Both the position numbers and the translations under genes were made by a program. The notes under the pieces were generated by a model. The model ran no database searches and was not told the DNA's origin. It worked only from the letters and a program-made list of their open reading frames with translations. Positions 1 through 64,000 of a DNA stretch of 64,000 nucleotides are shown piece after piece (positions within the stretch are counted from its first letter, which is position 1; the number at the start of each line of letters is the position of its first letter). Origin of the DNA: a virus. The stretch is taken from positions 1 through 64,000 of the IMG/VR virus record IMGVR_UViG_3300036792_000096. The stretch is one strand, 5' to 3'.

Positions 1-275
1 CGCGAAGTTTGCGCGAGGTTGGGCATGAATGAACCTCGCGCACTGCGCGAGGTGGGTGCGCGAAGTGCGCGAACCTCTACCCAAACCCGACGAAACAACC
101 TCGCGCACTTGAATATACACGGATGTCTATATCCGCAGGTCAGAGGCACCTCGCGCTTCGCGCATTCCCTAAGTAAAAACAAAACCTTGATTTGGAGTTG
201 GGGCGGCTCCCTTAGGGTCGCCCGCCCCCTCACTCTCCAGACTGCGCGAAGTCACTGCGCGAGGTGCGCGAGGTT
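1..275. repeat. Iteron-like array of TGCGCGAGGT motifs
   Basis: Copies of TGCGCGAGGT, the variant TGCGCGAAG, or their complement occur near 11-19, 32-42, 44-53, 57-65, 66-75, 97-107, 148-156, 157-164, 243-251, 256-265 and 265-274, in both orientations. Between them (about 161-200) lies an A/T-rich patch in otherwise GC-rich DNA. No convincing gene lies here. Repeats clustered beside an AT-rich stretch are typical of replication origins (iterons), partition centromeres or multi-site operators; which one cannot be told from sequence. The array continues to the left edge, so its true extent is unknown. Confidence 0.7.
200..228. other. Inverted repeat GGGGCGG/CCGCCCC
   Basis: GGGGCGG at 200-206 pairs with CCGCCCC at 222-228; the loop contains the palindrome CCCTTAGGG. 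It sits next to the AT-rich patch of the repeat array. No U-tract follows on the + strand, so a terminator reading rightward is unlikely; it may be part of an origin or regulatory structure. Confidence 0.4.
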
Positions 276-338
276 GGGAAAGCGAAGGACCACATCTCAC
301 CTTGTCGCAAGGTTTGCCTTTGACGCTGAGAGGGTGCA

Positions 339-536
339 GTGACCTCCCCGCCCCCGCCCCGCTCCCAAGTCCGCATCGCCGGCCACCGAGGCACGGTCAC
401 CTTCCTCGGGATGCAGAGCGCGACCGTCGCGCACCTGTGGTCTGCCACCGGCCACCCCGACGGCAACCGCTTCGTCCCCCTCGCTGATCTGGTCCCCGCT
501 GCCCCGTCTCATAAGCGCGTGGGTGTGGCGCCGTGA
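339..536 (+). CDS. Small hypothetical protein, 65 aa
   Basis: GTG start preceded by GAGAGGG. The stop overlaps the GTG of the methyltransferase (GTGA, 4 bp), so the two are probably translationally coupled. The middle (VRIAGHRGTVTFLG) has a short beta-strand pattern like KOW/SH3-type small barrels. First gene of the rightward operon after the repeat array. Function unknown; the coding call rests mainly on the overlap and RBS. Confidence 0.6.
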   Translation: MTSPPPPRSQVRIAGHRGTVTFLGMQSATVAHLWSATGHPDGNRFVPLADLVPAAPSHKRVGVAP

Positions 537-3202
537 CCCGCCCCACGTTCGTCAGCGTCTTCGCCGGCATCGGAGGTTTTGACCGCGGGTTGGAGTTGGC
601 GGGTTGGTCGTGTGTAGCGCAGATTGAGAAGAACCCATTCCGGCGCAGGGTGCTGGCGCGCCACTGGCCCGACGTGAGGAGGTACGAGGATGTCTGCACC
701 GTCCGAGGAGCCGATAGCGTTCGACTGGCAGAGCGGAGGGGACGCGAGGGGTCTCAAGCCGTCAGAGCGAACTTCCGCTCTGACGGCGAACCAGAATCCA
801 GCGGTCTACGTGCCCGAGACGGCGGACACGCTGAGGAGCCACGGGAGGCCGGGGAGCAACTCGGCGGGGAACTTGAACGTGTCGATCTCCTCTGCGGCGG
901 GTTCCCCTGCGTTGCTGCTGGAACCTATGTGCTTGCGTGGGACGGCTATCGGCCCATCGAATCTCTGGCTATTGGAGATCGAGTGCTCACCCACCTCGGC
1001 CGGTGGCGACGGGTTACCGCGGTCATGTCCCGCGAGGGCGCTGCTCTCAGGCGAATCAAGGCTGGAGGTGTTGCTCCCCTTCTCACCACAGACGAACATC
1101 CCTTCTACGCCCGGGAACAGGGGCGACGGTGGAACAACGGCAGGCGGGCCTACGATCGAACCTTCTCCGAGCCCCAGTGGATCGCAGCGGGAAACCTCGG
1201 TCGGGACCACCGTCTCGCTCAGGTTCTCCCCGACATCGGAGGCGATGCCCGCCTGCCCGATCTGTGGTGGCTTGTGGGGCGCTACCTCGCGGATGGGTGG
1301 CGAGTCAGGAGACGCTTCACTGGCAAAGGCAACCCTATCCAGGGGGAGCCTCAAGGACGAGTTGTCATCTGTTGCGCCCACGATGAAGCCGAATTGCTTG
1401 CCAAGCGAATTGAGCGGGCTGGCTACCATGCCACTCCGAGCAGAGAGCGTACCGTCTTCAAGTTCCACATCGTTGACAGCGACTTCTACCGATTCCTTGA
1501 GCAGTTCGGGACTGGAGCTGGTGGCAAGTGCATCCCAGGATGGGTGCTTGGACTTGACCAAGAGCGTGCCTCTGCCTTGCTTGAAGGCTGGCTCTCAGGA
1601 GATGGATGGACCCGAGAAGATGGGGTGCGGGACGGGGCAACTATCAGCAAGTCGCTGGCTCTCGGTATGGCTTTGCTTGCCCAGCGTGCTTACGGAATGG
1701 TGGCAGGTGTCTACCCCACCGAACGCCCTGCTCACTGCAGTATTGAGGGCCGCCGAGTCAGACAACAGCGATCATGGAACGTTCGAATCCCTCCGAGTAA
1801 CCGTTCGGCCTTTGTTGAAGGACGATACGGCTGGAAGCAGGTCAGATCCTCCGAGCCTGCTGGCGTGGGCACCGTCTACAACATATCGGTGGAGGAAGAC
1901 GAGTCCTACGTCGCTGACGGTGCGATCGTCCATAACTGCCAAGACATCAGTGCGGCCAACAGCGGGGGTGCAGGGCTCGCTGGAGCTCGGAGCGGACTCT
2001 TCTTCGAGTTCGCCCGGCTGGCTGGAGAGCTACGCCCGACTTGGCTTCTCGTGGAGAACGTGGATAACCTCCTCGCCAAGCACAGCGGGGAGGACTTTGC
2101 AGTCGTCCTTCGCACGCTCGGAGCGCTCGGGTATTTCCTGGAGTGGCGAGTGCTGGACAGCCGCTATTTCGGCGTTCCCCAGCGGCGCAACAGAGTGTTC
2201 CTTGTCGGACATCTTGGAGGCCCACCCCCCTTCCCGGTTCTCTTTGAGCCCGAAGGCGTGCAGGGGCATCCTGCGGCGGGCCGAGAGGCGGGGGCGGAGG
2301 TTGCCGGAACGCTTGGCGGTGGCTCTGGAGGCCGTGGCTGGTGCGACGACCTAGACCGGGCCGGGGATGAAAGCCCCGGCCCGGTGGAAGACGTGGCGTT
2401 CGCCCTGCGGTCCAGCCAGTCAGGATCCCAGGGTGGGGCTCAGGGGCACAACACGACGTATGTAGCGACGGCCGAGCCAGAGGTATCACGCTCGCTGTTG
2501 GGTGGAGGCAACGACAGGCACGACGTAGGTCTGGAGATCCTCAGCGTGCCTGTCGTTGCCTCCACCCTCTCCACCTCGGCTGGAACCAACGGCCATTACG
2601 GGGGCAGGCACCAGGAGGACGACAGTAGCCTTATGGCCTCCACGATGGGCGGTGACGGCGTCGCGCACGCCGTCACCGCCGCGAAGTCCTACCGGCTGGA
2701 CGGCGAGTCGGAGACCTTCGTGGCGGCTTATGGAATCCAGTCGAATGCGTGGCGACCCGGGAAGGCTAAGACTCCGTCTGCCGATGCAGAGGGGCGAGTA
2801 CGTCTCCGCGACCCGGGGTTGGGGATTGACCCAGAACTGGCGGGCACGCTCCAAGGCGGTCCTATCGGCGTAGCGGCGTTTGATCTGGCCCAGATCACGA
2901 GCAACGTGAACCGCAATCGAGTGGAACCGGGTTTGCCCATGCCACCCCTGAATGGATCAGGCCAAGCCGGTGTCACCGGCTTGGCCTCAGTGCGGCGCCT
3001 GACGCCCCTTGAGCGAGAGCGACTCCAGGGATTCCCCGATGGCTGGAGTTGTCTCTGCGGCTGCGAGCCCTACTCCACGCACGCCTGCAAGTGCAAGGAC
3101 GGCCCGAGGGATCAGGCAACCGGAGACGCTGTGACGGTCCCCGTGGTCGCTTGGATCGGACGACGCCTATTGGCAGCGTACGAGGCTGAGAACGCCTCGT
3201 GA
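533..3202 (+). CDS. DNA (cytosine-5-)-methyltransferase with in-frame intein
   Basis: 889-residue precursor of a Dcm-type C5 cytosine methyltransferase. Motif I FAGIGGFDRGLELAGW is at residues 10-25; motif IV GGFP-C-QDIS is split by an intein (residues 126-468); motif VI LLVENVDN, motif VIII GVPQRRNRVFLVG, motif IX RRLTPLERERLQGFPDGW and motif X AVTVPVVAWIG follow in standard order. After splicing the enzyme would be about 546 aa. The catalytic Cys is Cys469 of the precursor, which is also the +1 extein nucleophile needed for splicing. The target-recognition region (nt 2220-2990) is long, Gly/Ser-rich and contains four perfect inverted repeats. It should methylate phage or plasmid DNA against host restriction. 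GTG start overlaps the previous gene. Very confident for family; target sequence unknown. Confidence 0.95.
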   Translation: MTRPTFVSVFAGIGGFDRGLELAGWSCVAQIEKNPFRRRVLARHWPDVRRYEDVCTVRGADSVRLAERRGREGSQAVRANFRSDGEPESSGLRARDGGHAEEPREAGEQLGGELERVDLLCGGFPCVAAGTYVLAWDGYRPIESLAIGDRVLTHLGRWRRVTAVMSREGAALRRIKAGGVAPLLTTDEHPFYAREQGRRWNNGRRAYDRTFSEPQWIAAGNLGRDHRLAQVLPDIGGDARLPDLWWLVGRYLADGWRVRRRFTGKGNPIQGEPQGRVVICCAHDEAELLAKRIERAGYHATPSRERTVFKFHIVDSDFYRFLEQFGTGAGGKCIPGWVLGLDQERASALLEGWLSGDGWTREDGVRDGATISKSLALGMALLAQRAYGMVAGVYPTERPAHCSIEGRRVRQQRSWNVRIPPSNRSAFVEGRYGWKQVRSSEPAGVGTVYNISVEEDESYVADGAIVHNCQDISAANSGGAGLAGARSGLFFEFARLAGELRPTWLLVENVDNLLAKHSGEDFAVVLRTLGALGYFLEWRVLDSRYFGVPQRRNRVFLVGHLGGPPPFPVLFEPEGVQGHPAAGREAGAEVAGTLGGGSGGRGWCDDLDRAGDESPGPVEDVAFALRSSQSGSQGGAQGHNTTYVATAEPEVSRSLLGGGNDRHDVGLEILSVPVVASTLSTSAGTNGHYGGRHQEDDSSLMASTMGGDGVAHAVTAAKSYRLDGESETFVAAYGIQSNAWRPGKAKTPSADAEGRVRLRDPGLGIDPELAGTLQGGPIGVAAFDLAQITSNVNRNRVEPGLPMPPLNGSGQAGVTGLASVRRLTPLERERLQGFPDGWSCLCGCEPYSTHACKCKDGPRDQATGDAVTVPVVAWIGRRLLAAYEAENAS
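908..1936 (+). other. Intein with LAGLIDADG homing endonuclease, in the C5 methyltransferase
   Basis: Coding for 343 residues (precursor 126-468). It begins with Cys (CVAAGTYVLAWDG, block A), has block B with TTDEHPF, two LAGLIDADG-type motifs (LVGRYLADGW near precursor residue 247 and LLEGWLSGDGW near 349), block F VYNISVEEDESYVADG, and ends in VHN followed by Cys. All splice-junction residues expected of a class 1 intein (Cys1, block B Thr-x-x-His, terminal His-Asn, +1 Cys) are present. Both aspartates/glycines of the endonuclease motifs appear intact, so it may still home. Insertion is at the exact catalytic P-C motif. Confidence 0.95.
2355..2385. repeat. Perfect inverted repeat, 12-bp arms, in C5 methyltransferase
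   Basis: ACCGGGCCGGGG at 2355-2366 and its exact reverse complement at 2374-2385, 7-base loop. In the target-recognition region of the C5 methyltransferase gene; reading frame remains open. Confidence 0.85.
2500..2567. repeat. Perfect inverted repeat, 23-bp arms, in C5 methyltransferase
   Basis: Arms at 2500-2522 and 2545-2567 are exact reverse complements over 23 bp, separated by 22 bases. The arms include GGTGGAGGCAACGACAGG on the left. Far longer than expected by chance inside a coding region. Confidence 0.9.
2648..2680. repeat. Perfect inverted repeat, 14-bp arms, in C5 methyltransferase
   Basis: GGCGGTGACGGCGT at 2648-2661 and its exact complement at 2667-2680, 5-base loop. Third of four hairpins in the recognition region. 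Confidence 0.85.
2959..2987. repeat. Perfect inverted repeat, 14-bp arms, in C5 methyltransferase
   Basis: AGGCCAAGCCGGTG at 2959-2972 and its exact complement at 2974-2987 with a single-base centre. It lies immediately before motif IX. Confidence 0.85.
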
Positions 3203-3450
3203 CCACGCCCGAGTTCCCCGCCAATGTCCGCCGTTTCCATGGCTGGTTAGCGGAGACCGTCGTGTCCGAGGTCAACCCCGACGGCACGGTGCGCCTCCAT
3301 GGCATCCCGCTCGCCGCTGACGTGGTCCGCCCCTATGAGCCTCGAGCCGGCGACAGAGTAGAGGTGCTCCGCGGCCGAGCCTTCGCCGTCGTCTTGCGCA
3401 AACTTCCCGATCTGGAAGAGACTAGCCAGAACAAACCGAATGTGACGTAG
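3199..3450 (+). CDS. Hypothetical protein, 83 aa, possible small beta-barrel
   Basis: GTG start overlaps the methyltransferase stop (GTGA). The sequence VSEVNPDGTVRLHGIPLAADVVRPYEPRAGDRVEVLRGRAFAVVLRKL alternates like an SH3/KOW-type barrel, as seen in small phage nucleic-acid-binding or accessory proteins. Its coupling to the methyltransferase hints at an accessory role, but nothing in the sequence proves it. Confidence 0.7.
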   Translation: MTTPEFPANVRRFHGWLAETVVSEVNPDGTVRLHGIPLAADVVRPYEPRAGDRVEVLRGRAFAVVLRKLPDLEETSQNKPNVT

Positions 3451-3500
3451 CCTCTGGACGCAAAGGGACTCCGTATGGTAACCTTGGGTCGGAACGAAGC

Positions 3501-3537
3501 GGGACCCGAGGGCGCAGCGAACGCCGCAGCGGGTCCC
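3501..3537 (+). other. Stem-loop in the 3451-3570 gap
   Basis: GGGACCC (3501-3507) pairs with GGGTCCC (3531-3537), with an inner GGCG/CGCC stem (3511-3514/3522-3525). No U-tract follows, so it is not a textbook terminator; it could be a 5' leader structure for the next operon or a processing site. Confidence 0.45.
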
Positions 3538-3570
3538 TACCGCAGAACCTGAACGGGAGGCTCCACGGGT

Positions 3571-4113
3571 ATGAGTGACACTATCGCAGCCGACGGGGAT
3601 CTCCTCGCACCTTCCTCGCAGCGTTCCCCGACCGCCTCCGACCGTCGCAAGGCCCGCCAGAACTTCGACCCCGACTTCGTCTGCGTCTGCAATCAGCGGG
3701 TCGTTCTGGCCTTCGACTGGCAGCGAGGCGAGGTCGTCTCACTGGTCCGAGCCCCCGGCCACTCCGGCAAGTTCCAGGTCGCCGGCCTCCTCCCCGACGG
3801 CTTCGTAGCGCCCCACAAGGGCTGCGCCACCTACGTCGGCTGGGGCGGTACCCACGTCAAGCACGAGTGCCCGGGGCCCGCACCGCGGCCCGAGATCGAC
3901 CCTGCCTCCCTCCCGTCGTTCGGCTTCCCCGGCGGCGTCACGGACGACGAGCAGCGCGCTCACCGTGCCTTCACCGATCCCGAGTGGCAGCGTGTGGACT
4001 GCCGCATTCTCCTCGCCGGTGACCGTGCCCGCAAGGCGCTCGGCATGCAGCGTCCCGGCGGTCTCTTGCCCGCAGTAGCCGAAGCCCGAGCCCTCGCAGG
4101 AGACGGCGAATGA
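3571..4113 (+). CDS. Hypothetical protein, 180 aa
   Basis: ATG start after a 120-bp gap; stop overlaps the next gene. Contains VCVCNQRVVLAFDWQRGEVVSLVRAPGHSGKFQVAGLLPDGFVAPHKGCATYVGWGGTHVKHEC in segments that suggest a compact domain with several Cys/His that might bind metal. N-terminal 30 residues look disordered. No family recognised. First gene after the stem-loop, so possibly the head of a sub-operon. Confidence 0.75.
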   Translation: MSDTIAADGDLLAPSSQRSPTASDRRKARQNFDPDFVCVCNQRVVLAFDWQRGEVVSLVRAPGHSGKFQVAGLLPDGFVAPHKGCATYVGWGGTHVKHECPGPAPRPEIDPASLPSFGFPGGVTDDEQRAHRAFTDPEWQRVDCRILLAGDRARKALGMQRPGGLLPAVAEARALAGDGE

Positions 4114-4367
4114 GCATGCTCTCACTTCCCGACGATCTGACGCCCGAAGAGGCGAAGGCCATCCGAGCCCTTGACCGGCTCGCCCACCGTTGGCCCGACA
4201 CGCTGATGATCGCCAGCATGGGTGGACTGCTCTATGTGCTTCGGTTGGACGAAGACGGCGGGCAGCCGATGTCTGGGGGAGAGGGTGTTCATCGACGCCT
4301 TGATGACGGTGCGATCGTCTACTCGGTGCCAGCAGAATTGATCTCGAACACAGGTGGTGACTGGTGA
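4110..4367 (+). CDS. Hypothetical protein, 85 aa
   Basis: ATGA overlap with the upstream gene and GTGA overlap with the downstream gene. Helical N-terminus (LTPEEAKAIRALDRLAHRWP) followed by strands (LMIASMGGLLYVLRLDED). No Cys, no signal peptide. Small soluble phage accessory protein of unknown role. Confidence 0.75.
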   Translation: MSMLSLPDDLTPEEAKAIRALDRLAHRWPDTLMIASMGGLLYVLRLDEDGGQPMSGGEGVHRRLDDGAIVYSVPAELISNTGGDW

Positions 4368-4609
4368 AACATTCCGCAGCCGCCTCCCACCAGATCCTCA
4401 GCAACCGCCTAGCGCGGATAGACGAGATCCTCGCCCGCCCCCTCATCAACGACAACACCCGCACCGACTACGAAGCGGCCCGTGCTCAGGTCGAGAAGGC
4501 ACTGGAAGCGCTCCCCGCCGTCTGCAAGTCCTGCGGGACGGTCATCACCTCAGCGGAGTCTCTCAGGACAGGCTTGGGGTCCGAGTGTCGAACGAAGGGA
4601 GCAGCATGA
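4364..4609 (+). CDS. DUF6011-like zinc-knuckle protein, 81 aa
   Basis: Helical first half, then CKSCGTVITSAESLRTGLGSEC, which matches the pattern CxxCG ... S ... G-x-G-x-x-C seen in DUF6011-type small Zn proteins of actinophages. GTG start inside the previous stop. Probably binds one zinc through Cys residues; partner unknown. Confidence 0.75.
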   Translation: MKHSAAASHQILSNRLARIDEILARPLINDNTRTDYEAARAQVEKALEALPAVCKSCGTVITSAESLRTGLGSECRTKGAA

Positions 4610-4884
4610 GCGAGTGGGGACACCTAGATCGGGTCGCCCTTGACAGGCACATCACGGGCCACTACGGGGAGGATCAATTCCGTGACGATGATCCCGACGA
4701 GGAAGACTATGAGGAGCCCGAGCCGGATCTGAGCGGCTGCCCCTACTACGCCCTCTTCCACGGACTTCCCGGCCACGACCCGCACGCGGTCTGTGACCGT
4801 GGCTGCTACAGCGAGCCAGCCTGCATCACCGATGAGCCGCGTGAGGGATGGCCTTCCGTTCGTGCTCGGAAGGGTGACTCGTGA
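4606..4884 (+). CDS. Hypothetical acidic protein, 92 aa
   Basis: ATG at 4606 overlaps the previous stop by 4 bp, which decides the start over more upstream in-frame codons. Very acidic centre (DDDPDEEDYEEPEPD) followed by a Cys-containing tail (CPYYALFHG, CDRGCYSEPAC). Possibly a Zn- or protein-binding adaptor; an acidic run could also mimic DNA. No family recognised. Confidence 0.75.
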   Translation: MSEWGHLDRVALDRHITGHYGEDQFRDDDPDEEDYEEPEPDLSGCPYYALFHGLPGHDPHAVCDRGCYSEPACITDEPREGWPSVRARKGDS

Positions 4885-5198
4885 TGGCTGACGCCTACTC
4901 CATCGGGCCCTCCCGAGCCGGAACCTCCGAGGCCAACATCGGCCCGTGGATGCTCACGGAACCGGCCGCCGACAGCGTACGGGAGTCCGAGTCGGACACG
5001 ATGACCGTAGCCGTCCTCGCAGGCGACGACAAGGCGACCCGAGACCTACTCGCCAACGCTCCCGTCATCCGCTCCGCAGCCGAGGAGGCCCTCAGGCGCC
5101 TCCAAGGGATTGACTGGTGGCTCTTGATCTCCCACGACGTGATAGACGCTGTGTCGGACGCCGTTGAGGCGCTCAAACGAGGACTGGGGCAGTCGTGA
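4881..5198 (+). CDS. Hypothetical protein, about 105 aa
   Basis: GTG at 4881 or ATG at 4884; both overlap the upstream stop. Disordered N-terminus, then helices (ATRDLLANAPVIRSAAEEAL, DVIDAVSDAVEALKRGLG). No recognised domain. Ends in a GTGA overlap with the next gene. Confidence 0.75.
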   Translation: MMADAYSIGPSRAGTSEANIGPWMLTEPAADSVRESESDTMTVAVLAGDDKATRDLLANAPVIRSAAEEALRRLQGIDWWLLISHDVIDAVSDAVEALKRGLGQS

Positions 5199-5452
5199 CG
5201 CTCCTGCTCGCAATCGCCGCGGCGCTCATCGTGCTCGCTGGCATGCGTTCCCTCGTCGGCCGGGTGCTAGACGCGGAGATCCAGTGGGAGCAGGTCGTCC
5301 CAAGAACTGCGGGGGAGGCGGCTCCCGGGGTGCCCGGTCCGGCTCACGGCCCCTCCCTCGCAGTACCAACCTTCGCCGAAGCGGAGTACGCGCTGTGCGA
5401 CTGCTTCGGATGTGAATGTGCCCGGTTCTTTGAGACGGAGGAAGGCAAGTGA
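5195..5452 (+). CDS. Small membrane-anchored protein, 85 aa
   Basis: N-terminal hydrophobic segment (LLLAIAAALIVLAGM, residues 3-17) fits a membrane anchor. C-terminal CDCFGCEC is Cys-dense and could bind metal. Translationally coupled on both sides. Role unknown. Confidence 0.7.
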   Translation: MTLLLAIAAALIVLAGMRSLVGRVLDAEIQWEQVVPRTAGEAAPGVPGPAHGPSLAVPTFAEAEYALCDCFGCECARFFETEEGK

Positions 5453-5649
5453 AAGCGGAACCGTTGCAACCAGACGACGGCCAGTGGGTCGATGCCGTCG
5501 TGACCGTCCCGGCTTACACGGCTGGTGGCGGGGAGAACCTCGTGGACGGTCGCCCTCGCACCGAGATGTACCCGGCCCGCCTCCACACCCGCTACACGCA
5601 CAAGGGTCGCCCGGCCTTCCTTGCCCGTGTGCCCGAGGTTGCGCCATGA
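5449..5649 (+). CDS. Hypothetical protein, 66 aa
   Basis: GTG start overlapping the previous stop. Contains DAVVTVPAYTAGGGENLVDG and ARLHTRYTHKGRPAFLARVP, a strand-rich pattern. No recognised family. Confidence 0.65.
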   Translation: MKAEPLQPDDGQWVDAVVTVPAYTAGGGENLVDGRPRTEMYPARLHTRYTHKGRPAFLARVPEVAP

Positions 5650-5957
5650 GGAGAGTCGTGCGGGACGGGATTCCCTCCACGGGAGTACAGCCGACGTTCA
5701 CGCAGGCGTCGGTCGGTGAACGGCTGGGGCTCCTACGAGCGAAGTTGCTGGAAGAGGCGCTCGAGGTCTACGAACTCCGTGACGGGACCTCAGTTGAGGC
5801 GCTGACGGAGGAGCTGGCAGATGTCTACGAGGTGCTACGCGCTCTGACTGCGGAACTAGGCGTGACCGTGGCTTGGGTAGCCTCCATCGCCAACGCGAAG
5901 AGGGAAAGGGTTGGAGGGTTCGATTCCTGCACCGTGCTCACATGGGGCAAGCCATGA
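5646..5957 (+). CDS. MazG/HisE-like nucleotide pyrophosphohydrolase, 103 aa
   Basis: Start ATG at 5646 overlaps the upstream stop. Carries the family pattern: VVRDGIP near the N-terminus, LLRAKLLEEALEVYELR and EELADVYEVLRAL (the E-x-x-E ... E-x-x-D Mg-binding helices), and RVGGF near the end, as in small phosphoribosyl-ATP pyrophosphohydrolase-like proteins. Such all-alpha enzymes hydrolyse nucleoside triphosphates or alarmone-type nucleotides to monophosphate plus PPi. In phages they may clean aberrant dNTPs or dampen stress signals; substrate here is unknown. Confidence 0.8.
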   Translation: MRRVVRDGIPSTGVQPTFTQASVGERLGLLRAKLLEEALEVYELRDGTSVEALTEELADVYEVLRALTAELGVTVAWVASIANAKRERVGGFDSCTVLTWGKP

Positions 5958-6178
5958 GCCAACCGAAGTATTACGGCTCGGACCAGTGGTGGAAGGACGT
6001 AGCCGCAGCCGAAGGGGCCGCTGCTGCCGGCAAGGCGCTGCAGGAGGTAAGACGCATCCACAGCCCCCGCCACTTCTCTCAATCCGGCGAGCAGTGGGAT
6101 ACCTGCGTTGAGTGCTGCCAGGCGTGGCCCTGCGCCACAGAGCGAGCCATCGCAGCGGCCTTGGGGAACCCCTCGTGA
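5954..6178 (+). CDS. Hypothetical protein, 74 aa
   Basis: ATG at 5954 overlaps the MazG-like stop. Contains WWKDVAAAEGAAAAGKALQEV and a C-terminal pair TCVECCQAWPCATERA, a pattern of HxxR...C..C..WPC found in small phage Zn proteins. Function unknown. Confidence 0.7.
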   Translation: MSQPKYYGSDQWWKDVAAAEGAAAAGKALQEVRRIHSPRHFSQSGEQWDTCVECCQAWPCATERAIAAALGNPS

Positions 6179-6462
6179 GCATCGACCTCAACTCCTACCT
6201 CCCCCGCCCGTCGATGGCCGAGGTCCGGGCTGCTGTCAACGAGATCCGGGCTAGGCACGCTGCTGCCAGAGAGGCCGAGTTCCGCGCTAAGCGTCTTGCC
6301 GACGAAGAGGGCCAGCGCCTGACGGTAGTCCTGGCCGAGCTCTGGCCCCTCGCCCTCGAGTCTTACCGTCGTCAGGGAGGCCGCGGAGTCCTGCCACCGC
6401 TTCAGTGGGGACCCCCGCTGGACAAAGGCACCGAAGACGAAGTGTTCGGAGACCTCTTGTGA
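6175..6462 (+). CDS. Hypothetical helical protein, 95 aa
   Basis: GTG start coupled to the upstream stop. Long charged helix from residue 15 to about 60 (MAEVRAAVNEIRARHAAARE, EAEFRAKRLADEEGQRL), likely coiled coil. No Cys. Unknown role. Confidence 0.7.
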   Translation: MSIDLNSYLPRPSMAEVRAAVNEIRARHAAAREAEFRAKRLADEEGQRLTVVLAELWPLALESYRRQGGRGVLPPLQWGPPLDKGTEDEVFGDLL

Positions 6463-6788
6463 GCGCCACAGCCCGTCACTGCCCAACCTGCACATGCGCA
6501 CCGTCGCAGGGCGGTTTCTGTGACTCAGACGTGACGGTTCTCCACGAGGTCTTCCAGTGCCTCGAGCCGATGGGGCATGACGGCGTCCATGTGGGTGCTG
6601 CGGTCCCCAGCCCGTGCCCGGCCTGTGGAGGCCGCGAGGAGCACGCAGACTCGTGCCCGGGGATCACATCGGGCAAGCCGGAGTTCAGTGAGTGGGCTTG
6701 CCCCTACGAGGTCCAGTGGGATGCCGAAGGCACTGTCACCTTCGCGGAGTGGCCCAACTGGAAACACGGGAGATCTGGGCGCTCATGA
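6459..6788 (+). CDS. Cys-rich probable zinc protein, 109 aa
   Basis: GTG start inside the previous stop. Cys pairs: CPTCTC near residue 8, CPACGG near 53 with a later C, and CDSD/CLEP between. A DHGVHVG-like His segment (GHDGVHVG) resembles small treble-clef or zinc-ribbon proteins of actinophages. Function unknown. Confidence 0.7.
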   Translation: MSATARHCPTCTCAPSQGGFCDSDVTVLHEVFQCLEPMGHDGVHVGAAVPSPCPACGGREEHADSCPGITSGKPEFSEWACPYEVQWDAEGTVTFAEWPNWKHGRSGRS

Positions 6789-7123
6789 CGACGATTCTGG
6801 ACGCTCCCCGCCTCGGCACCCGAGCCACGCTGGTTCACGTCCGCAGGATCAAGCGGCACAAGCCACGCTGCGCCTGCTGTGGCGAGGCAACGCTCTACAA
6901 GGGCGCCACGGGGAAGAAGGGCTACAGCCAAGCGAGAGCCGTGCTGGCGCAGGTCTACGTTTCCGCCGACATCCCTCTCGGCCCCTACGAGGCGAACCCG
7001 CGCGATACGGCACCCGCCGTTCTCGAGGGAGGCGTCTGGGCACGCTGGGAAGCTTGGCATCTTGCCTGCTATGAAGCCGCTGGCCAGCCCTACGGCCCCG
7101 TGCTCGGGATGCGAGCGGCATGA
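6785..7123 (+). CDS. Hypothetical Zn-motif protein, 112 aa
   Basis: ATG start overlapping upstream stop. Motif CACCGEATLYKG near residue 29 and HLACYEAAG near residue 95 could form a CxxC...HxxC metal site. Basic segment RRIKRHKPR precedes it, suggesting nucleic acid contact. Unknown family. Confidence 0.7.
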   Translation: MTTILDAPRLGTRATLVHVRRIKRHKPRCACCGEATLYKGATGKKGYSQARAVLAQVYVSADIPLGPYEANPRDTAPAVLEGGVWARWEAWHLACYEAAGQPYGPVLGMRAA

Positions 7124-7377
7124 CCGTCAATAGTGCCCTCCGAGATCAGGTTCTCGCCTACCTCCGCGCCCAAGTGGGACCCCGCACCCCAGAGCATGTC
7201 ATTGCAGCCTTCCCCGAGCCGGTGGCCTACGAGGTCATCGCCTGCCTGCACTCGCTGTCTGCCGCGAACCTCGCCAGCCGCATTACCGTCCACGGAGAGC
7301 AGGTTTGGCGGGCCCCAGCGGTCCCCGACGAAGAACTCGCAGACCTCGAGGCCCACTACCTCACGGAGGCGCCATGA
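7120..7377 (+). CDS. Small winged-helix-like protein, 85 aa
   Basis: Helical pattern ALRDQVLAYLRAQVG, TPEHVIAAFP, AYEVIACLHSLSAANLASRI followed by a strand pair ITVHGEQVWR is consistent with a winged helix-turn-helix. Could be a DNA-binding regulator of the early operon; no closer family recognised. Confidence 0.65.
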   Translation: MTVNSALRDQVLAYLRAQVGPRTPEHVIAAFPEPVAYEVIACLHSLSAANLASRITVHGEQVWRAPAVPDEELADLEAHYLTEAP

Positions 7378-7970
7378 CGCTCGAGCCCGCTCGGTGCTGG
7401 ATCTTCGCCTGTGACGCCTGCGGGAACCCGTTGCCCGACTTCCTAGGCGACGTGGAAACAGCCCGACCGTTCCTGCGCAGGAGCGATGCGTTCGACGCAG
7501 CCCGCTTGGCCGGCTGGAAGTTCTACGGTAACTATGCGCTGTGCCACGGCTGCGCCGAGCGGTACGTCCCCATGTCCCGGGCCTGCGCCATGACGGGGAT
7601 CGCCCGCCACGCCCTGTACCGGCGGATGCAGCGGGGGTCGCTCCCCTGCCTCAAGCTTGGCGGCCGGGTGTTCTTCGACGTGGAGGATCTACGGCTCCTC
7701 GAGCCTAGGCAAAGACGCGGGGATCCCTCCGTCCTCCCGCGCTACCCCGTGGAGCCGATTCGTCAGATCGTCGGCCAGATGGCTCTCAACCTTGGCTCAG
7801 AGCGCGCGGTGATGCTCAGCCTCGCAGCGTCCTCAACCCTGACCGCGAAGACCTGGGAACGGGCGTGGGAGCGGGCCAAGGCGTCGGGTGGGTTCACGCT
7901 CCGTCAGGCAGACCGCTTCGCCCACGCCCTCAATCGTGATGTCCGCACACTGTGGCCGGAAGCCGCGTAA
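7374..7970 (+). CDS. Excisionase/MerR-like HTH protein, 198 aa
   Basis: Start ATG at 7374 overlaps the upstream stop. N-terminus has CDACGN and CHGC (possible Zn ribbon). Residues about 75-110, CAMTGIARHALYRRMQRGSL then LGGRVFFDVEDLRLLE, match the HTH-17/excisionase type of winged helix: helix-turn-helix followed by the hydrophobic wing. C-terminal helices may be a second DNA-binding unit. Likely a DNA-binding regulator. It precedes the WhiB gene by 12 bp. Confidence 0.75.
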   Translation: MTLEPARCWIFACDACGNPLPDFLGDVETARPFLRRSDAFDAARLAGWKFYGNYALCHGCAERYVPMSRACAMTGIARHALYRRMQRGSLPCLKLGGRVFFDVEDLRLLEPRQRRGDPSVLPRYPVEPIRQIVGQMALNLGSERAVMLSLAASSTLTAKTWERAWERAKASGGFTLRQADRFAHALNRDVRTLWPEAA

Positions 7971-7982
7971 GGAGGAGAGTCG

Positions 7983-8258
7983 ATGGCACGGGTGATGGAC
8001 AGCATGGGGAACCGGGATCTTCGCTGGCAGGACCTCGCCAAATGCACGGAGGATGGCGTGGATCCTGACTGGTTCTTCCCCGAGCGCGGGGGCACGTCCT
8101 ACGCAGCCAAGACGATCTGCGGCCACTGCATCGTCCGCGCAGCCTGCGACCGCTACGCCCGGGAGAACCGGGAGTCCTACGGGATCTGGGGCGGCCGATC
8201 CGACAGGGATCGCCGCGAAGCCCGACGTGTGGCACGAACGGAAGGGACGGCGGCATGA
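7983..8258 (+). CDS. WhiB-like [4Fe-4S] transcription factor, 91 aa
   Basis: Strong RBS AAGGAGG 5-6 bases upstream. Four Cys at residues 21, 46, 49 and 55 (C-x24-C-x2-C-x5-C) bind the [4Fe-4S] cluster, followed by YGIWGG and a basic C-terminal tail RDRREARRVAR. WhiB proteins are restricted to Actinobacteria and their phages, where they bind sigma factor region 4 and can block superinfection or redirect host transcription. Strong marker for the host phylum. Confidence 0.95.
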   Translation: MARVMDSMGNRDLRWQDLAKCTEDGVDPDWFFPERGGTSYAAKTICGHCIVRAACDRYARENRESYGIWGGRSDRDRREARRVARTEGTAA

Positions 8259-8359
8259 ACCTGCGGGCTCGGATCGGTCTTCGCTTCGCCCTCTGGGGCT
8301 ACGCTTTCCGCTGGGCACTTGAGTGGTTCCCGTGGATCTGGAAAGGAGAGGGGGAGTAG
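8255..8359 (+). CDS. Small aromatic-rich peptide, 34 aa
   Basis: ATG at 8255 overlaps the WhiB stop by 4 bp; TAG at 8357-8359. Sequence is Arg/Trp/Phe-rich (FALWGYAFRWALEWFPW), amphipathic or membrane-associating. The gap to the next GTG is 2 bp and the upstream coupling supports translation. Function unknown. Confidence 0.55.
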   Translation: MNLRARIGLRFALWGYAFRWALEWFPWIWKGEGE

Positions 8360-8361
8360 CC

Positions 8362-9267
8362 GTGGGTGAGACGACAGGAATACAGTGGTGCGACCACAGC
8401 TTTAACCCTTGGATCGGCTGCGCCCACGTCTCGCCCGGCTGCGTATCGTGCTATGCGGAGCGTGACGCCAAGCGGTACGGGCTGGCGGAGTGGGGAGCAA
8501 AAGCCGAGCGCCATGTCACGAGTGACGCCTACTGGCGTCAGCCGCTCGCTTGGAATCGCAGGGCTGCTCAGGAAGGACGACGCCACCGAGTGTTCTGCGC
8601 ATCCATGGCCGACGTCTTCGAGCCCCTGCCTGCTCTGGCGAAGCCGCGTGAGCGGCTCTGGGACCTCATGGCCGAGACGCCGTGGCTGGACTGGCAACTC
8701 CTGACCAAACGCCCAGAGGAAGTCGCCGGGATGGTGCCGTGGGGCGAGGACTGGCCGGCCAATGTGTGGCTCGGCACGTCGGTTGAGAATCAGGAGTGGG
8801 CCGACAAACGCATCCCGATCCTGCTGAGTCTTCCCGCCAAGGTGCGGTTCCTGTCCTGCGAGCCGCTGGTAGGCGAGGTGGATCTTGAGATGTGCGATTG
8901 GACTCCGCCAAGTTTGGAGGGTTTCTCGGGCACCCACAACCCGCTCACGGGTGAATGGTGGCCTGCGGTCGGTGATCCTGACGAGGAGTACCGGAATCGG
9001 TTGACCGAGCAACCGCAGGTCAATTGGGTCATCGTCGGCGGCGAGAGTGGCCCCCACGCCCGTCGCATGGATCTGGCTTGGGCACAGCGGCTAGTGGACC
9101 AGTGCGATTGCGCTGAAGTCCCGTGCTTCGTGAAACAACTCGGCGCGGCCTACCGCCAGCCGAAGGACTCCCACGGAGCCGACATGGCCTACTGGCCGGA
9201 GTCTCTCCGTGTTCGCCAGATGCCCGAGTCCGTGGGGACCGCACCGGGTCAGGCGGTGCTGCTGTGA
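8362..9267 (+). CDS. DUF5131 (phage Gp37/Gp68, three-Cys-motif) protein, 301 aa
   Basis: Start GTG at 8362 follows GGAGAGGGGG. Has the family signature NPWIGCAHVSPGCVSCYAER with three Cys (C-x6-C-x2-C), then VFCASMADVFE, LLTKRPE, VWLGTSVENQ, FLSCEPLVG, WVIVGGESG and PCFVKQLG, all characteristic of the Gp37/Gp68 family. The three-Cys motif resembles radical-SAM cluster sites. Members are common in phages and often near a partner called TcmP, which was not recognised here. Biochemical role unproven. Confidence 0.9.
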   Translation: MGETTGIQWCDHSFNPWIGCAHVSPGCVSCYAERDAKRYGLAEWGAKAERHVTSDAYWRQPLAWNRRAAQEGRRHRVFCASMADVFEPLPALAKPRERLWDLMAETPWLDWQLLTKRPEEVAGMVPWGEDWPANVWLGTSVENQEWADKRIPILLSLPAKVRFLSCEPLVGEVDLEMCDWTPPSLEGFSGTHNPLTGEWWPAVGDPDEEYRNRLTEQPQVNWVIVGGESGPHARRMDLAWAQRLVDQCDCAEVPCFVKQLGAAYRQPKDSHGADMAYWPESLRVRQMPESVGTAPGQAVLL

Positions 9268-9497
9268 GCGATCTTCTCCCCTGCCCGTTCGACGGCGGCG
9301 AGGCTATCCCTGATCGGGTGCTACGGGATGGCTGCCAAGACGGGGAGCCCGACGCGTGGGCCTACTTCGTCCGCTGCCGGACCTGCGCCACCGAAGGCCC
9401 GTGGCAGAAGTCGGCATCGGGAGCGGCTCAGAGGTGGAACATGCTGCTGAGACGGTCACGCAAGTCTTCATGGGTGGTGCGTGGGGTGCTGTCGTGA
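9264..9497 (+). CDS. Lar-like restriction alleviation protein, 77 aa
   Basis: GTG start overlapping upstream stop. Pattern LLPCPFDGGEA ... YFVRCRTCATEGPW ... AAQRWN closely follows the Lar family layout (LLPCPFCGGEA ... VRC..C...GP ... A...WN). One Cys of the first CxxC is replaced by Asp (CPFD). Lar from Rac prophage modulates host type I restriction; here, with five methyltransferases, an anti-restriction role is plausible. Confidence 0.75.
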   Translation: MSDLLPCPFDGGEAIPDRVLRDGCQDGEPDAWAYFVRCRTCATEGPWQKSASGAAQRWNMLLRRSRKSSWVVRGVLS

Positions 9498-9895
9498 CCC
9501 TTCACCAGATGGACCGCCTCTGCTTCGTGGTGGTGCAGCAAGAGACCGAGGACATGGAGGGCGCCCACTACAGGAACATGAAGTGCGCTCGCGAGGCGAT
9601 TGAGTCGGTGCCGTGGCCGGGTGAGGCGAAGGTGCTGAAAGCCCCGTGCTGGTTCATCATCTGCGACCACTGCGAGGAAGAATTGGAGGACGACGACTCA
9701 GAGCGCGGCTTGCACTTCGAGTCGGCGGAGGACGCCCTGAAGTATGCGCTGGCCCATGACTGGACAACGGACGGCCACCGCTTCTGGTGTGCTGACTGCT
9801 CGGGCGATGGACCCCAGCCCGAGTTCATACCGGTCATTGCCGGCCAACTTGTCCTCGACAGCGCGCTGTTGCCCAAGACATTGGAGACGCCATGA
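9494..9895 (+). CDS. Hypothetical Zn-binding protein, 133 aa
   Basis: GTG start at 9494 (overlap GTGA). CDHCEEELEDDDSERGLHFESAEDALKYALAHDW followed by FWCADCSG: two CxxC knuckles about 50 residues apart, with an acidic stretch. Such proteins are common in actinophage genomes. Function unknown. Confidence 0.7.
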   Translation: MTLHQMDRLCFVVVQQETEDMEGAHYRNMKCAREAIESVPWPGEAKVLKAPCWFIICDHCEEELEDDDSERGLHFESAEDALKYALAHDWTTDGHRFWCADCSGDGPQPEFIPVIAGQLVLDSALLPKTLETP

Positions 9896-10278
9896 GGGCA
9901 CCCACGCGTACCGCCCGCCAGCTACTCGACCAGGCCATGAGCGAGGACGCCTTGGAGAACGCCGTCGTGGGCTTGGCTGAGCGAGGAGGCTGGCTCAAGC
10001 ACCACACCCGCCCCGCATGGTCGGCCAAGGGCTACCGCACGCCGATCCGTGGCGACACCGGTTTCCCCGACTGGGTATTTGCTCGGGAAGCCACGGAGGC
10101 TCACTCTGCCGGGCTCCTGTTCGTGGAGCTCAAACGGGAGAAGGATGGGACCGCCGTCCCCCGCAAGCGCAAGCAAGCGGCATGGCAAGCGGCGCTCGAG
10201 GCCGGCGGTGGACAGGTCTACGTGTGGCGCCCGTCGGATCTCAGCAATGGGACCGTAGAGGCGGTGCTGCTCTCGTGA
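9892..10278 (+). CDS. VRR-NUC domain nuclease, 128 aa
   Basis: PD-(D/E)xK fold: an N-terminal Glu-containing helix (EDALENAVVGLAERGGW), then GDTGFPDWVF with catalytic Asp, then LLFVELKRE (E-x-K), and a Q-x-x-W helix (KQAAWQAALEAGG) ending in VYVWRPSD. This is the minimal stand-alone VRR-NUC of phages, a structure-selective (Holliday-junction-type) nuclease. Likely serves replication or recombination. Confidence 0.9.
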   Translation: MRAPTRTARQLLDQAMSEDALENAVVGLAERGGWLKHHTRPAWSAKGYRTPIRGDTGFPDWVFAREATEAHSAGLLFVELKREKDGTAVPRKRKQAAWQAALEAGGGQVYVWRPSDLSNGTVEAVLLS

Positions 10279-10589
10279 CAGAACTCCCCGAAGACCGCAT
10301 GGCCGCGCTCCCCCGCAAGCCCGGTGAGGCGTACATCGCGGCGCATTGGCTCATGCCCGGGGAAGAGAAGCATGTGATGGTCTACGCCCCGGGCGACATT
10401 GAGCCAGAGGAAGCAATCAGGCGAGCGCAGGAGATGGTCCGTGCCCATGATGTCGAGTGGGTGCAACTCTGGGGTTTGCACCGCCGGCGCGTCGGCAAGG
10501 GCCCCGACGGCTACCGCTGGGCCGTGACCGTGGAGGTTTGCAACCCGGCCCCCGTGGTGCCGCTCCCCGAGCCAGAGGCCATGCTGTAA
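10275..10589 (+). CDS. Hypothetical protein, 104 aa
   Basis: GTG start overlapping the VRR-NUC stop. Strand-rich: EKHVMVYAPGDIEPEEAI, EWVQLWGLHRRR, YRWAVTVEV. No recognised motif. Followed by a 40-base gap before the next gene. Confidence 0.65.
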   Translation: MTELPEDRMAALPRKPGEAYIAAHWLMPGEEKHVMVYAPGDIEPEEAIRRAQEMVRAHDVEWVQLWGLHRRRVGKGPDGYRWAVTVEVCNPAPVVPLPEPEAML

Positions 10590-10629
10590 TGAACGTAGGT
10601 TCCACCACTCAAGAGGGAAGGGGTAGGAC

Positions 10630-11133
10630 ATGGGCAGCGATACCCGCTGGATAGAGGCACCAGAGGTCAAGGACATCGCGGAGCGCCTCATCATGGCCCA
10701 CCATCCCAACCTCGAGCTGTGGATGGACGAGATCCGCTACGTCTTCCGCAACGAGGCCGCCAAGTCCAAGGGCAAGACCGTCTTCGGCAAGGCCCACAAG
10801 GTGACGGCCCTCGCCTGCTACCTCGCCACGAACTCCCCCGGCGACATGAACTCGTTCGATGACTCCCCACCTCCGCCAGCCGACATGTTCGTGATGGAGA
10901 TCGCCCACGACGTGTGGGAAGTCCTGACCCGTGAACAGCGGGAGGCACTGGTAGATCACGAGCTTCAACACATGGATGTCTTGTATGCCGAAGACGGGAG
11001 TTTCAAGCGTGTCATTCGGCCCCATGATATCGAGGAGTTCAACGCCATTGTCCAACGACACGGCGCATGGCGACCGGACATAAAGGACTTCGCCGATGCC
11101 CTTCAACTTCGGCTGAACGTCGAGAGCGAGTAG
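10630..11133 (+). CDS. Putative phage metallopeptidase, 167 aa
   Basis: RBS GGGAAGGGG precedes ATG. Contains LVDHELQHMDV, an HExxH-like zinc site (H-E-L-Q-H), after VMEIAHDVWEVLTREQREA; layout matches the small putative phage metallopeptidase family found in actinophage early regions. A later H (RPHDIEEF) could be the third ligand. Substrate unknown; may also be a catalytically quiet DNA-associated protein. Confidence 0.8.
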   Translation: MGSDTRWIEAPEVKDIAERLIMAHHPNLELWMDEIRYVFRNEAAKSKGKTVFGKAHKVTALACYLATNSPGDMNSFDDSPPPPADMFVMEIAHDVWEVLTREQREALVDHELQHMDVLYAEDGSFKRVIRPHDIEEFNAIVQRHGAWRPDIKDFADALQLRLNVESE

Positions 11134-11139
11134 GACTCG

Positions 11140-11337
11140 GTGGGCATCGCCGATGAGGTCCGCAAGCGCCAGGGCCCGCCTCCCACCGCTGACGATACGG
11201 CTCAGGCCGTCAGGGCTTACTTCGCCATGGTGAGCTCGTGCTCAGGGCACCCGTGGCGTCAAGTAGGCCGCTGCGTCTACTGCGTGCCGTGCGGGGTCAG
11301 GTTGTATCAGGGAATCCTGCCGGCGAGCAAGCGATGA
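11140..11337 (+). CDS. Hypothetical protein, 65 aa
   Basis: GTG start 7 bases after the previous stop. CSGHPWRQVGRCVYCVPCGVRL holds four Cys and a His, likely a zinc knuckle. Short helical N-terminus. Unknown function. Confidence 0.6.
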   Translation: MGIADEVRKRQGPPPTADDTAQAVRAYFAMVSSCSGHPWRQVGRCVYCVPCGVRLYQGILPASKR

Positions 11338-11669
11338 AGCCGGCTGGCAACAAGGGACCGGAAGCGATAAAGCCCCTTGAGTCGGAAGCTGCCACCATCG
11401 CAGGTATGGCAGTAGCTGCCGCATGCCGAAACGATTGGGCACGCGCCCGGGATCTGCTGTACCGCCTCTCGCTGGATGACTTGGAGACGGTAGGCTCCGT
11501 CGTTAACCGGTTTCCTGTTAAGGCAGCGTGGGATGTTCGGTGCGAGCGGCGAGCCATGGAGCGTCCCGACTGGTCTCTGAGATGGGGCGGCAATGACCGT
11601 ACTACCGGAGTCTCAATGGATGAGTTGCTCGGGGACTCGGATGGCCCCTACTGCCCGCAGGCCGAGTGA
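11334..11669 (+). CDS. Hypothetical protein, 111 aa
   Basis: ATG at 11334 overlaps the previous stop. Helical (AATIAGMAVAAACRNDWARARDLLYRLSLDDLETV). C-terminus Asp-rich. No recognised domain. Confidence 0.65.
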   Translation: MKPAGNKGPEAIKPLESEAATIAGMAVAAACRNDWARARDLLYRLSLDDLETVGSVVNRFPVKAAWDVRCERRAMERPDWSLRWGGNDRTTGVSMDELLGDSDGPYCPQAE

Positions 11670-11869
11670 CGGATTCCACTCGCTGGTTCTGCCAGCGCTG
11701 CGACCACGAGACGACCCTTTCGGGCCACGAGGCCCACCACAAGCCCTGCCCCCGCTGCGGAGCCAACCATTGGGCGACGTGGAGACGTGGGGAGGAACCG
11801 TGGACGGACGACGAGGCGTTTGGCCTCGAAGCGGTCGGGACGTACTACACGGTGACGATCCGGGACTGA
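11666..11869 (+). CDS. Zinc-ribbon protein, 67 aa
   Basis: GTG start in overlap. FCQRCDHETTLSGHEAHHKPCPRCGANHW: two CxxC pairs form a rubredoxin/zinc-ribbon knuckle. Last gene before a hairpin terminator, so likely the end of the early operon. Confidence 0.7.
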   Translation: MTDSTRWFCQRCDHETTLSGHEAHHKPCPRCGANHWATWRRGEEPWTDDEAFGLEAVGTYYTVTIRD

Positions 11870-11882
11870 TCCCAGAAAGCAA

Positions 11883-11908
11883 AGAGGCCCCGAGGGGGCG
11901 GAGCCTCT
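11883..11908 (+). terminator. Hairpin terminator after the early operon
   Basis: AGAGGC (11883-11888) and GCCTCT (11903-11908) form a GC-rich stem 14 bases after the last early gene. No clear U-tract, which is common in high-GC actinobacterial elements. It separates the rightward early operon from the leftward gene at 11996-12226. Confidence 0.55.
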
Positions 11909-11995
11909 GAGCCGAAGCGGGGCGACGGTCAAGAGCGGGCTTGACGGTGTTCGCGCGTGGTCATGGTAGGTGACCCCGAGGGAGTTGGTCAAGGA

Positions 11996-12226
11996 TCAGT
12001 TTGTCTCGGGACTCCGCAGCGTGTGGTCGGGTCTTCCACAGACGAAACACACGATGTCTGTTCCCAGCGATAGAGGGAATTCGTAGGTGACCGCCGGCCG
12101 CCGGCAGCCCTTGAACCCGCAGACCCGCCGTGCCTCGTCGGGGATGGGGAACGCGGTACGCCAGCCGACAAGTTCCACGCGGCCTAGCGCGGTCTCCCGC
12201 TTCTGAGCAAGTGCGGTAACGCCCAT
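11996..12226 (-). CDS. Small Zn-motif protein, 76 aa, probably leaderless
   Basis: ATG start lies 7 bases after a TACACT -10 element, so the mRNA probably starts at or near the start codon. Cys pairs CGFKGCRRP and CFVCGRPDH make a treble-clef-like zinc site. Divergent from the 12286 gene. Could be a small DNA-binding regulator, but no HTH is evident. Confidence 0.6.
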   Translation of the reverse strand: MGVTALAQKRETALGRVELVGWRTAFPIPDEARRVCGFKGCRRPAVTYEFPLSLGTDIVCFVCGRPDHTLRSPETN

Positions 12227-12233
12227 AGTCCAT

Positions 12234-12262
12234 AGTGTAGCGTTAATGTAGACAAATGGACA
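12234..12262 (-). promoter_or_regulatory. Candidate promoter for 12226 gene
   Basis: On the minus strand, -10 TACACT at 12234-12239 and a weak -35 TGTCCA at 12257-12262 are 17 bp apart. The -10 is good, the -35 poor. Confidence 0.4.
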
Positions 12263-12285
12263 TCCCTAGAAGTGAGGAGACATAG

Positions 12286-12510
12286 ATGGGCGTGGTGCTG
12301 ATCGAGGAGTACATCTGCAACTGCTGCGGCAAGCCAGTTAGCCCCGATGACGTGTGGATCGGGACGCTCGAAACACGTCGCCAAGGTTCCAAGGGCCGCC
12401 CAAACCTCGCCCCCAAGTTGGCTTTCCACCCTACCTGTGCCTTTGCGCTCATGGACAGCGCCGAGAAGGTCGATCGGCCACGGAAGGCAAAGGCGCAAGC
12501 CTCCAAGTAG
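12286..12510 (+). CDS. Small Zn-binding protein, 74 aa
   Basis: RBS GTGAGGAGA upstream of ATG. CNCCGKPVSPDDVWIGT and FHPTCAFAL form a CxxC...HxxC site; Lys-rich tail (RPRKAKAQASK). Lies between divergent regulators, convergent with the GntR gene, so it may be a regulatory partner. No family named. Confidence 0.65.
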   Translation: MGVVLIEEYICNCCGKPVSPDDVWIGTLETRRQGSKGRPNLAPKLAFHPTCAFALMDSAEKVDRPRKAKAQASK

Positions 12511-12511
12511 C

Positions 12512-13285
12512 TCAGACGCTCTGGTCCACGTCGTAGACAAGCTCGTGCCGATCCGCCGGGCGGACCTGTCGATAGACCTCCACCGGAACGTGATCCTGAT
12601 TCGCCATCTCCGTTGCGACCACGAGCAGCACCGGGACGCCCGAGGGGATCTGTAGCGCTTCGATCTCCTCCGGGGTGGGCATGCGGGCCGATATCTCGTC
12701 CCGACGCCACGTGAGGCGCAGTAGGTGCCTTTCCTCGAGAGCCCGGATCGTCCCCCGCTCCACGGGGACCGGCTCGGCGATCTCCGTCCCCTCCACGAGA
12801 GCCGCCGGGAACCACGAGTCGGCCAAGAACGACGGACGCCCGCCCTCCTCCATGACCCGCCGACGCACGATCACGGGATCCCCGACCTCCAGCCCCAGCC
12901 GCCAGGCGACATCCTCGGGGGCCGTGGTGCGCTCAATCGTCACCGACGTCATTCCCCCTGTCCGCCCCAGAGCATTGAGCTCGGCCTGGTAGACGCCCTG
13001 ATTCGAGGCGTCACGCACCGCACGGGACTGGATGACGCTGGCCCGGTAGGGCATGGGCCCCCGCTCGGCGACGAAGGTCCCCCGGGCGTGGACCGTGTGA
13101 ACAAGGCCCTCGGAGCGCAGTACCGCCAGAGCCATGCGGACCACGATCCGGGTGGCTTCGTACTCGGCCATCAGGTCCGCCTCGGTCCCGAGCAGGCCCC
13201 CGACCGGCACTTCGCCGGATGCGATTCTCTCTCGAAGCGTCCCTGCCAACTGCTGGTACATCGGAACGGCGGAATTGCGGTCCAT
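12512..13285 (-). CDS. GntR-family (HutC/UTRA) transcriptional regulator, 257 aa
   Basis: N-terminal winged HTH: PMYQQLAGTLRERIASGEVPVGGLL ... TEADLMAEYEATRIVVRMALAVLRSEGLV then HARGTFVAERGP wing. C-terminal UTRA ligand-binding domain (about residues 95-245; ERTTAPEDVAWRLGLEVGDPV, RRVMEEGGRPSFLADSWFP, LLVVATEMANQDHVPVEVY). Transcribed away from the secretion/conjugation-like operon that begins at 13383, with two perfect inverted repeats in the shared 97-bp gap. In Streptomyces conjugative elements GntR proteins of this type (for example KorSA of pSAM2) repress transfer genes; the same logic is likely here. Confidence 0.92.
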   Translation of the reverse strand: MDRNSAVPMYQQLAGTLRERIASGEVPVGGLLGTEADLMAEYEATRIVVRMALAVLRSEGLVHTVHARGTFVAERGPMPYRASVIQSRAVRDASNQGVYQAELNALGRTGGMTSVTIERTTAPEDVAWRLGLEVGDPVIVRRRVMEEGGRPSFLADSWFPAALVEGTEIAEPVPVERGTIRALEERHLLRLTWRRDEISARMPTPEEIEALQIPSGVPVLLVVATEMANQDHVPVEVYRQVRPADRHELVYDVDQSV

Positions 13286-13306
13286 GTCTGCCCCCTGACT
13301 TGTGAA

Positions 13307-13350
13307 ACCTTCCCGAAGGTCCTAGGATGGTGCGGACTCATACTAGTCCG
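13307..13350. promoter_or_regulatory. Two inverted-repeat operators between GntR gene and transfer operon
   Basis: ACCTTC-CC-GAAGGT at 13307-13320 and CGGACT-CATACT-AGTCCG at 13333-13350 are both perfect. The spacer of the second repeat contains CATACT, a plausible -10 for the rightward operon, and its complement begins TAGTAT, a plausible -10 leftward. Binding of a dimer here would shut both directions. The RBS GGGGAGGG for the 13383 gene follows. Confidence 0.65.
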
Positions 13351-13382
13351 AACAGACGAGAACGGGAAGATAGGGGAGGGAA

Positions 13383-13787
13383 ATGACCGATCAGGAACGG
13401 GCAGAGAGCGTGATCCGGGCCGGCGTGCGTGTTGAGGCAGACGACTTCACATGCATCGGCTGCGGTGAGACCGTCACCATCCGAGTCCCCGGCCGGCCAG
13501 CGGGCGGTCACGGGACGCTCGTGACCGTGGACGATAACGGCAAGGCCGGCAGCCCCGTGGACGTCTGGGTCCACCGCAACCGCAAGTGCGTGGCAGCCGG
13601 GGTCCTCAAGGTGCTCGCCGCTTCCGCCGGGGACGCACAGGACGCCGAGCCCGAAGCGGAAGCCGAGACGCCTCCGGTTGCTCACATCCGTCGCACCGCC
13701 GCAGGAACGGGACGTCGGGGCAGTGACGAGGGGTCTGCCCCGGCAACGCCCGCCGAGCCGCAGCCCGAGACGGAGAAGGCGCAATGA
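13383..13787 (+). CDS. Hypothetical protein at head of transfer operon, 134 aa
   Basis: RBS GGGGAGGG directly before ATG. Residues 17-80 hold FTCIGCGETVTIRVPG and a C at the end of the fold (HRNRKCVAAG), suggesting a Zn-containing beta domain; residues 85-134 are Pro/Ala/Glu-rich and disordered. First gene behind the operators. Unknown function; possibly a cytoplasmic accessory factor. Confidence 0.7.
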   Translation: MTDQERAESVIRAGVRVEADDFTCIGCGETVTIRVPGRPAGGHGTLVTVDDNGKAGSPVDVWVHRNRKCVAAGVLKVLAASAGDAQDAEPEAEAETPPVAHIRRTAAGTGRRGSDEGSAPATPAEPQPETEKAQ

Positions 13788-14266
13788 CGACCCGCCCCCG
13801 CATCCTCGCCGGTTGGGCCTTTCCCACCTTCGACCGCTACGCCGTGGGTGAAGCCCTCTGGGGTGCTTTCCTTGCGACGTGGATAGGACTGCTGGTGTTC
13901 CGCTACATGCCCATTGAGGGCCTCGCCCTGATCTCGTGGTCATGGGCCGTCGTGCTGGTTGCTCTGTCTCGACCCGACAGGGAGCGACGGGTCTACGTGG
14001 GAACGATTCGGATCATGGTGGCGTCGATCCGGTCCCTTTTCGCCGGCATCCTCTTCACCGCCGTCAGCATGACCGCGAACCATCAGGCTATCGGTGCCCA
14101 CGGATGGGGAGTGTTCTGGAACCAAACGTTTCAGTGGGCAGACCTCGCTCTCGCTGTCATGTTCCTGCTCTGGACGATAAGGAAGCTGGCAAGGTCCATG
14201 GGTGGCTCCATCGTGCCCCGCCGAGTTAGGGCAGCGTATTGGCGCGACTCGAAGTGGGCTGAGTAG
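13784..14266 (+). CDS. Polytopic membrane protein of transfer operon, 160 aa
   Basis: ATGA overlap. About four hydrophobic segments: WGAFLATWIGLLVFRYM, GLALISWSWAVVLVAL, SLFAGILFTAVSM and ADLALAVMFLLWTI. Basic C-terminus. No family recognised; position before VirB4/VirB6-like genes suggests a channel component or assembly factor. Confidence 0.75.
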   Translation: MTTRPRILAGWAFPTFDRYAVGEALWGAFLATWIGLLVFRYMPIEGLALISWSWAVVLVALSRPDRERRVYVGTIRIMVASIRSLFAGILFTAVSMTANHQAIGAHGWGVFWNQTFQWADLALAVMFLLWTIRKLARSMGGSIVPRRVRAAYWRDSKWAE

Positions 14267-14272
14267 GCACCG

Positions 14273-14875
14273 ATGCGAAGCTTCGTGAGTTTCCGCCAGC
14301 CCTCAGCAGACCGCTGGGCGGAGATGAACGCCAAGCGCACGGCGTACTACGCCTCGCCGGAGTTCAAGGCGAAAGCCAAGAGCGCGGCGCTGATTTGGCG
14401 CTCGCTGGGCTGGGCGTTGGTAGCGGGCCCTCTCGTGATCCGGTTCTGGTTTCCACACGCCGTCTCAGGGATCGCCGCAACCGCCGTCCTGTCGTCGCTG
14501 GTTCAGTTGCTCGCAGCGTTCGGTGTCGCCTATGCCGCTCTGATCCGGGGGACTGCAATCAGCGCGCACCACAGGCTGCACCGGGTGCCCAACCATCTGT
14601 TCGGCTACTCCGGACGCTTCCTTGGCCGGCTCTACAACGAGCACTGGTACGACCTGATCCCGGGCTCGGAAGGCGTGAACAGCGCCGAGTACCACATCCG
14701 CAAGCACGTCCCCGGCCTCAAGGGCAGCAAGGCGCACGATTACTTCATCCGCACCGTCATCGCAGCGCTTCTCTGTCGGTTCTGGTGGGTGGGCGTGGCT
14801 TTCGCGGGGGCGTGTTGGTGGTTCGGGTGGAGTCCCGTCGTCGCGTGGCTGGGCATGGTCGGACACAGGATCTAA
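14273..14875 (+). CDS. Membrane protein of transfer operon, 200 aa
   Basis: Hydrophobic segments LGWALVAGPLVIRFWF, VSGIAATAVLSSLVQLLAAFGVAYAAL and a C-terminal pair FWWVGVAFAGACWWFGW. Between them a soluble stretch with many His/Arg/Tyr (HHRLHRVPNHLFGYSGRF). Unknown family; presumably in the cytoplasmic membrane with the secretion complex. Confidence 0.75.
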   Translation: MRSFVSFRQPSADRWAEMNAKRTAYYASPEFKAKAKSAALIWRSLGWALVAGPLVIRFWFPHAVSGIAATAVLSSLVQLLAAFGVAYAALIRGTAISAHHRLHRVPNHLFGYSGRFLGRLYNEHWYDLIPGSEGVNSAEYHIRKHVPGLKGSKAHDYFIRTVIAALLCRFWWVGVAFAGACWWFGWSPVVAWLGMVGHRI

Positions 14876-14908
14876 GGCCGGAAGCCTTGACGAAAGAAGG
14901 GAGTTGAC

Positions 14909-15223
14909 ATGATGCACGTAGCGAGTGCGGGACACATCCTGCTTGCTGGCTGCGATGCCGCGACGTGGATCAACGCGAAGGTCACCGAGGGCTGGGGCAC
15001 CCTTGGCAACGTTCTCAAGATCGCCGCGGCGATCTATCTGCTTTACGTGCTGATCTTCCACCGCACCCTCAAGGCGTTCGTCTTGGCGCTTCTCCTGACC
15101 GGCGTTGCCTACTGGAGCGTCATCGGTGGCGGAGTCAATTGGGTCGGGGGTCTGGTGGGTGGCGAGACCAACAGCGCCCAGGTGTCGAACCTGACTGCTC
15201 CGGCGTCCGGTGGCGGGTGTTGA
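14909..15223 (+). CDS. Small two-TM membrane protein, 104 aa (possible VirB2-like subunit)
   Basis: RBS GAAGGGAG precedes the ATG pair. Two hydrophobic helices, VLKIAAAIYLLYVLIFH and AFVLALLLTGVAYWSVIGGG, with a short cytoplasmic-type basic turn (RTLK) and a Ser/Thr/Gly tail. Size and two-helix layout resemble VirB2/TrbC pilins or the small membrane subunits of Gram-positive transfer systems; no cleavage site is obvious. Pilin identity is inference. Confidence 0.65.
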   Translation: MMHVASAGHILLAGCDAATWINAKVTEGWGTLGNVLKIAAAIYLLYVLIFHRTLKAFVLALLLTGVAYWSVIGGGVNWVGGLVGGETNSAQVSNLTAPASGGGC

Positions 15224-15702
15224 GCACCGAGCAGCGGTACATCCGCTGTACTCCCTTCACCGCCGTCAACCGGCTCCAGCCCCATATCGGCAAGGTGTGG
15301 GGGTGGGACCGCTGGCCTCTGCCCATGACGGTGTTCCAACTCTCGGCCTTCGTGGGGACCGCGGTGGGCCTGCTCCTCGGCTGGCATGCGTGGGGACGCT
15401 TCGGCATGCTCAACTTCCCCATCTACGCGGGAGCCGTGGCGGGGTCTAAGTACGCTACCCGCCGGATTCAGGTAGGTGGCCGGGCCATCTGGGCAGCGGC
15501 TCTCGGGCTGGCAGGTTCCTACACCGGGAAGCCTCGCATGGACGGCCGCAAGTTCAAGGCCCGCCAACTGACTCGCTACAAGGAACGGAGGATGCTGCTG
15601 GTGCCCGACCCGCAGTGGCGCCGGTACCCGCTCGCCTTTGTCACGACCCACGGGCACCGCCCCCGAGTCCGGTTCTGCTACTGGGTAAAGGCGAAGCCGT
15701 GA
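15217..15702 (+). CDS. TcpE/PrgI-like conjugal transfer membrane protein, about 161 aa
   Basis: Start GTG 15217 or TTG 15220, both overlapping the upstream stop. Two adjacent hydrophobic segments (MTVFQLSAFVGTAVGLLLGW and LNFPIYAGAVAGSKYA), then a basic C-terminal domain (FKARQLTRYKERR, PRVRFCYWVKAK). This architecture and the location directly before a VirB4-like ATPase match the small TcpE/PrgI-type proteins of Gram-positive T4SS. Confidence 0.65.
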   Translation: MLSTEQRYIRCTPFTAVNRLQPHIGKVWGWDRWPLPMTVFQLSAFVGTAVGLLLGWHAWGRFGMLNFPIYAGAVAGSKYATRRIQVGGRAIWAAALGLAGSYTGKPRMDGRKFKARQLTRYKERRMLLVPDPQWRRYPLAFVTTHGHRPRVRFCYWVKAKP

Positions 15703-18296
15703 GGCCGCTCAGGCAGTACCTCCCCGAATACAAGGCCAAGGGCGCCGTCCCAGCCCGCGCGGCCGTTGGAAACCTCGTGTGGACGCACGGCGGAAGCGTG
15801 CTGGGGATCTGGCGGGTTGAGCCTGTCGCCTACAAGTACCTCTCTCACGCTGGCAAGCTTGCCTATCACGAGTCGGTCCGTTCGACCCTGCTGGCGCTCC
15901 CTCCTGAGTCCACGATCCTGTCCGTCTGCCCTCCCCTGGACCATGTGGGGACGGCCATGGCGGTCCTGAAGGGCCACGAGAACCGGGCATCGTGGCAGCA
16001 GGTAGCAGCCGAGTCCGTGGACCTCCTGCACGAGTGGGACCCGTTCGAGCGGTGGTTCTACGTCGTCGCCCACCTCGGCTCCACGGGCGGGTTCGTGGGG
16101 GAGATCAAAGAGCAGATGACGTCGGTTCTGCGCCGGCCCTTCGGGCGCCCCATGGAGCACGACGTACGGGCCAAGGCCCGCCAGGCGCAGAAGCTGGAGG
16201 CGGACCTCCGCCGGTCGGGTCGCACCTTCATCCCCGTGGGTGCCGGCGAAGCGCGGTGGATCTATGCCCGGGCACTGCGCCGTGGCATCCGGGACGTGCC
16301 CCTACTTGGGGCTGACCGGCGGGAGATCCAGACGCCGGGCTTTGCCAGCGTCGGCGGCGTAGTGACTCTCGAGGGCGGCGACAGGAAGGACTACGGGCGT
16401 GGGCTGCGCCGACCCTATCTGCGGGTGGCCGAGCCTTCGGGAGACGGTCCCGAGGCGGTCGGGTACCAGTGCCATATCGCTCTCGCCGACATGCCCGAGG
16501 GAACCTTCCCGGATGACTACGAGATTCTCTACGCCCTTGACGACTTCGGGTTCCCCGTGGACTGGGCCATCCAGATGCATCGCACGACCAACGCCCTGTC
16601 CCGCCAGCACCTTGCCAAGAAGTCCAAGGCGCTTGTGCAGGAGTTGGGGGGCGAGGGCCGCGCCAAGGAGATCGAGGACACGGGCCAAGTCCCGGCGGAG
16701 CTTCAGGAGGCATGGGACGCCCTACTTGCTCATCGGGAGCGCCTTATCGCCCTGAAGTCCGAGGGCAATGTCCGAGCCACCATCGCTCTCACCGTGTGGG
16801 GCCGGGACCTCCGCACCGCACAAGCTCGAGCAGACGCGGTGGTGGAAGCGCTGGCGCCGAACGAGTGGGGACTGGCTCGGCCCCCAGGCGGTCAGTCGGG
16901 CCTGCTGGAGTTGGGCATGCCCGGCGGCCGTACCGCCGTCGTGGCTTACAACTACGAACAGACCCTTTTGCCGACTGACATCGCCGCTCTCGGCCTCTTC
17001 GCAGGCTCGGACATCGGCGACGACACGGGGTTTCTCGTGGGGGCCCGCATGGACTGCAAGACGAACCGGCCTGTCCTGTGGGAGCCCGCGGGCGGGTTGC
17101 ACATGGGCCAGTCGTCGTCAGCAGTCTTCATCGGAGTCCCCGGCTCGGGTAAGAGCCTGAGTGCCAAGCGGTCGATGCACGAGGGTGTTCTCGCCCGAGG
17201 CGGGCGGGGAATCTCCATTGACCGGACTCCGCAGGGAGAGTGGGTGCGCTTCGCCGACGCCATGAGGGAGGAGGGCTTCTCTACCTCCGTCGTCACAACT
17301 GACGAGGCGGCGCGCAGTTCCTTCGATCCCTTCCGAGTGTTCGCCGATGCGAAGGACCAGAAAAAGTACGCCCTCGGCCTCTACCTGCTGGTAACCCAGA
17401 CTCCCTCGTCCAACCTCTCGGGAATCTGCCTCAGCGACGCGGTAGAGGAGGTATCCCAGCGTGACGCCTCGGAGCGGTCATCCCCGGCCGTGCTGGGTGT
17501 CCTCGAGCAGATGTTTGCGGAGGGCCGGCATGGGGCGGAGGAGGCGTTCTACAAGTTGCGCGCCTTCGTCCGAGGCCCGTATGGGCGCATGGCCTTCGAT
17601 CCCGACTCAACCCCGGCCAACCTCACGGCTGACTTCGTGGTGTTCCACGTCCCGGATCTTGAGCTCCCCGACCGGGAGACCATGCGAGACGGGCAACTCG
17701 CATCGCAACTCCTCCCCGAGCAACTGGGGGCGCTGGGGGTCTTCTACCTCATCGCCGCCGCCGGCCGGGCAATCATCCTTGCCGACCGGGACCGGTTCTC
17801 CGTCCTGTGCGTCGATGAGGCGTGGGTGCTCACGTCGACCGTGCAGGGCGTGGACCTGCTGGAAACGACGGAGCGGGACGGGCGCAAGCGGTACGCCGCC
17901 GTGTGGCTCATCACGCAGCACCCAGACGACGTGTCGGACCCGAAGCTCTCTGCCTTCCTCATCACGCGCTTCGTGTACGCGCAGGGACAGGGAGCGGGCC
18001 CCGGAGCTTTGGCGTTCCTCAACCTCGAGCCAACCCCCGCACTGGTGGAGAAGGTGCAGGACGGGCTGTCCCGGAACGACAGGCTCGACGCCGACCCCGA
18101 GCCGGCTCGGTGCATGATGCTCGACGCCCGTCGCCGGGTGGGCGAGATCGTGTGGAACCCGCCGTCCGAACGCCTCATGCGGGCCTACGAGACCAACCAA
18201 CGGCGGCTGAGTGCCTACGGTCCCGCACCTGTGGACGCCGGAACCAATGGGCACGCTGAGCCCGCCGAACTCGTGGACTACGAGGTAACCCGGTGA
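15699..18296 (+). CDS. VirB4/TraC-like T4SS ATPase, 865 aa
   Basis: GTG start overlaps the upstream stop. N-terminal half (1-400) is the VirB4-type domain with RQAQKLEADLRRSG. Walker A FIGVPGSGKSLSAKR lies near residue 480 and Walker B SVLCVDEAWVL near 704, followed by the sensor-like LITQHPDDVSD. Length is normal for VirB4/TcpF/ConE ATPases that power assembly and substrate transfer at the inner face of the membrane. Next to TcpE/PrgI-like and VirB6-like genes, the order of Gram-positive conjugation systems. Confidence 0.92.
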   Translation: MRPLRQYLPEYKAKGAVPARAAVGNLVWTHGGSVLGIWRVEPVAYKYLSHAGKLAYHESVRSTLLALPPESTILSVCPPLDHVGTAMAVLKGHENRASWQQVAAESVDLLHEWDPFERWFYVVAHLGSTGGFVGEIKEQMTSVLRRPFGRPMEHDVRAKARQAQKLEADLRRSGRTFIPVGAGEARWIYARALRRGIRDVPLLGADRREIQTPGFASVGGVVTLEGGDRKDYGRGLRRPYLRVAEPSGDGPEAVGYQCHIALADMPEGTFPDDYEILYALDDFGFPVDWAIQMHRTTNALSRQHLAKKSKALVQELGGEGRAKEIEDTGQVPAELQEAWDALLAHRERLIALKSEGNVRATIALTVWGRDLRTAQARADAVVEALAPNEWGLARPPGGQSGLLELGMPGGRTAVVAYNYEQTLLPTDIAALGLFAGSDIGDDTGFLVGARMDCKTNRPVLWEPAGGLHMGQSSSAVFIGVPGSGKSLSAKRSMHEGVLARGGRGISIDRTPQGEWVRFADAMREEGFSTSVVTTDEAARSSFDPFRVFADAKDQKKYALGLYLLVTQTPSSNLSGICLSDAVEEVSQRDASERSSPAVLGVLEQMFAEGRHGAEEAFYKLRAFVRGPYGRMAFDPDSTPANLTADFVVFHVPDLELPDRETMRDGQLASQLLPEQLGALGVFYLIAAAGRAIILADRDRFSVLCVDEAWVLTSTVQGVDLLETTERDGRKRYAAVWLITQHPDDVSDPKLSAFLITRFVYAQGQGAGPGALAFLNLEPTPALVEKVQDGLSRNDRLDADPEPARCMMLDARRRVGEIVWNPPSERLMRAYETNQRRLSAYGPAPVDAGTNGHAEPAELVDYEVTR

Positions 18297-20299
18297 GGCG
18301 CCTCGCGGCAGTGCTTATCACCGCGGGAGGCTTGGCCCTCATCCCCGCTGCTGCCAGCGCGCAGACCGTTCCCACTCCCACGGTAACGACCACGCCGACG
18401 CCCGGGCCGACGGGCGTTCCGCAGATCCCGGCAAAGAAGGTGTGCAACGGGGTTCCCCAGCCGGTTCTGGGGTTCATTTACGATCCCAAGTACCTCGTGC
18501 CAGGTGCCAACGGTGGGTTCTCGCTCGAGGATGAGATGCACGCCTGCTCGCTCGAGGGCCAGCAGCAGGTTCACGACCAAGCCAAGGGCTTCATGAATGC
18601 AATGGTTCCCGACAACACCGGCTCGGCCATCCCCCTCAGTGCCTACGACATCGGCTTCGACGGCTCGATAACGCAGGGTCCGGCGCTCGTTATCGGGATC
18701 GCGACGGCTATCCTCTTCGCTGTAGCGGTGTGGATCGTGGCCGGCGGACTGACGCTGGTGACGTGGGCGGTGTCCTTCCCCTTCGTTTCAATCGGTTCCG
18801 CCGTGGCCGACGATGTCTCGAAGGCGATGCTGACGAAGGTGATCGGGCCTATCGGGCTCGGACATCTGGCACTCGGGATCTGCGGTGTGGCGGTCGCCTT
18901 TCATCTGTTGCGTGAGCGAGCGAACCGGGCGGTCATCGAAGTGGCGACGTGCATGGTGGCACTCGTGTTCGCCTCTTTCCTGCTGACGAATCCCGGCGCC
19001 CTTCTCCGCTCGGGCTTCCGGGTTGAGCAGCAACTAATGGCAACGCTGCTCACCATGGGCCAACCCCCGGCTCAGACCAGCGTCACGGTCCAGAGCGGTA
19101 CTGCCTCGACCGATGCCGCTTTGGCTCCTCTCAAGAAATCCGTGCTGTCTGCCGACGTGCAGAACCCCTACGACCTCATCGACTGGGGAGCGGTACTCAC
19201 GGGGCGCTGTGCCGCCATCCGAGACGAGGCGCTTGCACTTGGGCCGTGGGGTGACGCCTCGGCTCCCCGGGACACCATGGCGAAGCTGCCCGAGTGCCAA
19301 GCCGCCGCAACGTGGAACGGGAACTCTTCGTTGTCCAAGCTGGCCGGTGGCGGGTTCTCTATCTTCAACTCCCTCTCCACCTTCGCCCTGCTGGCTGTGA
19401 TGGCTCTCGCCCTGCTGGTGAGCGAGTTGGGGGCCTGCTTCCTCATGGCCCTCTCACCTCTGGCCATCGTCGCCGCCTGTGTCCCCAAGGTCCGCTCTGG
19501 CTTCGCCCGCTGGGCTGAGGGCATACTGAGGGTGATCCTGGTCACGATCGTGGCTGCGTTCTTCCTCTCCCTGTGGTCACTGTTCATGGTGGCGCTGCTG
19601 GACAAACTTCCCCCGGGCACTCCTCTGCTGCTGCGGTTCTTCGTCCAAGCCTGTGTCACCACCATGACCATCATCGCCTTTGTCTCGGCCCTCCGTAGGC
19701 TCCCCCGGGTGGCTCACAACGTGGTCAAGAGCATGTCGAAGGACGAGGGCTACCTCTCCCCGGCCAAGTCACACGGTGGCACGCTCGGCCTCGGCCTCGG
19801 CTCGCTGGGCATGGCCGAGGCGCTGGGCTACCGGGACAAGTTGTCCAGCCTCACGCCCAACCGGAACCGGCGCAAGTTGGTAGGGGCGATCAAGGGCCTC
19901 AAGGACGGACCAAAGGAACTCGACGCTGGAGAGGAATTTGATCCCGCAGGTGTGGGGTTCCCGCCCTGGACTCCGGGCACCGACATGGAGTTGAGCGGCG
20001 GGCCCTACGGAGACAACAAGTGGCGTTCGGATAGGGTTACTGCCGAACGGGTGCCACCGCGTACGGATAACTGGACGACTCCCGAAGTCCTTCGAGAGGC
20101 TACCTTGCGTCTCAGCAACCCCCTCGCACGGCCCGTGATCCGGCTGCCCGAGAGCAACCCCCGAAAGGTCGTGGTGCCCCTCAGTGTGGCTAATGCCGCG
20201 CCTTCCCGTAGAGCGCTCCCGCCCGCCGGTTCCACCTCGGACGCACCTGTCCGGGCATGGGAAACCCGTCGGCGCGACTACGAGATCCCGGAGGAGTAA
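18293..20299 (+). CDS. VirB6/TrbL-like membrane channel protein, 668 aa
   Basis: N-terminal signal peptide-like segment (LAAVLITAGGLALIPAAASAQ), a Thr/Pro-rich extracellular linker, then several TM helices: ALVIGIATAILFAVAVWIVAGG, LALGICGVAVAFHLL, VALVFASFLLT, FALLAVMALALLVSELGACF, ILVTIVAAFFLSLWSLFMVALL and TTMTIIAFVSAL. The C-terminal 160 residues are soluble and Arg-rich. Topology fits VirB6/TcpH/TrbL proteins that line the translocation pore. Coupled to VirB4 by a GTGA overlap. Confidence 0.85.
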   Translation: MRRLAAVLITAGGLALIPAAASAQTVPTPTVTTTPTPGPTGVPQIPAKKVCNGVPQPVLGFIYDPKYLVPGANGGFSLEDEMHACSLEGQQQVHDQAKGFMNAMVPDNTGSAIPLSAYDIGFDGSITQGPALVIGIATAILFAVAVWIVAGGLTLVTWAVSFPFVSIGSAVADDVSKAMLTKVIGPIGLGHLALGICGVAVAFHLLRERANRAVIEVATCMVALVFASFLLTNPGALLRSGFRVEQQLMATLLTMGQPPAQTSVTVQSGTASTDAALAPLKKSVLSADVQNPYDLIDWGAVLTGRCAAIRDEALALGPWGDASAPRDTMAKLPECQAAATWNGNSSLSKLAGGGFSIFNSLSTFALLAVMALALLVSELGACFLMALSPLAIVAACVPKVRSGFARWAEGILRVILVTIVAAFFLSLWSLFMVALLDKLPPGTPLLLRFFVQACVTTMTIIAFVSALRRLPRVAHNVVKSMSKDEGYLSPAKSHGGTLGLGLGSLGMAEALGYRDKLSSLTPNRNRRKLVGAIKGLKDGPKELDAGEEFDPAGVGFPPWTPGTDMELSGGPYGDNKWRSDRVTAERVPPRTDNWTTPEVLREATLRLSNPLARPVIRLPESNPRKVVVPLSVANAAPSRRALPPAGSTSDAPVRAWETRRRDYEIPEE

Positions 20300-20916
20300 T
20301 GCCCTCCGCCCTGAGACGCCGATGGGTCAAGATCCTGCTTGCCTCCGGGCTAGGTTCAACGCTCGTTGTGGTAGCCGTGGTCGGGTTCGGATTCATGGCC
20401 GTGATGACCCTGCTGGGAGCCTCGCGTGTGGGTGGAACGCTGGCGCAAACCACGTCGTCCTTCGGTGCCCCCGCCGTGGTCCCCAAGGGCTCGGGAGCGA
20501 CGGCGGGACAGGAAGAGTTCGCTGGCGCGCTGGGGCTGTGCTGGCCCGCGGATCCGTACGTGCGGCTGGCGTGGACTGTGGCCGAAGGTGGGGGAGTGAA
20601 CCCCGGCCAGCCCCCGAATAACTTTCTGTTCCTGACCGCCGTGACTGGCGGTTTCCAGTCCTTTGACTCCCCTGAGTCCGCAGCGCAGGCCGTGTGTCAG
20701 ACCTTGCAGGCCCCCCAGTACGCGGGAGTCCTGTCCTCGGTCGGCCTCGCCCCCGTCCTGCAACTGATCGCCGTGGCGCAGTCTCCGTGGGATGGAGGCT
20801 ACGTGGCGTGGGGTGATCCGGCCGGGCACTATGGAGGAGACGGACGCAATCTGGTAGGGGCCTACTACCGCCTGCTTGGGAACACGAACTGCCTCTACCC
20901 GACACAACCATGCTGA
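20299..20916 (+). CDS. Membrane-anchored lysozyme-like protein (VirB1/TcpG analogue), 205 aa
   Basis: ATG overlaps the upstream TAA (TAATG). N-terminal TM helix STLVVVAVVGFGFMAVMTLLG, then an extracellular domain with WTVAEGGGVNPGQPPNNFLF, Glu in the position of a lysozyme-like catalytic acid, followed by ESAAQAVCQTL and VAQSPWDGGYVAWGD, resembling the lysozyme-like/glucosaminidase folds. Such enzymes open peptidoglycan for T4SS channels. Catalytic identity is inferred from pattern only. Confidence 0.65.
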   Translation: MPSALRRRWVKILLASGLGSTLVVVAVVGFGFMAVMTLLGASRVGGTLAQTTSSFGAPAVVPKGSGATAGQEEFAGALGLCWPADPYVRLAWTVAEGGGVNPGQPPNNFLFLTAVTGGFQSFDSPESAAQAVCQTLQAPQYAGVLSSVGLAPVLQLIAVAQSPWDGGYVAWGDPAGHYGGDGRNLVGAYYRLLGNTNCLYPTQPC

Positions 20917-20929
20917 GAGGGGAGCCGAG

Positions 20930-21232
20930 ATGAAGCCAGTGGTGTACGTGCCGAGGTCGGTTGTGAGCAAGGGAGTCAAGTTCGCTCTCTGGCTGGGCGC
21001 TTGGGGTCTCTGCTCCGCCAACCACATCCCGTCAGGCTGGTTCTTGGGCGGAACCGCCGTCGTGGTTTTCCTCGTGCGCTGGTCCCGCCGCCGGCCACCG
21101 GTTCTCCCGACGGAATGGGCCCGCAGAGACATGAGCCCGGAGGAGGTCCGAGCGCTACTCCAAACGGTGGCCGCTACGGAGCCGGACGAGCCCGAGCCTC
21201 CTCAGCAGATCCAAGCCCGACGGGTTGACTAG
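20930..21232 (+). CDS. Small membrane protein of transfer operon, 100 aa
   Basis: RBS GAGGGGAG before ATG. One or two hydrophobic stretches (FALWLGAWGLCSAN, WFLGGTAVVVFLVRW), then an acidic/Pro-rich tail (ATEPDEPEPPQQIQ). Directly followed by the MT-A70 gene. Unknown role in the transfer complex. Confidence 0.7.
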   Translation: MKPVVYVPRSVVSKGVKFALWLGAWGLCSANHIPSGWFLGGTAVVVFLVRWSRRRPPVLPTEWARRDMSPEEVRALLQTVAATEPDEPEPPQQIQARRVD

Positions 21233-21850
21233 GTGACCCAGCGCTACCGCACCATCGTCGCCGACCCGCCGTGGCCTATCAAAGACACGGGGGCTTGTTC
21301 TAGCCCCCGTGTCGGAGAGCGTAAGGGCCGGTGGGATTCAGGCAAAGGGACCGTAGGTAAGAGCAGCCGCGTGCCCTATTCAGTGATGAGCCTGACCGAG
21401 ATTGCTGAGTTGCCCGTGGCTGACCTCGCCGAGCCGGACGCTCATCTCTACCTGTGGACCTTTGGACCGTTTATTCCGAAGGCGTATGAGTTGGTGAAGG
21501 GGTGGGGGTTTAAACCGTCTGCTCTGCTGACTTGGTGCAAACCCCCGATGGGACTCGGGTTCGGAGGCGCCTATGTCCCCACAACGGAGCATGTTCTATT
21601 CGCACGCCGGGGACGACTGGCTGCCCTGCGCCGCTGGCACTCCACGTGGTTCGAGTGGCCGCGGCCGTACCTAACTCAAGGCCCCGCGCACTCAGCCAAA
21701 CCCGAAGCCTTCCTAGACCTAGTCGAAACGGTCTCCCCCGGACCGTACCTGGAACTTTTCGCGAGGAGGAACCGCCTCGGCTGGTCAACTTGGGGCAACG
21801 AGTGTCTTGAGCACGTGGAGATGCCGACAACTGGATGTGGCGACAAGTAG
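21233..21850 (+). CDS. MT-A70 family adenine-N6 methyltransferase, 205 aa
   Basis: GTG start right after the previous stop. DPPW at residues 11-14 is the catalytic motif of MT-A70; LYLWTFGPFIPKAYELVKGWGFK, TTEHVLFARRG, HSAKPEAFLDLVETVSPGPYLELFARR and GWSTWGNE complete the family pattern. A perfect 12-bp inverted repeat sits just after DPPW. Bacterial/phage MT-A70 proteins methylate DNA adenine. Its location inside the transfer operon suggests methylating DNA for arrival in a new host. Confidence 0.92.
   Translation: MTQRYRTIVADPPWPIKDTGACSSPRVGERKGRWDSGKGTVGKSSRVPYSVMSLTEIAELPVADLAEPDAHLYLWTFGPFIPKAYELVKGWGFKPSALLTWCKPPMGLGFGGAYVPTTEHVLFARRGRLAALRRWHSTWFEWPRPYLTQGPAHSAKPEAFLDLVETVSPGPYLELFARRNRLGWSTWGNECLEHVEMPTTGCGDK
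21284..21313. repeat. Perfect inverted repeat, 12-bp arms, in MT-A70 gene
   Basis: GACACGGGGGCT at 21284-21295 and its exact complement at 21302-21313, 6-base loop, starting about 12 bases after the DPPW codons. Same type as the hairpins in the C5 and ParB-fused methyltransferase genes. Confidence 0.85.
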
Positions 21851-21889
21851 ATTTCGGCAGGGCTCTAGAGAGAACGGTGACATAGAACG

Positions 21890-24286
21890 ATGGAACAGTC
21901 AGAGCAGGTAGATAGGGAAATCCCTGATGCGGCCGTTGCGGACTGCTCCCCCCCTGTCCCCTCCTCCGTCGGGTCCTTCGGTTCGCAAGCACCCCCCTAC
22001 ACGGGGGGTGAGAGTACACCGCTCCAGACCGCTGAGCCCAAGAGGAAGACCGTCGAGCTCGCCCCCTCAAGATCCTTCAACCCGAACCCCGAAGAGGTAC
22101 TCCGTTGGTCAATCGCTCTCGCAAGATCCACAAGAAGGTTTCACCCGAAGGACTTCATCCGGATCCACCTCCGTGCAGACAATGGATACCTCTCCTACCT
22201 GCTCTCCGCTCCCTCAGAAGTTCTCCCGCGGCTCCTCACCTTCCTACCCGCGGGGCTGACCGTCCGCGAGGCCGCTGTTCCTCCATCGCCAGCCGCTCTT
22301 GCAGTCTCGCGAGCAGTGGTTTCGCTACCGCGAAACCCTCGAGTGGTGCCCGCGGATCCCGACGTTCTGGGGGACTTCGCGCGTGCGCTCGCGGAGGCAC
22401 GCGAAGGTGAACTAGCGGAGGTCATCCTCGACCTCGTCGCGGCAGACAAGCGCCCTCGCGAGCGCCAGTTTTCATCGCGCGAGTGGGATCCCGCGAAGCT
22501 CCTCACCGCGGCGCGAACCGCTGCCGCGCGGGACTTCCTCGCGAGGCCCCAGCCGACACGTTCGAACCCACGCGAGGAAGCCGAGAATCACCCTCCTACG
22601 GAGGAGATTCTCTTCCGCGTCGCGGTCCACGCACACGCCTTTTCCCCCGACGCCCAGCGCGCTCGCGACCTTGCTCTTGGGCTCGCGCAGCCCTTCCACG
22701 CGTGGGGACCCGGAGGCTCAGTCAAGGTGTCTACACGCTCTCCCGCCGCGGGGTGGCTCCACGAGGGACACCGCCCTCGTGGAGCACGGTCTCAGGTGGT
22801 TGCTCAGACGGCGCTGGCCTGTCTGCTGCTGCCCCCAACGGAGTCCTGCACGGCCATGAACGTAAGACGCTCTGGGGCCGCTGCGCCGCCTCCGCGGGGG
22901 CTACTGCCGCTGGGTCCCGGTACGCGCCCCTTGGGTCACGTCGCGGGCTACTCCGGGCCCGTCGGGATCCGCTGGGATGAGTTCTTCTTCGGCGGACTCT
23001 CCGGGCAGACGCGGTGGGGCAAGAGCTACTTTGAGATCGGGACCTTCCTCTCTTGGGTGCTCGAGGCTCCCTACGGGCTCGGACTGGGCGGGTGCTACGT
23101 TGACCCCACACGCGAGGCGCTGGGAACGCTCGAGCCGTTCATGACCTCCATCGCCCCCCGTTGCCTTGTCGTGGACCTGGGGCGGAATTGGGATGACCTG
23201 TACCTGCCCTGCTGGAACCTGCTGGATGCTCGCGGCACAAAGGACCAGGAGGCCAACGAGCGGGTCGGCGCCATGACGTCGGGGTTCCTCGCTGCAACGA
23301 AATGGAAGCCGGACTTCGCTTCCCGGGCAACGGCCATCATCACCAACACGGCCAACAGTCTGATCGCCTTCGACCGTGCGCTGCCGGCCGACGCCCCCAC
23401 GCCCACAATCTTTCAGATCCACACACTCATCGAAAACGAGGAGTGGCGCAAGAAGATCCTCCCCTGTCTCCCCCAGCACCTTCGTCAGTGGTGGGAGGAT
23501 TCCTTCCCCCGACTTCCGAAGGACGCCGTGCTGACCGTGACCAACCTGATCTCACGGCTCCGCAACGATGTCCCCACCGCAGCCTTCCTCGGGGGACGCA
23601 ACACGCTGAACCTGCGCGAGGCCATGGACCGCCGCCAGGTGGTGCTGTTCTCCAACGCCCGGAAGGGGGACGGACGTGACGCCCTGCCGACATCGCTGTT
23701 CGTGCGTGGTCTGCTCATGGCCGGCCACTCCCGCCAGGACACGCCCGAGGTCCGGCGCAGGGAGGAGTGCCCCCGCTTCCACATCGTCTACGACGAGGCC
23801 CCCACCTACAACGGCCCCGACCTCGCCTCCGGCATGCAGGAGCTTGGGAAGTACGGGATCGTGTCGGACGTGCTCTCGCAGGGACCTTCCAAGCTCAAGG
23901 TCGGCGGGACGTGGGACGCTCTTGCCACCAACAGCTCCACGCTCACCACGACCTCCGTGGGCCACGACGACGCGGTCATGATCGCCAAGGAGTGGCAGGG
24001 CGCCTCAGCGTCCGACATCATGGACACGGAGCGTTACACCTTCCTAACCTCCGTCGTCCACGAGGGACGGCACAGCCCCGCCTTTCACTTCCGAGCCATC
24101 GACCCCCACGACCTCTACCCGTACGAGGCCGGCGTGCTCGAACGCTCAATCGCCAAGGATCGTCGGTATCGGCTCGCAAGCGAGACCGTCGCCGATCTGG
24201 AGACGCTGGACGAACGGCTGGTGAAAGCGTGGATGCGGGGGCAGAACTCGGGCCCCCGGCCGATAGCGGTGGACGTGGAGTCATGA
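21890..24286 (+). CDS. VirD4/HerA-like conjugative coupling ATPase, 798 aa
   Basis: ATG start after a 39-base gap. Pro/Ser-rich N-terminus (about 65 residues), an Arg/Ala-rich region (100-350), then Walker A SGQTRWGKSYFE near residue 370 and Walker B HIVYDEAPTYNG near 632; the DLGRNWDDLYLPCWNLLD region fits VirD4/TraG/HerA ATPases. No N-terminal TM helix was seen, unlike classic VirD4, so it may be a soluble coupling protein or rely on a partner. nt 22260-22720 has an unusual density of CGCGAG/CTCGCG codon pairs, unlike neighbours. Confidence 0.85.
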   Translation: MEQSEQVDREIPDAAVADCSPPVPSSVGSFGSQAPPYTGGESTPLQTAEPKRKTVELAPSRSFNPNPEEVLRWSIALARSTRRFHPKDFIRIHLRADNGYLSYLLSAPSEVLPRLLTFLPAGLTVREAAVPPSPAALAVSRAVVSLPRNPRVVPADPDVLGDFARALAEAREGELAEVILDLVAADKRPRERQFSSREWDPAKLLTAARTAAARDFLARPQPTRSNPREEAENHPPTEEILFRVAVHAHAFSPDAQRARDLALGLAQPFHAWGPGGSVKVSTRSPAAGWLHEGHRPRGARSQVVAQTALACLLLPPTESCTAMNVRRSGAAAPPPRGLLPLGPGTRPLGHVAGYSGPVGIRWDEFFFGGLSGQTRWGKSYFEIGTFLSWVLEAPYGLGLGGCYVDPTREALGTLEPFMTSIAPRCLVVDLGRNWDDLYLPCWNLLDARGTKDQEANERVGAMTSGFLAATKWKPDFASRATAIITNTANSLIAFDRALPADAPTPTIFQIHTLIENEEWRKKILPCLPQHLRQWWEDSFPRLPKDAVLTVTNLISRLRNDVPTAAFLGGRNTLNLREAMDRRQVVLFSNARKGDGRDALPTSLFVRGLLMAGHSRQDTPEVRRREECPRFHIVYDEAPTYNGPDLASGMQELGKYGIVSDVLSQGPSKLKVGGTWDALATNSSTLTTTSVGHDDAVMIAKEWQGASASDIMDTERYTFLTSVVHEGRHSPAFHFRAIDPHDLYPYEAGVLERSIAKDRRYRLASETVADLETLDERLVKAWMRGQNSGPRPIAVDVES

Positions 24287-25002
24287 CGCCCTATTACTCC
24301 GACGAGTGGACCACTCTGTATCACGGAGACTGCCTAGATGTCATCGCCGATGTGCCCATGCTCTTGGACGCCGTAATTACGGACCCCCCTTTCTCGTCAG
24401 GGACGCGCCATGAGGCCGGGAAGCCAAGCAGCGGGGCCATGCTCCGAGCGGGGCGGTTCAGTGAACGCCCGCTGGATCTCGATCAGATGACTACCACCGG
24501 GTTTGTATGGCTTCTTAGGGCTGTGGCGCGAGGGGTGTACTCGGTACTGGTGGAGGGTGGGTCGTTCCTCTCTTTTATTGACTGGCGTCAGTGGCCCAAT
24601 CTTGTGGGAGCACTAGAGACGGCTAACCTCCGCGTGCAGGGAATGGTGGTTTGGGACAAAGGTCACTTCGGACTAGGGAACGGGTTCCGATCCCAACACG
24701 AGTTGATCTGCCACGCCTCGAAGGGTGTGCCAGCTATCTACAACAAGGGTATTGGCAACGTCATTCGCCATTCCCGAGAAGAGCCCGAGTTCCACCCGAG
24801 CCCCAAGCCGGTAGGGCTCATGGAACGCCTCATCACCACCGTGAGCCCGCGGGGAGGAACGATTCTGGATCCATTCGTCGGGGGCGGCACGACTCTCGTC
24901 GCCTGCAAGATGGCGGGCCGACTTGGGATCGGAGTGGAGAGCGATGAGGGGTACTGCGAGGTAGCCGCGTCCCGTCTTGCACAGGAAGTGCTGGCACTCT
25001 GA
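24283..25002 (+). CDS. DNA adenine/cytosine-N4 methyltransferase, 239 aa
   Basis: ATGA overlap with the coupling ATPase. Motif IV TDPPF at residues 33-37 and motif I ILDPFVGGGTT near residue 195, i.e. IV before I as in beta-group amino-methyltransferases. HPSPKPVGLMERLI precedes motif I as usual. The DPPF Phe instead of Tyr/Trp is a known variant. Likely a restriction-protecting DNA methyltransferase in the transfer operon. Confidence 0.9.
   Translation: MTPYYSDEWTTLYHGDCLDVIADVPMLLDAVITDPPFSSGTRHEAGKPSSGAMLRAGRFSERPLDLDQMTTTGFVWLLRAVARGVYSVLVEGGSFLSFIDWRQWPNLVGALETANLRVQGMVVWDKGHFGLGNGFRSQHELICHASKGVPAIYNKGIGNVIRHSREEPEFHPSPKPVGLMERLITTVSPRGGTILDPFVGGGTTLVACKMAGRLGIGVESDEGYCEVAASRLAQEVLAL
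24371..24382. repeat. 12-bp perfect palindrome upstream of DPPF codons
   Basis: CCGTAATTACGG. Short but perfect, located immediately before the catalytic motif codons of this methyltransferase. Could be chance or an autoregulatory or recognition site. Confidence 0.5.
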
Positions 25003-25905
25003 ATGCAGCCCCTGCCCCTCCCTCTCGCCGAGCACGCGCTTCTGGAGGTCATCGGCTGGCACCGCTACCTCACCCGCCGCCAGTGCTGGCTCTACGAACG
25101 ACCTCAGGACGCCAACAGCCGCCCCACCTACGCCCTGCTCGGGCGCCTCGCCAAGCGGGGGCTGGTGGGCTCAGGCCAGGTCGATGGCCGGGGCGTGGCG
25201 GTCTACTTCCTCACCCCCGCCGGCATCAAGGCACTCCCGCCAGCCCTCCGCAGGGACTACCAGCCCTCAGCCGAGCAAGCCGGCTTCCGCTACAGGCACA
25301 CGTGGCAGGTCAACGAGGCGGGCCTCGCCTTCGTCCAGGCCGCCCGGGAGCGGGGTGACGAGTGCGGCCCACTTGCCCTCGAGCACGAACGCCGTCTCCG
25401 GGACACGGGAGACAGCGCCTCTCTCCTCATCGCCGACGGCATCCTCCAGTACGCCCTACAGGACTCGAAGACCTACGACCCGCGCTGGGCCATCCTCGAG
25501 GTGGACCGCCGCACGGCCCCCGGCCGCATCTGTGACCGCCTCCGGGCCTACGCCACCATCAAGCGCAAGAAGGTCTTGTGGTCCAAGGTGCTCCCCGACG
25601 GCTGGCCCCCGGTCCTGTTCGTCATCTCCGCCGACCCGAGCTCAGGCCCCCGAGTGGGAGAGAAGCACTGGGCAGGCGACCCCAGGGCATCCTCGGCTCG
25701 TACCCGCCGGCTGACGGCCTACGTCGCAGACCGGATGCGCGACGAATCCCTGCTGCGGGGGCTGGAGGTGTTCTTCGCCCCCCTGCCAGCACTGTTGGCC
25801 GACGGCCCCTTCGCCCCCATCTGGCACCGCCCGGGCCACGCCGAGCCGCTGGACTGGCTGGGGCGCCCGGTCATGTCCGCCGTGAGCGAAGGCGGGGCAG
25901 CGTGA
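25003..25905 (+). CDS. Replication-relaxation family protein, 300 aa
   Basis: ATG immediately after the methyltransferase stop. N-terminal winged helix: LLEVIGWHRYLTRRQCWLY ... TYALLGRLAKRGLV ... VYFLTPAGIKALP. C-terminal half (HERRLRDTGDSASLLIADGI ... AILEVDRRTAP) resembles a PD-(D/E)xK-like core (E-V-D). This is the actinobacterial family annotated as involved in plasmid replication-relaxation, often near conjugation genes. Last gene of the transfer operon. Role in DNA processing is family-based inference. Confidence 0.85.
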   Translation: MQPLPLPLAEHALLEVIGWHRYLTRRQCWLYERPQDANSRPTYALLGRLAKRGLVGSGQVDGRGVAVYFLTPAGIKALPPALRRDYQPSAEQAGFRYRHTWQVNEAGLAFVQAARERGDECGPLALEHERRLRDTGDSASLLIADGILQYALQDSKTYDPRWAILEVDRRTAPGRICDRLRAYATIKRKKVLWSKVLPDGWPPVLFVISADPSSGPRVGEKHWAGDPRASSARTRRLTAYVADRMRDESLLRGLEVFFAPLPALLADGPFAPIWHRPGHAEPLDWLGRPVMSAVSEGGAA

Positions 25906-25942
25906 CTCGCCGAACTACTCGCCGGTAGTTCCGCCTACCCTC

Positions 25943-25990
25943 TTGCGCTGGTACTGAATAGGGTGCATACTTGTACTCAATCAGTACAAG
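25943..25990 (+). promoter_or_regulatory. Promoter with perfect 8-bp inverted-repeat operator
   Basis: -35 TTGCGC (25943-25948), 17-bp spacer, -10 CATACT (25966-25971). CTTGTACT (25970-25977) and AGTACAAG (25983-25990) are perfect inverted arms with 5-bp spacer CAATC, overlapping the end of the -10 and the expected start site. A third GTACT half-site occurs at 25951-25955. Followed by RBS GAGAGGAGA for the 26006 gene. Strong candidate repressor site. Confidence 0.75.
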
Positions 25991-26005
25991 CCGAGAGGAG
26001 ACGAG

Positions 26006-26245
26006 ATGGCAGACCAGAACACCGTAAGCGTGGGTACCGTCGTGGAACTGGCTTGGCGGGTGGGCCTCACCGCCGACATGATCATCGGCGTCGGCTCGGA
26101 CAGCATCGCCGTGCGGGTGCGGATCAACGATCTGCGGACGGTCTGGAACCGGGTGGACGCCCTCGTGGCCCCCATCGCCGGCAGTGGCACGACGTGGGTC
26201 TGCACGGACCGCCTGACCCTGATCCCGGAGGAGGTCTCGGCATGA
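26006..26245 (+). CDS. Hypothetical protein, 79 aa
   Basis: First gene behind the repressible promoter, strong RBS. VGTVVELAWRVGLTADMIIGVGSDSIAVRVRINDLRTVW suggests a mixed alpha/beta domain. No Cys. Function unknown, but as first gene of a regulated operon it may be highly expressed. Confidence 0.75.
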   Translation: MADQNTVSVGTVVELAWRVGLTADMIIGVGSDSIAVRVRINDLRTVWNRVDALVAPIAGSGTTWVCTDRLTLIPEEVSA

Positions 26246-26475
26246 AGCACTTCGTGGTCGTGGAGCGCACCGACAAGCACGGCAGCAGCGATGGCAAGCC
26301 GGTCCTGCAAGCCGTCACCGGCAAGGGCGCCGGGCTGGATCTGGCATGGTTCGCAGCCGACTCGCCCGGCGGGGTCCACATCTGGCGGTTCACGGACGAG
26401 GCCGCGGCGAATGCCTTCTACCGGGATCGCCTTCGGGAGAACCGGCTCGCTCGGGTCACGGGAGTGGAACAGTGA
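26242..26475 (+). CDS. Hypothetical protein, 77 aa
   Basis: ATGA overlap. Compact fold with FVVVERTDKHG, GVHIWRFTDEAAANAFYRDRLRENRLARV. Resembles small ferredoxin-like phage proteins only in length and pattern. Unknown. Confidence 0.7.
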   Translation: MKHFVVVERTDKHGSSDGKPVLQAVTGKGAGLDLAWFAADSPGGVHIWRFTDEAAANAFYRDRLRENRLARVTGVEQ

Positions 26476-26834
26476 AGCTCGAGCCGGGTCAGAAGGTCAA
26501 GGTCTACACCGGCTGGCGCCGGAACCGGATTGGCTCGTGTGAGGGCACAGTCACCAAGGTCGGCCGCACGCTGGCAACGATCACGTGGGGATCGGCATGG
26601 CACGAGACGGGTCAGTTCTACATGGATGGCGGCAGCGAGAAGGGCGAGTTCAGCGACCGCTACTTCAAGACGCTGGAAGAGGCTGAGCGCGACGAGCGGC
26701 GGAGCGTAGCCGTCAATCTACTCGGAGAGCATGGCATCGACCTCACCTATCGCTTCAAGGGTTCGCTTGAGATGCTGGAAGCGCTGGCCGAAGTCGTCCG
26801 CACCGCCACCGTTGCCGAAACGGTGCAGGCATGA
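26472..26834 (+). CDS. KOW/SH3-like small protein, 120 aa
   Basis: GTG start in overlap. KLEPGQKVKVYTGWRRNRIGSCEGTVTKVGRTLATITWG is a typical KOW-type beta-barrel beginning, then helical C-terminus (EEAERDERRSVAVNLLGEHG). May bind nucleic acid. No specific assignment. Confidence 0.7.
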   Translation: MKLEPGQKVKVYTGWRRNRIGSCEGTVTKVGRTLATITWGSAWHETGQFYMDGGSEKGEFSDRYFKTLEEAERDERRSVAVNLLGEHGIDLTYRFKGSLEMLEALAEVVRTATVAETVQA

Positions 26835-27193
26835 GCAACACCCACGACCTGCGGGGCCTCTCCATGCCCCACTCCGACGTCAAGCTTCCCGACGGTCGCT
26901 CGGTCAGGGTTGGCCGGGGGGGAGCGGAGTACCTCGGGCGCATGGCCCGGGAGCGCTGCGTTCCCCGGGGCGAGGTCACGGGTTGGGGCTATGGGGGCCA
27001 GCGGGGACGCTGCGGCATCGGCACCCAGTACGAGTACCTCAACCGCCTCGTGACGGCGGGTCTCCTGCGCTACCGGTTCGAGCTCACCCCCGCAGAGCGC
27101 CAGCGGACCTCCTCGCAGGCCATGGTGGAGATCACGCCCGAAGGTCTGTACGTAGCCCAGCAGCTCGGATTGACGGAAGGGAGTCAGTCGTGA
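26831..27193 (+). CDS. Winged-helix-like hypothetical protein, 120 aa
   Basis: ATGA overlap. YEYLNRLVTAGLLRYRFELTPAERQRTSSQAMVEITPEGLYVAQQLGL has a HTH then wing pattern (MVEITPEG). Possibly DNA-binding. Unknown family. Confidence 0.65.
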   Translation: MSNTHDLRGLSMPHSDVKLPDGRSVRVGRGGAEYLGRMARERCVPRGEVTGWGYGGQRGRCGIGTQYEYLNRLVTAGLLRYRFELTPAERQRTSSQAMVEITPEGLYVAQQLGLTEGSQS

Positions 27194-27399
27194 ACGCAGG
27201 CACGTACTACGAGGTAGGAGATCAGTACGACATCCCGGCAGACGACCCGGAGGACCCGACCGGGGACCCCACCGTCCACCACGGCCACCGAGTTACGGTC
27301 GTAGCAGTCGAACTCATCGCCGACTACGGGTCTGAGGGCGATGCTGTCACGGTTCAGTGCTCGTGCGGCGAGAGCTGGACCTTCGCCGAGGAGGGTTAG
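27190..27399 (+). CDS. Hypothetical protein, 69 aa
   Basis: GTG overlap start. Acidic N-terminus (IPADDPEDPTGDP) then strands VTVVAVELIADYG ... AVTVQCSCGESWTF with a CSC motif. Unknown function. Confidence 0.6.
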   Translation: MNAGTYYEVGDQYDIPADDPEDPTGDPTVHHGHRVTVVAVELIADYGSEGDAVTVQCSCGESWTFAEEG

Positions 27400-27401
27400 C
27401 G

Positions 27402-27605
27402 ATGACGATGCGAGTTCAGAATGGGATCAGCACCCTCATCCGCCAGCAGGTCGGTCCCCACGCCCGACGCTCCGACATCGCCGCAGCCATGGCAACCGCC
27501 GGCATGGTGCGCCACGCGAGGCGGGCCGTAGACGAAGAGGAATTCGTGGATCAGGTCGCGGAGGCATGGGCAGAGCGGGTCCGAGGCGAAGGGAGCGCCG
27601 CATGA
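27402..27605 (+). CDS. Hypothetical helical protein, 67 aa
   Basis: ATG two bases after the previous stop. Helices: ISTLIRQQVG, DIAAAMATAGMVRHARRAV, EEFVDQVAEAWAERVRG. Ends in ATGA overlap. Unknown. Confidence 0.6.
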   Translation: MTMRVQNGISTLIRQQVGPHARRSDIAAAMATAGMVRHARRAVDEEEFVDQVAEAWAERVRGEGSAA

Positions 27606-27838
27606 AGACTGAGAAGGAAGCAACGGAATCGAACTGGCGGAGCCCGGCAATGACGCACTGCTGGCTCTGCCACGGCTGGGGCATGGTGGACCGTCGAACG
27701 CGGGACGAGACCTCGTGGTCGTACCCCACCGGGGGGCCAAATGGTCAGCGGTTCCCGGTCTATGAACTGCACCCTGCGTTCGCCTCGTGCGTCGGCGAAC
27801 TCATTGAGTGCCCGGTTTGCAGGGGAGGCGCAACGTGA
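27602..27838 (+). CDS. Zn-finger protein (DnaJ-like knuckle), 78 aa
   Basis: ATG overlap start. CWLCHGWGMVDRR and CPVCRGGA resemble paired CxxCxGxG knuckles of DnaJ-type zinc domains, one partly degenerate. Function unknown; common in actinophage small-gene operons. Confidence 0.65.
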   Translation: MKTEKEATESNWRSPAMTHCWLCHGWGMVDRRTRDETSWSYPTGGPNGQRFPVYELHPAFASCVGELIECPVCRGGAT

Positions 27839-28245
27839 AGACCACCCGAGTGCGAGGCCATGTACTGCTTGCTGGCGGTGACGCTTGCGAGCCTCGGATA
27901 CCGCCAGTGTCCTATCGCCCAACGTGGGTGAGGTCAGAGCAGCGTATCGGCAAGGCCCTCTGCGAGTGCGGAGAGTGGAGTCCCGAACTCCCCAGCACCG
28001 CAGCCCGCCAGCGCTGGCACCGAGAGGTCCACAAGCCGGCCGTGGCTGCCTATATCAGGGACACGGCAGAGCGTACCGACGCAATTACTCTCACCGAGAG
28101 CCCCTCGCCGGTTCGGGACAGTACCGGGAAGCGATTGAGATCGCCCGGGATGGCGGCGATGAGGTGCGGGAACTCGTCATTGAGATCCCCGACAGCGCCG
28201 TGTCGAACCTGTTCAAGGTGCCCACGGTCGCTGGCAAGGCGGTGA
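27835..28245 (+). CDS. Small protein gene, possibly frameshifted at its 3' end
   Basis: GTG start in overlap. The first about 85 residues look coding (RIGKALCECGEWSPELPSTAARQRWHREVHKPAV). After about nt 28100 the protein-like signal moves to another frame (EAIEIARDGGDEVRELVIEIP ... FKVPTVAGKAVSA), which ends at 28253 and overlaps the next ATG by 4 bp, as its neighbours do. A -1 shift near 28100 would join both. Either a real mutation, programmed shift or a sequencing error. Confidence 0.5.
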   Translation: MKTTRVRGHVLLAGGDACEPRIPPVSYRPTWVRSEQRIGKALCECGEWSPELPSTAARQRWHREVHKPAVAAYIRDTAERTDAITLTESPSPVRDSTGKRLRSPGMAAMRCGNSSLRSPTAPCRTCSRCPRSLARR

Positions 28246-28249
28246 GTGC

Positions 28250-28426
28250 ATGAGCGGCATCAACAAGGCGAGCAGATGGATCTACCGAGCTGGCCGGTTC
28301 TCGAGGGACATCCGGGCCGTGGAGCGCAGCGTCCAGACCGGCAGCCCCAAGCCTCTGCTCAAGCGTGTCGTGCGCAAGGCTGCGGGCCGGACCTACGGGC
28401 GCCTCATGCGGAGGGTGGGGTTGTAG
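28250..28426 (+). CDS. Small basic protein, 58 aa
   Basis: ATG at 28250 overlaps the stop at 28253 in the upstream alternate frame. Very basic (RWIYRAGRFSRDIRAVER, LLKRVVRKAAGRTYGRLMRR), pI clearly high; likely binds DNA or RNA. Stop overlaps the next GTG (TAGTG). Confidence 0.65.
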   Translation: MSGINKASRWIYRAGRFSRDIRAVERSVQTGSPKPLLKRVVRKAAGRTYGRLMRRVGL

Positions 28427-28752
28427 TGGCCGACATCACGACGACAAGGAAGCCTATGCCAGAGATCCAGCCTCCATCGGGGGAGTGGTTCATCGCGGTG
28501 AACAGCCTCTGGCGCTTGCTCCCCGAGTCTGAGCCGCATAAGTGCACCGTGCCGAGGTGGGGCCACGGGCGGTTCTCTCGGGATCCCCAGCAATGCTCGG
28601 GTCAGGCCATCGTGGGACTCGGGGGATCATTCTATTGCTCCGAGCATCTTGAGAGCACGGGTCTCTGGATTGAGGACGGCAAGGTCGTCATGTGGGACTG
28701 GCCGGGCAGCGGAACCAGATTCACGCCCCTCGCCTCGGCGAGAGATCGGTGA
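28426..28752 (+). CDS. Hypothetical protein, 108 aa
   Basis: GTG within TAGTG. Cys/His pattern KCTVPRWGHGRFSRDPQQCSGQAI ... FYCSEHLES could bind zinc. Beyond the stop another frame retains protein-like sequence (GEPWWKTEETREKVRAQLQ) to about 28840, so the 3' end may be altered by a frameshift. Last rightward gene before a converging operon. Confidence 0.65.
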   Translation: MADITTTRKPMPEIQPPSGEWFIAVNSLWRLLPESEPHKCTVPRWGHGRFSRDPQQCSGQAIVGLGGSFYCSEHLESTGLWIEDGKVVMWDWPGSGTRFTPLASARDR

Positions 28753-28837
28753 CCTTGCGGGCGAGCCCTGGTGGAAGACCGAGGAGACCCGAGAGAAGGT
28801 CAGGGCGCAGCTACAGCGCTGCCTTGACTGCCTGAAG

Positions 28838-28972
28838 TTAGTCCGCCGTCGGCTCCTGTGGCTTCCTGTGCAGCGCAATCATGGTCTTTACAGCCATGAC
28901 CCACATGAGCACGGCAGCCGTGCCAGTGACCTCAAGCAGGATGACCCAGAACGCCCACTGCATGCCGCTCAT
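28838..28972 (-). CDS. Single-TM small protein, 44 aa
   Basis: Start ATG at 28972 overlaps the stop of the upstream gene, favouring it over a longer in-frame start. One TM helix (WAFWVILLEVTGTAAVLMWVM) and a short basic tail. Last gene of the long leftward operon. Could be a membrane regulator or phage lysis/exclusion protein; no proof. Confidence 0.6.
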   Translation of the reverse strand: MSGMQWAFWVILLEVTGTAAVLMWVMAVKTMIALHRKPQEPTAD

Positions 28973-29298
28973 GGCCTCTCCTCCGTAGTCTCGTTCTGCC
29001 AATACGGCCATGCGTCTTGATCCACGGGGGCATCCGGGGCAGGCCATGCTTGGATCTGCTTACCAGTCACCTTCCACGACCACAGGCAGTCTGGACAGAT
29101 CCCTCTGTCTCCTACCTGCGCTAAGGGTTGAGAGCAGTCTGGACAGGCACCTTCGGAGACGTGACCGAGCATCGCGCTGAAACTCTGGCTCGGCCCCAGC
29201 AGGGACCACAACACGACTGACTCCAGGTCGGTGATGACGAAGAGACGATCTCCCGAGCATCCGTGCACTAGGACGCTCTCTGGTGGTGCTCCGCTCAT
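28969..29298 (-). CDS. Zinc-ribbon hypothetical protein, 109 aa
   Basis: ATG overlap start. CPDCSQPLAQVGDRGICPDCLWSWKV: two CxxC pairs, rubredoxin-like zinc ribbon in the middle. Flanks have no recognised fold. Confidence 0.7.
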   Translation of the reverse strand: MSGAPPESVLVHGCSGDRLFVITDLESVVLWSLLGPSQSFSAMLGHVSEGACPDCSQPLAQVGDRGICPDCLWSWKVTGKQIQAWPAPDAPVDQDAWPYWQNETTEERP

Positions 29299-29675
29299 GA
29301 CCCCTCCTCAGTGTGTTCGGCGTCTATTCGTCGCCAGCGGGTCGGTGTATCCCACCACGTCTCCTCCCACGTCTCGAGGTGGCAGGTGTTCCCGAGGTCT
29401 CGCCAGTGCTCTAGCCAGTGCTGCGCATCCGTGATACCCCAGCGTCCCTCACGTCGGCTGTCGGCACTGTAGACGATGCCGGCGTTCGCATCGCTGACAA
29501 CCCGCCAGTGCGTGACCTTCCGAGGCTCCAACTGCACCCACTTGCCGCCTACCTTCGCCCACCCGTCGGGGACGGCGTCGAGCGGGAGCCGAAACACGGC
29601 GGGGTACTGCTTGGCGTAGTCGAAGGCGGTCTCGCCCTGTGTCTCATCCGCTGCTGCCTTCGCTGACTCGCTCAT
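29295..29675 (-). CDS. Hypothetical protein, 126 aa
   Basis: Start at 29675 chosen by the 4-bp overlap with upstream gene. Aromatic-rich (WAKVGGKWVQLEPRKVTHWRVVSD, HWLEHWRDLGNTCHLETWEETWWD). No recognised motif. Confidence 0.7.
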   Translation of the reverse strand: MSESAKAAADETQGETAFDYAKQYPAVFRLPLDAVPDGWAKVGGKWVQLEPRKVTHWRVVSDANAGIVYSADSRREGRWGITDAQHWLEHWRDLGNTCHLETWEETWWDTPTRWRRIDAEHTEEGS

Positions 29676-29890
29676 GGGGCCACGTCCAATCCCAGCAAGC
29701 ACCCGTAATCGTGCTGAAGGTGGGGAACGCCGGCCACCACCATGCAGCCGCACTCTGGACAGTGATACTGGCCGAGTGGGGCACCCGACAGGCGAACTGG
29801 ATCCTCAGGACACGGCTGAAGTCCGTTGTGGTCCAGATGGGAACACACAGAGGCTTCGGCGCAGTGAATCGAGCACTGGGGTTCGCTCAT
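29672..29890 (-). CDS. Cys/His-rich small protein, 72 aa
   Basis: Seven Cys and several His (CSIHCAEASVCSHLDH, YHCPECGCMVVAG). Probably binds two zinc ions. Coupled on both ends by 4-bp overlaps. Confidence 0.7.
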   Translation of the reverse strand: MSEPQCSIHCAEASVCSHLDHNGLQPCPEDPVRLSGAPLGQYHCPECGCMVVAGVPHLQHDYGCLLGLDVAP

Positions 29891-30687
29891 GCTGCCACCG
29901 GGCCGTGAGCAAGGATCTGGTGCAACTCCTCAGCGGTGAGCAACTCCAAGTCGTTCGAGGACAGTGACCGCTTGAGGACCACGGACGCGGCCTTGACGAC
30001 CTTGAACCGACCTCCGAAGTTTTTGATGGCATCGGCAAGGAGTTCTGCGGCTTCGCCTGCCGTGGGAGCCGTAGGAGCAGCGCTCGCAGGCGTCTCCTCG
30101 GGCCAGCCGTTGGCGTAGGGGTCGGGCGGAGCGGTGGCCGCGGGCGCTGGGGTCGGAGCCGGTGGCTTGGCGGCAACGGGCGCCGGAGTGGCCGGGCGCT
30201 GTGCTGGAGCCGCCGCCTGTGGGGCTGCGCTTGCGGGTGCGGCGCTGTTCTTCCGCAGCCAAGCGAGGCACCGGGAGGCTTCCCGCTCCATGTCGCTGAG
30301 ATCCACCTTGCCGGCGACCACGAGGTCTTTCACGTACGCCCAGGCGAACGAGGGATGCTTGGCGGCTTCCTGAGCGTTGTAGTCCGGGGGTGTCCACGGA
30401 CGACCGCCCCCACGGTTCCCGCCCCGCTGCTCGGCCTCCACGACGCCGGGAAGCCCGCTGATGGTGCGGCTGGTAACCTTCCCCTCGCCGTCCTTCTTCT
30501 CGTAGACCTCGTACTCAAGCACCTCGCCCTTGCGCTCCCGGATGGCGTCGGCCAGTGCCTTGCTCCACACGAGCCAGCGCTGATCGTCACCGTCCGCTGC
30601 GGTCCAGTAGACCTTGCTGGCGTCGGCCCGCGTCGGCGTCGGCTCGGCGGTGATGGTGACGAGTGCGAAGGTCTTGCGTTCCCCCAT
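29887..30687 (-). CDS. Hypothetical protein with Pro/Ala-rich linker, 266 aa
   Basis: N-terminal domain (1-130) with FALVTITAEPTPTRADASKVYWTAADGDDQRWLVWSKALADAI, strand-rich, OB-like in appearance; centre 150-215 is Ala/Pro-rich and disordered; C-terminal helical domain ELLADAIKNFGGRFKVVKAA. Lies two genes after SSB, so a single-strand DNA metabolism or recombination partner is possible, but no known recombinase motif is visible. Confidence 0.7.
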   Translation of the reverse strand: MGERKTFALVTITAEPTPTRADASKVYWTAADGDDQRWLVWSKALADAIRERKGEVLEYEVYEKKDGEGKVTSRTISGLPGVVEAEQRGGNRGGGRPWTPPDYNAQEAAKHPSFAWAYVKDLVVAGKVDLSDMEREASRCLAWLRKNSAAPASAAPQAAAPAQRPATPAPVAAKPPAPTPAPAATAPPDPYANGWPEETPASAAPTAPTAGEAAELLADAIKNFGGRFKVVKAASVVLKRSLSSNDLELLTAEELHQILAHGPVAA

Positions 30688-30729
30688 TTGCTGCCTCCTC
30701 TTCTGTGGCGCTCCGGGTTCTTCCGGGCG

Positions 30730-31068
30730 CTATCCCTGTGGTGCTTCGGCTGGTGCTGTGGTCTCGGTGATGCTGACTGCGATATCGCTGATCCATGTGA
30801 CTGGTAGGGACCGCTCAATGGTGACCTTGGCGCCGTACTCCTCCAACAGTTTCGCTCGCTCCTCGGCGGACTTGCGGGAGAGGTACGTCTTCACCCGCGG
30901 CCATGAGAAGCTGAAATCGGTATCAGGATCGCCGTTCCAGTTCTTAGCGCCCGGGTGCTCCCATCCCTCTGGCTGCCAGTCCCAATTCCATTCGCCCTCA
31001 GCCGTGTGGTGACTGGTCGGATGGTAGGTGACGTGGAGCCGGTAGGCGTACAGTCTGCGCTTGCTCAT
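30730..31068 (-). CDS. Hypothetical protein, 112 aa
   Basis: Start at 31068 overlaps the SSB stop by 4 bp. YAYRLHVTYHPTSHHTAEGEWNWDWQPEGWEHPGAKNW is aromatic-rich; RKSAEERAKLLEEYGAKVTIERSLPV looks like a small alpha/beta domain. Directly after SSB; function unknown. Confidence 0.7.
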   Translation of the reverse strand: MSKRRLYAYRLHVTYHPTSHHTAEGEWNWDWQPEGWEHPGAKNWNGDPDTDFSFSWPRVKTYLSRKSAEERAKLLEEYGAKVTIERSLPVTWISDIAVSITETTAPAEAPQG

Positions 31069-31469
31069 GAGGCAACCTCCGCGGTGGTCTCCCCAGCGTC
31101 CCACGACCCGGGCCCTGACCGTCCAAGCTTCGTGACTGCGGCTGTGGCGTACGAGAGGTCCGGACCGATGGCGAAGGCGTTGATCTCCACCTTGGAGCGC
31201 TTGTCGCCCTCGGCGGTCTCCCACGAGCGGGATTCCAGCCGGCCGTTCACGATGATCCGGTGGCCTTTGTCCAGCGACTCTGCAACGTTTTCGGCGAGCT
31301 GCCGCCAGCACACCACATCAAGGAAATCCGTTGCTTCCACCTTCTCGCCGGCAGCGTTCGTCCACGAGCGGTTGACCGCTATCCCCAGCTTGGCGACTGC
31401 GACCCCGCCCGGGGTATAGCGAAGCTCCACGGAGCGGACGAGATTGCCCACGATTGTGATGTCGTTCAT
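31065..31469 (-). CDS. ssb: Single-stranded DNA-binding protein, 134 aa
   Basis: OB-fold with classic features: ITIVGNLVRSVELRYTPGGVAVAKLGIAVNRSW, ATDFLDVVCWRQLAENVAESLDKGHRIIVNGRLESRSWE. Start at 31469 by overlap. Shorter than cellular SSB and ends in AEVAS without the acidic DDDIPF-like tip that recruits host repair enzymes. Covers ssDNA in phage replication or transfer. Fourth-to-last block of the leftward operon driven from 33611. Confidence 0.93.
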   Translation of the reverse strand: MNDITIVGNLVRSVELRYTPGGVAVAKLGIAVNRSWTNAAGEKVEATDFLDVVCWRQLAENVAESLDKGHRIIVNGRLESRSWETAEGDKRSKVEINAFAIGPDLSYATAAVTKLGRSGPGSWDAGETTAEVAS

Positions 31470-31690
31470 GCTGTCACCTTCCTCCCTGCGAGGGGAGCGG
31501 CGATGGTGGCTACTTCGCCCGCTGCGCAGAACAGCGACGGTGCCATGGGGGATTCCCCCAGCACCCACTTCAGGGCGATCTTGGTGGCGAGCAGGCCCTC
31601 AAGCTGCTCAGAGGGGACGGTAGCCCGCCAGAGAGCGGACTCGACCCGTCTGAGCTCGTCTTGGATCTCAGCTTTCGTCTGGGGACTCAT
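31466..31690 (-). CDS. Hypothetical protein, 74 aa
   Basis: ATGA overlap on both sides. Helical: TKAEIQDELRRVESALWRATVPSEQLEGLLATKIALKWVLG. Precedes SSB in the operon. No family recognised. Confidence 0.65.
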   Translation of the reverse strand: MSPQTKAEIQDELRRVESALWRATVPSEQLEGLLATKIALKWVLGESPMAPSLFCAAGEVATIAAPLAGRKVTA

Positions 31691-31926
31691 GCTGCACCGC
31701 CCACAACCCGGGCCACCGCGGCGAGAGCGTTAGCGCCGTCCTCGGCCTCCACGAGAGCCACCCTGTCAGCCGACATGGGAGGCACCTTGCGGAGCAACTT
31801 GCTCGGGCTCGCGAGCTGAGCGATGAAGTGGTCGGCCATGCTCACCAGCATGTTCAGGCCCCCGCCCCACGGGATCCATCCCTGACCGTCCATCCTGTTC
31901 ACTTGCAGCCTGCACATCTCTTCCAT
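31687..31926 (-). CDS. Hypothetical protein, 79 aa
   Basis: ATG at 31926 fits the RBS GGAAAGG nine bases upstream better than the GTG at 31935. Contains LNMLVSMADHFIAQLASPSKLLRKVPPMSADRVALVEAE. Unknown role. Confidence 0.65.
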   Translation of the reverse strand: MEEMCRLQVNRMDGQGWIPWGGGLNMLVSMADHFIAQLASPSKLLRKVPPMSADRVALVEAEDGANALAAVARVVGGAA

Positions 31927-31969
31927 CCTGACCACCTTTCCCCTTTCTCGGTGTGGCCGGTGCTTGGGT

Positions 31970-32500
31970 TCAGACCTCTGCTTGGGCGCTCTCGGCTGCG
32001 TCGGCCAAGTCCAGGTAGTCCCGGATCTCCTTGCGGAGTCGGGCGTCCAGCATCCGACGGAAGATCAGGGTGGACCGACCGATGAACGACGGGCCGTAGA
32101 GGCGGTGCCCGTGCCCGTTACCCTTCGCGTCTGCCACGCCGATGCTCATCTGCCAGCAGCCCTGGTAGTCCTTGAAGACCTCGAGCGCCACTGTCGTCCC
32201 TGTGGTCGTGGTCTCTTCGGGGGTCTCGGTCTCCCCCTCTTCCAACCACGCCTGGAACTCCTCTTCGATGGCGATGGCACGGGCACCGTGGCGGGTGACC
32301 TCGGCCAGCGTGCCGTTCGCTGCTGCGGACTCCCCCTCCTCAAAGCCCGCCTTGAAGGCTCTGCGGAGATGGGTAAAGGCTTCATGCCCGGTCTCGGGTG
32401 CCTCGTAGGGGTTCGGCATGGCACTGTCGGCGCCGTGCTCGAAGCCTGCGACGAACGCTGCCCGTAAGGACTCCTCTGTGACCTCTGCTGCTTCTGTCAT
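31970..32500 (-). CDS. Hypothetical protein, 176 aa
   Basis: Repeated pattern AAFVAGFEHGADSA and RAFKAGFEEGESAAANG (helical x-AF-x-AGFEHG motif twice, residues about 14-65), seen in small phage proteins, then FKDYQGCWQMSIGVADAKGNGHGHRLYGPSFIG, a strand-rich segment. Function unknown. Confidence 0.7.
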   Translation of the reverse strand: MTEAAEVTEESLRAAFVAGFEHGADSAMPNPYEAPETGHEAFTHLRRAFKAGFEEGESAAANGTLAEVTRHGARAIAIEEEFQAWLEEGETETPEETTTTGTTVALEVFKDYQGCWQMSIGVADAKGNGHGHRLYGPSFIGRSTLIFRRMLDARLRKEIRDYLDLADAAESAQAEV

Positions 32501-32748
32501 CGCTCTCCCTTTCTCGGCTTGCTGTCCACGAATGGAATCCCGGCCTCCGCTGCCTTTCTGAGCGCCATCTGGAGGAAGTCACTCTCGGACTGGTGGGCTG
32601 GGAACAGCGCCCGCACTGCGTCGGATCGTTCCTGCCGGCGCACCTTCTCCGACCACTCCTCCATCTCAGGCGTCCACATGCGGTGCATGTCCAAGCACGC
32701 TGCTTCCCACTCCCGTAGTGCATCGGCGATGGGCCGGATGTCGGTCAC
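32497..32748 (-). CDS. Hypothetical helical protein, 83 aa
   Basis: GTG start in overlap. Almost all-helical (IADALREWEAACLDMHRMWTP, EKVRRQERSDAVRALFPA, DFLQMALRKAAEAG). Ends Lys/Arg-rich. Unknown. Confidence 0.65.
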   Translation of the reverse strand: MTDIRPIADALREWEAACLDMHRMWTPEMEEWSEKVRRQERSDAVRALFPAHQSESDFLQMALRKAAEAGIPFVDSKPRKGER

Positions 32749-33107
32749 GAGGACGCTTCCTTGGCCTGCTTGAGCAGTGCCAGCACCTGATCCATCGTCT
32801 CATCGGGGTAATCGCTCCAGCGGGTATCGCATAGTTCGTTGATACGGTTCCGTCGCTCTCGGTCTGTCTGAGCAGCGGCGAGCCGTTCCCGGGCATCGGC
32901 TGGCGTGATGAGGTAGCGGCGGTGGTAGGTGCGACCTCCGATCTCGTGTCCGTGCGTGTTCCAGCGGGAGTCGTCGCTGAGGACAACTTGGGTGGCCGTG
33001 CGCTTGGAGACCGTAAGAACTGAACCGGAAGAGGGACCCCAATTCTGCGGCTCGATCACTCCGACCTCGTCGCCGACGGTCAGGGTCTCAACGTTTAGGT
33101 ACTCCAC
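32745..33107 (-). CDS. Hypothetical protein with small beta-barrel, 120 aa
   Basis: GTG start after GGAAAGGTG. N-terminal VGDEVGVIEPQNWGPSSGSVLTVSKRTATQVVLSDDSRW reads like a KOW/SH3-type barrel; HEIGGRTYHRRYLITPADARERLAAAQ follows. A layout seen repeatedly in actinophage small genes. Unknown function. Confidence 0.7.
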   Translation of the reverse strand: MEYLNVETLTVGDEVGVIEPQNWGPSSGSVLTVSKRTATQVVLSDDSRWNTHGHEIGGRTYHRRYLITPADARERLAAAQTDRERRNRINELCDTRWSDYPDETMDQVLALLKQAKEASS

Positions 33108-33108
33108 C

Positions 33109-33351
33109 TCACACCACCTTTCCGGTTTGGCCTACGGGCTCCCCAACGGGCCGTACGAGCCACGAGTAGTCGGTCTCACTGTCGGGGAACCGTCCCCAGA
33201 TCGTCAGCTGGTCCGAGCTCAGCCGCAGGCTGGCTGCGGAGTACCGGGGGCACTGGTGGAGGGTCTCAAGGGCTTGCAGCGCACCCAGCGGGCAGGTACG
33301 GAGGTGGTTGCCGTCAGCGTCGTAGAGGTTGACGCTCTGGGCTGCGGTCAT
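33109..33351 (-). CDS. Hypothetical protein, 80 aa
   Basis: ATG start two bases after the upstream stop. Strand-rich (VNLYDADGNHLRTC, RLSSDQLTIWGRFPDSETDYSWLVRP). Unknown. Confidence 0.65.
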   Translation of the reverse strand: MTAAQSVNLYDADGNHLRTCPLGALQALETLHQCPRYSAASLRLSSDQLTIWGRFPDSETDYSWLVRPVGEPVGQTGKVV

Positions 33352-33353
33352 CG

Positions 33354-33551
33354 CTAGTAGGCGATCTTCTCAAGCCAGAGGATGACCGCCCTAGCCTCCA
33401 TGGGTGTGATCTCGTGACGATGGGAAACCGTGGCTCCCATGATGTCGCCCTCGTGGAAGATCACGTACCCCGTGCCTCCGCCGGAACCGTTGGGCTGGAA
33501 CACGGTCAACTGCATGCCGTTGGGACCTTCCCAAATCTGGAACTCAAGCAC
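33354..33551 (-). CDS. First gene of leftward operon, hypothetical, 65 aa
   Basis: GTG at 33551 is preceded by AGGGAGG at good spacing; a longer version starting at TTG 33611 would begin inside the -35 box, so the short form is preferred. VLEFQIWEGPNGMQLTVFQPNG ... GYVIFHEGDI ... EITPMEARAVILWLEKI. Highly expressed position behind a near-consensus promoter. Unknown function. Confidence 0.65.
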   Translation of the reverse strand: MLEFQIWEGPNGMQLTVFQPNGSGGGTGYVIFHEGDIMGATVSHRHEITPMEARAVILWLEKIAY

Positions 33552-33581
33552 TCCGAACCTCCCTCGTGTAGGTGTAGTGCC

Positions 33582-33611
33582 ATTGTACGGGTCTACCGTT
33601 ACACGAGTCAA
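33582..33611 (-). promoter_or_regulatory. Near-consensus promoter of leftward operon
   Basis: Minus strand -35 TTGACT (33606-33611), 18-bp spacer, -10 TACAAT (33582-33587). RBS AGGGAGG and GTG 33551 follow. Drives the fourteen-gene operon with SSB. Back to back with the promoter of the XRE gene. Confidence 0.85.
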
Positions 33612-33637
33612 TAGGCTTGACCCATGTTTCCCCGTGG

Positions 33638-33666
33638 TTGACCCTAGCTACGTCGCGGCGTAGACT
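33638..33666 (+). promoter_or_regulatory. Promoter of XRE gene, leaderless
   Basis: -35 TTGACC (33638-33643), 17-bp spacer, -10 TAGACT (33661-33666), then six bases to ATG 33673, so the start site coincides with the ATG. No RBS is present. TTGACCC occurs twice (33617-33623 and 33638-33644, 21 bp apart, two helical turns), possible repressor half-sites between the divergent promoters. Confidence 0.8.
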
Positions 33667-33672
33667 CCTGCC

Positions 33673-33894
33673 ATGGTCGTGCAAGCGGAGACCCTAGGTC
33701 AGCGCATCCGGCGTCTGCGTGGCGAGACCGGCATGACGCTCCGGGCCATGGCTGAGAAGGTGGACAAGCAGCCATCGACGCTTTTGGAGATTGAGAAGGA
33801 CCGCTCGGACCCGAAACTCTCGACGCTTCGGGCCATCGCTGGCAAGCTCGGGCAGACTCCGGCTGAGTTGCTTGAGGGAGTGAGGGAGCCGTGA
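33673..33894 (+). CDS. XRE/Cro-cI family HTH repressor-like protein, 73 aa
   Basis: Single HTH-3 domain: LGQRIRRLRGETGMTLRAMAEKVDKQPSTLLEIEKDRSDPKLSTLRAIAGKLGQTPAELLEG, all five helices of the XRE fold. No C-terminal protease or dimerisation domain. Transcribed from a leaderless promoter directly opposite a strong leftward promoter; this is the classic geometry of a phage or plasmid genetic switch. Probably controls both operons. Confidence 0.9.
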   Translation: MVVQAETLGQRIRRLRGETGMTLRAMAEKVDKQPSTLLEIEKDRSDPKLSTLRAIAGKLGQTPAELLEGVREP

Positions 33895-34271
33895 CGGCTT
33901 CTGCCCGGCAGTGGGAAGTCTTCAAGGGCAAGTACAGCCGCTTGAGGGAACCCGCCATAAGCGTTCACCCGAACGGCACATTGGTTCTCAACCGCTCGGC
34001 CGCGGAAGCTTTGGGCCATCCTGCTCGGGTATCCCTTGTTTTTGACGCCGAGGAAGGGCTGATAGGGGTCACGATTCTGCGAGGGGATGACCCCGGTTAC
34101 GCGCTCCGCGCCAACGGTCAGATCGCAGCCAGAGCCCTGCTCCGACGGATGGCGTGGGAGCCAACAGAGGTACGGCGCTATGAAGCCCGCTGGTATGACG
34201 ACGTGCTCGCGATCTCTCTGCAAGAGCCTGGAACGGTTGTCACCAGAATGCCAAAATCGGAGTCAGCGTGA
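33891..34271 (+). CDS. Hypothetical protein, 126 aa
   Basis: GTG overlap start. PAISVHPNGTLVLNRSAAEALGHPARVSLVFDAEEGLIGVTIL and a helix IAARALLRRMAW, then DDVLAISL. Looks like a two-subdomain beta protein (AbrB-like pattern in the first half). It is coupled to the XRE gene, so a regulatory partner is possible. Confidence 0.7.
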   Translation: MTASARQWEVFKGKYSRLREPAISVHPNGTLVLNRSAAEALGHPARVSLVFDAEEGLIGVTILRGDDPGYALRANGQIAARALLRRMAWEPTEVRRYEARWYDDVLAISLQEPGTVVTRMPKSESA

Positions 34272-34483
34272 GCGATCCCCGCTGGCGCTCCCGCCCCTTC
34301 GGTGCCGACACCTCCGCTCGTGGAGTGATAGCGGAGTGCCTGACGCTTCGCGACAGCTACTTCGAGCAGACGGACCCGCCACAGATTCCGCCGGGGATCT
34401 GGTCTGAGGCGGGAGCCATCGTCAACGCTCTGCGGGCTGCGGGGTTCGTGCTGCGCAGGACTAAGGAAGCGAGGCAACCGTGA
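34268..34483 (+). CDS. Hypothetical protein, 71 aa
   Basis: GTG overlap start. Helical RGVIAECLTLRDSYFEQTDP and EAGAIVNALRAAGFVLRRTKE. Coupled on both sides. No recognised family. Confidence 0.65.
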   Translation: MSDPRWRSRPFGADTSARGVIAECLTLRDSYFEQTDPPQIPPGIWSEAGAIVNALRAAGFVLRRTKEARQP

Positions 34484-34668
34484 CTAGACGCCCATGGGAG
34501 ATTTGGTACGGGCCGGCCGCGGATGGGACTCGGATACGACGGACGAAGTTCTACGAGATTGACTGCGAGACCGGCGGGTGCGTGATCGACTCCACACCTA
34601 ATGTCCGAGAGGCCGACAGGATTGCTCGGGTTCACCTAAAGACTCACCAGTCCAAGAGCACAGCGTGA
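34480..34668 (+). CDS. Hypothetical protein, 62 aa
   Basis: GTG overlap start. WEIWYGPAADGTRIRRTKFYEIDCETGGCVIDST, then a helix VREADRIARVHLKTH. Unknown function. Confidence 0.65.
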   Translation: MTRRPWEIWYGPAADGTRIRRTKFYEIDCETGGCVIDSTPNVREADRIARVHLKTHQSKSTA

Positions 34669-35114
34669 AGCGGACCCAGATCCAGCGCCACACTCCCATG
34701 CCCCGCGGAGGCCCCCTGCGCCGCATCGTCGGCCTGACTTCCACCACGCCCCTCAAGCGCTACACGCCGGTCAACCCCGTCTCCCAGACCCGCAGGGACG
34801 AACGCCCGCAGCGTGACGCCTGCCGAGCCGTCGTGCTGGCCCGGGACCCGATCTGCACCTTCCCCGGCTGCCGACGGTCGTCCACCGAGGTCCACGAGCT
34901 TCACCGAGGCGCAGGCCGGCACGCAGATTACTTGGACCCTGAGATGTGTCGGGGCGTCTGCGGGCTCCGTGTCGGTGGCCCGCACCATTCGTGGCTGACT
35001 TTGAACCCTGAGAAGGCGTACCGGCTCGGGATGGCGCTACGGACCGGCGAGACGCTGGCGGATCTGGCCGTGGGCACCGCGGCTCTGGCCCGGGAGTTGG
35101 GAGCTCCGGAGTGA
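34665..35114 (+). CDS. HNH-like endonuclease, 149 aa
   Basis: GTG overlap start. Arg-rich N-terminus with PMPRGGPLRRIVGL and TPLKRYTPVN, then RDACRAVVLARDPICTFPGC, EVHELHRGAGRHADYLDPEMCRGVCG and HHSWLTLNPEKAYRLG, the layout of small phage HNH/NinG-like endonucleases (C..C, E-x-H-E, N-P-x-x-A). Could act in recombination or packaging. Confidence 0.75.
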   Translation: MKRTQIQRHTPMPRGGPLRRIVGLTSTTPLKRYTPVNPVSQTRRDERPQRDACRAVVLARDPICTFPGCRRSSTEVHELHRGAGRHADYLDPEMCRGVCGLRVGGPHHSWLTLNPEKAYRLGMALRTGETLADLAVGTAALARELGAPE

Positions 35115-35293
35115 GGATCTACTTCGATCCTCGAGACTGGTGGATCGGCTATTACCGTGGCCCGCATCATCACTACGTCTGCCCGCTGCCGACTCTGGTG
35201 ATCCGTTGGAGACGGCCCGTTCGGCTGGATGCGGACGGATTCTGTAGACATGGGCTAGCAGCGGGAGTCGGTTGCCATGTGTGCGATGCCTGA
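35111..35293 (+). CDS. Hypothetical protein, 60 aa
   Basis: GTG overlap start. WWIGYYRGPHHHYVCPLPTLVIRW and CRHGLAAGVGCHVCDA: His/Cys-rich, a likely zinc site. Small phage protein pattern often seen with methyltransferases. Unknown. Confidence 0.65.
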   Translation: MRIYFDPRDWWIGYYRGPHHHYVCPLPTLVIRWRRPVRLDADGFCRHGLAAGVGCHVCDA

Positions 35294-35570
35294 CCGAACT
35301 CCCATGATCTTCGTTGAGCTCCAACTCCGCCCCTCGCCCCCAGAGGGCGCTGTCCCCTACTTCTGGGGGGTCTCCACGCTTACCTTCTACACCTCCTATG
35401 GCGGAGAGAAGATCTGGGAGGCTGACCTCTCGCCTCTCCCGTATCCCAAACACGTGGAGAAGCGAGACGGCTTCGGCTGGGTGCTCGTTCTCGAGTACAC
35501 CCACGAGGATGCCAAGCGGGTGCTGGCCGGGATGGGGCTGCCGGAGTGCGTGGTGGGGGAGACGGCGTGA
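35277..35570 (+). CDS. Hypothetical protein, about 97 aa
   Basis: ATG at 35277 or 35286 (the latter overlaps the upstream stop more tightly). MIFVELQLRPSPPEG, YFWGVSTLTFYTSYGG, DGFGWVLVLEYTHEDAKRVLAGM. Alpha/beta, no known motif. Ends in GTGA overlap with the methyltransferase. Confidence 0.65.
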   Translation: MCAMPDRTPMIFVELQLRPSPPEGAVPYFWGVSTLTFYTSYGGEKIWEADLSPLPYPKHVEKRDGFGWVLVLEYTHEDAKRVLAGMGLPECVVGETA

Positions 35571-36313
35571 TCCAGCCCTACTACGAGGATGACTTCACCA
35601 GCGTCTATCATGCCGACGCCAGAGAGATCCTCGCTGTCCTCCGGGAGGCGATGCCGTGGGAGGTTGCGATTGTGGATCCTCCCTACGGTGAGACCTCGCT
35701 CGAGTGGGACCGCTGGATAGACGGATGGCCCGCTCTCATGCCCGGGAACTCCATGTGGTGCTTCGGGTCCATGCGGATGTTCCTCGAGCACGCCTCAGAG
35801 TTTGCCTCATGGCGCTTCGCTCAGGACATGGTGTGGGAGAAGGGCAACGGGAGTGGGTTCGACACAGATCGCTTCAAGCGAGTCCACGAGGTTATCACGC
35901 ATTGGTACCGAGGTCCGTGGGATGAGGTTCGCCATGTTACGCCCCGAGTCCAGGGCGAAGTGGATGCTGGTGAGGCGGTGCGGCGACGAACGCCTACGAG
36001 CGCTCCGCATCGGAGCCAGATTGGCACGAAGCGAGCTTGGGCTGAGGACGGTACGCGGCTCATGCGGTCGGTCGTCAAGGTTTCCTCATGCCGTGGCTAT
36101 GCTCAGCACCCGACACAGAAGCCTGAGGGCATCCTTGCTCCCCTGATCGAGTACAGCGCCACTCCGGGCCCCCTCGTGTGCGACCCCTTCATGGGTTCGG
36201 GCTCAACCCTGGTCACCGCCAAGCGCCTCGGCCGGCGTGCGGTCGGTATTGAGATTGACGAGAAGTTCTGTGAGATCGCGGCGGGTCGACTGAGCCAAGA
36301 CGTGCTCGTGTGA
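35567..36313 (+). CDS. DNA amino-methyltransferase (N6-adenine/N4-cytosine), 248 aa
   Basis: GTG overlap start. Motif IV VDPPYGE at residues 36-42; motif I LVCDPFMGSGSTL near 204-216; HPTQKPEGILAPLIEYS precedes it. IV-before-I order is the beta group. Typical length for orphan phage methyltransferase. Fourth DNA methyltransferase in the window; specificity unknown. Confidence 0.92.
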   Translation: MIQPYYEDDFTSVYHADAREILAVLREAMPWEVAIVDPPYGETSLEWDRWIDGWPALMPGNSMWCFGSMRMFLEHASEFASWRFAQDMVWEKGNGSGFDTDRFKRVHEVITHWYRGPWDEVRHVTPRVQGEVDAGEAVRRRTPTSAPHRSQIGTKRAWAEDGTRLMRSVVKVSSCRGYAQHPTQKPEGILAPLIEYSATPGPLVCDPFMGSGSTLVTAKRLGRRAVGIEIDEKFCEIAAGRLSQDVLV

Positions 36314-36558
36314 TCGTTGACCCCAAGCAGCTCGAGGGGTGCCGCTGCGTAGCGGAGGGCAAGTGGGGCGACGCCTTCACGGGTGAGTTCCGGCTGGACC
36401 CCGCTTTGGGTGGCTACCGGGTCTGGAAACCGAAATGTCCGGATGGCTCCCGATGCGAGTCTGTGTTGTTGCGGGGCGATGACGTGCGAATCATGTTCGG
36501 GCCACCGCCGAAGGCGACTCAGCGGACTTGGGGCGAGGCTCAGGGGTCGCTGCTCTAG
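36310..36558 (+). CDS. Hypothetical protein, 82 aa
   Basis: GTG overlap with the methyltransferase. CRCVAEGKWGDAFTGEFRLDP, KCPDGSRCESVLLRGDDVRIMFGPPP. Last gene of this rightward operon; converges with the 3D-domain gene with a 4-bp overlap of the two ends. Confidence 0.65.
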   Translation: MIVDPKQLEGCRCVAEGKWGDAFTGEFRLDPALGGYRVWKPKCPDGSRCESVLLRGDDVRIMFGPPPKATQRTWGEAQGSLL

Positions 36559-37058
36559 CCCACCTGAATCTGCACAACCTGCTTGCCGTACTGCCTCGCC
36601 TCCCAGCACGAGGCCATCCACACGTCAAGGTCAGTCCCCCACCCGATGCGGTCCAGCACCGTCGCCACGTAGCCGGCAAGGGGACCGGTGAGGATCCGGA
36701 TGTGGGAACCGAGCGGCAGCATGTTCATCGCCACGACGCCAATAGCGACAGGTTCCCCAGAGGCCGTGATCCATCCCCCGCCGCAATTGACAGAGTAGGC
36801 CGTCGAGAGGACGGTGAGATGCCCCGAGCCAGCGCCCTCCGTTGTAGTGGGCGTGGGTACCGACCTTATATGCACGGCCGCTCCGTTTTCCCGCGCTGGC
36901 GGGGCAGGAATCTTGGGCGCCTGAGGCGGTGCAGGGGATGCCGTGACTTTGGGCAGTGTGGGGACTTCGGACCCGGCCTTCGCGGTCACCGAAAAGACCT
37001 GACGACTGCGCACCGTCGCCGAGCCTGAGCCAAGTAGGGGGCTCGCCAGCACCACCAT
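36555..37058 (-). CDS. 3D-domain exported protein, 167 aa
   Basis: Hydrophobic N-terminus (VVLASPLLG), a Pro/Ala linker, then a C-terminal 3D domain: VLSTAYSVNCGGGWITASGEPVAIGVVAMNMLPLGSHIRIL and VATVLDRIGWGTDLDVWM with the diagnostic Asp residues. This beta-barrel is found in MltA-type lytic transglycosylases and Rpf/Sps proteins acting on peptidoglycan. Here it may serve lysis or cell-wall passage. The hydrophobic start is short; an alternative upstream start was not found before a stop. Confidence 0.8.
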   Translation of the reverse strand: MVVLASPLLGSGSATVRSRQVFSVTAKAGSEVPTLPKVTASPAPPQAPKIPAPPARENGAAVHIRSVPTPTTTEGAGSGHLTVLSTAYSVNCGGGWITASGEPVAIGVVAMNMLPLGSHIRILTGPLAGYVATVLDRIGWGTDLDVWMASCWEARQYGKQVVQIQVG

Positions 37059-37147
37059 GACTACCGCAGCGAGCCCCGCTAGGGGGGTTCGGGCCGAGAT
37101 TCGGCAGAGTCTAGCGGACTATCGGGCGCAGTGGTGGATTTCGAGAG

Positions 37148-37231
37148 TCAGCGCCGCACTAGCCAGCGACTGACGAAGAACGCTAGGAGGCCGATCACCG
37201 CTAGCCCGCCAATCGTCAGAGGCCAGTTCAC
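37148..37231 (-). CDS. 27-residue membrane peptide
   Basis: GTG at 37231 overlaps the upstream stop at 37228 (GTGA), which supports translation. VNWPLTIGGLAVIGLLAFFVSRWLVRR: single TM helix with an Arg-Arg end, like a phage small holin or a YnhF-type micro-protein. It precedes the 3D-domain gene by 89 bp on the same strand. Confidence 0.55.
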   Translation of the reverse strand: MNWPLTIGGLAVIGLLAFFVSRWLVRR

Positions 37232-37713
37232 GGCACTAGGCCCTTGGCGACCTTCACTGCCTCGGACACGGCACCAAACACACGTGCGACTTCCTGCTTG
37301 GGGTCGGGAGGCTCCCAGTGGTTCAGTGGGACCACGGAGTGATCCTCTAGGCATTCCCCGACCGCTCTGATCCCGTCCCCGCCCAAGCCGTTGGCGAAGG
37401 GCTTCACCGTGACCGTGATCCGCACCCGGTGCCCACCCTCAAAGGTTCGTGCGATGGGGCCAGCGCAGCACTCCTCAAGGCCCTTCGGGAGACTGGTCAT
37501 GCGGATTGCGCGGATATGCCCGTGGACTTGGGGAAGGTCCGTGAGGTAGAGGTGGAAGCTCGGCTGGTAGAAGGCTGGGTGCGCAGCCTCGTCCAGCATG
37601 GCGTTGAGCAGGCCCCGACGTCGGCTGCGCTTGCGGATCCGCAGGACTCCGAGCTCACCCTCGTACGTGTGGCGCCCAGTCGGTAGCGGCTCGGCGAGAA
37701 GTGGCACGATCAT
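37228..37713 (-). CDS. Hypothetical protein, 161 aa
   Basis: Start ATG at 37713 by 4-bp overlap with upstream gene. VPLLAEPLPTGRHTYEGELGVLRIRKRSRRR, then LYLTDLPQVHGHIRAIRMTSLPKGLEECCAGPIARTFEGGHRVRITVTVKPFANG. Beta-rich. Unrecognised. Confidence 0.7.
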   Translation of the reverse strand: MIVPLLAEPLPTGRHTYEGELGVLRIRKRSRRRGLLNAMLDEAAHPAFYQPSFHLYLTDLPQVHGHIRAIRMTSLPKGLEECCAGPIARTFEGGHRVRITVTVKPFANGLGGDGIRAVGECLEDHSVVPLNHWEPPDPKQEVARVFGAVSEAVKVAKGLVP

Positions 37714-37943
37714 TCCCCCTTCGCTTGCTTGGTCAACTCTCCTACTCTGGTGTGGGAGAGGCCGGTCACTGCTGCGATCTGGCGGATGCTCATGCCGGCG
37801 CCCTTCATGGTGTGGAGATCCTGAGCCCTCGCCGCTCGGAGCTCGGTCAGCGACTCCTCGGCGTAGGCGATGGCCCGCTCCCGTGCCCTCCACGCGTCGA
37901 GGTCGATGGGGAGATCTACGGAGGTGCGGACCGTGACCTTCAC
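37710..37943 (-). CDS. Small HTH protein, 77 aa
   Basis: GTG at 37943 overlaps the upstream stop. C-terminal HTH: MSIRQIAAVTGLSHTRVGELTKQAKG (sigma/resolvase-like HTH). N-terminal VKVTVRTSVDLPIDLDAWRARERAIAYAEESLTELRAARAQDL is helical. Likely a DNA-binding protein controlling its own operon. Confidence 0.75.
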   Translation of the reverse strand: MKVTVRTSVDLPIDLDAWRARERAIAYAEESLTELRAARAQDLHTMKGAGMSIRQIAAVTGLSHTRVGELTKQAKGE

Positions 37944-38182
37944 GGGGTGTCTCCGTACAACGCCTGAACGAGATCCTTCTCCGGGATCTCCAGTGCCTGA
38001 AGGAACTCCCACAGGGGAATCTGCACGCTTTCGATGTCTACAATGTGGTCATAGTGTCCCGAGATACTCAGGAGCCGAGATCGCTTGGTGTAGTGGATCC
38101 GCACCCCTGATTCAGCGCCGCCGGTCAGGACGGTCTGCTTCTCGGACTTGCACCATCCAAGACTGCTGGGTTCGGTTCTCAC
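37940..38182 (-). CDS. Hypothetical protein, 80 aa
   Basis: GTG at 38182 preceded by GGAGG at proper spacing; TTG at 38188 is the less likely alternative. IHYTKRSRLLSISGHYDHIVDIESVQIPLWEFLQALEIPEKDLVQALYG. Unrecognised. Confidence 0.65.
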   Translation of the reverse strand: MRTEPSSLGWCKSEKQTVLTGGAESGVRIHYTKRSRLLSISGHYDHIVDIESVQIPLWEFLQALEIPEKDLVQALYGDTP

Positions 38183-38364
38183 TGCCAAACCTCCTCTCCG
38201 GTTCTAACGAGCTGACCCGCCTCATGTCGGGCGAGGATGACGCGAAGCTCGGCAGCGATGCTCTCAAGAGTCTCTGCTGCGTCGCGGATCTCCTCAGCCG
38301 TGGGGCTATTGGCAAGCGTCACCGAGATCTCCTGCACGCTACGGCTGATACCGTTGTCAGCCAT
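38179..38364 (-). CDS. First gene of second leftward operon, 61 aa
   Basis: ATG at 38364. Helical: SVQEISVTLANSPTAEEIRDAAETLESIAAELRVILARHE, probably a dimeric helical hairpin. Follows the promoter at 38400-38428. Unknown function. Confidence 0.7.
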   Translation of the reverse strand: MADNGISRSVQEISVTLANSPTAEEIRDAAETLESIAAELRVILARHEAGQLVRTGEEVWQ

Positions 38365-38399
38365 CCGACTCTCCTCTCTGTGTGCTCCTGACAAGACAC

Positions 38400-38428
38400 A
38401 GTGTACACTTCTGCGGACGCTCTGGCAA
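38400..38428 (-). promoter_or_regulatory. Promoter of second leftward operon
   Basis: Minus strand -35 TTGCCA (38423-38428), 17-bp spacer, -10 TACACT (38400-38405). Drives the six-gene operon ending in the 3D-domain gene. Confidence 0.8.
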
Positions 38429-38446
38429 TAGCCTAGGACACAATTC

Positions 38447-38460
38447 CTGTCCGTGGACAG
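38447..38460. promoter_or_regulatory. Perfect inverted repeat CTGTCC-GT-GGACAG
   Basis: 14-bp palindrome between divergent transcripts. Its right half contains TGGACA, which with TACGAT at 38478-38483 (18-bp spacer) could be the rightward promoter, so it may be an operator. TSS would fall close to ATG 38495. Confidence 0.6.
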
Positions 38461-38494
38461 AACGTCGCTGGAAGTCGTACGATATGCGCCACTC

Positions 38495-38701
38495 ATGACC
38501 CGCTTGCTTGGCGTCCCCGAGACCTGCCCCCACTGCCGCCAACCGACGCATGGGATCCTGTTCTGCGCCTGTGGGCGCCTCACGACAGAACGGGCCAAAC
38601 CCGACCGTCAGGGCTACCGGGAGCGTAAGGCTGGCGGTAGGAGCCGGGATTCCAGCCCCAAGGCCGTAGCCCGACGTCGGTCCAAGTTGGCGGGGGCGTA
38701 G
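38495..38701 (+). CDS. Zn-finger protein, 68 aa
   Basis: ATG at 38495 is a few bases after the expected start site; a GTG at 38453 would lie within the candidate -35, so it is less likely. CPHCRQPTHGILFCACGRLTTERAKPDR forms a two-knuckle zinc site, followed by a very basic tail (RERKAGGRSRDSSPKAVARRR). Likely binds nucleic acid. Confidence 0.6.
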   Translation: MTRLLGVPETCPHCRQPTHGILFCACGRLTTERAKPDRQGYRERKAGGRSRDSSPKAVARRRSKLAGA

Positions 38702-39010
38702 ATGGCGCTGCGCAGCATCGTGGACGAGTTCGTATGCGGGCCGAGCGGCATTGATCCCGGCTGCCCCTTCTGCGACGGCACCGGGACCGTCTGCGAGGAT
38801 CACCCCGAGCGTCCATGGCACGGCACCGCTGGGGAGGATGTCGGTTGTCCGTGTCACCAAGCCGGGATGCCCTGCAAGGACGGCCGTAAGCTGCTCGGCT
38901 CGCTTGACGGGCTGGCGCGGGAAGGCAGTCGGACGTATGTTCCGTACCCAGACTCCCCGACTGTTCCGGTAGGGGGCTACAACGACGCCAATCTCAGTGG
39001 TAAGCCATGA
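38702..39010 (+). CDS. Cys-rich Zn protein, 102 aa
   Basis: ATG immediately after the previous stop. CPFCDGTGTVCEDHPERPWHG ... CPCHQAGMPCKDG is the common actinophage signature of a small DnaJ-like zinc protein. Unknown function, frequently found beside terminase or methyltransferase genes in phages. Confidence 0.75.
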   Translation: MALRSIVDEFVCGPSGIDPGCPFCDGTGTVCEDHPERPWHGTAGEDVGCPCHQAGMPCKDGRKLLGSLDGLAREGSRTYVPYPDSPTVPVGGYNDANLSGKP

Positions 39011-39351
39011 GCGAGGTGCTCGCAGAGCCGACAAACCTCCAATGCGTCTGGTCCACCCCCGACTGCCCCATCCCGCCCGGGACCGTCCTGACCGCTCTCC
39101 CACCGCTCGAGGGCTCGCTCAGGGACGCCTATGACCTCGTGGTCGCCCTTGTGTGGGCCTATCCCCACCGTGGCGCGTCGCACCGAGAGATTGCCGTGGG
39201 GCTGGGGTGCTCCTCGAGCGCCGCTCACGGTTGGGTTGCCGAGTTGCGGAGGCTGGGATACCTCACCGCCGGTCACGCCGTAGGCCGGTCGGGGAACAGG
39301 GCTCCGAACACCATCCGGCCGGCGGTAGTCCCGCACCGAGCCAGTGCCTAA
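39007..39351 (+). CDS. Winged-helix DNA-binding protein, 114 aa
   Basis: ATG overlap start. YDLVVALVWAYPHRGASHREIAVGLGCSSSAAHGWVAELRRLGYL is a helix-turn-helix followed by a wing. Precedes the ParB-methyltransferase fusion by 5 bp. Could regulate the late operon or help the terminase. Confidence 0.7.
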   Translation: MSEVLAEPTNLQCVWSTPDCPIPPGTVLTALPPLEGSLRDAYDLVVALVWAYPHRGASHREIAVGLGCSSSAAHGWVAELRRLGYLTAGHAVGRSGNRAPNTIRPAVVPHRASA

Positions 39352-39356
39352 CTGAC

Positions 39357-41033
39357 GTGCCCCCCGAACCGTGGCGTAACCGGATCGTCGGCGAGGGCGA
39401 GGAAGCGCCTGACCAGCTTCTAGCCAACCCGTTCAACTTCCGCATCCACCCCAAGGCACAGCAGGACGGTGTAAGCGGGTCTCTGAACGATCTAGGCTGG
39501 ATACAGCGGATTATCGTCAACCGGGCCACCGGCCATGTCATTGACGGTCACGCCCGGGTAGAACTCGCAATCAGCCGTGGTGAGCCGTCGGTGCCTGTCG
39601 TCTACGTAGACGTGACGCCGGAAGAGGAGCGCAAGGCCCTAGCCGTGTTCGACGCCCTCGGTGCCTTGGCTGCCATCGACGGCCCGAAGCTGGGTGAGTT
39701 GCTCGCCTCCATCTCCACCGAAGACCCGGATCTGGAGCGGATGCTGACGGATCTGGCTGGGGCCAATGGTGTGACCTTCGGAATGGGAGGCCGAGAACCG
39801 GAGGCGGACAACCTAGAGCAAGAGGTAGCCCGCGCAACCCTAGCGGAGCGGTTTCTCATCCCGCCCTTCTCCGTCCTTGACGCCCGACAGGGGTACTGGC
39901 AGGAACGTAAGCGAGCGTGGCTCGCCCTTGGTATCCGGTCTGAGTTGGGGCGTGGGGAGACCCTGACGTATGTGGGCCGGGAGGACGAGACAGGAGAATC
40001 CGACGCGACGTGTCGTCCAGTGTCTCGTCCTCCCGGCCCACAGCGAAACGGCCAAGTGAGTCCAGGCGGGTCGCCGGGCGCGGCGACCCGCCTCAATCAG
40101 AACGGCAAGACGGAGCGGGGCGATGGCGCTGGACACCCGCTTACGTACAAGGGGCAGGAGTCGCTCCATGTGAACGAACCCGGATCGCGTTCAGCGACTC
40201 CTGCCCCTTCCCGTCGCATGACCTACGCTACGGGCTCTGCGGAGGACTTCACATCTCAGCGCATCCTTGAGCAGGTCCCTGCTCAAGGATCAGGAACGTC
40301 CATCTTCGATCCCGTGCTGTGCGAGGTGGTCTATCGCTGGTTCTGCCCGCCCGGGGGGCGTGTGCTGGACCCCTTCGCCGGGGGTAGCGTCCGTGGTGTT
40401 GTGGCGTCTCTTCTTGGGCGCTCGTACACGGGCATCGACCTATCCGAGGCACAGGTAGTGGCCAACAGAGGGCAAGGGGAGGCTCTCTGTTCACGTTCGC
40501 TAGATAGTGCAGTGGCACCTATGCCGCGGTGGTTCATGGGTGATAGCAGCAACATTGCCGCGGACTGGCCTCCGTCCGATGCCATGTTCGATCTCGTGTT
40601 CTCCTGCCCGCCGTACTTTGACCTTGAGGTTTACACGGATTCGCCTGCTGACCTCTCACAGGCACCCGACTATGAGGCGTTCGTGGATGCGCTGGGCACC
40701 ATCCTCACCGCCTCTGCTGGCCGACTCGCCGATGATCGGTTCGTGGTGTTGGTCATGGGAGAGGCCCGCAACGGGCGGGGCGACCTGTACGGGCTTGTGC
40801 CGGGCACCGTCAAGGCCGCCGGGCGAGCGGGGCTGACGTACTACAACGAGGCGATTCTTGTGACGATGGTCGGGTCGCTGCCGCTCCGGGTCGGGCGGGC
40901 CTTCCCCGTCTCTCGGAAGCTTGGGCGTACTCACCAAACCGTTCTCGTGTTCGTTAAGGGGGACGCTACCCGGGCCGCGGCTGCATGCGGTCATGTAGAG
41001 GTGGGGGATGTACCCGAGAGCGTCAACGCATGA
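39357..41033 (+). CDS. ParB-domain/DNA methyltransferase fusion, 558 aa
   Basis: GTG start after the previous stop. N-terminal ParB/Srx-like domain (FRIHPKAQQDGVSGSLNDLGWIQ, VNRATGHVIDGHARVELA, VYVDVTPEEERKALAVFDAL; residues 25-130). A long linker (about 170-310) contains five perfect inverted repeats at DNA level. C-terminal methyltransferase: FDPVLCEVVYRWFCPPGGRVLDPFAGGSVRGVVASLLGRSYTGIDLS (motif I) and FDLVFSCPPYFDLEVY (motif IV, CPPY). I-before-IV is the alpha/gamma order. Common in actinophages next to terminase; may modify genome before packaging. Confidence 0.92.
   Translation: MPPEPWRNRIVGEGEEAPDQLLANPFNFRIHPKAQQDGVSGSLNDLGWIQRIIVNRATGHVIDGHARVELAISRGEPSVPVVYVDVTPEEERKALAVFDALGALAAIDGPKLGELLASISTEDPDLERMLTDLAGANGVTFGMGGREPEADNLEQEVARATLAERFLIPPFSVLDARQGYWQERKRAWLALGIRSELGRGETLTYVGREDETGESDATCRPVSRPPGPQRNGQVSPGGSPGAATRLNQNGKTERGDGAGHPLTYKGQESLHVNEPGSRSATPAPSRRMTYATGSAEDFTSQRILEQVPAQGSGTSIFDPVLCEVVYRWFCPPGGRVLDPFAGGSVRGVVASLLGRSYTGIDLSEAQVVANRGQGEALCSRSLDSAVAPMPRWFMGDSSNIAADWPPSDAMFDLVFSCPPYFDLEVYTDSPADLSQAPDYEAFVDALGTILTASAGRLADDRFVVLVMGEARNGRGDLYGLVPGTVKAAGRAGLTYYNEAILVTMVGSLPLRVGRAFPVSRKLGRTHQTVLVFVKGDATRAAAACGHVEVGDVPESVNA
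39911..39925. repeat. Short inverted repeat GCGAGC-GTG-GCTCGC
   Basis: 6-bp arms; first of a series in the linker of the ParB-methyltransferase. Alone it could be chance. Confidence 0.5.
39971..40042. repeat. Perfect inverted repeat, 22-bp arms, in ParB-methyltransferase
   Basis: Arms 39971-39992 and 40021-40042 are exact reverse complements (left arm includes GGGCCGGGAGGACGAGAC), 28-base loop. Frame remains open across it. Confidence 0.92.
40064..40093. repeat. Perfect inverted repeat, 13-bp arms, in ParB-methyltransferase
   Basis: AGGCGGGTCGCCG at 40064-40076 and its complement at 40081-40093, 4-base loop. Confidence 0.88.
40149..40209. repeat. Perfect inverted repeat, 17-bp arms, in ParB-methyltransferase
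   Basis: AAGGGGCAGGAGTCGCT at 40149-40165 and its complement at 40193-40209, 27-base spacing. A smaller TGAACG/CGTTCA pair is nested inside. Confidence 0.9.
40263..40290. repeat. Perfect inverted repeat, 12-bp arms, in ParB-methyltransferase
   Basis: ATCCTTGAGCAG at 40263-40274 and its complement at 40279-40290, 4-base loop. Directly before the methyltransferase domain begins. Confidence 0.88.
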
Positions 41034-41530
41034 CCACTCCCACTCGGACGCCCCTCGCCGTCGTCGGGACAACCAAAGGACAGGACAAATCAGGCAACAC
41101 GTCCGCGGCCTCTCGTCGCCAGATTGAAGCTGCCGAGAAGCAGCGACAAGCCGTAGCCCTTCGCCACCACGGGGCAACCTTCCAGCAGATCGCAGACCAA
41201 CTTGGCTACACCAACCCGTCGGCCGCCCGCAAAGCCTTCCTCAAGGCCCTCGAGCGCTGGGGTGTGGAGGATGTCACCGACCTGCGCGCCGCCGAGGTGG
41301 CCCGGCTGGACTCCTACCTCCTTGTCGTCGCCACGAAGGTCAAGGCGGGTGAACTGAAGGCCGTTGAGACCGCACTCAAGATCAGCGAGCGCCGTGCGAA
41401 ACTCTTGGGTCTAGACCAGCCTACAAAGGTGGTCATCACCGAGGATCTCTTGGAGGCCGAGCGTGACAAGCTCCGTGAGCGGGTCGCCACGCTCCGTGTC
41501 GTCGGAGGAGCGTCGTCTAGCGCTCCTTGA
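41030..41530 (+). CDS. Terminase small subunit, 166 aa
   Basis: ATG at 41030 overlaps the previous stop. HTH: QRQAVALRHHGATFQQIADQLGYTNPSAARKAFLKALERWG, then oligomerisation helices (EVARLDSYLLVVATKVKAGELKAVETALKISERRAKLLGL). This is the actinophage small-terminase layout (DNA recognition HTH plus helical core). It overlaps the large subunit gene by about 68 bp. Recognises pac/cos and loads the motor. Confidence 0.87.
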   Translation: MTTPTRTPLAVVGTTKGQDKSGNTSAASRRQIEAAEKQRQAVALRHHGATFQQIADQLGYTNPSAARKAFLKALERWGVEDVTDLRAAEVARLDSYLLVVATKVKAGELKAVETALKISERRAKLLGLDQPTKVVITEDLLEAERDKLRERVATLRVVGGASSSAP

Positions 41531-42995
41531 CGAGATCGCAGCGCTTCAGGCCGAGGAGCGGGCGCTACTGGCCGAAGCGGAGGTCACGAGGTTCTCCGGA
41601 TACCGGGACCACCCTGTGGAGTTCGTCCGGGAGGTTCTCCGGGAGGAGATGTGGAGCAAGCAGGAAGAAATCCTCCGCTCCGTCTACCGGGATCGCCGAA
41701 CCATCGTCAGTGCCTGTTTCGCTTCAGGGAAGACGTGGATAGCGGCCCGCCTCCTCGCGCAGTGGATCTCGACCGATCCTGGTGCGATCGCCATCACGAC
41801 CGCCTCCGTCGGCCGGCAGGTAGCAGGACAGCTCTGGGGCGAGGTCCGCAACCTCTGGCGACGAGGAGTGACGCTGCCGGGCCAACTGGACCCCGCGCCC
41901 GGTGTCTCGCTTCCTGGGGATCTGCTCCCGAAGGCCCCTGAATGGATGGTGACGCCGGGCAGGAACTTCGCCATGGGCTTCAGCACGAACGACCCCAACC
42001 GCTTCTCTGGCTGGCACGGGGGGCGTGTCCTCGTGATCCTGGACGAGGCCGAGGGTATTGACGATGACCTGTGGGACATCATGGAAGGCCAACTCTCCAC
42101 AGGTGACACGGCCGTCCTGGCGCTCGGGAACCCCGACCCGGAGGGCATCCTCGGTGGCTTCCAGCACGCAGCATCTTCTCCGCTCTGGCACCACATCACG
42201 ATCAGCGCCTTCGACACGCCGAACCTGATCGCCGGCCGGGACGACGTGGCTCCCTACCTCGTGACCCGTCGCTGGGTGGAGGAACGCCGGCAGGAGTGGG
42301 GCGAGGACGACCCTCGGTGGATCACGAAGGTGCTCGGCCAGTTCGTGGAGGGCTCCGCGGCCAAGCACGTCATTCCTCTGTCGTGGTTCGAGCGGGCCGT
42401 GGACCGGCCCGGCGTGACGGCGGTGACTGAGAAGCCAGTGACGGGTTTGGACATAGCCCGGTTCGGCACCGACGACAGCGCCATTGTGATCCGTCAGGGT
42501 CCCCTCGTGCTCCACATGGAGCGCAAACACGGGTTCTCAGGCCCGGAGGTGGGGGGCTGGGCAATCGCCCGTATGCGCCAGCACGGCTCGGCAGTGGTGA
42601 ACGGTGACAGCGGAGGGCTAGGCGGGCCGGTGCTGGATTTCATCCGTGAGACGCCGGGGATCCGCGTGCAGGACATCAATGCCGGCTCGAGGGCGGACGA
42701 CAACGAGCGGTTCGTGCGCAAGCGGGACGAGCTCTGGTGGGGGGCTCGGGAACGCTTTGAGACCGACCGGATCGTCCTGCCGAGGAAGTTGGGTTCGGAG
42801 GTGGAGATCCTCAAGGGCCAAGTGACTCCGGTCCGCTACTCGTACCGGGTAGACGGCCGGATTGAGGTTGAGTCGAAGGACTCCATGGCGAAGCGGGGCC
42901 TTCCCTCGCCCGACCTCGCCGACGCTCTCTGTCTCGCCTTCATCGCCCCGTGGACGGCCCGCACCAACCTCCGCGACCTCATGGGCGGAGGCTAA
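41463..42995 (+). CDS. Terminase large subunit, 510 aa
   Basis: GTG 41463 (internal GTG 41496 is an alternative). Walker A-like SACFASGKTWIAARLL near residue 83, Walker B VLVILDEAEGIDDDLWDIMEG near 188; C-terminal nuclease with GLDIARFGTDDSAIVIRQG, VNGDSGGLGGPVLDFI and SPDLADALCLAF (Asp triad). Length standard. Packages phage DNA into procapsids and cuts concatemers. Clear tailed-phage hallmark. Confidence 0.93.
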   Translation: MTSSVSGSPRSVSSEERRLALLDEIAALQAEERALLAEAEVTRFSGYRDHPVEFVREVLREEMWSKQEEILRSVYRDRRTIVSACFASGKTWIAARLLAQWISTDPGAIAITTASVGRQVAGQLWGEVRNLWRRGVTLPGQLDPAPGVSLPGDLLPKAPEWMVTPGRNFAMGFSTNDPNRFSGWHGGRVLVILDEAEGIDDDLWDIMEGQLSTGDTAVLALGNPDPEGILGGFQHAASSPLWHHITISAFDTPNLIAGRDDVAPYLVTRRWVEERRQEWGEDDPRWITKVLGQFVEGSAAKHVIPLSWFERAVDRPGVTAVTEKPVTGLDIARFGTDDSAIVIRQGPLVLHMERKHGFSGPEVGGWAIARMRQHGSAVVNGDSGGLGGPVLDFIRETPGIRVQDINAGSRADDNERFVRKRDELWWGARERFETDRIVLPRKLGSEVEILKGQVTPVRYSYRVDGRIEVESKDSMAKRGLPSPDLADALCLAFIAPWTARTNLRDLMGGG

Positions 42996-43260
42996 GACTA
43001 GGATGGAACCTCGCGAAGTCGTATGCTTGGCGATACTTTTCGCGCTCTCGGGTGAGGGAGGAGCTTCAAGGTTGCCGGAACACCCTCGTCCCCTTGACGT
43101 TGCAATCGCGGCCAGAGCCGCGGTGAATGCGCGCCGTAGGCGTTCGCACAGTGTAAAATGGATGGTAGGTAGGAGCCCCGCGTCGTCTGACCGACCGGGG
43201 CCATGGACGAAGCCTCTCAGGAAGGCACCGTCGTGTTACACACTACAGCAGGGTTGCCGC
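42996..43260. other. 265-bp gap after terminase, weak promoter and repeat-motif copy
   Basis: No gene is convincing here, though one frame stays open from 43003. AACCTCGCGAAG at 43008 shares nine bases with the repeat array at the left edge. TAAAAT near 43154 is a possible -10 without a good -35. May hold a promoter for head genes or a packaging or partition site. Confidence 0.35.
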
Positions 43261-43533
43261 GTGGCGAAGTTTAAGCGCGCGGTCAAGCAATGTGAAGGTC
43301 CGCCAGTCTCCGTTGGGTTCAAAGTGTGTCGAGACTGTGGCGAGCATCTATGGATCCAAGACTTCACCACAACTCCGTGGACCAAGGACGGTCGGGGTAA
43401 ATTCTGCTTCGTGTGGGACTTGCCGTGGGCGGTTCCGTCATCGACGGAGGTAGTCGCCAGAGCGATGCGTGTCTGGGTTGCGCCTGTGATTGTGTACAGC
43501 CTCCTGAGTGCGGTCCAAGGGCACTCGGCATGA
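43261..43533 (+). CDS. Small Zn-motif protein, 90 aa
   Basis: GTG 43261 chosen from several in-frame starts. VGFKVCRDCGEHLWIQDFTTTPWTKDGRGKFC reads like the first zinc knuckle of HNH-type proteins (C-x-x-C ... F ... DG ... C), but the tail (VWDLPWAVPSSTEVV) does not carry HNH. May be a decayed HNH fragment. Stop overlaps the next ATG. Confidence 0.5.
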   Translation: MAKFKRAVKQCEGPPVSVGFKVCRDCGEHLWIQDFTTTPWTKDGRGKFCFVWDLPWAVPSSTEVVARAMRVWVAPVIVYSLLSAVQGHSA

Positions 43534-43916
43534 AGCAAGAGGCGCCTACAGCGCTGGATCTCCTACTGGGGTCGCTCGCTGTACTGCGGGCTACACATTT
43601 TCTGATTCATGATCAATGGCCACCTATGGTCCAAGCGCGCAACTGGCTATCGCGGCATGTGGACGAAGAGTCCGTATGGATGGAGTTGTCCCGGTGTTCT
43701 TGGTGTCAAGGATTGTGGATAAGCCCCCTTGTGGCTTTGTCGATAAAGCGATACCCGAGGGTCAGATGGCTGCTGCTGGGGCCGGCGCTCTCGGGCGTGG
43801 TGGGGCTGCTCTCGACGGCTGACAGCGCCTTGGCTCGGATGTGGGCGACCGTGCCAGCAGAGAGGGAGTGGGAGCCTACGGGGCCCGGGGAGTGGAGACG
43901 CAATGCCTCCCTGTGA
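43530..43916 (+). CDS. DUF1360-like phage membrane protein, 128 aa
   Basis: ATG overlap start. LLLGSLAVLRATHFLIHDQWPPMVQARNWL, then ELSRCSWCQGLWISPLVALSI with a CxxC-G-x-W motif and a second TM (LLLGPALSGVVGLLSTA). Matches the layout of DUF1360 phage proteins (R-x-T-H ... D ... R ... C-x-W-C-x-G-x-W). Role in head assembly or lysis unknown. Confidence 0.75.
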   Translation: MKQEAPTALDLLLGSLAVLRATHFLIHDQWPPMVQARNWLSRHVDEESVWMELSRCSWCQGLWISPLVALSIKRYPRVRWLLLGPALSGVVGLLSTADSALARMWATVPAEREWEPTGPGEWRRNASL

Positions 43917-43925
43917 CGCCGTCTG

Positions 43926-44183
43926 ATGGCCGAGGCAGAGAACGGCGCTGGCCCCCTCAGCCTCTCGGCAGCCGAGGCGCTGGGGCTCCTGAGTCTCCAT
44001 TCCAAGGTTCCCGTGGACAGCATGGACCCGGAGGCGCTGGGGGCGGTAGGGCGGATGCACGCCGAGCTCTGGCTTATCATGGAGGACGCCCGTACCTTGC
44101 AGGCCGGCGCCGATGAGGCGACAGGCAATGGCGCTACGCCGAAGCGCAAGCCCCGCTCATCCGTCCTGACGCCTCGCACGTGA
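43926..44183 (+). CDS. Hypothetical protein, 85 aa
   Basis: Helical: LSLSAAEALGLLSLHSKVPVD, EALGAVGRMHAELWLIMEDARTLQ. Lys/Arg tail. Coupled to the portal gene by a GTGA overlap; possible head accessory. Confidence 0.6.
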   Translation: MAEAENGAGPLSLSAAEALGLLSLHSKVPVDSMDPEALGAVGRMHAELWLIMEDARTLQAGADEATGNGATPKRKPRSSVLTPRT

Positions 44184-46759
44184 ACCGGGTTCTCACCCTC
44201 GCCGGTTCACCGCAGCGCACCCTTGCACCGTCTGATGTAACCCTGACGCCTGTAATGAAGATGCCCCGCCGTCGGGGTCTGATCGCCTCGGCAGCGCCCC
44301 TCGCCATCGACCTCGCATCGTCCATGGAAGTGCGCAGGACCCGGCAGGCGCAGCAACAGATGGCGTGGCAGTTCTTCCGAGGTATAGGGGCTTGTTGGTA
44401 TGGGTCGATGTTCAAAAGTAACGCTATCTCTCAACTGCGCATTTTTCCAGCAGAGCAACGGGGGACCCGAGACGACCCGGTTCCCATTGATGACCCGTAT
44501 TCCTTGCAGCAAGTCTGTCTGGACGACATGGCGAACGGGTTCTCCGGGCTGGAGCTCGGTCACGCCCCCATCCTCGCCTCGGCAACGCTGCAAGACTCAG
44601 TAGCCGGCGAGGCGTATTGGTACTCACGTCCAGACGAGGAGACCGGGGAGAATCGCTTTGAGATCCTCTCCATTGAGGAACTTGAGATGGGAGGTGCTTC
44701 GGGGTTCCAGATCCGCCGCTACCCGGGCGCCATTCCCGAGCCGATCCTTCCCGAGCGGGGAGACAAGATCGCCCGAATGTGGACGCCCTCGCCGGAGTGG
44801 AAGGATCTGGCTACCTCACCGATGCTTGTGCAGCACGACACGCTCGAGGAGTTGTGGCTACTGATCCAAGCTGGTATCGCGGCGGCGAAGTCCAGGCTCG
44901 TCGGCGGCAAGATCGTCACCATCCCCGAGGAGCTGGACCTCGATACGCCGGCAGGCCCAGACGATGAGCCGACACCCTTTGAGACGGAACTCCGCCGGGC
45001 CGGCGCTACAGCGATTCGAGACCCCGCCTCGCCTCTGCGCTGGTTCCCGGTTCTGATCCGGGGCAAAGCCGACTACCTCAAACCAGAGTTCATCCATGTC
45101 GTTGACCTCTACAAAGACATGCCCAAAGAGGTCAGGGACGCAATCCTAGAGCTACGTACGCGCTTCGCCCATGACTTCGACCTACCTACAGAACTTTTAA
45201 CGGGTTTAGGTGACATGACGCATTGGAACGCCTGGATCGTGGACTCCATGACGTGGCCCCACCTCCGCCCCGTCGCTCAGAGGGTCCTCGCTAACCTCAC
45301 CGTCTGTGCCTACCGCCCGCTCCTCATTGCCGGCGGCATGGACCCCCGAGAAGCCGCCACACAGGTCATCGGCTACGACGAAGGGCTTGTCGTCAGCAAG
45401 CCCGACCGCTCCGCCGCGGCGACGGTAGGCGTGGAGCACGGGTTCGTCGGCAACGAGGCATGGATGCGGAGCAACGGGTTCGACCCGGAGACGGACAAGC
45501 CATCCGAGGTCGAGCGGGCACGGATCTTCGGTATGCGCTGGGGCGACCCGGGCTTGGCGTCCGTCGGCTCGCCACCCGGGATCTGGGACAAGGCCACCGG
45601 CCGCATCGCCACCCGAGTCACCGAAGAGGAGAAGGGTGTCCCGGGCGTCAGCCCCGTCCAGCAGGACGCCGGCCCGGCCGGACCCGTCCAGCCTGCACCG
45701 GGCCCTCCCGAGCCGAAACCGGCACCCGGCGCCCCCGTACCCGCCCCGCCCGCTCCCGCCTCACGTCCACCGACCCCACCAGCGCAGCCCGCCGTGGCAG
45801 CGTCGGGCAACGGGCACGGCAAGCGCCTGGGAACCTTCGCCGCCATCCCGGCCGCCGACCCGCCAGCGAACCACGTCAAGCGAGCCAAGCTGAAGCGGTT
45901 GGGGACGAAGCTGGGCGCCATCGACCGGGACCTCCTCCAGCGCCTCTCCGTCCTCGCCGACGACCGCCTCCACGCGACCGTCAGGACCGTGGGAAGCAAG
46001 CTTCGGAGCGCCGCCCAGGGCCGGCCGGTAGCGCCTACGCTGCGGGGCATGGACACGCTTCAGATCCCCCGCATGCTCGGCTCCAAGGGCTCCCACGCCC
46101 TCGGCCTCAACGACCACCTCGAAGTAGATGCTGCTGCGGCATCCTTCGCCGCCAAGGCCGTACCATGGCTCACGAGCGCTCAGGAAGCGGCCTTGCGCCA
46201 GATCGCCGATGCCACCGGCCAGGACTACGAGGAGTTGGCAGCCGAGTCCGAGTCTCAGCGCTCCGACTGGATCACGGCGGCGGAGGCGGCTCTCACCGCG
46301 GGCTTCGCCTCCATGGCCTTGGGGTTCTTGTACAACCCCTCGCAGCCGGAAGGACCGGGTGAGATGCCCGACACCATGGCCCCGCGGGACGCCATCCGTA
46401 GCGCCATGCAGCTTGCTGGCGGGGGAGACCCCGGCTCAGGCCCGCCGCTGGGGATCGGGACGGGGCCGCTCGCTACCGACGCCTTGGATTCGGGCGGGGC
46501 GGCCGTGGACGGGTGGACGTGGGACTACACCGACAGCGCCCGCACCACATTCCCGGGCCATCTACAGTTGGACGGCATAGAGTTTGCCTCTTGGGAGGAC
46601 GACCAATTGCTAGTCCAGCCTGAGGACGATTGGGTTGATACGGCGCCGTATTATTCAATTTCTGATCATCCGGGATGCTCTTGCGGTGTCACCCCGACTG
46701 TGATTCCAGTGGAGGATCTGGCGGCATCCGACGGGGAACTAGTGGGAGTGGAAGCGTGA
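44180..46759 (+). CDS. Portal protein with C-terminal MuF-like domain, 859 aa
   Basis: GTG overlap start. Portal body (about 30-480): SSMEVRRTRQAQQQMAWQFFRG, QVCLDDMANGFSGLELG, EILSIEELEMGGASGFQIRR, DKIARMWTPSPEWKDLATSPM, FAHDFDLPTELLTGLGDMTHWNAWIVD. A Pro/Ala-rich linker (490-560) joins a C-terminal region with WTWDYTDSARTTFPGHLQLDGIEF and HPGCSCGVTPTV, the MuF/SPP1-gp7-type ending (H ... dG ... CxC). Fusion of portal and MuF is compact relative to separate genes in many phages. Ring at the capsid vertex, DNA entry. Confidence 0.88.
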   Translation: MNRVLTLAGSPQRTLAPSDVTLTPVMKMPRRRGLIASAAPLAIDLASSMEVRRTRQAQQQMAWQFFRGIGACWYGSMFKSNAISQLRIFPAEQRGTRDDPVPIDDPYSLQQVCLDDMANGFSGLELGHAPILASATLQDSVAGEAYWYSRPDEETGENRFEILSIEELEMGGASGFQIRRYPGAIPEPILPERGDKIARMWTPSPEWKDLATSPMLVQHDTLEELWLLIQAGIAAAKSRLVGGKIVTIPEELDLDTPAGPDDEPTPFETELRRAGATAIRDPASPLRWFPVLIRGKADYLKPEFIHVVDLYKDMPKEVRDAILELRTRFAHDFDLPTELLTGLGDMTHWNAWIVDSMTWPHLRPVAQRVLANLTVCAYRPLLIAGGMDPREAATQVIGYDEGLVVSKPDRSAAATVGVEHGFVGNEAWMRSNGFDPETDKPSEVERARIFGMRWGDPGLASVGSPPGIWDKATGRIATRVTEEEKGVPGVSPVQQDAGPAGPVQPAPGPPEPKPAPGAPVPAPPAPASRPPTPPAQPAVAASGNGHGKRLGTFAAIPAADPPANHVKRAKLKRLGTKLGAIDRDLLQRLSVLADDRLHATVRTVGSKLRSAAQGRPVAPTLRGMDTLQIPRMLGSKGSHALGLNDHLEVDAAAASFAAKAVPWLTSAQEAALRQIADATGQDYEELAAESESQRSDWITAAEAALTAGFASMALGFLYNPSQPEGPGEMPDTMAPRDAIRSAMQLAGGGDPGSGPPLGIGTGPLATDALDSGGAAVDGWTWDYTDSARTTFPGHLQLDGIEFASWEDDQLLVQPEDDWVDTAPYYSISDHPGCSCGVTPTVIPVEDLAASDGELVGVEA

Positions 46760-47328
46760 CGGACTTAGGATCGGTGACTTACCTCTGTGCCTACCTCTAC
46801 GTAAATGGCGTACCCGCCATCCACGGCGCCGAGTCGGGCTCAACCACGTCCCTCTGCGGCTACCCAGTGACGCTCTCGGACGACCCATTTCCCCCCACGA
46901 CTCCAACTCTGGTATGTGACGAGTGCTGGAAAGCGGTCGAATATCCACCCGAGCGACTCGCCTACATGGAGCGAGCGAATGCGGCGGTGCGAAACCTCCT
47001 TCCCCGGTTCAGTGCGCAGCGCGGAGGGATCCGCTACCGACCTCCGTCTGAGTGGGTGCCACCCCCGCCGTCGGTACCGCGTCCCACGAGGCGTGAGCGG
47101 GTAGGGCTCTGGCTCTACCGACACCTTCCCCGGCGCTGGGTATGGGAGGCACGCGAGGTGGGCCACGATGGCGACTATTGGCAGGTCTTCTGCGGTACCG
47201 AGGCATGGGCGCGCTCGGCCTGCGAATGGCAGGCGGGCAAGCCCATCGACTGGTCAGACGAGGATGAGTCCTTCCCCTACTCGGTAAGGCGGGTTCGGGC
47301 CAAGGTGATCCGCCGGGTGGAATTGTGA
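46756..47328 (+). CDS. Hypothetical protein, 190 aa
   Basis: GTG overlap start. Cys motifs CGYPV ... CDECWKAVEY, basic centre (RPTRRERVGLWLYRHLPRRWVW), C-terminal FCGTEAWARSACEWQAGKPIDW and FPYSVRRVRAKVIRRVEL. Possibly head-completion or DNA-binding. No family recognised. Confidence 0.7.
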   Translation: MTDLGSVTYLCAYLYVNGVPAIHGAESGSTTSLCGYPVTLSDDPFPPTTPTLVCDECWKAVEYPPERLAYMERANAAVRNLLPRFSAQRGGIRYRPPSEWVPPPPSVPRPTRRERVGLWLYRHLPRRWVWEAREVGHDGDYWQVFCGTEAWARSACEWQAGKPIDWSDEDESFPYSVRRVRAKVIRRVEL

Positions 47329-47537
47329 GCGATTCCAGATCAGTCCGTGTTCAACTTCGGATTGAGGTCCGTCAGCCTCCACCTATTTCGGACGCCCTAA
47401 ATGCGGACATCCTGAAGTCAGGGGGTCTCTGTGAGCCATTGGGGCCTGAATGGGTGGAATTAAGGCCGGGTGCGATGTTCTGGGTTCCAGAGGAGACGCC
47501 CTTTGGGCAGATCCTCATGCGTCGTAAGTCCGAGTAG
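47325..47537 (+). CDS. Hypothetical protein, 70 aa
   Basis: GTG overlap start. VRVQLRIEVRQPPPISDALNADILKSGGLCEPLGPEWVELRPGAMFWVPEETPFG. Beta-rich. Unknown. Confidence 0.6.
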   Translation: MSDSRSVRVQLRIEVRQPPPISDALNADILKSGGLCEPLGPEWVELRPGAMFWVPEETPFGQILMRRKSE

Positions 47538-47550
47538 AGGGAGAACGCCC

Positions 47551-47838
47551 ATGACAGTCCGTGACAAGCTGCACCAAATCGCCGAGGACATCCGCCACGC
47601 CTTCCCCGGTCACGCCGAGGACCTTCACCAGGTAGCGGACACGGTTGAGATCCCGCCCGACACGAACGCGCCGCCGGCCGAGCAGGTCGACCTCGATGCG
47701 GCGCAGGCCGAGATTGCGAACTGGCCCGCTGAGGAAGCAGCCGCAGTGGAACCAAGCCCCGCAGCAGAACCGGCTCCCGCTGCGGCCACCCCAGAGGCGC
47801 CAGCACCGCCCGCAGCAGCACCCCCAGCGGCCACGTAG
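47551..47838 (+). CDS. Small protein with Ala/Pro-rich tail, 95 aa
   Basis: RBS GAGGGAGA. Helical N-terminal half (DKLHQIAEDIRHAFPGHAEDLHQVADTV), then a disordered Ala/Pro/Glu tail (residues 50-95). Similar small proteins act as phage scaffold or capsid accessory proteins. Unrecognised. Confidence 0.65.
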   Translation: MTVRDKLHQIAEDIRHAFPGHAEDLHQVADTVEIPPDTNAPPAEQVDLDAAQAEIANWPAEEAAAVEPSPAAEPAPAAATPEAPAPPAAAPPAAT

Positions 47839-47850
47839 AAGGAGAGCCAC

Positions 47851-48732
47851 GTGGGCTCGGCAGCGACTCTCGTGATCTACCACGCTGACTGCTGGGATGG
47901 CTTCTGCGCGGCGTGGCTCATGCACCGCTACTACCCGGGCGACATTGCATTCCACGCCTCCCACTACGAGGATCCGCCTCCCAATGTGCGAGGCCACCGC
48001 GTCTTCGTGCTGGACTTCTCGTACCCCAGAGAGACCTTGGAAAAGATGGCGAAGGCCGCTGATGAACTGACCGTGCTTGACCACCACAAGACGGCAGAGG
48101 AAGCCTTAGCCGGGCTCCCGTACTGCACCTTCGACATGACGAAGTCTGGGGGGCAGCTAACTTGGGAGTGGCTCATGAAGGAGGGGTACCCGCCACCCAA
48201 ACCGGCGGCTACCGGTTCGGCTTGGGAGCCTCCCGAACCGCCGTGGCTCGTGGACTACACGGCCGACAGGGACCTATGGCGCTTTGCGCTACCCCGGTCC
48301 CGCGAGGTCAATGCGGCCTTGCGTTCCTACCCGCTCACCTTCGACGCGTGGGACGATCTGGCTCGTCGCGGTCAGGGCCGTCTCCACGACGGGTTCGACT
48401 CGGAAGCGTTTGCCGACGAGGGCTCGGCCATTCTCCGGGCGGAATCTGTGGCTGTGCAGGCGCATGTCGCTGGGGCCAAGGAAATCGACATCGACGGCTA
48501 TAAGGTGCTTGCGACCAACGCCACATGGCTGCATTCCGAGATCGCTGGCACGCTGGCGAAGGGGCGCCCGTTCGGCGCCACATGGTTCGAGCGGGATAAC
48601 GTCCACCAATGGAGCCTCCGCTCAGACGAGCACGGCATCGACGTGGGAGAACTCGCACGCCAGCACGGCGGTGGGGGCCATGTCCACGCGGCAGGATTCG
48701 AGGTACCTATCCCGGGAAGGACGAGCCCATGA
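47851..48732 (+). CDS. DHH-DHHA1 family phosphoesterase, 293 aa
   Basis: RBS AAGGAGAG, GTG start. IYHADCWDGFCAAWLM (first Asp), VFVLDFSYPRETLE (Asp), LTVLDHHKTAEEAL (DHH at 77-79), then a C-terminal DHHA1 with QHGGGGHVHAAGF. All metal-binding motifs are intact. Such enzymes (NrnA/GdpP-type) degrade short oligoribonucleotides, pAp or cyclic dinucleotides. Placement between portal and protease genes is unusual; role may be scavenging or counter-defense. Confidence 0.87.
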   Translation: MGSAATLVIYHADCWDGFCAAWLMHRYYPGDIAFHASHYEDPPPNVRGHRVFVLDFSYPRETLEKMAKAADELTVLDHHKTAEEALAGLPYCTFDMTKSGGQLTWEWLMKEGYPPPKPAATGSAWEPPEPPWLVDYTADRDLWRFALPRSREVNAALRSYPLTFDAWDDLARRGQGRLHDGFDSEAFADEGSAILRAESVAVQAHVAGAKEIDIDGYKVLATNATWLHSEIAGTLAKGRPFGATWFERDNVHQWSLRSDEHGIDVGELARQHGGGGHVHAAGFEVPIPGRTSP

Positions 48733-51341
48733 CCAAGACCGCCACCCGAAGCCGCCGCACCGTGACTGCTGCTACCCCTCCGCCTCCATCTGGCCCCACG
48801 GCACCGGCCCCAGACACGCCAGCGGCCCCCGTCGACCCCATGCCAGCATCCGGCATGGTCTGCCTGATCCTTGACGACGACACGACGAAAGCGCTCGACG
48901 CCGCCTTCCCGCCACCCGACGGCGCCACCGTTCCTGTTCCCAGACACGTCACCTTAAATTTCTTGGGCGACGTGAGCGCGCTGGACCGGGACACCGTGGA
49001 ATCGGCCATCTCCGCTGCCCTGTCGGACGCTGGCGAGGACGGAGACGCGGGATCGGCCGACGGCACGGAGACCATCTCGGGAGTCTTCGGGGGACTGGCA
49101 CGGTTCACAGCCGAGACCGACGAGGACGGCAACGAGGGCAACGGCTCCCTGACGCCCATCGTCGCCCTGTTCGACAGCCCCGGCTTGGACGATATCCAGG
49201 ATGCCCTCGAGGACGCCCTGACGGCTGTGGGGATGCCAGAGCCGACGCATGGGTTTACTGCCCACAGCACACTTTTCAGGGCGGACCTGGGGGACACGGC
49301 CACCGTCGCCTTCCCCGCCCCGCCAGCGGTCAAGGCCAGCTTCACCCAGATCGCCCTTGTCTGGGGCGACTACGCGGATGCGGCTAACGTGACCATGTTC
49401 CCGGTCGGGGGCTCGGGCGAAGGCACGCCCGCGGCAGCCCCTGCCCCCGAGGAGACAGGCCAGCAGGCCCACGTCATCAAGCACACCCATGCCCCGGGGG
49501 ACCCGCTCAAGGACGAAGATGAGAACATGGGGGCGAAGCTGGCTGAGTCAGACATGCCGCCTCCGGTTGCCGCCGTGCCTGCCGCGCCCGATCCCGACGC
49601 CCCGGCACCCGCCGAGGAGCCGAGCGGCCGGCCCCCCGCCGTTCCGGGCCCGTTGGGAAGGTTCGAATGCCTGCTGGTTACCGAGGGTGAACCAACGGAC
49701 GATGGCCGGATCATCAAGCCTGGCGCTCTGAGGTTCCGTGATCCGCCCCTTCCCTTCACCTTCACCCTGATCGACTCGGGCCATGCCGATGCCCGCTTGG
49801 GCGGTGTCCTGACCGCCGTCACCCGAGACGGGGACGCCATCATGGGCGAGGGAATCTACGCCGACAACGAGGACGGGTACGAGCTCAAGGCAGCCGTGGA
49901 TCAGGGCCTGCTCACATGGGTGTCGATCGACGTCGGGGACGACACGGTCGATATCGGCCTGGATGCCGACGGCACGGAGACGATGGTGCTGCTGGACGGG
50001 CTGCTCATGGGCGCCTGTGCCCTTCCCTTCGCCGCGCAGAACACGACTTGGATCCGCTCCGTCCCCGGCTCGGAGGCGCCGATGAGTCCGGACGGGCCCG
50101 GTGGGCCGAGCATGCTCCCGCTCCCGGCCCTCTTGGCGTCCGCCGGGAAAGTCACGCTGCGGAGCGTCCCGACGGATGATTGGCAGTACGAGTCCCTGAC
50201 GGCATCGGCCACCGTATGTGCCTGCGCTGGTCAGGACGAAGGGTCGGAACGCTTCGGAGCGCCTCTGTATCCCGAGGACGACTGGTTCAGCGTCCCACCG
50301 CCCGAGGACCTGACGCCGCTAACGGTGCTGGCGTCTGGGCAAGCCTACTTCCACGCCTCCGGGAACACCTGCCACATCGCCATCCCCGGAACGTGCATCA
50401 AGGCGAACGATCCGATGATGGATCGGGACTTCTCAGCGTTCCACAAGGGCCTTGACGGTCTCTCTCGGGGGATACTGACCGCCTCTGGCGAGCAGATTCA
50501 GGTAGGCCAAGTGACTCTGTACGGAGGCCATGCCGATGTGGCCCTGTCGGCTGACGCCGCTCGGCGGCACTACGACGAAACACGGAGCGCCATCCTTGAT
50601 GTGCGCGCCGTGTGGGACTCCCGCAATGAGACCTTGTGGTGCTGCGGAGCCCTGCGCTACCGGGCGACGAAGGCGGAGGTGCAGGAACTGCGGGCCACAG
50701 GCCACGTCTCAATCGACTATCGCCTCCTGCTGCCTGACGGCAGCCCAGGACTACCGGGCCAGCGCGGAGCCAAGCTGCGCCTGATTGCCCTGCCCGTGAT
50801 TCCTGTGGGTGGACTCCCGCCGATCAAGGCGTTCGCAGCGTCGGGCAACCTCGTGTCAGTGATCCTCTCGGATTCGAGCGAGTTCGGGCCGACGGGTGGC
50901 AGCGTCACGGACAAGGACTGGGACGGCTCGGCCAGCCGCTTCAACGATGCCCAGTACCAGAAAGCGGCAGCCGCCTGCGACCCCGCGGACAAAGGAACCG
51001 TCAAATCCCGTTGTTTCCTCCCACATCACGAACCGGACGGCACGATCAATCGTAACGGCGTCCATGCTGCGGCGCAGCGCGTGGGAGCGCTCGAGGGCCG
51101 AAGCCCCGACGCTGTCAGTGCGGCCAAGGCCCATCTCCGCAACCACTACCGCACGGACCTTGACGAGGATCCGCCCGACAGCCTCGGCCAGCCCAGCCAA
51201 GCCATGACCGCCGATGGGCTGCTGCTGGATCTGGCGAAGGACATGTACGGCCGACGGCTGGACGACGAAGCCTCCGCGCTGGCCGGGGTGCATCGCCAGG
51301 AAGTGGACCGGCTCGGAGGGAAGATCCTGACGCCCCGGTAG
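48729..51341 (+). CDS. 2H phosphoesterase - prohead protease fusion, 870 aa
   Basis: ATG overlap start. Domain 1 (about 40-250): 2H-type fold (2'-5' RNA ligase/cyclic phosphodiesterase) with two H-x-T motifs, RHVTLNFLG at 72-80 and AHSTLFRA near 178. Domain 2 (310-480): GRFECLLVTEGEPTDDGRIIKPGALRF ... ADARLGGVLTAVTRDGD, prohead-protease-like. Domain 3 (600-720) repeats a protease-like region (HVSIDYRLLLPDGSPG). C-terminal domain (about 725-810): WDGSASRFNDAQYQKAA and FLPHHEPDGTINRNGVHAAAQRV, as in phage scaffold-protease proteins. It matures the capsid and may also carry 2H activity. Confidence 0.8.
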   Translation: MTKTATRSRRTVTAATPPPPSGPTAPAPDTPAAPVDPMPASGMVCLILDDDTTKALDAAFPPPDGATVPVPRHVTLNFLGDVSALDRDTVESAISAALSDAGEDGDAGSADGTETISGVFGGLARFTAETDEDGNEGNGSLTPIVALFDSPGLDDIQDALEDALTAVGMPEPTHGFTAHSTLFRADLGDTATVAFPAPPAVKASFTQIALVWGDYADAANVTMFPVGGSGEGTPAAAPAPEETGQQAHVIKHTHAPGDPLKDEDENMGAKLAESDMPPPVAAVPAAPDPDAPAPAEEPSGRPPAVPGPLGRFECLLVTEGEPTDDGRIIKPGALRFRDPPLPFTFTLIDSGHADARLGGVLTAVTRDGDAIMGEGIYADNEDGYELKAAVDQGLLTWVSIDVGDDTVDIGLDADGTETMVLLDGLLMGACALPFAAQNTTWIRSVPGSEAPMSPDGPGGPSMLPLPALLASAGKVTLRSVPTDDWQYESLTASATVCACAGQDEGSERFGAPLYPEDDWFSVPPPEDLTPLTVLASGQAYFHASGNTCHIAIPGTCIKANDPMMDRDFSAFHKGLDGLSRGILTASGEQIQVGQVTLYGGHADVALSADAARRHYDETRSAILDVRAVWDSRNETLWCCGALRYRATKAEVQELRATGHVSIDYRLLLPDGSPGLPGQRGAKLRLIALPVIPVGGLPPIKAFAASGNLVSVILSDSSEFGPTGGSVTDKDWDGSASRFNDAQYQKAAAACDPADKGTVKSRCFLPHHEPDGTINRNGVHAAAQRVGALEGRSPDAVSAAKAHLRNHYRTDLDEDPPDSLGQPSQAMTADGLLLDLAKDMYGRRLDDEASALAGVHRQEVDRLGGKILTPR

Positions 51342-51354
51342 GCGGGATGCGATG

Positions 51355-51690
51355 ATGTTGCGCATGAACGAACGGCCGATGCGCACCCCCGAGGTGGCCC
51401 GCATGCTGGGCGTGTCGTTCCGGCAACTCGACTACTGGTGTCGTGCCGGCTTCATCCCCGACGCCGAATCTCCCGGCTCCGGGCGTCAACGCTCATGGAC
51501 CGCAGAGCAGGTACGGGCTGCGGAGGAGATCGCCACCGTCTTCGTCCTGCGAAGCGACGAGAACCGTCACTCCCGTCCCGACTACGGGCGGCTCCTGACC
51601 CTCGTGCGCAACCTCCGGGCCATGGGGCTCGACCCGCTGGAGCTGGCAGGGGTGAAGGCCGATGCTGAGGCGACTCCGAGAAGCGCTTGA
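51355..51690 (+). CDS. MerR-like HTH protein, 111 aa
   Basis: ATG 51355 (ATG 51352 also possible). MRTPEVARMLGVSFRQLDYWCRAGFIPDAESPGSGRQRSWTAEQVRAAEEIATVFVLRS is a MerR-type winged helix. No effector domain. Sits between the protease and capsid genes, so may control late gene expression. Confidence 0.8.
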   Translation: MLRMNERPMRTPEVARMLGVSFRQLDYWCRAGFIPDAESPGSGRQRSWTAEQVRAAEEIATVFVLRSDENRHSRPDYGRLLTLVRNLRAMGLDPLELAGVKADAEATPRSA

Positions 51691-51877
51691 GCGGAGGCGG
51701 GACCGCAGGCAATGTCCCCACCCGGAGCACCGGGTACGCTGCGTGCATGGAGACGAGGCGGTGCTCTGCCGCTCCCGGCGCAAGTGCCTTGAGTGCAGTC
51801 GCTACCTTCCCGGCCCGCTTCCCGAGCGGTGCTGGTACACCGGGGAGCCCCACGTGTCGCTGAGGAAGCCTGAGTGA
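51662..51877 (+). CDS. Cys-rich small protein, 71 aa
   Basis: Overlaps the MerR-like gene by 29 bp. CPHPEHRVRCVHGDEAVLCRSRRKCLECSRYLPG has eight Cys/His ligands. Basic N-terminus (RRLREALERRRDRR). GTGA overlap with the next gene. Unknown. Confidence 0.6.
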   Translation: MLRRLREALERRRDRRQCPHPEHRVRCVHGDEAVLCRSRRKCLECSRYLPGPLPERCWYTGEPHVSLRKPE

Positions 51878-52236
51878 GCCTCATTGACGACCTTGCAGCA
51901 CTCCTGCGGAACGCGCAGGATCACGAACGGCTGTTCGCAGCCATGACCCGATTGGAGACGAGAATGGGAGCGATAGAGGACGCACTGGCAGCAGTGAACA
52001 CGCAACTTTCGGACGCAGCGGCAGCCGCGAAGACCCGGGATACAGCAGAGCAGGCCGCACTGACGGCGCTGAACGACCACGTCGCGACACTGGAATCCGA
52101 ACTCGCCGGAACCACGATCTCCGCGGCTGCGCAGGCGTCAATCGACGGGATCAAGGCATCGATCGGTGTGATCGGCGGTCTCGATCCGGCTGCGGCTGCG
52201 GTCCCCCCTCCCGTCACGCCACCGGCCACGCCCTAG
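51874..52236 (+). CDS. Coiled-coil protein, 120 aa
   Basis: GTG overlap start. Continuous coiled coil LRNAQDHERLFAAMTRLETRMGAIEDALAAVNTQLSDAAAAAK ... NDHVATLESELAG, then an Ala/Pro tail. Likely trimerising; candidate scaffold or fiber-like capsid accessory. Unknown. Confidence 0.7.
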   Translation: MSLIDDLAALLRNAQDHERLFAAMTRLETRMGAIEDALAAVNTQLSDAAAAAKTRDTAEQAALTALNDHVATLESELAGTTISAAAQASIDGIKASIGVIGGLDPAAAAVPPPVTPPATP

Positions 52237-52489
52237 CGTTTTCCCAAATAGGGGCAGAGGCACCGAAGCGACTACAGCCAGGGATGAGCCCTCCAGCCGA
52301 GCAAGGTGAGGGACGGGTATGGCACAGCCGGGAGTGTGCTGCCAAGGGTCGCTGAGCCGAAGCCCCGCTCAAGAGAAGAACGGTGACAAACCGGTACCGG
52401 AGAGGACACACTCGGCTTGCTCTCCGGACCGGTCACCGCTAACATCGGATCGTCTACAGCGAACGGAGGGACCTACCGGTTCCTCAGCG
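52237..52489 (+). ncRNA. Structured non-coding region upstream of capsid gene (candidate RNA element)
   Basis: About 250 bp without a convincing gene, dense in complementary segments: AGGG/CCCT near 52282-52300, TGGCACA with TGTGCTGCCA near 52320-52345, and an extended hairpin 52381-52438 (CGGTGA/TCACCG, CCGG/CCGG, CCGGAGAG/CTCTCCGG). It is followed by a strong terminator and a new promoter. Could be a regulatory 3' element, a packaging-type RNA or an sRNA; no known class was recognised. Confidence 0.5.
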
Positions 52490-52527
52490 ACGAGGCCCTA
52501 CTTCCTTGGGGGCCTCGTTCCTTTTCG
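52490..52527 (+). terminator. Rho-independent terminator before the capsid gene
   Basis: ACGAGGCCC (52490-52498) and GGGCCTCGT (52510-52518) form a 9-bp GC-rich stem followed by TCCTTTTC. Isolates the capsid gene from the upstream head operon. Confidence 0.85.
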
Positions 52528-52536
52528 TGGGACTAA

Positions 52537-52566
52537 TTGACAAGTCTCCACATCGCCAATCATGAT
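52537..52566 (+). promoter_or_regulatory. Candidate strong promoter for capsid gene
   Basis: -35 TTGACA (52537-52542, consensus), 18-bp spacer, -10 CATGAT (52561-52566). CCACATC/GATGTGG inverted arms span the -10. Gives capsid its own transcript with a 5' leader of about 125 bases. Confidence 0.65.
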
Positions 52567-52698
52567 GTGGCCCAAGCACACCAGCGTCCAGACGGGCGCT
52601 AGCGGCGAGGGCGTCCAAGACGGGCGTCCGGCAAGGAAGCACCTCGGAGCCATCACGGCCCGTGATCTTGTCGGCGCGTCCTGTCGAAAGGCCCTCCC

Positions 52699-54570
52699 GT
52701 GCAACCCCACCCCCGCACCACAGGCTTCCGCTTTCCCGCGGGCAGCCCGTTCCCGCTGTGGCGACCGTTCCAAGTCTGTCTCGCCCCCGACGACGACAAG
52801 CCGGGCGCCGAGCCGCAGCCCCTGGTCCCCGAAGACCTCACCGCCCTCGACCAGAAGACCCTCGCCCGCACCGAAGCGGACCTCCTGAAGAAGGGCAAGC
52901 GCCTCCAGGACGCCCCCGCCTCCGCCGAGACCGTGGCGGAACTCCGCGAGGTCGTGGGAGCGCTCGGCAAGGTCCGGGCCGAGGTCACCCGCCGAGCCGA
53001 GGAGGCAGCCCAGCACGAGGACGAGAAGGCAGCGCTCCTCGCCGAGCTCGAACCAGCCGCTGTCGCCGATGTCGAAGACCCCGAAGGCACAGAGCCCGCA
53101 GAGGGCGAGACCGAGGGCACCGAAGGCGAGCCGGCCGAGACGGCACCGGCCGCACCCGAGCCCGTGGGTATCGCCGCATCCGCCGACCCCGCGCCTGTCC
53201 CCGTCCGCACCCGGCCCCGGGCGCCGTCGGTCCGGGACATCCCGGCGAACGCCATCCGGCCCGAGCACCGCCCTCGCCTCGAAGCTCCCCGCTCCAAGGT
53301 GACCATCACCGCCTCGGGTGACGTGCCCGGCTTCTCCGCCGGAATGGCCCTGGATGAGAGCGAACTGGGGAAGGCCTTCGCTGACAAGGCCTGGTCCATG
53401 CTCCGCGGTGCGCCGAAGTCCCGGGACTACTCAACATCGTCGTCCGTGGTCTCCATCGGAGTGGAGTACCCCGAGGAGCGCACGCTCCGGGACAATGACA
53501 CCACCACCTCCAACATGGCGAAGATCGAGGCGGTGACCGCCTCCGGGGCCCGCAAGCGGGGTCTGACCGCCAAGGGTCCGAACGCCATCGTCGCCGCCGG
53601 CGGTCTCTGCGCCCCCGTGGCCGTGGACTACAGCCTCATGACGCTCGGCACGCCGGCCCGGCCAGTCAAGGACGCCCTGGTGCGCTTCGGTGCCGAACGA
53701 GGCGGTCTCCGCTTCATCACCCCGCCGCACCTCAGCGATGTCGCCCCCGGCGTCTCGCTCTGGACGCACCAGACGGACGCCGCCTGGACAACGGGGATGC
53801 CGACGAAGCCCTTCGTCATCGTCACCTGTGGTACGGAGACCGTCGTGCAGGTCGACGCCATCACGCTCGGGATCGTCGTCGGCAACTTTGATCGCATGAC
53901 CTTCCCGGAGCACTTCGCAGCTTGGTACAAGCTGGCGCAGGTCTACTTCGGCCGCTTCGCCGACTCGCACCTCCTCGACCAGATCGCAACCGCCTCCGTG
54001 GCGACCAACACCACCCAGGACCTTGGTGCCGCCCGGGACATCCTGGTCCACTTGGGTACGGCTGCGGCCGGCTATCGGTCGCGCAACCGCATGGAGACCG
54101 ACGAGATCCTCCAAGTGCTTCTGCCGGCGTGGACCCGGGACCTCATGCGGGCGGACTTTACCCGCCAGCACCCCGGCGACGAGGCGGTGCAGCTCGCGGA
54201 CGGCGAGATCAACGGCTACCTGGCAGCCAGCAACCTCGAGCCGACGTGGTACCTCGATGGCCCGAACACGGGCGTGAACCAAATCTTTACCAGCCAAGGC
54301 GCCGGGTCGCTCGAGGGATTCCCCGGCACCGTCCAGGCCTTCATGTTCGCCCCCGGCTCGTTCCTCCACCTGGACGGCGGAATGCTGGACCTCGGAGTGG
54401 AGATTCGGGACTTTACGTTAGATCTCCAAAATAGGGTAGGTGGCTTTCTTGAGACCTTCGAGGCAGTGGCGTATCACGGCGTTGAAGCCCTTCAAGTGAA
54501 TATGCGGGTTTGTCCGTCTGGTGGAACGAGCGCTGCCGTTCTTCCATCCACGCCTTGCTACGGAAGCTAG
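52699..54570 (+). CDS. Major capsid protein with N-terminal scaffold-like domain, 623 aa
   Basis: GTG start; AAAGG seven bases upstream. Residues 40-110 are charged coiled coil (LDQKTLARTEADLLKKGKRL, VAELREVVGALGKVRAEV), 110-200 a Glu/Pro/Ala linker, then an HK97-like major capsid domain (about 230-623; FAAWYKLAQVYFGRFADSHLLDQIATASVA, YLDGPNTGVNQIFTSQGAGS, LDGGMLDLGVEIRDFTLDLQN). Length fits a capsid protein with delta/scaffold domain to be cut by the upstream protease. Own promoter and terminator upstream support very high expression. Confidence 0.85.
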   Translation: MQPHPRTTGFRFPAGSPFPLWRPFQVCLAPDDDKPGAEPQPLVPEDLTALDQKTLARTEADLLKKGKRLQDAPASAETVAELREVVGALGKVRAEVTRRAEEAAQHEDEKAALLAELEPAAVADVEDPEGTEPAEGETEGTEGEPAETAPAAPEPVGIAASADPAPVPVRTRPRAPSVRDIPANAIRPEHRPRLEAPRSKVTITASGDVPGFSAGMALDESELGKAFADKAWSMLRGAPKSRDYSTSSSVVSIGVEYPEERTLRDNDTTTSNMAKIEAVTASGARKRGLTAKGPNAIVAAGGLCAPVAVDYSLMTLGTPARPVKDALVRFGAERGGLRFITPPHLSDVAPGVSLWTHQTDAAWTTGMPTKPFVIVTCGTETVVQVDAITLGIVVGNFDRMTFPEHFAAWYKLAQVYFGRFADSHLLDQIATASVATNTTQDLGAARDILVHLGTAAAGYRSRNRMETDEILQVLLPAWTRDLMRADFTRQHPGDEAVQLADGEINGYLAASNLEPTWYLDGPNTGVNQIFTSQGAGSLEGFPGTVQAFMFAPGSFLHLDGGMLDLGVEIRDFTLDLQNRVGGFLETFEAVAYHGVEALQVNMRVCPSGGTSAAVLPSTPCYGS

Positions 54571-54587
54571 TGAGACAGGTTCAGAGG

Positions 54588-55676
54588 TCAGGCTGGGGTC
54601 GGCTTCGGCTGGCCCCAGCCGGGCATGTCCCGCGGGTCGTAGATCACGCCGAGGCTTCCGGGCTCAGACCCCATCCGTCGCTCCTTACGGGCGCGGGCCT
54701 CACGCCACTCCTCCGGCGTCCGGTTGTACTTCTCGTTGTTGCAGGGTTGGCACGCACCCGTCACGTTCCAGCGCGTGTGGGAACCCCCGCGGGCCAAGGG
54801 AACGATGTGCTCGACAACGAGGGGTGGCCGGTGCAGATGGCAGTACGAGCAGACGCCGACCTGTTCGGCCATCATCTCTGCGACCTGCTCGCCGGTCAGG
54901 TCATTCACGGGGGCTCCGAGCTCGAGTGCCCTGCGCTGGTTGGTGTAGTTCCGGTACCGCTCTGGGTCCTTTGCCTTACCTTTGCGGTACGCTGCCGCTC
55001 CCTTGCCCGCTTGCTGAAAACGGATCTGGCGCAGGGCCTTGAGCTGAGGATTCTCTCCCATCGCTGGCATATGCGGCAGCACGCCTTGCTCACGTCGGCG
55101 CACCTTCAGAGCGCCCTTGGTGCAGGCCTTGCATACTGGCGAGGGACCCTCGTAGTTGTCCCGTTTGTTCCTCACGATGTAGTAGTCGGTGAGCGGCTTC
55201 CACTTGCCGCAGAGGAAACAGACCTGACCCTCCACGCTCTCCACGGCCGTGACCTCGCGGAAGCGCCGGATCTCCATGCCAGCAGCCCGGCGGGCCTTTT
55301 CACCAGCCACCTTCATCCCAGCAGTAGTGCAGTCCTTGCAGCGGTAATCCGTGATCCCGTCCTCTCGTGGATAGAACTCGCTGACCGGCTTCACCTGATC
55401 GCAGGTCCGGCACAACCGTTGCCCGTCACCCACCACGACCTCCCGAGAAGCGTCAAGGTGGGCGAAGTGGTGTTCGGGGCAGCGTCCTCGCATGTAGGCA
55501 GGAACGGAGCATCCGGGCTCTTGGCAAGGCAACGCATCCGGTCCCACCGATTCCAGGAACCGCTGCGTCTTGGTAGCCCGCATGTCGTGCATCCCGCAGA
55601 GTCCGTGCGTGCGGGAGGGCTTGTCGCACGAGGGATGACCGCAGATTCCGCGGCTCCCTTTGATACCCTTGGGCAT
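54588..55676 (-). CDS. HNH endonuclease, 362 aa, antisense to head operon
   Basis: ATG at 55676 after GAGAGGTC. Multiple Cys pairs (CGHPSC, CRTCDQVKP, CKDC, CFLCGKWKPLTDYY, CKACTKG) form tandem zinc knuckles; the C-terminal HNH is CSYCHLHRPPLVVEHIVPLA then GGSHTRWNVTGACQPCNNEKYN. Opposite orientation between the capsid gene and next cluster, 17 bp from the capsid stop. Looks like a free-standing homing endonuclease that invaded this intergenic site, though a packaging role cannot be excluded. Confidence 0.9.
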   Translation of the reverse strand: MPKGIKGSRGICGHPSCDKPSRTHGLCGMHDMRATKTQRFLESVGPDALPCQEPGCSVPAYMRGRCPEHHFAHLDASREVVVGDGQRLCRTCDQVKPVSEFYPREDGITDYRCKDCTTAGMKVAGEKARRAAGMEIRRFREVTAVESVEGQVCFLCGKWKPLTDYYIVRNKRDNYEGPSPVCKACTKGALKVRRREQGVLPHMPAMGENPQLKALRQIRFQQAGKGAAAYRKGKAKDPERYRNYTNQRRALELGAPVNDLTGEQVAEMMAEQVGVCSYCHLHRPPLVVEHIVPLARGGSHTRWNVTGACQPCNNEKYNRTPEEWREARARKERRMGSEPGSLGVIYDPRDMPGWGQPKPTPA

Positions 55677-55705
55677 GTCGCTGACCTCTCGCTAGGTTGC
55701 GGCCG

Positions 55706-55736
55706 GGTCCCCGGGTGTCTCACCACCGCGGGGGCC
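55706..55736. terminator. GC-rich hairpin between HNH and glycan cluster
   Basis: Complementary CCCCG...CGGGG segments with GTG/CAC inside, followed on the + strand by CCTTCTCTTCTCCC. May be the original terminator of the capsid transcript, separated from it by the HNH gene. Confidence 0.4.
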
Positions 55737-55795
55737 TTCTCTTCTCCCACCATTCTACGGATGGGTACCGACACCCAGAGCCGGGAAATGGCCGC

Positions 55796-56794
55796 ATGAA
55801 AGAACCCTCAGAAATGCCCCGGCGCATCGCCCTGTGGGGAAACTTCGGAGTGCCTTGGACGACGGAAACTCACGTCGCTCTGTCTCTCGAATCCCTCGGC
55901 CACACCGTCATCCGGCTGCAAGAGGGGACGGTACGGGCGGTGGACTTCGCTGAGCGAGTCATCGCCGAGGGATGCTCACTGGCAATCTGGATTCAGACGT
56001 ACGGTTTAGCCGTCACCGGTGGCACCGCAGAGGAACGCTACGGCGCGCTAGCCCGACTCCGGGAGGCCGGCATCCCGACCATGGGGTTTCACTTGGACAG
56101 GTTCTGGGATGTCAAGGACGGCCGAGCAGACCGAATCCCCACGGAGCCCTTCTTCCGCACGGACCTGCTTGCCACGGCCGACGAGGGTGGGGGGCGGTGG
56201 CAGGAACAGGGGATCAACGCCGTGTGGTCCCCGCCAGGCATCTACCACGGCGAGGCGGTGCGAGGGACGCCTCGCCGTGAGTACCGCAGCCCCGTCGTCT
56301 TCGTCGGCAGTTGGCGGGGGGTCTACCACCCCGAGTGGACGCACCGCCGGGAACTCGTCCAGCATCTCCAAACCCGCTGGCGCCATGAGTGCGCCTTCTG
56401 GCCGCGAGGCGAAGCCGTCCGTGGCCAAAACCTGATCGACCTCTACGCCTCCGTCGATATCGTGGTGGGGGATTCGTTCATGACGCCCGGTTCCTACGCT
56501 TTCCACTCAGATCGAATTCCGGAGACTTTGGGTAGAGGGGCGTTTTTGGTCCATCCGTACAATCCGGGCTTGGAGACTCTGTACGAGGACGGCAAGCACC
56601 TCCGCTACTGGCCGCTCGGGGACTGGGCAGAACTGGACCGGCTCATCCGCTACTACCTAGACCACCCCGAGGAGCGGCAGGCCATCGCCGACGCCGGCCA
56701 GCGACACGTACAGGAGTCCCACACCTACAGAGAACGCATGAAGCGCCTGCTGCCGATGGCTCTCGCCCTCAAGCCCGCTGAGGCTGCGGTATGA
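55796..56794 (+). CDS. Glycosyltransferase-like protein, 332 aa
   Basis: ATG 55796. First residues RRIALWGNFGVPWTTETHVALSLESLGHTVIRLQEG look like a GT-B N-terminal Rossmann half; VVFVGSWRGVYHPEWTHRRELVQHL, FWPRGEAVRGQNLIDLYASVDIVVGDS and GRGAFLVHPYNPGLETLYEDGKHLRYWPLGDW match the family of phage/bacterial DUF-type glycosyltransferases with the G-x-F ... P-G-L-E ... F nucleotide-sugar loop. Start of the glycan island. Confidence 0.83.
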   Translation: MKEPSEMPRRIALWGNFGVPWTTETHVALSLESLGHTVIRLQEGTVRAVDFAERVIAEGCSLAIWIQTYGLAVTGGTAEERYGALARLREAGIPTMGFHLDRFWDVKDGRADRIPTEPFFRTDLLATADEGGGRWQEQGINAVWSPPGIYHGEAVRGTPRREYRSPVVFVGSWRGVYHPEWTHRRELVQHLQTRWRHECAFWPRGEAVRGQNLIDLYASVDIVVGDSFMTPGSYAFHSDRIPETLGRGAFLVHPYNPGLETLYEDGKHLRYWPLGDWAELDRLIRYYLDHPEERQAIADAGQRHVQESHTYRERMKRLLPMALALKPAEAAV

Positions 56795-57444
56795 GCGTGG
56801 ATTGGGTCACGGAGGCCCTCACGGACGCCGAGCGGGAGCGGGCCTACTGGGACGCCACAGCCGCATCCGAGAACGTCTGGGGCGAGCTGTGGTCGATTCC
56901 CGGCATGGGGTGGGAAGAGGGGATCGAAGCGTGTCTCGCCCAGATTGAGCCGATCCTCCACGGCTGCTCGGCTGGGCGCGTGCTTGAGCTCGGGTGCGGC
57001 ATCGGGCGCCTTCTGCTCCCGCTGGCCGAGCACTGGTCTGACATGTCCTTCATCGGCGTGGACTGCTCCGCGGCCCTGCTGACGAAGGCACGGGCGGCAA
57101 CGAAGAGTGCCGGGCTCGGCAATGTCCGCTACATCGCCGGGGATGGCCGCAACCTCCCCCGCTCCCTCCCGGCGCGGTTCCAGGCGGCGTACTCCGTGCT
57201 GACCTTCCAGCACGTCCCGCCCGAGGCGCAGAGTTCCTACCTCAGCCAGATCGCAGCCAAGCTTGACGCTGGGGGCCTCCTGCGCCTGCAGTTCGTCCAG
57301 GCCGACATCGACCACTTCCTCTCGCATGGCATACCGCCCGAGACGATGGCGCAGTGGTGCGCTGAGGCGGGCCTGACGGTCGTCGCGCTGGACCGGGGCG
57401 TCATTGACGAGTCGTGGGCATGGATCACGGCGACGAAACTGTGA
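56791..57444 (+). CDS. Class I SAM methyltransferase, 217 aa
   Basis: ATG overlap start. Motif I VLELGCGIGRLLLPLAE near residue 67-83, then FIGVDCSAALLTKARA, VRYIAGDGRNLP, AAYSVLTFQHVP. Methyltransf_11/25 type, most likely a sugar or small-molecule O/N-methyltransferase working with neighbouring glycosyltransferases. Confidence 0.88.
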   Translation: MSVDWVTEALTDAERERAYWDATAASENVWGELWSIPGMGWEEGIEACLAQIEPILHGCSAGRVLELGCGIGRLLLPLAEHWSDMSFIGVDCSAALLTKARAATKSAGLGNVRYIAGDGRNLPRSLPARFQAAYSVLTFQHVPPEAQSSYLSQIAAKLDAGGLLRLQFVQADIDHFLSHGIPPETMAQWCAEAGLTVVALDRGVIDESWAWITATKL

Positions 57445-57638
57445 GCGGCGACATTATGGACGACAGCATTCGCAGGGTTCGCTTCGAGGCACTGAAGTTG
57501 GCTGTGGGACGCGCAGACGAGCACCACAACGCTGACCAAGTCGTCCGTGCCGCGAAGGTGTTCGCATCGTTCATCGGTAACGGATCATCGCCGCTTGATG
57601 ACGAAGACTCGGCAGAGACCGAGGAACCCAAGCCGTGA
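57441..57638 (+). CDS. Hypothetical protein, 65 aa
   Basis: GTG overlap start. Helical RRVRFEALKLAVGRADEHHNADQVVRAAKVFASFIG, acidic C-terminus (DDEDSAETEE). Small proteins of this pattern lie beside virion genes in many actinophages. Unknown. Confidence 0.7.
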   Translation: MSGDIMDDSIRRVRFEALKLAVGRADEHHNADQVVRAAKVFASFIGNGSSPLDDEDSAETEEPKP

Positions 57639-58468
57639 CCGTCCAGACCCCGCACCCCAACGCGATGATCCACTGGCCCCGGATCGAATGCCTCCGCGGC
57701 CACGAGACGCACGACTCGGGATCGTTCCGCATCCGCCTCGGCGGTTCCACGGGCTACCACGACTTCCCTCCGATCCCACAGCGCTTCGCCCGCGACTTCC
57801 ACATGGAACTGTTCGACTGGACGAAGTACCGAGAGGTGGGGCCGTGGTGCCCCGGGGCTGGCGTGGAGTCCGAGGCCATCGCCGAGCTCGGTGTCTGGGA
57901 ACCACGGGAGACCATCGTTGCCCTGACCGTCTTCGAGTCGGCCGATCCGGGCTCGCTGTGCGTGGACTTCGGGGCGCATGTCGGCTGGTACTCGCTCCTC
58001 GCCGCCTCCAGCGGTCTCGAGGTGCTGGCGTGGGAGTGCGACCCGGAGCCCCTCCGGCTGCTGCGCACGTCGGCCAACCTGAACGGCTGGAAGATCCGCA
58101 CCCGCGGGACCCGCATCGGGGCGGACACGAAGCCTCTCCCGAAGACTGCGATTCGGTTGGCGAAACTGGACATCGAGGGAGCCGAGGAGCATGCGATCCG
58201 GATCCTTGGACCCTCCATCCGGGCCGGCCTCGTGGACCACATTCTCATGGAGGTCTCACCCGTGTTCGCCGACTACTACCCGGCCCTAGTCCTCTCCCTG
58301 ATCTCCAGAGGCTATGAGGCGTACCGGTTCCACGACAAGGCCCTCCCGCCACACCCACTTGAGGAACTGCCACGGGATCTGATCCCGCTCATGCGGAACG
58401 TGGAGGCCGAGGTGGCGTCGTGGCATCAGGAGAGTGTCTGGTTCAAGCGGGTGGGGGCCTCGTGGTGA
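57635..58468 (+). CDS. FkbM-family methyltransferase, 277 aa
   Basis: GTG overlap start. Core: LCVDFGAHVGWYSLLAA (motif I), LAWECDPEPLRLLRTSANLNG, TAIRLAKLDIEGAEEHAIR (K-x-D-x-E-G-x-E), VDHILMEVSPVFADYYP. FkbM enzymes methylate sugar or polyketide hydroxyls. In the glycan island it would O-methylate the transferred sugar. Confidence 0.88.
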   Translation: MTVQTPHPNAMIHWPRIECLRGHETHDSGSFRIRLGGSTGYHDFPPIPQRFARDFHMELFDWTKYREVGPWCPGAGVESEAIAELGVWEPRETIVALTVFESADPGSLCVDFGAHVGWYSLLAASSGLEVLAWECDPEPLRLLRTSANLNGWKIRTRGTRIGADTKPLPKTAIRLAKLDIEGAEEHAIRILGPSIRAGLVDHILMEVSPVFADYYPALVLSLISRGYEAYRFHDKALPPHPLEELPRDLIPLMRNVEAEVASWHQESVWFKRVGASW

Positions 58469-58680
58469 GCGATCAGTCTGCGTGCCTCGGCAAGCGGTAC
58501 CGAGACCCCATCACGGAGTACGAGGGCATCGCCACAGCACGGGTGGAGTACCTCGGCGGGGGTCGCGTCCAGATCCTCTTGGAGCGCGCTCGGTCGGATG
58601 GCAACCCGCAGGAGCACTACTTCTACGAGTCCCGGCTTGAACTCGTCACTCCGAAACCGCCGATGGGGATCGGATCATGA
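58465..58680 (+). CDS. Hypothetical protein, 71 aa
   Basis: GTG overlap start. GKRYRDPITEYEGIATARVEYLGGGRVQILLERARSDGNPQEHYFYESRLELV is a small SH3/KOW-like barrel pattern. Sits between FkbM and glycosyltransferase. Unknown. Confidence 0.65.
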   Translation: MSDQSACLGKRYRDPITEYEGIATARVEYLGGGRVQILLERARSDGNPQEHYFYESRLELVTPKPPMGIGS

Positions 58681-60434
58681 CCACCATTCCCGTGATCTAC
58701 GTCTCGCGGCATGAGGGTATCTTGTCCCATCTGTACGCAGATATGGGCCTGCTGGAATCCATCCTCGCTGGCACCGTCTGGAACCCGCCTGGGGCGTTCA
58801 CCTTTGAGCACTACGTAGACGTGGGTCGGCCCGGCTCCGCCGATCCCGACGCCTTCCCGGCCGTGGCTGGCGCCGTTGTCATGGTCCCCGCCCGCCACCA
58901 CACCTCTCCCGAAGATGTCCAGTGGCTGCTGGCCCAACTTGACCGCCTGTCGTGGTATGTGACCGTCCTATGTGGTGACGAGGAATGGGCATTTCCGTGG
59001 CAGCGCATCCCCCGCTCCGAGCACCGGAAGGTGTGGGTCATGCAGCCCCGGCCAGAGCATGCCGGGCGCGTGGACGGGATGATCCCCGGTGGCTGGTATC
59101 CGGGGACGCGGGAGGGCATCAGTGTTGCTCAGGCCCGTCGGACAGCCTTGAAGCTCGACGCATCCGATGAGCGCTACTGGGATGTTTTCTTCGCCGGTCA
59201 AGTCACCCACAGACGTCGCGAGGAATGCGCTGCCGTGCTGAGGGCGATGGACCCCCAGAGGCGGTTCCTCTACGAAACGAAGGGCTATCTCCAAGGGATG
59301 GCGCAGGACGAATACATGGCTCTCCTCTCCTCGGCCAAGGTAGTCCCCTGCCCGTCCGGGCCCTACACGGTAGACACCGCCCGGCCCTTGGAAGCGCTCG
59401 AGGCGGCCTGCGTGCCTGTCGTGGACACCCTGACGCCCCGGGGTGACGACTGGGACTACTGGGGTCTTGTGTTCGGCCCTGATTGCCCCCTGCGGCGGAT
59501 CCGGGATTGGGAGACCTTCCCCAAGGTGCTCACCGAGGAGTTGGCCGACTGGCCCAACAACTCGAATCGTGTGTTCGCTTGGTGGCAGGGCTGGAAGCGG
59601 AGGATCACCCACCAGTTGCACGACGACATCGCCAGCGCATCGGGGGTTCCCCTAGTTCTTGACGGACCCGACGCCCTCGTGACGGTCCTCATTACCACGT
59701 CTCCCGCACCGTTGCACCCCTCGACCGCCCATCTTGAGGAGACCGTCGCGGCGGTGCGGGAGCAACTCCCTAACGCGGAGATCGTCATCGCCTGCGATGG
59801 GGTACGGCCGGAGTTGGCAGAGCGCGCTGCGGACTACGGCGAGTATCTCCGTCGGGTGCTGTGGCTGTGTAACTTCGAGTGGCGCAACGTGGTGCCGTTC
59901 GTCGCTGACGAGTGGCTACATCAGGCCGAGCTCACCCGCCGTGCTCTGAGCCTCGTGCGGTCCCCGCTCATGTTTTTCGTGGAACACGACCGGCCGCCCG
60001 TGGGACGGATCGACTGGCCGGGGCTCTGCGCCGTGGTGGGGTCGGGGGAGATCGACATGGTCCGACTGCACGCCGAGGAAAGCATCCATCCCGAGCAGAT
60101 GCACCTCATGCTTGGTGCCCAGACGCCGATCAGCGGAGTCCCGCTGCTCCGGACGGCGGCGTGGTGGCAACACCCGCACCTCTGCCGCACGGAGTGGTAC
60201 CGGGGCATCCTCGCCGAGCACTTCCCGCCCGGAAGCCGGACGTTCATCGAAGACCGCCTCTACCAGCTTGCCGAGAATGACTTCTTCGACCACGGCCCCG
60301 GTTCGTGGCAGCGGTGGAAGCTCGCCATCTACTGCCCGCCGGGGAGCATCCTCCGCAGCCGTCACCTCAACAGCCGCAGCGATGCTCCCAAGGGCGAGAT
60401 TTGGTTCGGCGAGACGGCGGAGGTGCCCGTATGA
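58677..60434 (+). CDS. Two-domain glycosyltransferase-like protein, 585 aa
   Basis: ATG overlap start. First half: IPVIYVSRHEGILSHLYADM ... VMQPRPEHAGR ... YWDVFFAGQVTHRRREECAAVL ... VVPCPSGPYTVDTARPLEALEAACVPVVDTLTP, a GT-B type donor-binding half (E-x-x-E/A region). Second half: LVTVLITTSPAPLHPSTAHLEETVAAVREQLPNAEIVIACDGVRPEL ... FFVEHDRPPVGRID, a GT-A family 2-like domain with D/E-H-D motif. Fusion of two glycosyltransferases. Confidence 0.8.
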   Translation: MTTIPVIYVSRHEGILSHLYADMGLLESILAGTVWNPPGAFTFEHYVDVGRPGSADPDAFPAVAGAVVMVPARHHTSPEDVQWLLAQLDRLSWYVTVLCGDEEWAFPWQRIPRSEHRKVWVMQPRPEHAGRVDGMIPGGWYPGTREGISVAQARRTALKLDASDERYWDVFFAGQVTHRRREECAAVLRAMDPQRRFLYETKGYLQGMAQDEYMALLSSAKVVPCPSGPYTVDTARPLEALEAACVPVVDTLTPRGDDWDYWGLVFGPDCPLRRIRDWETFPKVLTEELADWPNNSNRVFAWWQGWKRRITHQLHDDIASASGVPLVLDGPDALVTVLITTSPAPLHPSTAHLEETVAAVREQLPNAEIVIACDGVRPELAERAADYGEYLRRVLWLCNFEWRNVVPFVADEWLHQAELTRRALSLVRSPLMFFVEHDRPPVGRIDWPGLCAVVGSGEIDMVRLHAEESIHPEQMHLMLGAQTPISGVPLLRTAAWWQHPHLCRTEWYRGILAEHFPPGSRTFIEDRLYQLAENDFFDHGPGSWQRWKLAIYCPPGSILRSRHLNSRSDAPKGEIWFGETAEVPV

Positions 60435-61525
60435 CCGGGCCCCGCTGCGCTCTGCTGGTGCGTTCGGATCATAGGGGCCTCGGATATCAGTCCCACGGTT
60501 ACTACCAGCACCTCTCGCCGGTCAAAACCCTCCACGTCCACATGACCTCGAACCTTGGGACATGGACACCCTACGCAGAGCACCGGGAGGCGTGGTATCC
60601 CGACGTGCGCTCAGCCAACTATGACGGCCACACGGGGCGGCTGGACGACGAGGCTGCTATTCGCTGGCTGCTGGCTGACGTGGATGTCCTGCTCTCGGCC
60701 GAGACCTTCTACGATTTCCGGGTCATCGGCTGGGCGCGGGAAGCGGGCGTCAAGACGGTCCTAGTCGGGAATCCGGAATTCCTCAGACCCGAAGTTCTGG
60801 TCAGTCCTCCTGACGTCCTCGTGATGCCCTCCCGCTGGCGGCTGGACACCATCCCCAACGCCGTCCACCTCCCCCAGCCCGTGGACCGCAGCGTGTTCGC
60901 CTTCACGCCCCGCCCGCTGGTTCCTGACCGGCTCCGGTTCCTGCACGTCGTGGGCCACCGGGCGGCGAGGGACCGGGCTGGGACGGATCTCGTGCTCGAC
61001 TGCATCCGCTTCCTGCGCCACCGCATCGACCTCACCATCCGTTGTCAGGGCTCGCTCTCGGCCCCTCAGCAGTTGCTCCTACGGGGACTCAGGCGCCACC
61101 AGATCCCAACGGTGCTGTTGGGCGACGTGGACGATCCCCGGGCGCTGTACGAGGGCTACGACGTGCTCCTGGCGCCGAGGAGGTATGGGGGCCTCTCGCT
61201 CACGCTCAACGAGGCAACTTCCTGCGGGCTGGCAATCATCGCCACGGACCGGGAGCCGGAACGCTTCGCCCTGCCGGCGGAGGCCCTCGTACCAGCCTAC
61301 CGGGGGCGGGACGTGCAGTTCCAGGGCGGGACCTTCACGCTGGACGATGCCAACCCTCGGGACTTGGCCGAGGCCATCGACCGGCTCGTGGACGACCCCG
61401 CCGCGGTGGCCCGGCTCTCCGCGGCCTCAGACGCCTATGGGGAGTCCATCTCGTGGGAAACGCTGGCCCCGAAGTGGCGAGCGCTCCTTGAGCGGGCCAC
61501 GACCATGACGGGAGTGGGACCGTGA
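60431..61525 (+). CDS. GT4-like glycosyltransferase, 364 aa
   Basis: ATG overlap start. RFLHVVGHRAARDRAGTDLVLDCIRFL, TIRCQGSLSAPQQLLLRG, ALYEGYDVLLAPRRYGGLSLTLNEATSCGLAIIATDREPER match GT4 (E-x-x-x-x-G-x-P ... acceptor loop, here LTLNEATSCGL). Likely adds a sugar to a virion or host surface target. Confidence 0.88.
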   Translation: MTGPRCALLVRSDHRGLGYQSHGYYQHLSPVKTLHVHMTSNLGTWTPYAEHREAWYPDVRSANYDGHTGRLDDEAAIRWLLADVDVLLSAETFYDFRVIGWAREAGVKTVLVGNPEFLRPEVLVSPPDVLVMPSRWRLDTIPNAVHLPQPVDRSVFAFTPRPLVPDRLRFLHVVGHRAARDRAGTDLVLDCIRFLRHRIDLTIRCQGSLSAPQQLLLRGLRRHQIPTVLLGDVDDPRALYEGYDVLLAPRRYGGLSLTLNEATSCGLAIIATDREPERFALPAEALVPAYRGRDVQFQGGTFTLDDANPRDLAEAIDRLVDDPAAVARLSAASDAYGESISWETLAPKWRALLERATTMTGVGP

Positions 61526-62553
61526 TCGACGCCCTCGCTTCGCAACCCCACTACTTGAGGCATCTGTATCCCGTGTGGCAGGCGCTTCCAGAGGAGTACC
61601 GGGGGACGCTCTACCTGACCGGGCGAGCCTCGTGGGAGGCACCGTTCTACGACACCGGCCGGGTCTACAGCGGCCTCTTCCAGCGCCCCGGTCCCCGCGT
61701 ACTCGTGGCCTCGCAGACCGACTACCGGCAGGTCAGCACGGGCCGGCGGGTCATCTACATGAACCATGGCGCCGGCCAGAGCTACGGCGGAGACCCCGAC
61801 CCGGCCGTGTCCCGGGACGCCTCCTATGCCGGCGGGGACGGCCAGGACCGCACCGATCTCTTCCTCGTTCCCGGCCCGCATCCTGCGCAACGATGCCGGG
61901 AGCGCTATCCGGACATACCCGTGGTGGAGATCGGGTGCCCGGCACTAGACTCGTGGCTTAACCGGCCGGCGCGCCGGGAGCCACATGAGAAGCCGGTCGT
62001 TGCGCTCGCCTTCCAGCGCGCCACCCGCCACGGGGACTACCCGCTCTGCCCGGAGCACGTCTCGGCGCTGCCCCACTACCTCTCGGCGCTGCCCGCTCTG
62101 ATGGAGCGCTTCGAGGTGCTCGGCCACGGCCACCCGCGCGCTAAGGCCGGGCTCGAGGCGGTCTACGGCCCGCTCGGCATCCCGTGGGTGGACTGGGAAA
62201 CGGTGATGCTCACGGCCGACGTTCTGTGCGTCGACAACAGCTCCATTGGGTTCGAGGCAGCCGCCATCGGCTTACCTGTCATTTGGCTGAACGCTCCGTG
62301 GTACCGACGAGAGATCGACCACGGGCTGCGCTTTTGGGGCACCGCTGGTGTGGGCATGGAGGTAGACGAGCCGGCCGCTCTCGTCCCGACCGTTGAGACC
62401 GCCCTCCGAATCTGGCTAGGGTGGTACGGACTCGCACCAGCCGATCAGCAACTTTCGTATGTCTACACGCGCCTCGACGGGCACTGCGCCCAACGAGGCG
62501 CTGCGGCCATCGTCGCTCTGGACGCGGCCGAGCTCGCCGAGGTGCCCTCGTGA
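61522..62553 (+). CDS. CDP-glycerol glycerophosphotransferase-like protein, 343 aa
   Basis: GTG overlap start. LRHLYPVWQALPEEYRGTLYLTG, RRVIYMNHGAGQSYGGD, DLFLVPGPHPAQRC, ALAFQRATRHGDYPL, FEVLGHGHPRAK, WVDWETVMLTADVLCVDNSSIGFEAAAIGLPVIWLNAPWYRR: the H-G and D-x-S-S-x-x-F-E motifs are those of TagB/TagF-type GT-B transferases. Could transfer glycerol-phosphate or a sugar to the capsid or tail. Confidence 0.85.
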   Translation: MIDALASQPHYLRHLYPVWQALPEEYRGTLYLTGRASWEAPFYDTGRVYSGLFQRPGPRVLVASQTDYRQVSTGRRVIYMNHGAGQSYGGDPDPAVSRDASYAGGDGQDRTDLFLVPGPHPAQRCRERYPDIPVVEIGCPALDSWLNRPARREPHEKPVVALAFQRATRHGDYPLCPEHVSALPHYLSALPALMERFEVLGHGHPRAKAGLEAVYGPLGIPWVDWETVMLTADVLCVDNSSIGFEAAAIGLPVIWLNAPWYRREIDHGLRFWGTAGVGMEVDEPAALVPTVETALRIWLGWYGLAPADQQLSYVYTRLDGHCAQRGAAAIVALDAAELAEVPS

Positions 62554-63725
62554 GCATCGGAGGCCCCCGCACCCCCATCTTAGCCCCGGATCTCCTGCCG
62601 CCGATCACGTCGTTCATAGAGACCGCCCTATCGCCAGACGCATCAGAGATAAGAGATGTAGGCGTGCGTTGGGGGACGGGGGCGGAGTTTCGGTCCATCG
62701 CCTGCTCGGGCGACGCCTCCGCGTTCGACGTCTGCGCGCTCCCGACCTTTCCCGACGGTGCCCGCTCGACGCTGGCGGACGTGGACCCCTTCGCCGTCGT
62801 GGTGCCGGACACATGCAGCGCCCTCGGCTACCTCTACAACGACTACCAGGCCCGGGCGCTGATGAAGCACAAGGCGTGGGAGTCCTTCGTCATCGCGCAG
62901 CAGTTCTGGTCAGGTGTCGTGATCCCGAACAGCTTCCACCTCGCCTCCGGCGGAGCTGTGACGGACATCTCCCCAAGCGGTGCCTCGCTGGCCCCGCATG
63001 AGGCTCTGGGGCTCATGGAGAGCGAACTAGGTGAATGTCTCCGGGGAGCCCGGGGCATGATCTACGTCACCCCCAGGATCTTCGGCGAGCTGTTCCTGGC
63101 CGCCGGGCTCTACCGGCCCAACAACGGGCGGCAGGTCTTCACGCACATGGGAACCATCGTGGCAGCCGACGCCGGATTCCCGGGCACGGACCCGAATGGC
63201 AATGTCGAATCCCCGACCGTGGAATGGATGTACGGGACGGCGCCCGCCAAGGTCTACCGCTCGAACCCGGTCGTGTATCCCACCGAGGCCGACTACCGGA
63301 GCAATCCGAAGGCGTGGCAGGCGGTGGCGCGCGACCGCAACGACGTGACGTTCCGGGCGGAGTCCCTTGCGGCGATCGCTGTCGATCCGTGCTGCCTGTT
63401 GGCGATCCGGGTCGCGGTCGGAACGGCTACCGAGGAGGCGGTCAGCATCGGCTCGACCGTGGTCGACCGCTCAGGCACGATCGCCGTCGGTGGCACACAG
63501 CAGACCCTCATGGCTGCCAACCCGAGCCGGCGCTACATCTTGATCGAGAACGTCTCCGCCGCTGATCTCTGGTTCAACTTCACGACGAACGCCGTCATCG
63601 GTGAGCCGTCGTTCCAGTTGCCCACCGGGGCCTCCTACGAGATGTCCGGGGACTTCGTGTCCACGGAGCGGGTCTCGATCATCGGTGCTGCCGGCGGTCA
63701 GGCGTTCACAGCGAAGGAGGGCTGA
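62550..63725 (+). CDS. Virion structural protein, 391 aa
   Basis: GTG overlap start. N-terminal two-thirds resemble a phage head or encapsulating protein with FSQ-like segments (AWESFVIAQQFWSGVVIPNSFHLA, RGMIYVTPRIFGELFLAAGLY, GTIVAADAGFPGTDPNG). C-terminal VGGTQQTLMAANPSRRYILIENVSAADLWFNF ... FQLPTGASYEMSGDFVS is a beta-sandwich seen in many phage decoration or tail proteins. Exact role unknown. Confidence 0.75.
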   Translation: MSIGGPRTPILAPDLLPPITSFIETALSPDASEIRDVGVRWGTGAEFRSIACSGDASAFDVCALPTFPDGARSTLADVDPFAVVVPDTCSALGYLYNDYQARALMKHKAWESFVIAQQFWSGVVIPNSFHLASGGAVTDISPSGASLAPHEALGLMESELGECLRGARGMIYVTPRIFGELFLAAGLYRPNNGRQVFTHMGTIVAADAGFPGTDPNGNVESPTVEWMYGTAPAKVYRSNPVVYPTEADYRSNPKAWQAVARDRNDVTFRAESLAAIAVDPCCLLAIRVAVGTATEEAVSIGSTVVDRSGTIAVGGTQQTLMAANPSRRYILIENVSAADLWFNFTTNAVIGEPSFQLPTGASYEMSGDFVSTERVSIIGAAGGQAFTAKEG

Positions 63726-64000
63726 GTGGGGTTCTCCTTCCCGTCCGGCGGGGCCGTCCTGAACCCAGGCGTCAACGTCAAAACCGCCTACGGTGCCAAG
63801 GGCGACGGCGTGACGGACGACACGACCGCCATCCGCAACGCCATCAACACCGAGGTTGCCAACTGCCAGACCGCCGGTACCTACTACGCTGAGCTCTTCT
63901 TCCCACCCGGCATCTACGTAGTGAACGGGGCCTACGTACAGGGCGGGGCGACCAGGGGCAACTCCATCCTCCCGCTTCCGGTCATCGCCACGACCATCCA
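63726..64000 (+). CDS. Pectate-lyase-fold tail spike (start, cut by window end)
   Basis: GTG right after the previous stop. VKTAYGAKGDGVTDDTTAIRNAINTEV and LFFPPGIYVVNG are the entry signature of right-handed beta-helix (Pectate_lyase_3) phage tail spikes, which depolymerise host capsule or surface glycan. Remainder lies beyond the window. Confidence 0.85.
   Translation, partial: MGFSFPSGGAVLNPGVNVKTAYGAKGDGVTDDTTAIRNAINTEVANCQTAGTYYAELFFPPGIYVVNGAYVQGGATRGNSILPLPVIATTI

Follow-up and report, generated by a model that had tools for sequence, protein, structure and literature searches.

Exact inverted repeats occur far in excess of chance in methyltransferase genes of one phage and in the relatives of one of these genes, where they mark a variable segment that is probably hypermutable and diversified by template switching, slippage and shuffling. 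The starting point was a stretch of 64,000 bp (the window), positions 1 to 64,000 of the 90,657-bp IMG/VR record IMGVR_UViG_3300036792_000096. Three genes of this phage carry most of the repeats, encoding a C5-cytosine methyltransferase, an MT-A70 family methyltransferase and an enzyme with ParB-N and N6/N4 methyltransferase parts on either side of a variable linker, hereafter the ParB-type enzyme (Table 1).

Table 1. Methyltransferase features and exact inverted repeats in the window
Positions	Strand	Feature	Basis
533..3202	+	C5-cytosine DNA methyltransferase ORF, 889 aa, with probable intein	PF00145, E 9.3e-41, three stretches; Hint_2, 1e-6
690..862	+	C5 variable-type module 'IAFDWQSGGDARGLKPSERTSALTANQNPAVYV...' between motif I and motif IV, out of ORF frame (3' border approximate)	frame of ORF 690-2354
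758..787	.	exact inverted repeat, arm 12, loop 6	own scan; absent from the original prediction
908..1936	+	probable intein at catalytic Cys (FP|C...HN|C)	Hint_2 match, aa 125-183; borders from sequence
2355..2385	.	exact inverted repeat, arm 12, loop 7	own scan and codon shuffle
2500..2567	.	exact inverted repeat, arm 23, loop 22	own scan and codon shuffle
2648..2680	.	exact inverted repeat, arm 14, loop 5	own scan and codon shuffle
2959..2987	.	exact inverted repeat, arm 14, loop 1	own scan and codon shuffle
21233..21850	+	MT-A70 family phage DNA methyltransferase	PF05063, 4e-16; phrog_359, 1e-41
21284..21313	.	exact inverted repeat, arm 12, loop 6, in MT-A70 gene insert	own scan
39153..41033	+	ParB-N and N6/N4 DNA methyltransferase ORF	PF01555, 1.4e-7; relatives; homology from near 39354
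39884..40320	+	variable linker of ParB-type enzyme, ARQGYW to FDPVL	low pLDDT, residues 203-316
39971..40042	.	exact inverted repeat, arm 22, loop 28, ParB-type linker	own scan and shuffle
40064..40093	.	exact inverted repeat, arm 13, loop 4, ParB-type linker	own scan and shuffle
40149..40209	.	exact inverted repeat, arm 17, loop 27, ParB-type linker	own scan and shuffle
40263..40290	.	exact inverted repeat, arm 13, loop 2, ParB-type linker	own scan and shuffle

Inverted repeats in the methyltransferase genes of the window

The window contains 14 exact inverted repeats with arms of at least 11 bp and loops of at most 60, of which 12 have arms of at least 12 bp. In the whole record, 14 repeats were found (arm at least 12, loop at most 60), ten of them in the three methyltransferase genes, whose combined length is 5.5% of the sequence (binomial probability 2e-10, with the repeats treated as independent). 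The remaining four lie in the ORF 21890-24283 (phrog_5156), in a glycosyltransferase gene, and at positions 84630 and 90551; two further N6/N4 methyltransferases of the same phage gave no repeat with an arm of at least 12 in the same scan.

The original prediction described four perfect repeats in the C5 gene and placed them only between motifs VIII and IX (the motifs I, IV, VIII and IX are numbered here as we presume them to lie on this ORF). The positions, arms and loops of the four were verified to the base by an independent scan, and their arms are, as had been claimed, unrelated to each other in sequence. The limit to this one region did not hold, since a fifth repeat (758-787) is found upstream of motif IV, and other methyltransferases have four (39971-40290) and one (21284-21313). 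The fifth repeat sits within an out-of-frame copy of the C5 variable module, whose peptide AFDWQSGGD is present again in 36 IMG/VR stretches. The C5 variable part gave no match in a protein search.

Chance was ruled out as the origin of the repeats by synonymous-codon shuffling, in which the protein and the codon usage are held constant. The C5 ORF has five repeats with arms of at least 12, versus a mean of 0.016 in 1000 shuffles, which had at most one such repeat and a longest arm of 13; for the variable part shuffled alone, 0.012 repeats were expected and four observed. The earlier claim that such long exact arms are not expected by chance is therefore upheld. Similarly, the ParB-type ORF has four repeats (arm at least 12) within 320 bp of its linker, versus 0.043 expected. 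In the MT-A70 gene, the insert with the repeat comes directly after DPPW and is missing from the five phage homologues compared.

The structure model of the ParB-type enzyme (26-row alignment) is confident on either side of the linker and not inside it, with pLDDT of about 30-46 for most of residues 203-316; a linker that is disordered, as modelled, would fit a tolerance of template-switch changes. When the window DNA from 38000 to 48000 was searched among named phages, no match was found.

Enrichment and distribution of the repeats in relatives

Loci with the ParB-type enzyme were gathered from IMG/VR contigs in two ways, through similarity (53 loci) and with a degenerate ARQGYW pattern (at least 119 stretches); the seeds of one of the searches for relatives were close kin of the window protein, and these counts are to be taken with care. 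In 61 linkers (19.4 kb, redundant contigs included) there are 32 exact repeats with arms of at least 12, corresponding to 1.65 per kb, versus 87 such repeats in the remaining 1.81 Mb of the ParB-type loci, or 0.048 per kb. The removal of near-identical copies left 65 linkers (window included) of 156-1995 bp, which have 50 stems, versus a mean of 0.1 in codon-order shuffles. Repeats with an arm of at least 12 are present in 20 of these 65 linkers and in none of the other 45.

The C5 relatives have three repeats in 82.9 kb (63 module regions), versus 0.021 per kb elsewhere, so they are not supported as a hairpin-rich family, and the C5 gene of the window is thus exceptional within its family. 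As a check for a phage-wide property, the C5 family was sought in the 22 records that contain selected loci, 20 of which were chosen by the ARQGYW pattern and the other two (L253 and L348) through the GQDLM module; just two of the 22 had a C5 gene. The GQDLM motif was found in 127 contexts. Those with a name were mostly alphaproteobacterial, and hairpins were few (0.30 vs 0.07 per kb), which indicates that hairpin richness is not general to genes with this module. In many of the loci found in this way, the methyltransferase part begins anew from an ATG directly ahead of the GQDLM module.

Seven homologues of the ParB-type enzyme in isolate phages have neither the ARQGYW motif nor a repeat of at least 12 in the gene. 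With three slightly different patterns, the ARQGYW motif was found in 0/13, 0/385 and 0/400 bacterial genomes (798 in all), and plasmids gave four weak matches. Nearly all the hairpin-rich sequences are metagenome contigs.

Perfection and co-change of the stems and inversion of spacers

Of the 66 stems, 60 are perfect, with eight mismatches in 925 pairs, under a score cut that favours perfect stems. These mismatches include two GT and one AC, and with a looser cut three GT and nine AC, showing no preference for G.U. The names of the modules and the wording of master and slave arms used below are working labels. The GLLG module, present in 13 copies whose stems differ, pairs at 12/12 positions in nine copies, 11/12 in three and 9/12 in one. 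In the DETSRK module, the stems are ACCAGCC/GGCTGGT, ACCTCCC/GGGAGGT, ACTAGCC/GGCTAGT and ACCAGCAG/CTGCTGGT, where the conserved arm varies silently (for example, Ser AGC to TCC) and the other arm follows at the cost of an amino-acid replacement. One module ranges from quasi-palindrome to perfect palindrome among contigs that are about 83-94% identical in the methyltransferase domain.

An inversion of the spacer was observed directly in one pair of contigs (L167 and L185, from two IMG assemblies that possibly share samples), which are identical over 5,079 bp except for two bases in a hairpin spacer, TC in one and GA in the other. This change converts T-S-P-G to T-R-T-G. The GQDLM module, with 23 copies in the 65 linkers, has R-x-F ahead of the QDLM-type motif in 17 of them. 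Eight copies overlap a hairpin, and the four of these that are off-consensus (QTH, QRS, RSN and RNS) would all be restored to R-x-F by a flip; the last two copies (RTV and RTS) have no hairpin. For the four hairpin copies that already have R-x-F, a flip would break the consensus in L068 and L135 and yield R-K-F in L071. In L181, the module lies in a 31-nt loop, and a flip would garble the motif behind it.

The pairing register of the stems in open linkers is codon-to-codon in 22, of a second class in 19 and wobble-to-wobble in two. In the window, the five C5 repeats all pair codon-to-codon, and the four repeats of the ParB-type gene all belong to the second class.

Modules, reading frames and simple repeats of the linkers

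The ParB-type linkers are mosaics of short modules in varying order, which include SPGGSP..GDGRGR, GLLGESEQARSHY, ARTFGQDLMRGEH and LTWVAGDR..DETSRKNLAAGR. In a six-frame search of 218 loci and the window, none of these modules was found outside the 2.5 kb downstream of the ARQGYW anchor; relative to the anchor, they occur in all three frames. The reading frame is broken in 27 of the 65 linkers. Simple repeats (runs of at least eight G or C and short tandem repeats, tetranucleotides among them) number 32 in 32.6 kb of linker, versus five in the remaining 512 kb of the loci, being about 100 times denser, and such tracts are present in 18 of the 27 broken linkers versus none of the 38 open ones. 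The tracts are also polymorphic in length, as two contigs (L085 and L165) differ over 5,836 bp solely by a single G in a G run. Simple repeats whose length would control the frame, as in phase variation, were found in relatives only: the ParB-type linker of the window has no homopolymer or tetranucleotide tract, and the methyltransferases of the window have open reading frames.

Proposed mechanism and alternatives

Here it is proposed that, during DNA replication (or repair), the polymerase would briefly copy the complementary or nascent strand, and that such a short-range inverted template switch would write an exact reverse-complement copy of a nearby stretch, or may perfect an existing quasi-palindrome or invert the spacer between its arms. 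The build-up of such events in specificity/linker segments of orphan phage DNA methyltransferases would, as we propose, reflect a tolerance of, or an advantage for, in-frame change in these segments. Of the two arms, one would usually be a protein-conserved module (the master), which the other tracks as its slave copy. This segment of the ParB-type enzymes is also a mosaic of shuffled modules, and in many phages it holds homopolymer and tetranucleotide tracts that would shift the frame. The original prediction had named local inverted duplication by template switching as one of two possible origins, and this is well supported by the perfect arms, the arm pairs that change together, the quasi-palindromic relatives and the spacer inversion. 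Replication as the step involved, and a process that is ongoing at a locally high rate, are what these patterns suggest. It is plausible that template switching generates new specificity loops, as had also been suggested; DNA recognition and methylation specificity may be altered in this way, and such change may be selected for its value against host restriction.

A more far-reaching reading, which is tentative and somewhat doubtful, is that of a dedicated contingency segment, in which palindromic cassettes would be tiny reversible switches and the recognition loops would be continually rewritten by flips, recopying of arms, G-tract slippage and shuffling of cassettes, giving many methylation specificities to set against host restriction. 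Were this true, it would be a diversity-generating system in need of neither reverse transcriptase nor recombinase. The copying, correction and flipping of palindromes seen among relatives rewrites amino acids of the enzyme and may help phages to alter the marking of their DNA. If the linkers set specificity, they would offer a testable route to phage methylation diversity without a dedicated recombinase or reverse transcriptase, as well as natural sequences in which the rates of template switching and selection can be separated.

Relaxed constraint alone is a serious rival with an appreciable chance of being right. It supposes template switching at a low rate throughout the genome that goes unpurged in disordered linkers, with no hotspot and no benefit. 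The modelled disorder of the linker agrees with this, and the same events are seen in yeast with no adaptive need, in the parts of that report considered here (PMC8604942); however, the rate of repeats elsewhere, intergenic DNA included, is about 34 times lower, and the simple-repeat tracts are likewise about 100 times rarer outside the linkers.

It is unlikely that the hairpins are parts of mobile palindromic coding elements that insert in frame, similar to the Rickettsia palindromic elements or PARCELs. Such elements would account for the recurrence of modules with palindromes in differing orders and frames, for the MT-A70 hairpin in an insert that the five homologues lack and for the out-of-frame module upstream in the C5 ORF. 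However, the hairpin arms of the window share no sequence with each other, the modules had no match in the loci searched other than those within 2.5 kb downstream of the anchor, and no recombinase, target duplication or defined border was found.

The other origin named in the original prediction, stems selected as RNA (or single-strand DNA) structures, for example for translation pausing between domains or mRNA regulation, is very improbable. The arms do change together, and the suggested folding of the mRNA gave stable stems (z of -3.6 to -8.9 for each), as is to be expected because the arms are perfect. Against it, the mismatches show no tolerance of G.U, the number, place and sequence of the stems vary between homologues, most of which have none, and the spacers flip. 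At E<=1, the window has no Rfam match, and no match in nine loci fits the linker; known RNA families were rejected, a hammerhead ribozyme match in L137 being unrelated. A sequencing or assembly artefact, such as fold-back chimeras from amplification, would suit the metagenomic origin of the contigs but can hardly explain hairpins that recur across many separate metagenomes, in 20 of the 65 non-redundant linkers, are concentrated in one segment of a few genes, are mostly in frame, stop-free and lineage-specific and, for a 24-bp palindrome, fall below the usual assembly k-mer length.

Comparison with known systems

No earlier report of such palindromes in phage methyltransferases was found in the open-licence literature. 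Multispecific phage C5 methyltransferases have several recognition domains and a modular variable segment between motifs VIII and IX; the modules of the window differ in being short and palindromic, and are known here by sequence only. In phasevarions, a methyltransferase is taken in or out of frame by G tracts and tetranucleotide repeats, whereas here the genes belong to phages, the tracts lie between the ParB and methyltransferase domains beside modules and palindromes, and the switching is putative. The Rickettsia palindromic elements are coding sequences with dyad symmetry that form families with one consensus. PARCELs are likewise coding sequences with dyad symmetry, which are shuffled and horizontally spread and have one consensus (PMC2996958). 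The stems described here differ from both, being unrelated in sequence within a gene, and no copy was found outside the linker. A survey of ParB-CTPase folds includes phage proteins in which this fold is fused to an N6/N4 methyltransferase, an architecture shared by the second enzyme of the window, and its hypervariable linker is undescribed in the passages of the survey considered (PMC12704722).

Homogenisation of arms, spacer inversion and perfect arms are given as marks of inverted template switching in the available parts of three reports (PMC8604942, PMC8794818, PMC6649704). Within the part of the source covered, the mitochondrial genes of Nematomorpha have coding palindromes, almost none of them imperfect, that are gained or lost between species and for which template switching has been proposed (PMC6649704). 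These resemble the present repeats in being perfect, in lying within translated genes and in a register biased against one phase; however, they reach up to 284 bp and occur across respiratory genes, versus arms of 11-23 bp in variable segments of phage methyltransferases, and, unlike in Nematomorpha as far as that part of the report extends, spacer inversion is seen directly here (PMC6649704). According to the sections of the yeast report used, arms of about 10-16 bp and spacers of 2-5 bp show exact flips (including GAA/TTC) and amino-acid replacements in genes (PMC8604942). Arm homogenisation, spacer flips and amino-acid replacement are thus shared with the phage methyltransferases, whereas the yeast events are scattered over 39 genes and those described here are strongly concentrated in one gene segment (PMC8604942, same sections). 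Template switching, known as a scattered type of mutation, seems here to be concentrated in many environmental phages, where change in a DNA-modifying enzyme could pay most and beside two other signatures of hypermutation.

C5 methyltransferase

An intein probably interrupts the C5-cytosine DNA methyltransferase gene at the codon of the catalytic cysteine (FP|C ... HN|C); the enzyme should therefore need splicing to become active. Between motif I and motif IV, the same gene carries an out-of-frame module of the variable region, which nevertheless does not close the ORF and resembles a recognition module copied into the wrong place. On contig L390, the C5 module VAGTLGGGSGNRG forms a palindrome by itself, hinting at inverted copying as the origin of some of these modules.

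Coordinates of the features (window positions unless a locus or the record is named)
Feature	Position	Details
Out-of-frame C5 module	690-862
Probable intein	908-1936
VAGTLGGGSGNRG palindrome	L390:12610-12646	arms 13 bp
CTCGCGCACTGCGCGAGG-type repeats	1-280; record 90519-90618	short, palindromic, intergenic
Conjugation-like genes	15615-20296	AAA_10, TrbL/VirB6
Replication-relaxation protein	25003-25902
Glycosyltransferase-gene inverted repeat	56246-56279	exact; arm 12, loop 10
Poly-C runs	L399:1275-1340; L400:1390
Type II hammerhead ribozyme	L137:2433-2498	minus strand; E 2.5e-6

Other genes and record ends

The record encodes a portal and a major head protein together with the conjugation-like genes and the replication-relaxation protein. 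The repeat in the glycosyltransferase gene is among the few found outside methyltransferases. The CTCGCGCACTGCGCGAGG-type repeats are present at both record ends, upstream of the C5 gene.

Relatives of the ParB-type methyltransferase

In six of the compared loci (L078, L082, L093, L107, L136 and L152), the linker between the ParB and methyltransferase domains contains G tracts 8-12 nt long as well as tetranucleotide repeats, and past the run, different frames read different modules. The hammerhead ribozyme lies upstream of a ParB-type methyltransferase gene. In two named records, Microcystis phage Mae-JY30 and Mycobacterium prophage prophiGD43A-5, the poly-C runs precede ParB/methyltransferase genes or lie close to where these genes begin.

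Follow-up and report, generated by a model that had tools for sequence, protein, structure and literature searches.

Phages are classed apart from conjugative plasmids according to their mode of transfer. A relaxase or oriT has been described mainly in P1-like plasmids with lost phage functions, and the phage-plasmids themselves lack a relaxase or oriT in all but two cases (PMC10879196). The Streptococcus prophage phi1207.3 was formerly called a conjugative prophage; it was later shown to form virions and to lysogenise as a phage, and the term 'type IV' does not occur in the paper text (PMC9927172). A partial precedent is the inducible prophage of Rhodococcus erythropolis NI86/21, in which a type IV secretion system (T4SS) DNA-transfer protein and a replication-relaxation protein are annotated. 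Unlike the locus described here, this prophage is integrated near a tRNA gene; the portion of the source drawn on here does not mention a VirB4/VirB6 channel, and the likeness is one of description (PMC12915292). Among plasmids, those of Streptomyces/Kitasatospora (such as pKP058, pSTRVI01 and pRVR1) carry genes for PrgI-like, VirB4, VirB6, VirD4-like and PF13814 proteins, and six such plasmids have these five genes in the same order as the DNA analysed here. In the openly licensed literature, no description was found of a virus lineage that inherits a channel together with a coupling protein and a relaxase.

The DNA analysed here, the window, covers positions 1–64,000 of the 90,657-base (90.7-kb) virus record IMGVR_UViG_3300036792_000096. 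A 148-bp direct repeat occupies both ends of the record (window 1–148 and record 90510–90657, the second copy lying beyond the window), and its copies differ at one base, which falls at the centre of a palindrome; thus, the genome is probably complete, and either circular or terminally redundant, its class in the collection being linear. The phage structural genes lie on the plus strand and were recognised by phrog matches, as expected from the preliminary description, which had placed terminase, portal and capsid genes further along the same record. They encode the terminase large subunit (41463–42995; phrog_2, E=1.2e-25), the portal protein (44180–46759; phrog_776, E=7.4e-53), a minor head/portal-related protein in the capsid protease region (48729–51341; phrog_859, E=2.3e-28) and the major capsid protein (52699–54570; phrog_777, E=3.1e-69). 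The 48729–51341 gene matches head genes of Microbacterium phage Rasputia and Arthrobacter phage Mimi, and the capsid proteins of these two phages are also related to that of the window (about 21% and 42%, respectively). Head-tail adaptor, tape-measure and tail genes follow past the window end, and the record is a tailed phage (Caudoviricetes) with a full structural gene set. Plasmid-type genes are also present, namely those for a RepA-like AAA_25 protein (record 89246–90541), a ParB-like/DNA methyltransferase fusion (39357–41033, plus strand) and a single-strand DNA-binding protein (31065–31469, minus strand; PF00436, E=2e-31); neither ParA nor an integrase was recognised among the record proteins scanned. 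The RepA-like gene adjoins noncoding sequence (window 1–340 and record 90510–90657) with many GCGCGA/CCTCGCGCA palindromes, a possible replication origin. Elsewhere in the record, a C5 cytosine methyltransferase (window 533–3202) is split by a Hint/intein-like domain (PF13403, PF14890), and PspA/IM30-like and von Willebrand A-domain genes adjoin each other (record 84688–86191, minus strand).

The T4SS operon (13.4–25.9 kb) lies on the plus strand and opens with three genes without a recognised family (13383–14875; 134, 160 and 200 aa), with membrane helices predicted in the second and third products. A 104-aa two-helix membrane protein follows (14909–15223), a putative VirB2 counterpart by its position. 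The next gene (15217–15702), already listed as PrgI-like in the preliminary description, encodes a PrgI/VirB3-like membrane protein (plasmid-only profile, E=3.2e-8; blastp, E=2e-6). The VirB4 and VirB6/TrbL genes named there were confirmed by Pfam matches. The VirB4 ATPase (15699–18296; PF12846, E=9.8e-42; NCBIfam TcpF, E=2e-31) contains the Walker A motif GVPGSGKS and the Walker B motif VLCVDE, and the VirB6/TrbL channel protein (18293–20299; PF04610, E=4.8e-8; CD3337/EF1877 family, E=2.7e-14; plasmid-only profile, E=2e-26) has seven predicted membrane helices. In contrast, the label 'lysozyme-like' given to the following gene (20299–20916) is unsupported: its product, a membrane-anchored protein encoded where the gene for the cell-wall hydrolase is expected, has no HMM match, and its structure model is too poor to use (pLDDT 46). 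It is a candidate hydrolase by position, and a related virus, G713, has an M23 peptidase in the equivalent position. Beyond a small protein with no family assigned (20930–21232) stands the VirD4-like coupling ATPase (21890–24286; Walker A GQTRWGKS). This protein has no Pfam match itself, but distant members of its family match PF02534/PF10412, and the VirD4-like reading of the preliminary description is borne out by homology to the plasmid coupling protein (leave-one-out profile, E=2.7e-87; blastp against the plasmid-module protein, E=8e-57). Its N-terminal domain is fused, whereas in most compared plasmids this domain is a separate gene. The Walker A and B motifs are intact in both the VirB4 and the VirD4-like proteins. 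The operon ends with a PF13814 (Replic_Relax) protein (25003–25905; PF13814, E=5.7e-11), the replication-relaxation gene of the preliminary description. Two methyltransferase genes are interleaved in the operon, as had been noticed at the outset: an MT-A70 adenine methyltransferase (21233–21850; PF05063, E=4e-16), which adjoins the coupling-protein gene, and an N6/N4 DNA methyltransferase (24283–25002; PF01555, E=4e-27). In four bacterial genomes (L141, L143, L148 and L149), an MT-A70 methyltransferase gene also adjoins the VirD4-like gene, with the PF13814 gene next in three, and the methyltransferase, coupling and relaxase genes may therefore represent a recurrent cluster.

To place the operon among known systems, we compared it with the plasmid modules. 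The five proteins in common are about 20–38% identical, with best blastp E values against the six plasmids ranging from 2e-6 to 3e-96. With plasmid-only profiles, the PrgI-like, VirB4, VirB6, VirD4-like and PF13814 proteins are each the clear best match in all six frames of the record; profiles A1–A3 include the window's own proteins, and only their leave-one-out versions are taken as evidence. The plasmids differ from the window in having a VirB8/TcpC-type 'conjugal transfer protein' and NlpC/transglycosylase hydrolases, and in the stretches compared they have no annotated divergent GntR regulator and no capsid genes. VirB8/TcpC gave no match in the six frames of the record or in the ORFs of G713, although a very divergent form is possible in either virus, and no counterpart of the NlpC/transglycosylase hydrolases was detected in the window virus. 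Judged from its gene content, the operon would work like a Gram-positive conjugative T4SS; as VirB8/TcpC was not found, we do not count it among the complete systems of that type.

The PF13814 protein bears on the search for a relaxase, which the preliminary description had proposed to look for outside the window; the gene that closes the operon already supplies a candidate. For streptococcal mobilisable elements, PF13814 is given as the family of the MOBC relaxases (PMC5357655), and the MOBC prototype, pAD1 TraX, has an N-terminal winged helix and is kin to PD-(D/E)XK enzymes (PMC12857230). The window protein scores 43.3 bits and the G713 protein 55.4 bits against a curated cut-off of 25.3. 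As modelled (pLDDT 83), the window protein has a winged helix followed by a PD-(D/E)XK-like core of helix-strand-strand-strand-helix-strand order, similar to the arrangement in pAD1 TraX and CloDF13 MobC; D145 opens the second core strand, and E166 and D168 close the third. A PDB fold search with this model gave strong matches for the winged helix only, with FokI as the top but weak hit (E=0.004). Across the eleven diverse PF13814 members compared, D145, E166 and D168 do not vary, and position 179 is lysine in nine of them, arginine in the window protein and glutamine in one. The G713 protein has D, E, H and K at positions 145, 166, 168 and 179, respectively. Compared with the MOBC relaxases, the viral proteins vary at positions 168 and 179; we regard the window protein as a candidate relaxase. 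Bacillus phages, including Bacillus phage G, also have folds similar to the PF13814 protein, so the family alone is no proof of conjugation.

The T4SS operon is preceded by a divergent GntR/UTRA regulator gene (12512–13285, minus strand; PF07702, E=1e-24; PF00392, E=1.5e-13), which has a counterpart in equal position in G713 (33% identity). In the gap between regulator and operon lies a CGGACT-N6-AGTCCG inverted repeat (13333–13350), a candidate operator that has no second exact copy within the record; no motif common to it and other promoters was found.

A scan of the virus collection with the capsid alignment yielded two close relatives, G713 and G712; like the window virus, both are metagenome contigs. 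Single-sequence and profile-pattern scans of the same collection for VirB4 and VirD4 gave no match, yet G713 is in the collection (the exact-peptide step missed it). G713 (IMGVR_UViG_3300043632_000006) has 98,873 bp (98.9 kb) with an exact 127-base end repeat, a capsid protein 63% identical to that of the window virus and about 52 homologous genes in common with it. Its operon reads GntR/UTRA (minus strand), small two-helix protein, PrgI-like, VirB4, VirB6, M23 peptidase, VirD4-like and PF13814, the two-helix protein that opens it being the counterpart of the 104-aa protein. In both circles, the operon is located between the tail/early genes and the terminase. G712 (38,372 bp; capsid 69%) is a fragment that has another such two-helix protein near its broken end, and the contig stops just past this and the PrgI-like gene, where VirB4 is due. 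The genes and their order are co-inherited in two viruses, and probably in three. Outside this group, VirB4 was not found in 98 other related phage records, fourteen of which exceed 80 kb and many of which are short fragments.

These relatives decide whether the arrangement could have arisen in assembly, by the joining of a phage contig to one from an unrelated plasmid. The record is metagenomic and such hybrids are rarely described; however, G713 has this operon too, next to the same regulator, G712 reaches into the operon, and both complete-looking records have end repeats. The DNA of the window virus and G713 is mostly 65–79% identical in longer matching pieces, so they are two distinct viruses, and a join at one place in both is not credible. 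The shared gene style of the two modules, pointed out in the preliminary description, is also seen in their G+C content and codon usage (RSCU r=0.98). An assembly join can therefore be practically dismissed, and the original view of a T4SS module inside a tailed-phage genome stands: almost certainly, the module is genuine and an inherited part of these viruses.

The age of this association can be judged from the proteins. The T4SS proteins of the window virus and G713 are 28–39% identical, compared with a median of 62% for the virion proteins, and the former may change faster. VirB4 is 39% identical between the two viruses with intact Walker A motifs in both, so it has been kept over a long time. 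In the VirB4 tree, the two viral proteins form one clade (100/100), which stands beside VirB4s from six actinobacterial genomes and apart from the clade of Streptomyces plasmids (100/100). The tree argues against separate captures, although the branches of both viruses are long; one capture of the module followed by inheritance is the simplest reading. The module might instead reflect a recent fusion of a phage with a conjugative plasmid, or an element integrated in a phage, with no lasting partnership. The actinobacterial phage-plasmids Streptomyces pS1D4-14.2 (98.8 kb) and Rhodococcus DMF-1 plas-2 have related portal, minor head, capsid and head-tail genes but, unlike the window, no T4SS, coupling protein or PF13814 homologue in the same comparison. 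A Streptomyces phage-plasmid of about 100 kb thus shares the head/tail module and lacks the T4SS, so the T4SS must have been gained at some point; against a recent gain, the viral VirB4s form a single old clade (39% identity), and the location beside the same regulator is common to both viruses. We regard a recent fusion as very improbable. In the DMF-1 plas-2 record, about 13 kb including the terminase/capsid region occurs twice, as happens when the assembly of a circular molecule is extended too far.

Bacterial genomes with this system were also compared. Among 79 bacterial loci whose VirB4 belongs to the same family, the VirD4-like gene is present in 47 and PF13814 in 38 within the fetched flank. 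None of 35 bacterial genomes with this system has a portal or terminase gene within 150 kb of the T4SS; a portal gene is absent from all of their T4SS contigs, and the nearest terminase match is weak, about 160 kb off and chromosomal. The six genomes with the nearest VirB4s contain no phage portal family, and their T4SS contigs contain no terminase match. In the annotated phage collection, no actinophage has a VirB4 or VirD4-like match; VirB4 matches are confined to three Streptococcus/Enterococcus records, in one of which the match bears the annotation of a conjugative transposon protein, and VirD4-like matches are absent from the whole collection. In one bacterial genome (G359), coupling-protein and PF13814 genes have a WhiB-domain gene, an M78 peptidase gene and a large serine integrase gene as neighbours (L140, 1–7306), with phage head genes on a separate contig; perhaps the two belong to one prophage. 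A DUF5131 protein accompanies the T4SS in the window (8590–9267), in G713 (at 67121) and on G143 contig C138 (at 21050), the bacterial contig whose full T4SS module comes closest.

Taken together, we infer a cycle of repression, nicking and transfer, with a plasmid state in an actinobacterial host. The phage would probably exist as a circular plasmid when not lytic, maintained by the RepA-like and ParB-like proteins, and its lineage would have acquired the actinobacterial conjugation module in a single capture and passed it on from then. The GntR/UTRA repressor would hold the operon off via the palindrome at 13333–13350. On its release, the PF13814 protein would nick an oriT in the phage genome, where none was located, and the VirD4-like ATPase would feed the strand into a channel formed by the VirB4, VirB6 and PrgI-like proteins; the phage genome would then enter an adjacent cell by contact, and the capsid and tail genes would provide a second, extracellular route. 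Contact transfer of the viral genome is the likely role of the module, and the whole account, from a single capture in an actinobacterial tailed phage to inheritance and use in contact transfer, we likewise consider probable.

Two other functional readings of the inherited operon have to be weighed. The T4SS could deliver proteins or the DNA of another element, for example to compete with or exclude rivals. T4SSs that inject proteins into bacteria are established, VirB8/TcpC is missing here, and the relaxase residues differ between the window virus and G713. However, both viruses retain genes for a coupling protein and a relaxase-family protein at the operon end, and no effector-like gene was recognised in the operon, which leaves such delivery unlikely. 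The operon could also be decaying cargo without function: in the window virus, the hydrolase slot holds a short gene without a recognised domain and VirB8 is missing. Decay is nevertheless quite improbable, as the core reading frames are intact and Walker A is conserved though about 60% of the VirB4 residues differ.

If contact transfer of the phage genome is correct, a tailed-virus lineage would have two built-in routes, virions outside the cell and, between touching cells, self-encoded conjugation with its own relaxase, coupling protein and channel, and its members would be the first viruses known to inherit a machine for conjugation; we give this reading as a whole about even chances. The parts are known singly, and their inherited combination in a virus lineage is new within the openly licensed literature. 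A virus lineage keeping both machines would break the rule that a relaxase and oriT are mostly absent from phage-plasmids (PMC10879196). It would explain how a phage reaches cells without its receptor, and whether conjugation can serve as a viral transmission route becomes testable. Finally, an Endonuclease VII/HNH gene adjoining the capsid gene (54588–55583, minus strand), probably a mobile endonuclease, is matched in G712 and not in G713. The glycosyltransferase/methyltransferase cassette between the capsid and tail genes (55814–62553) shows 53–67% identity across all three related viruses.
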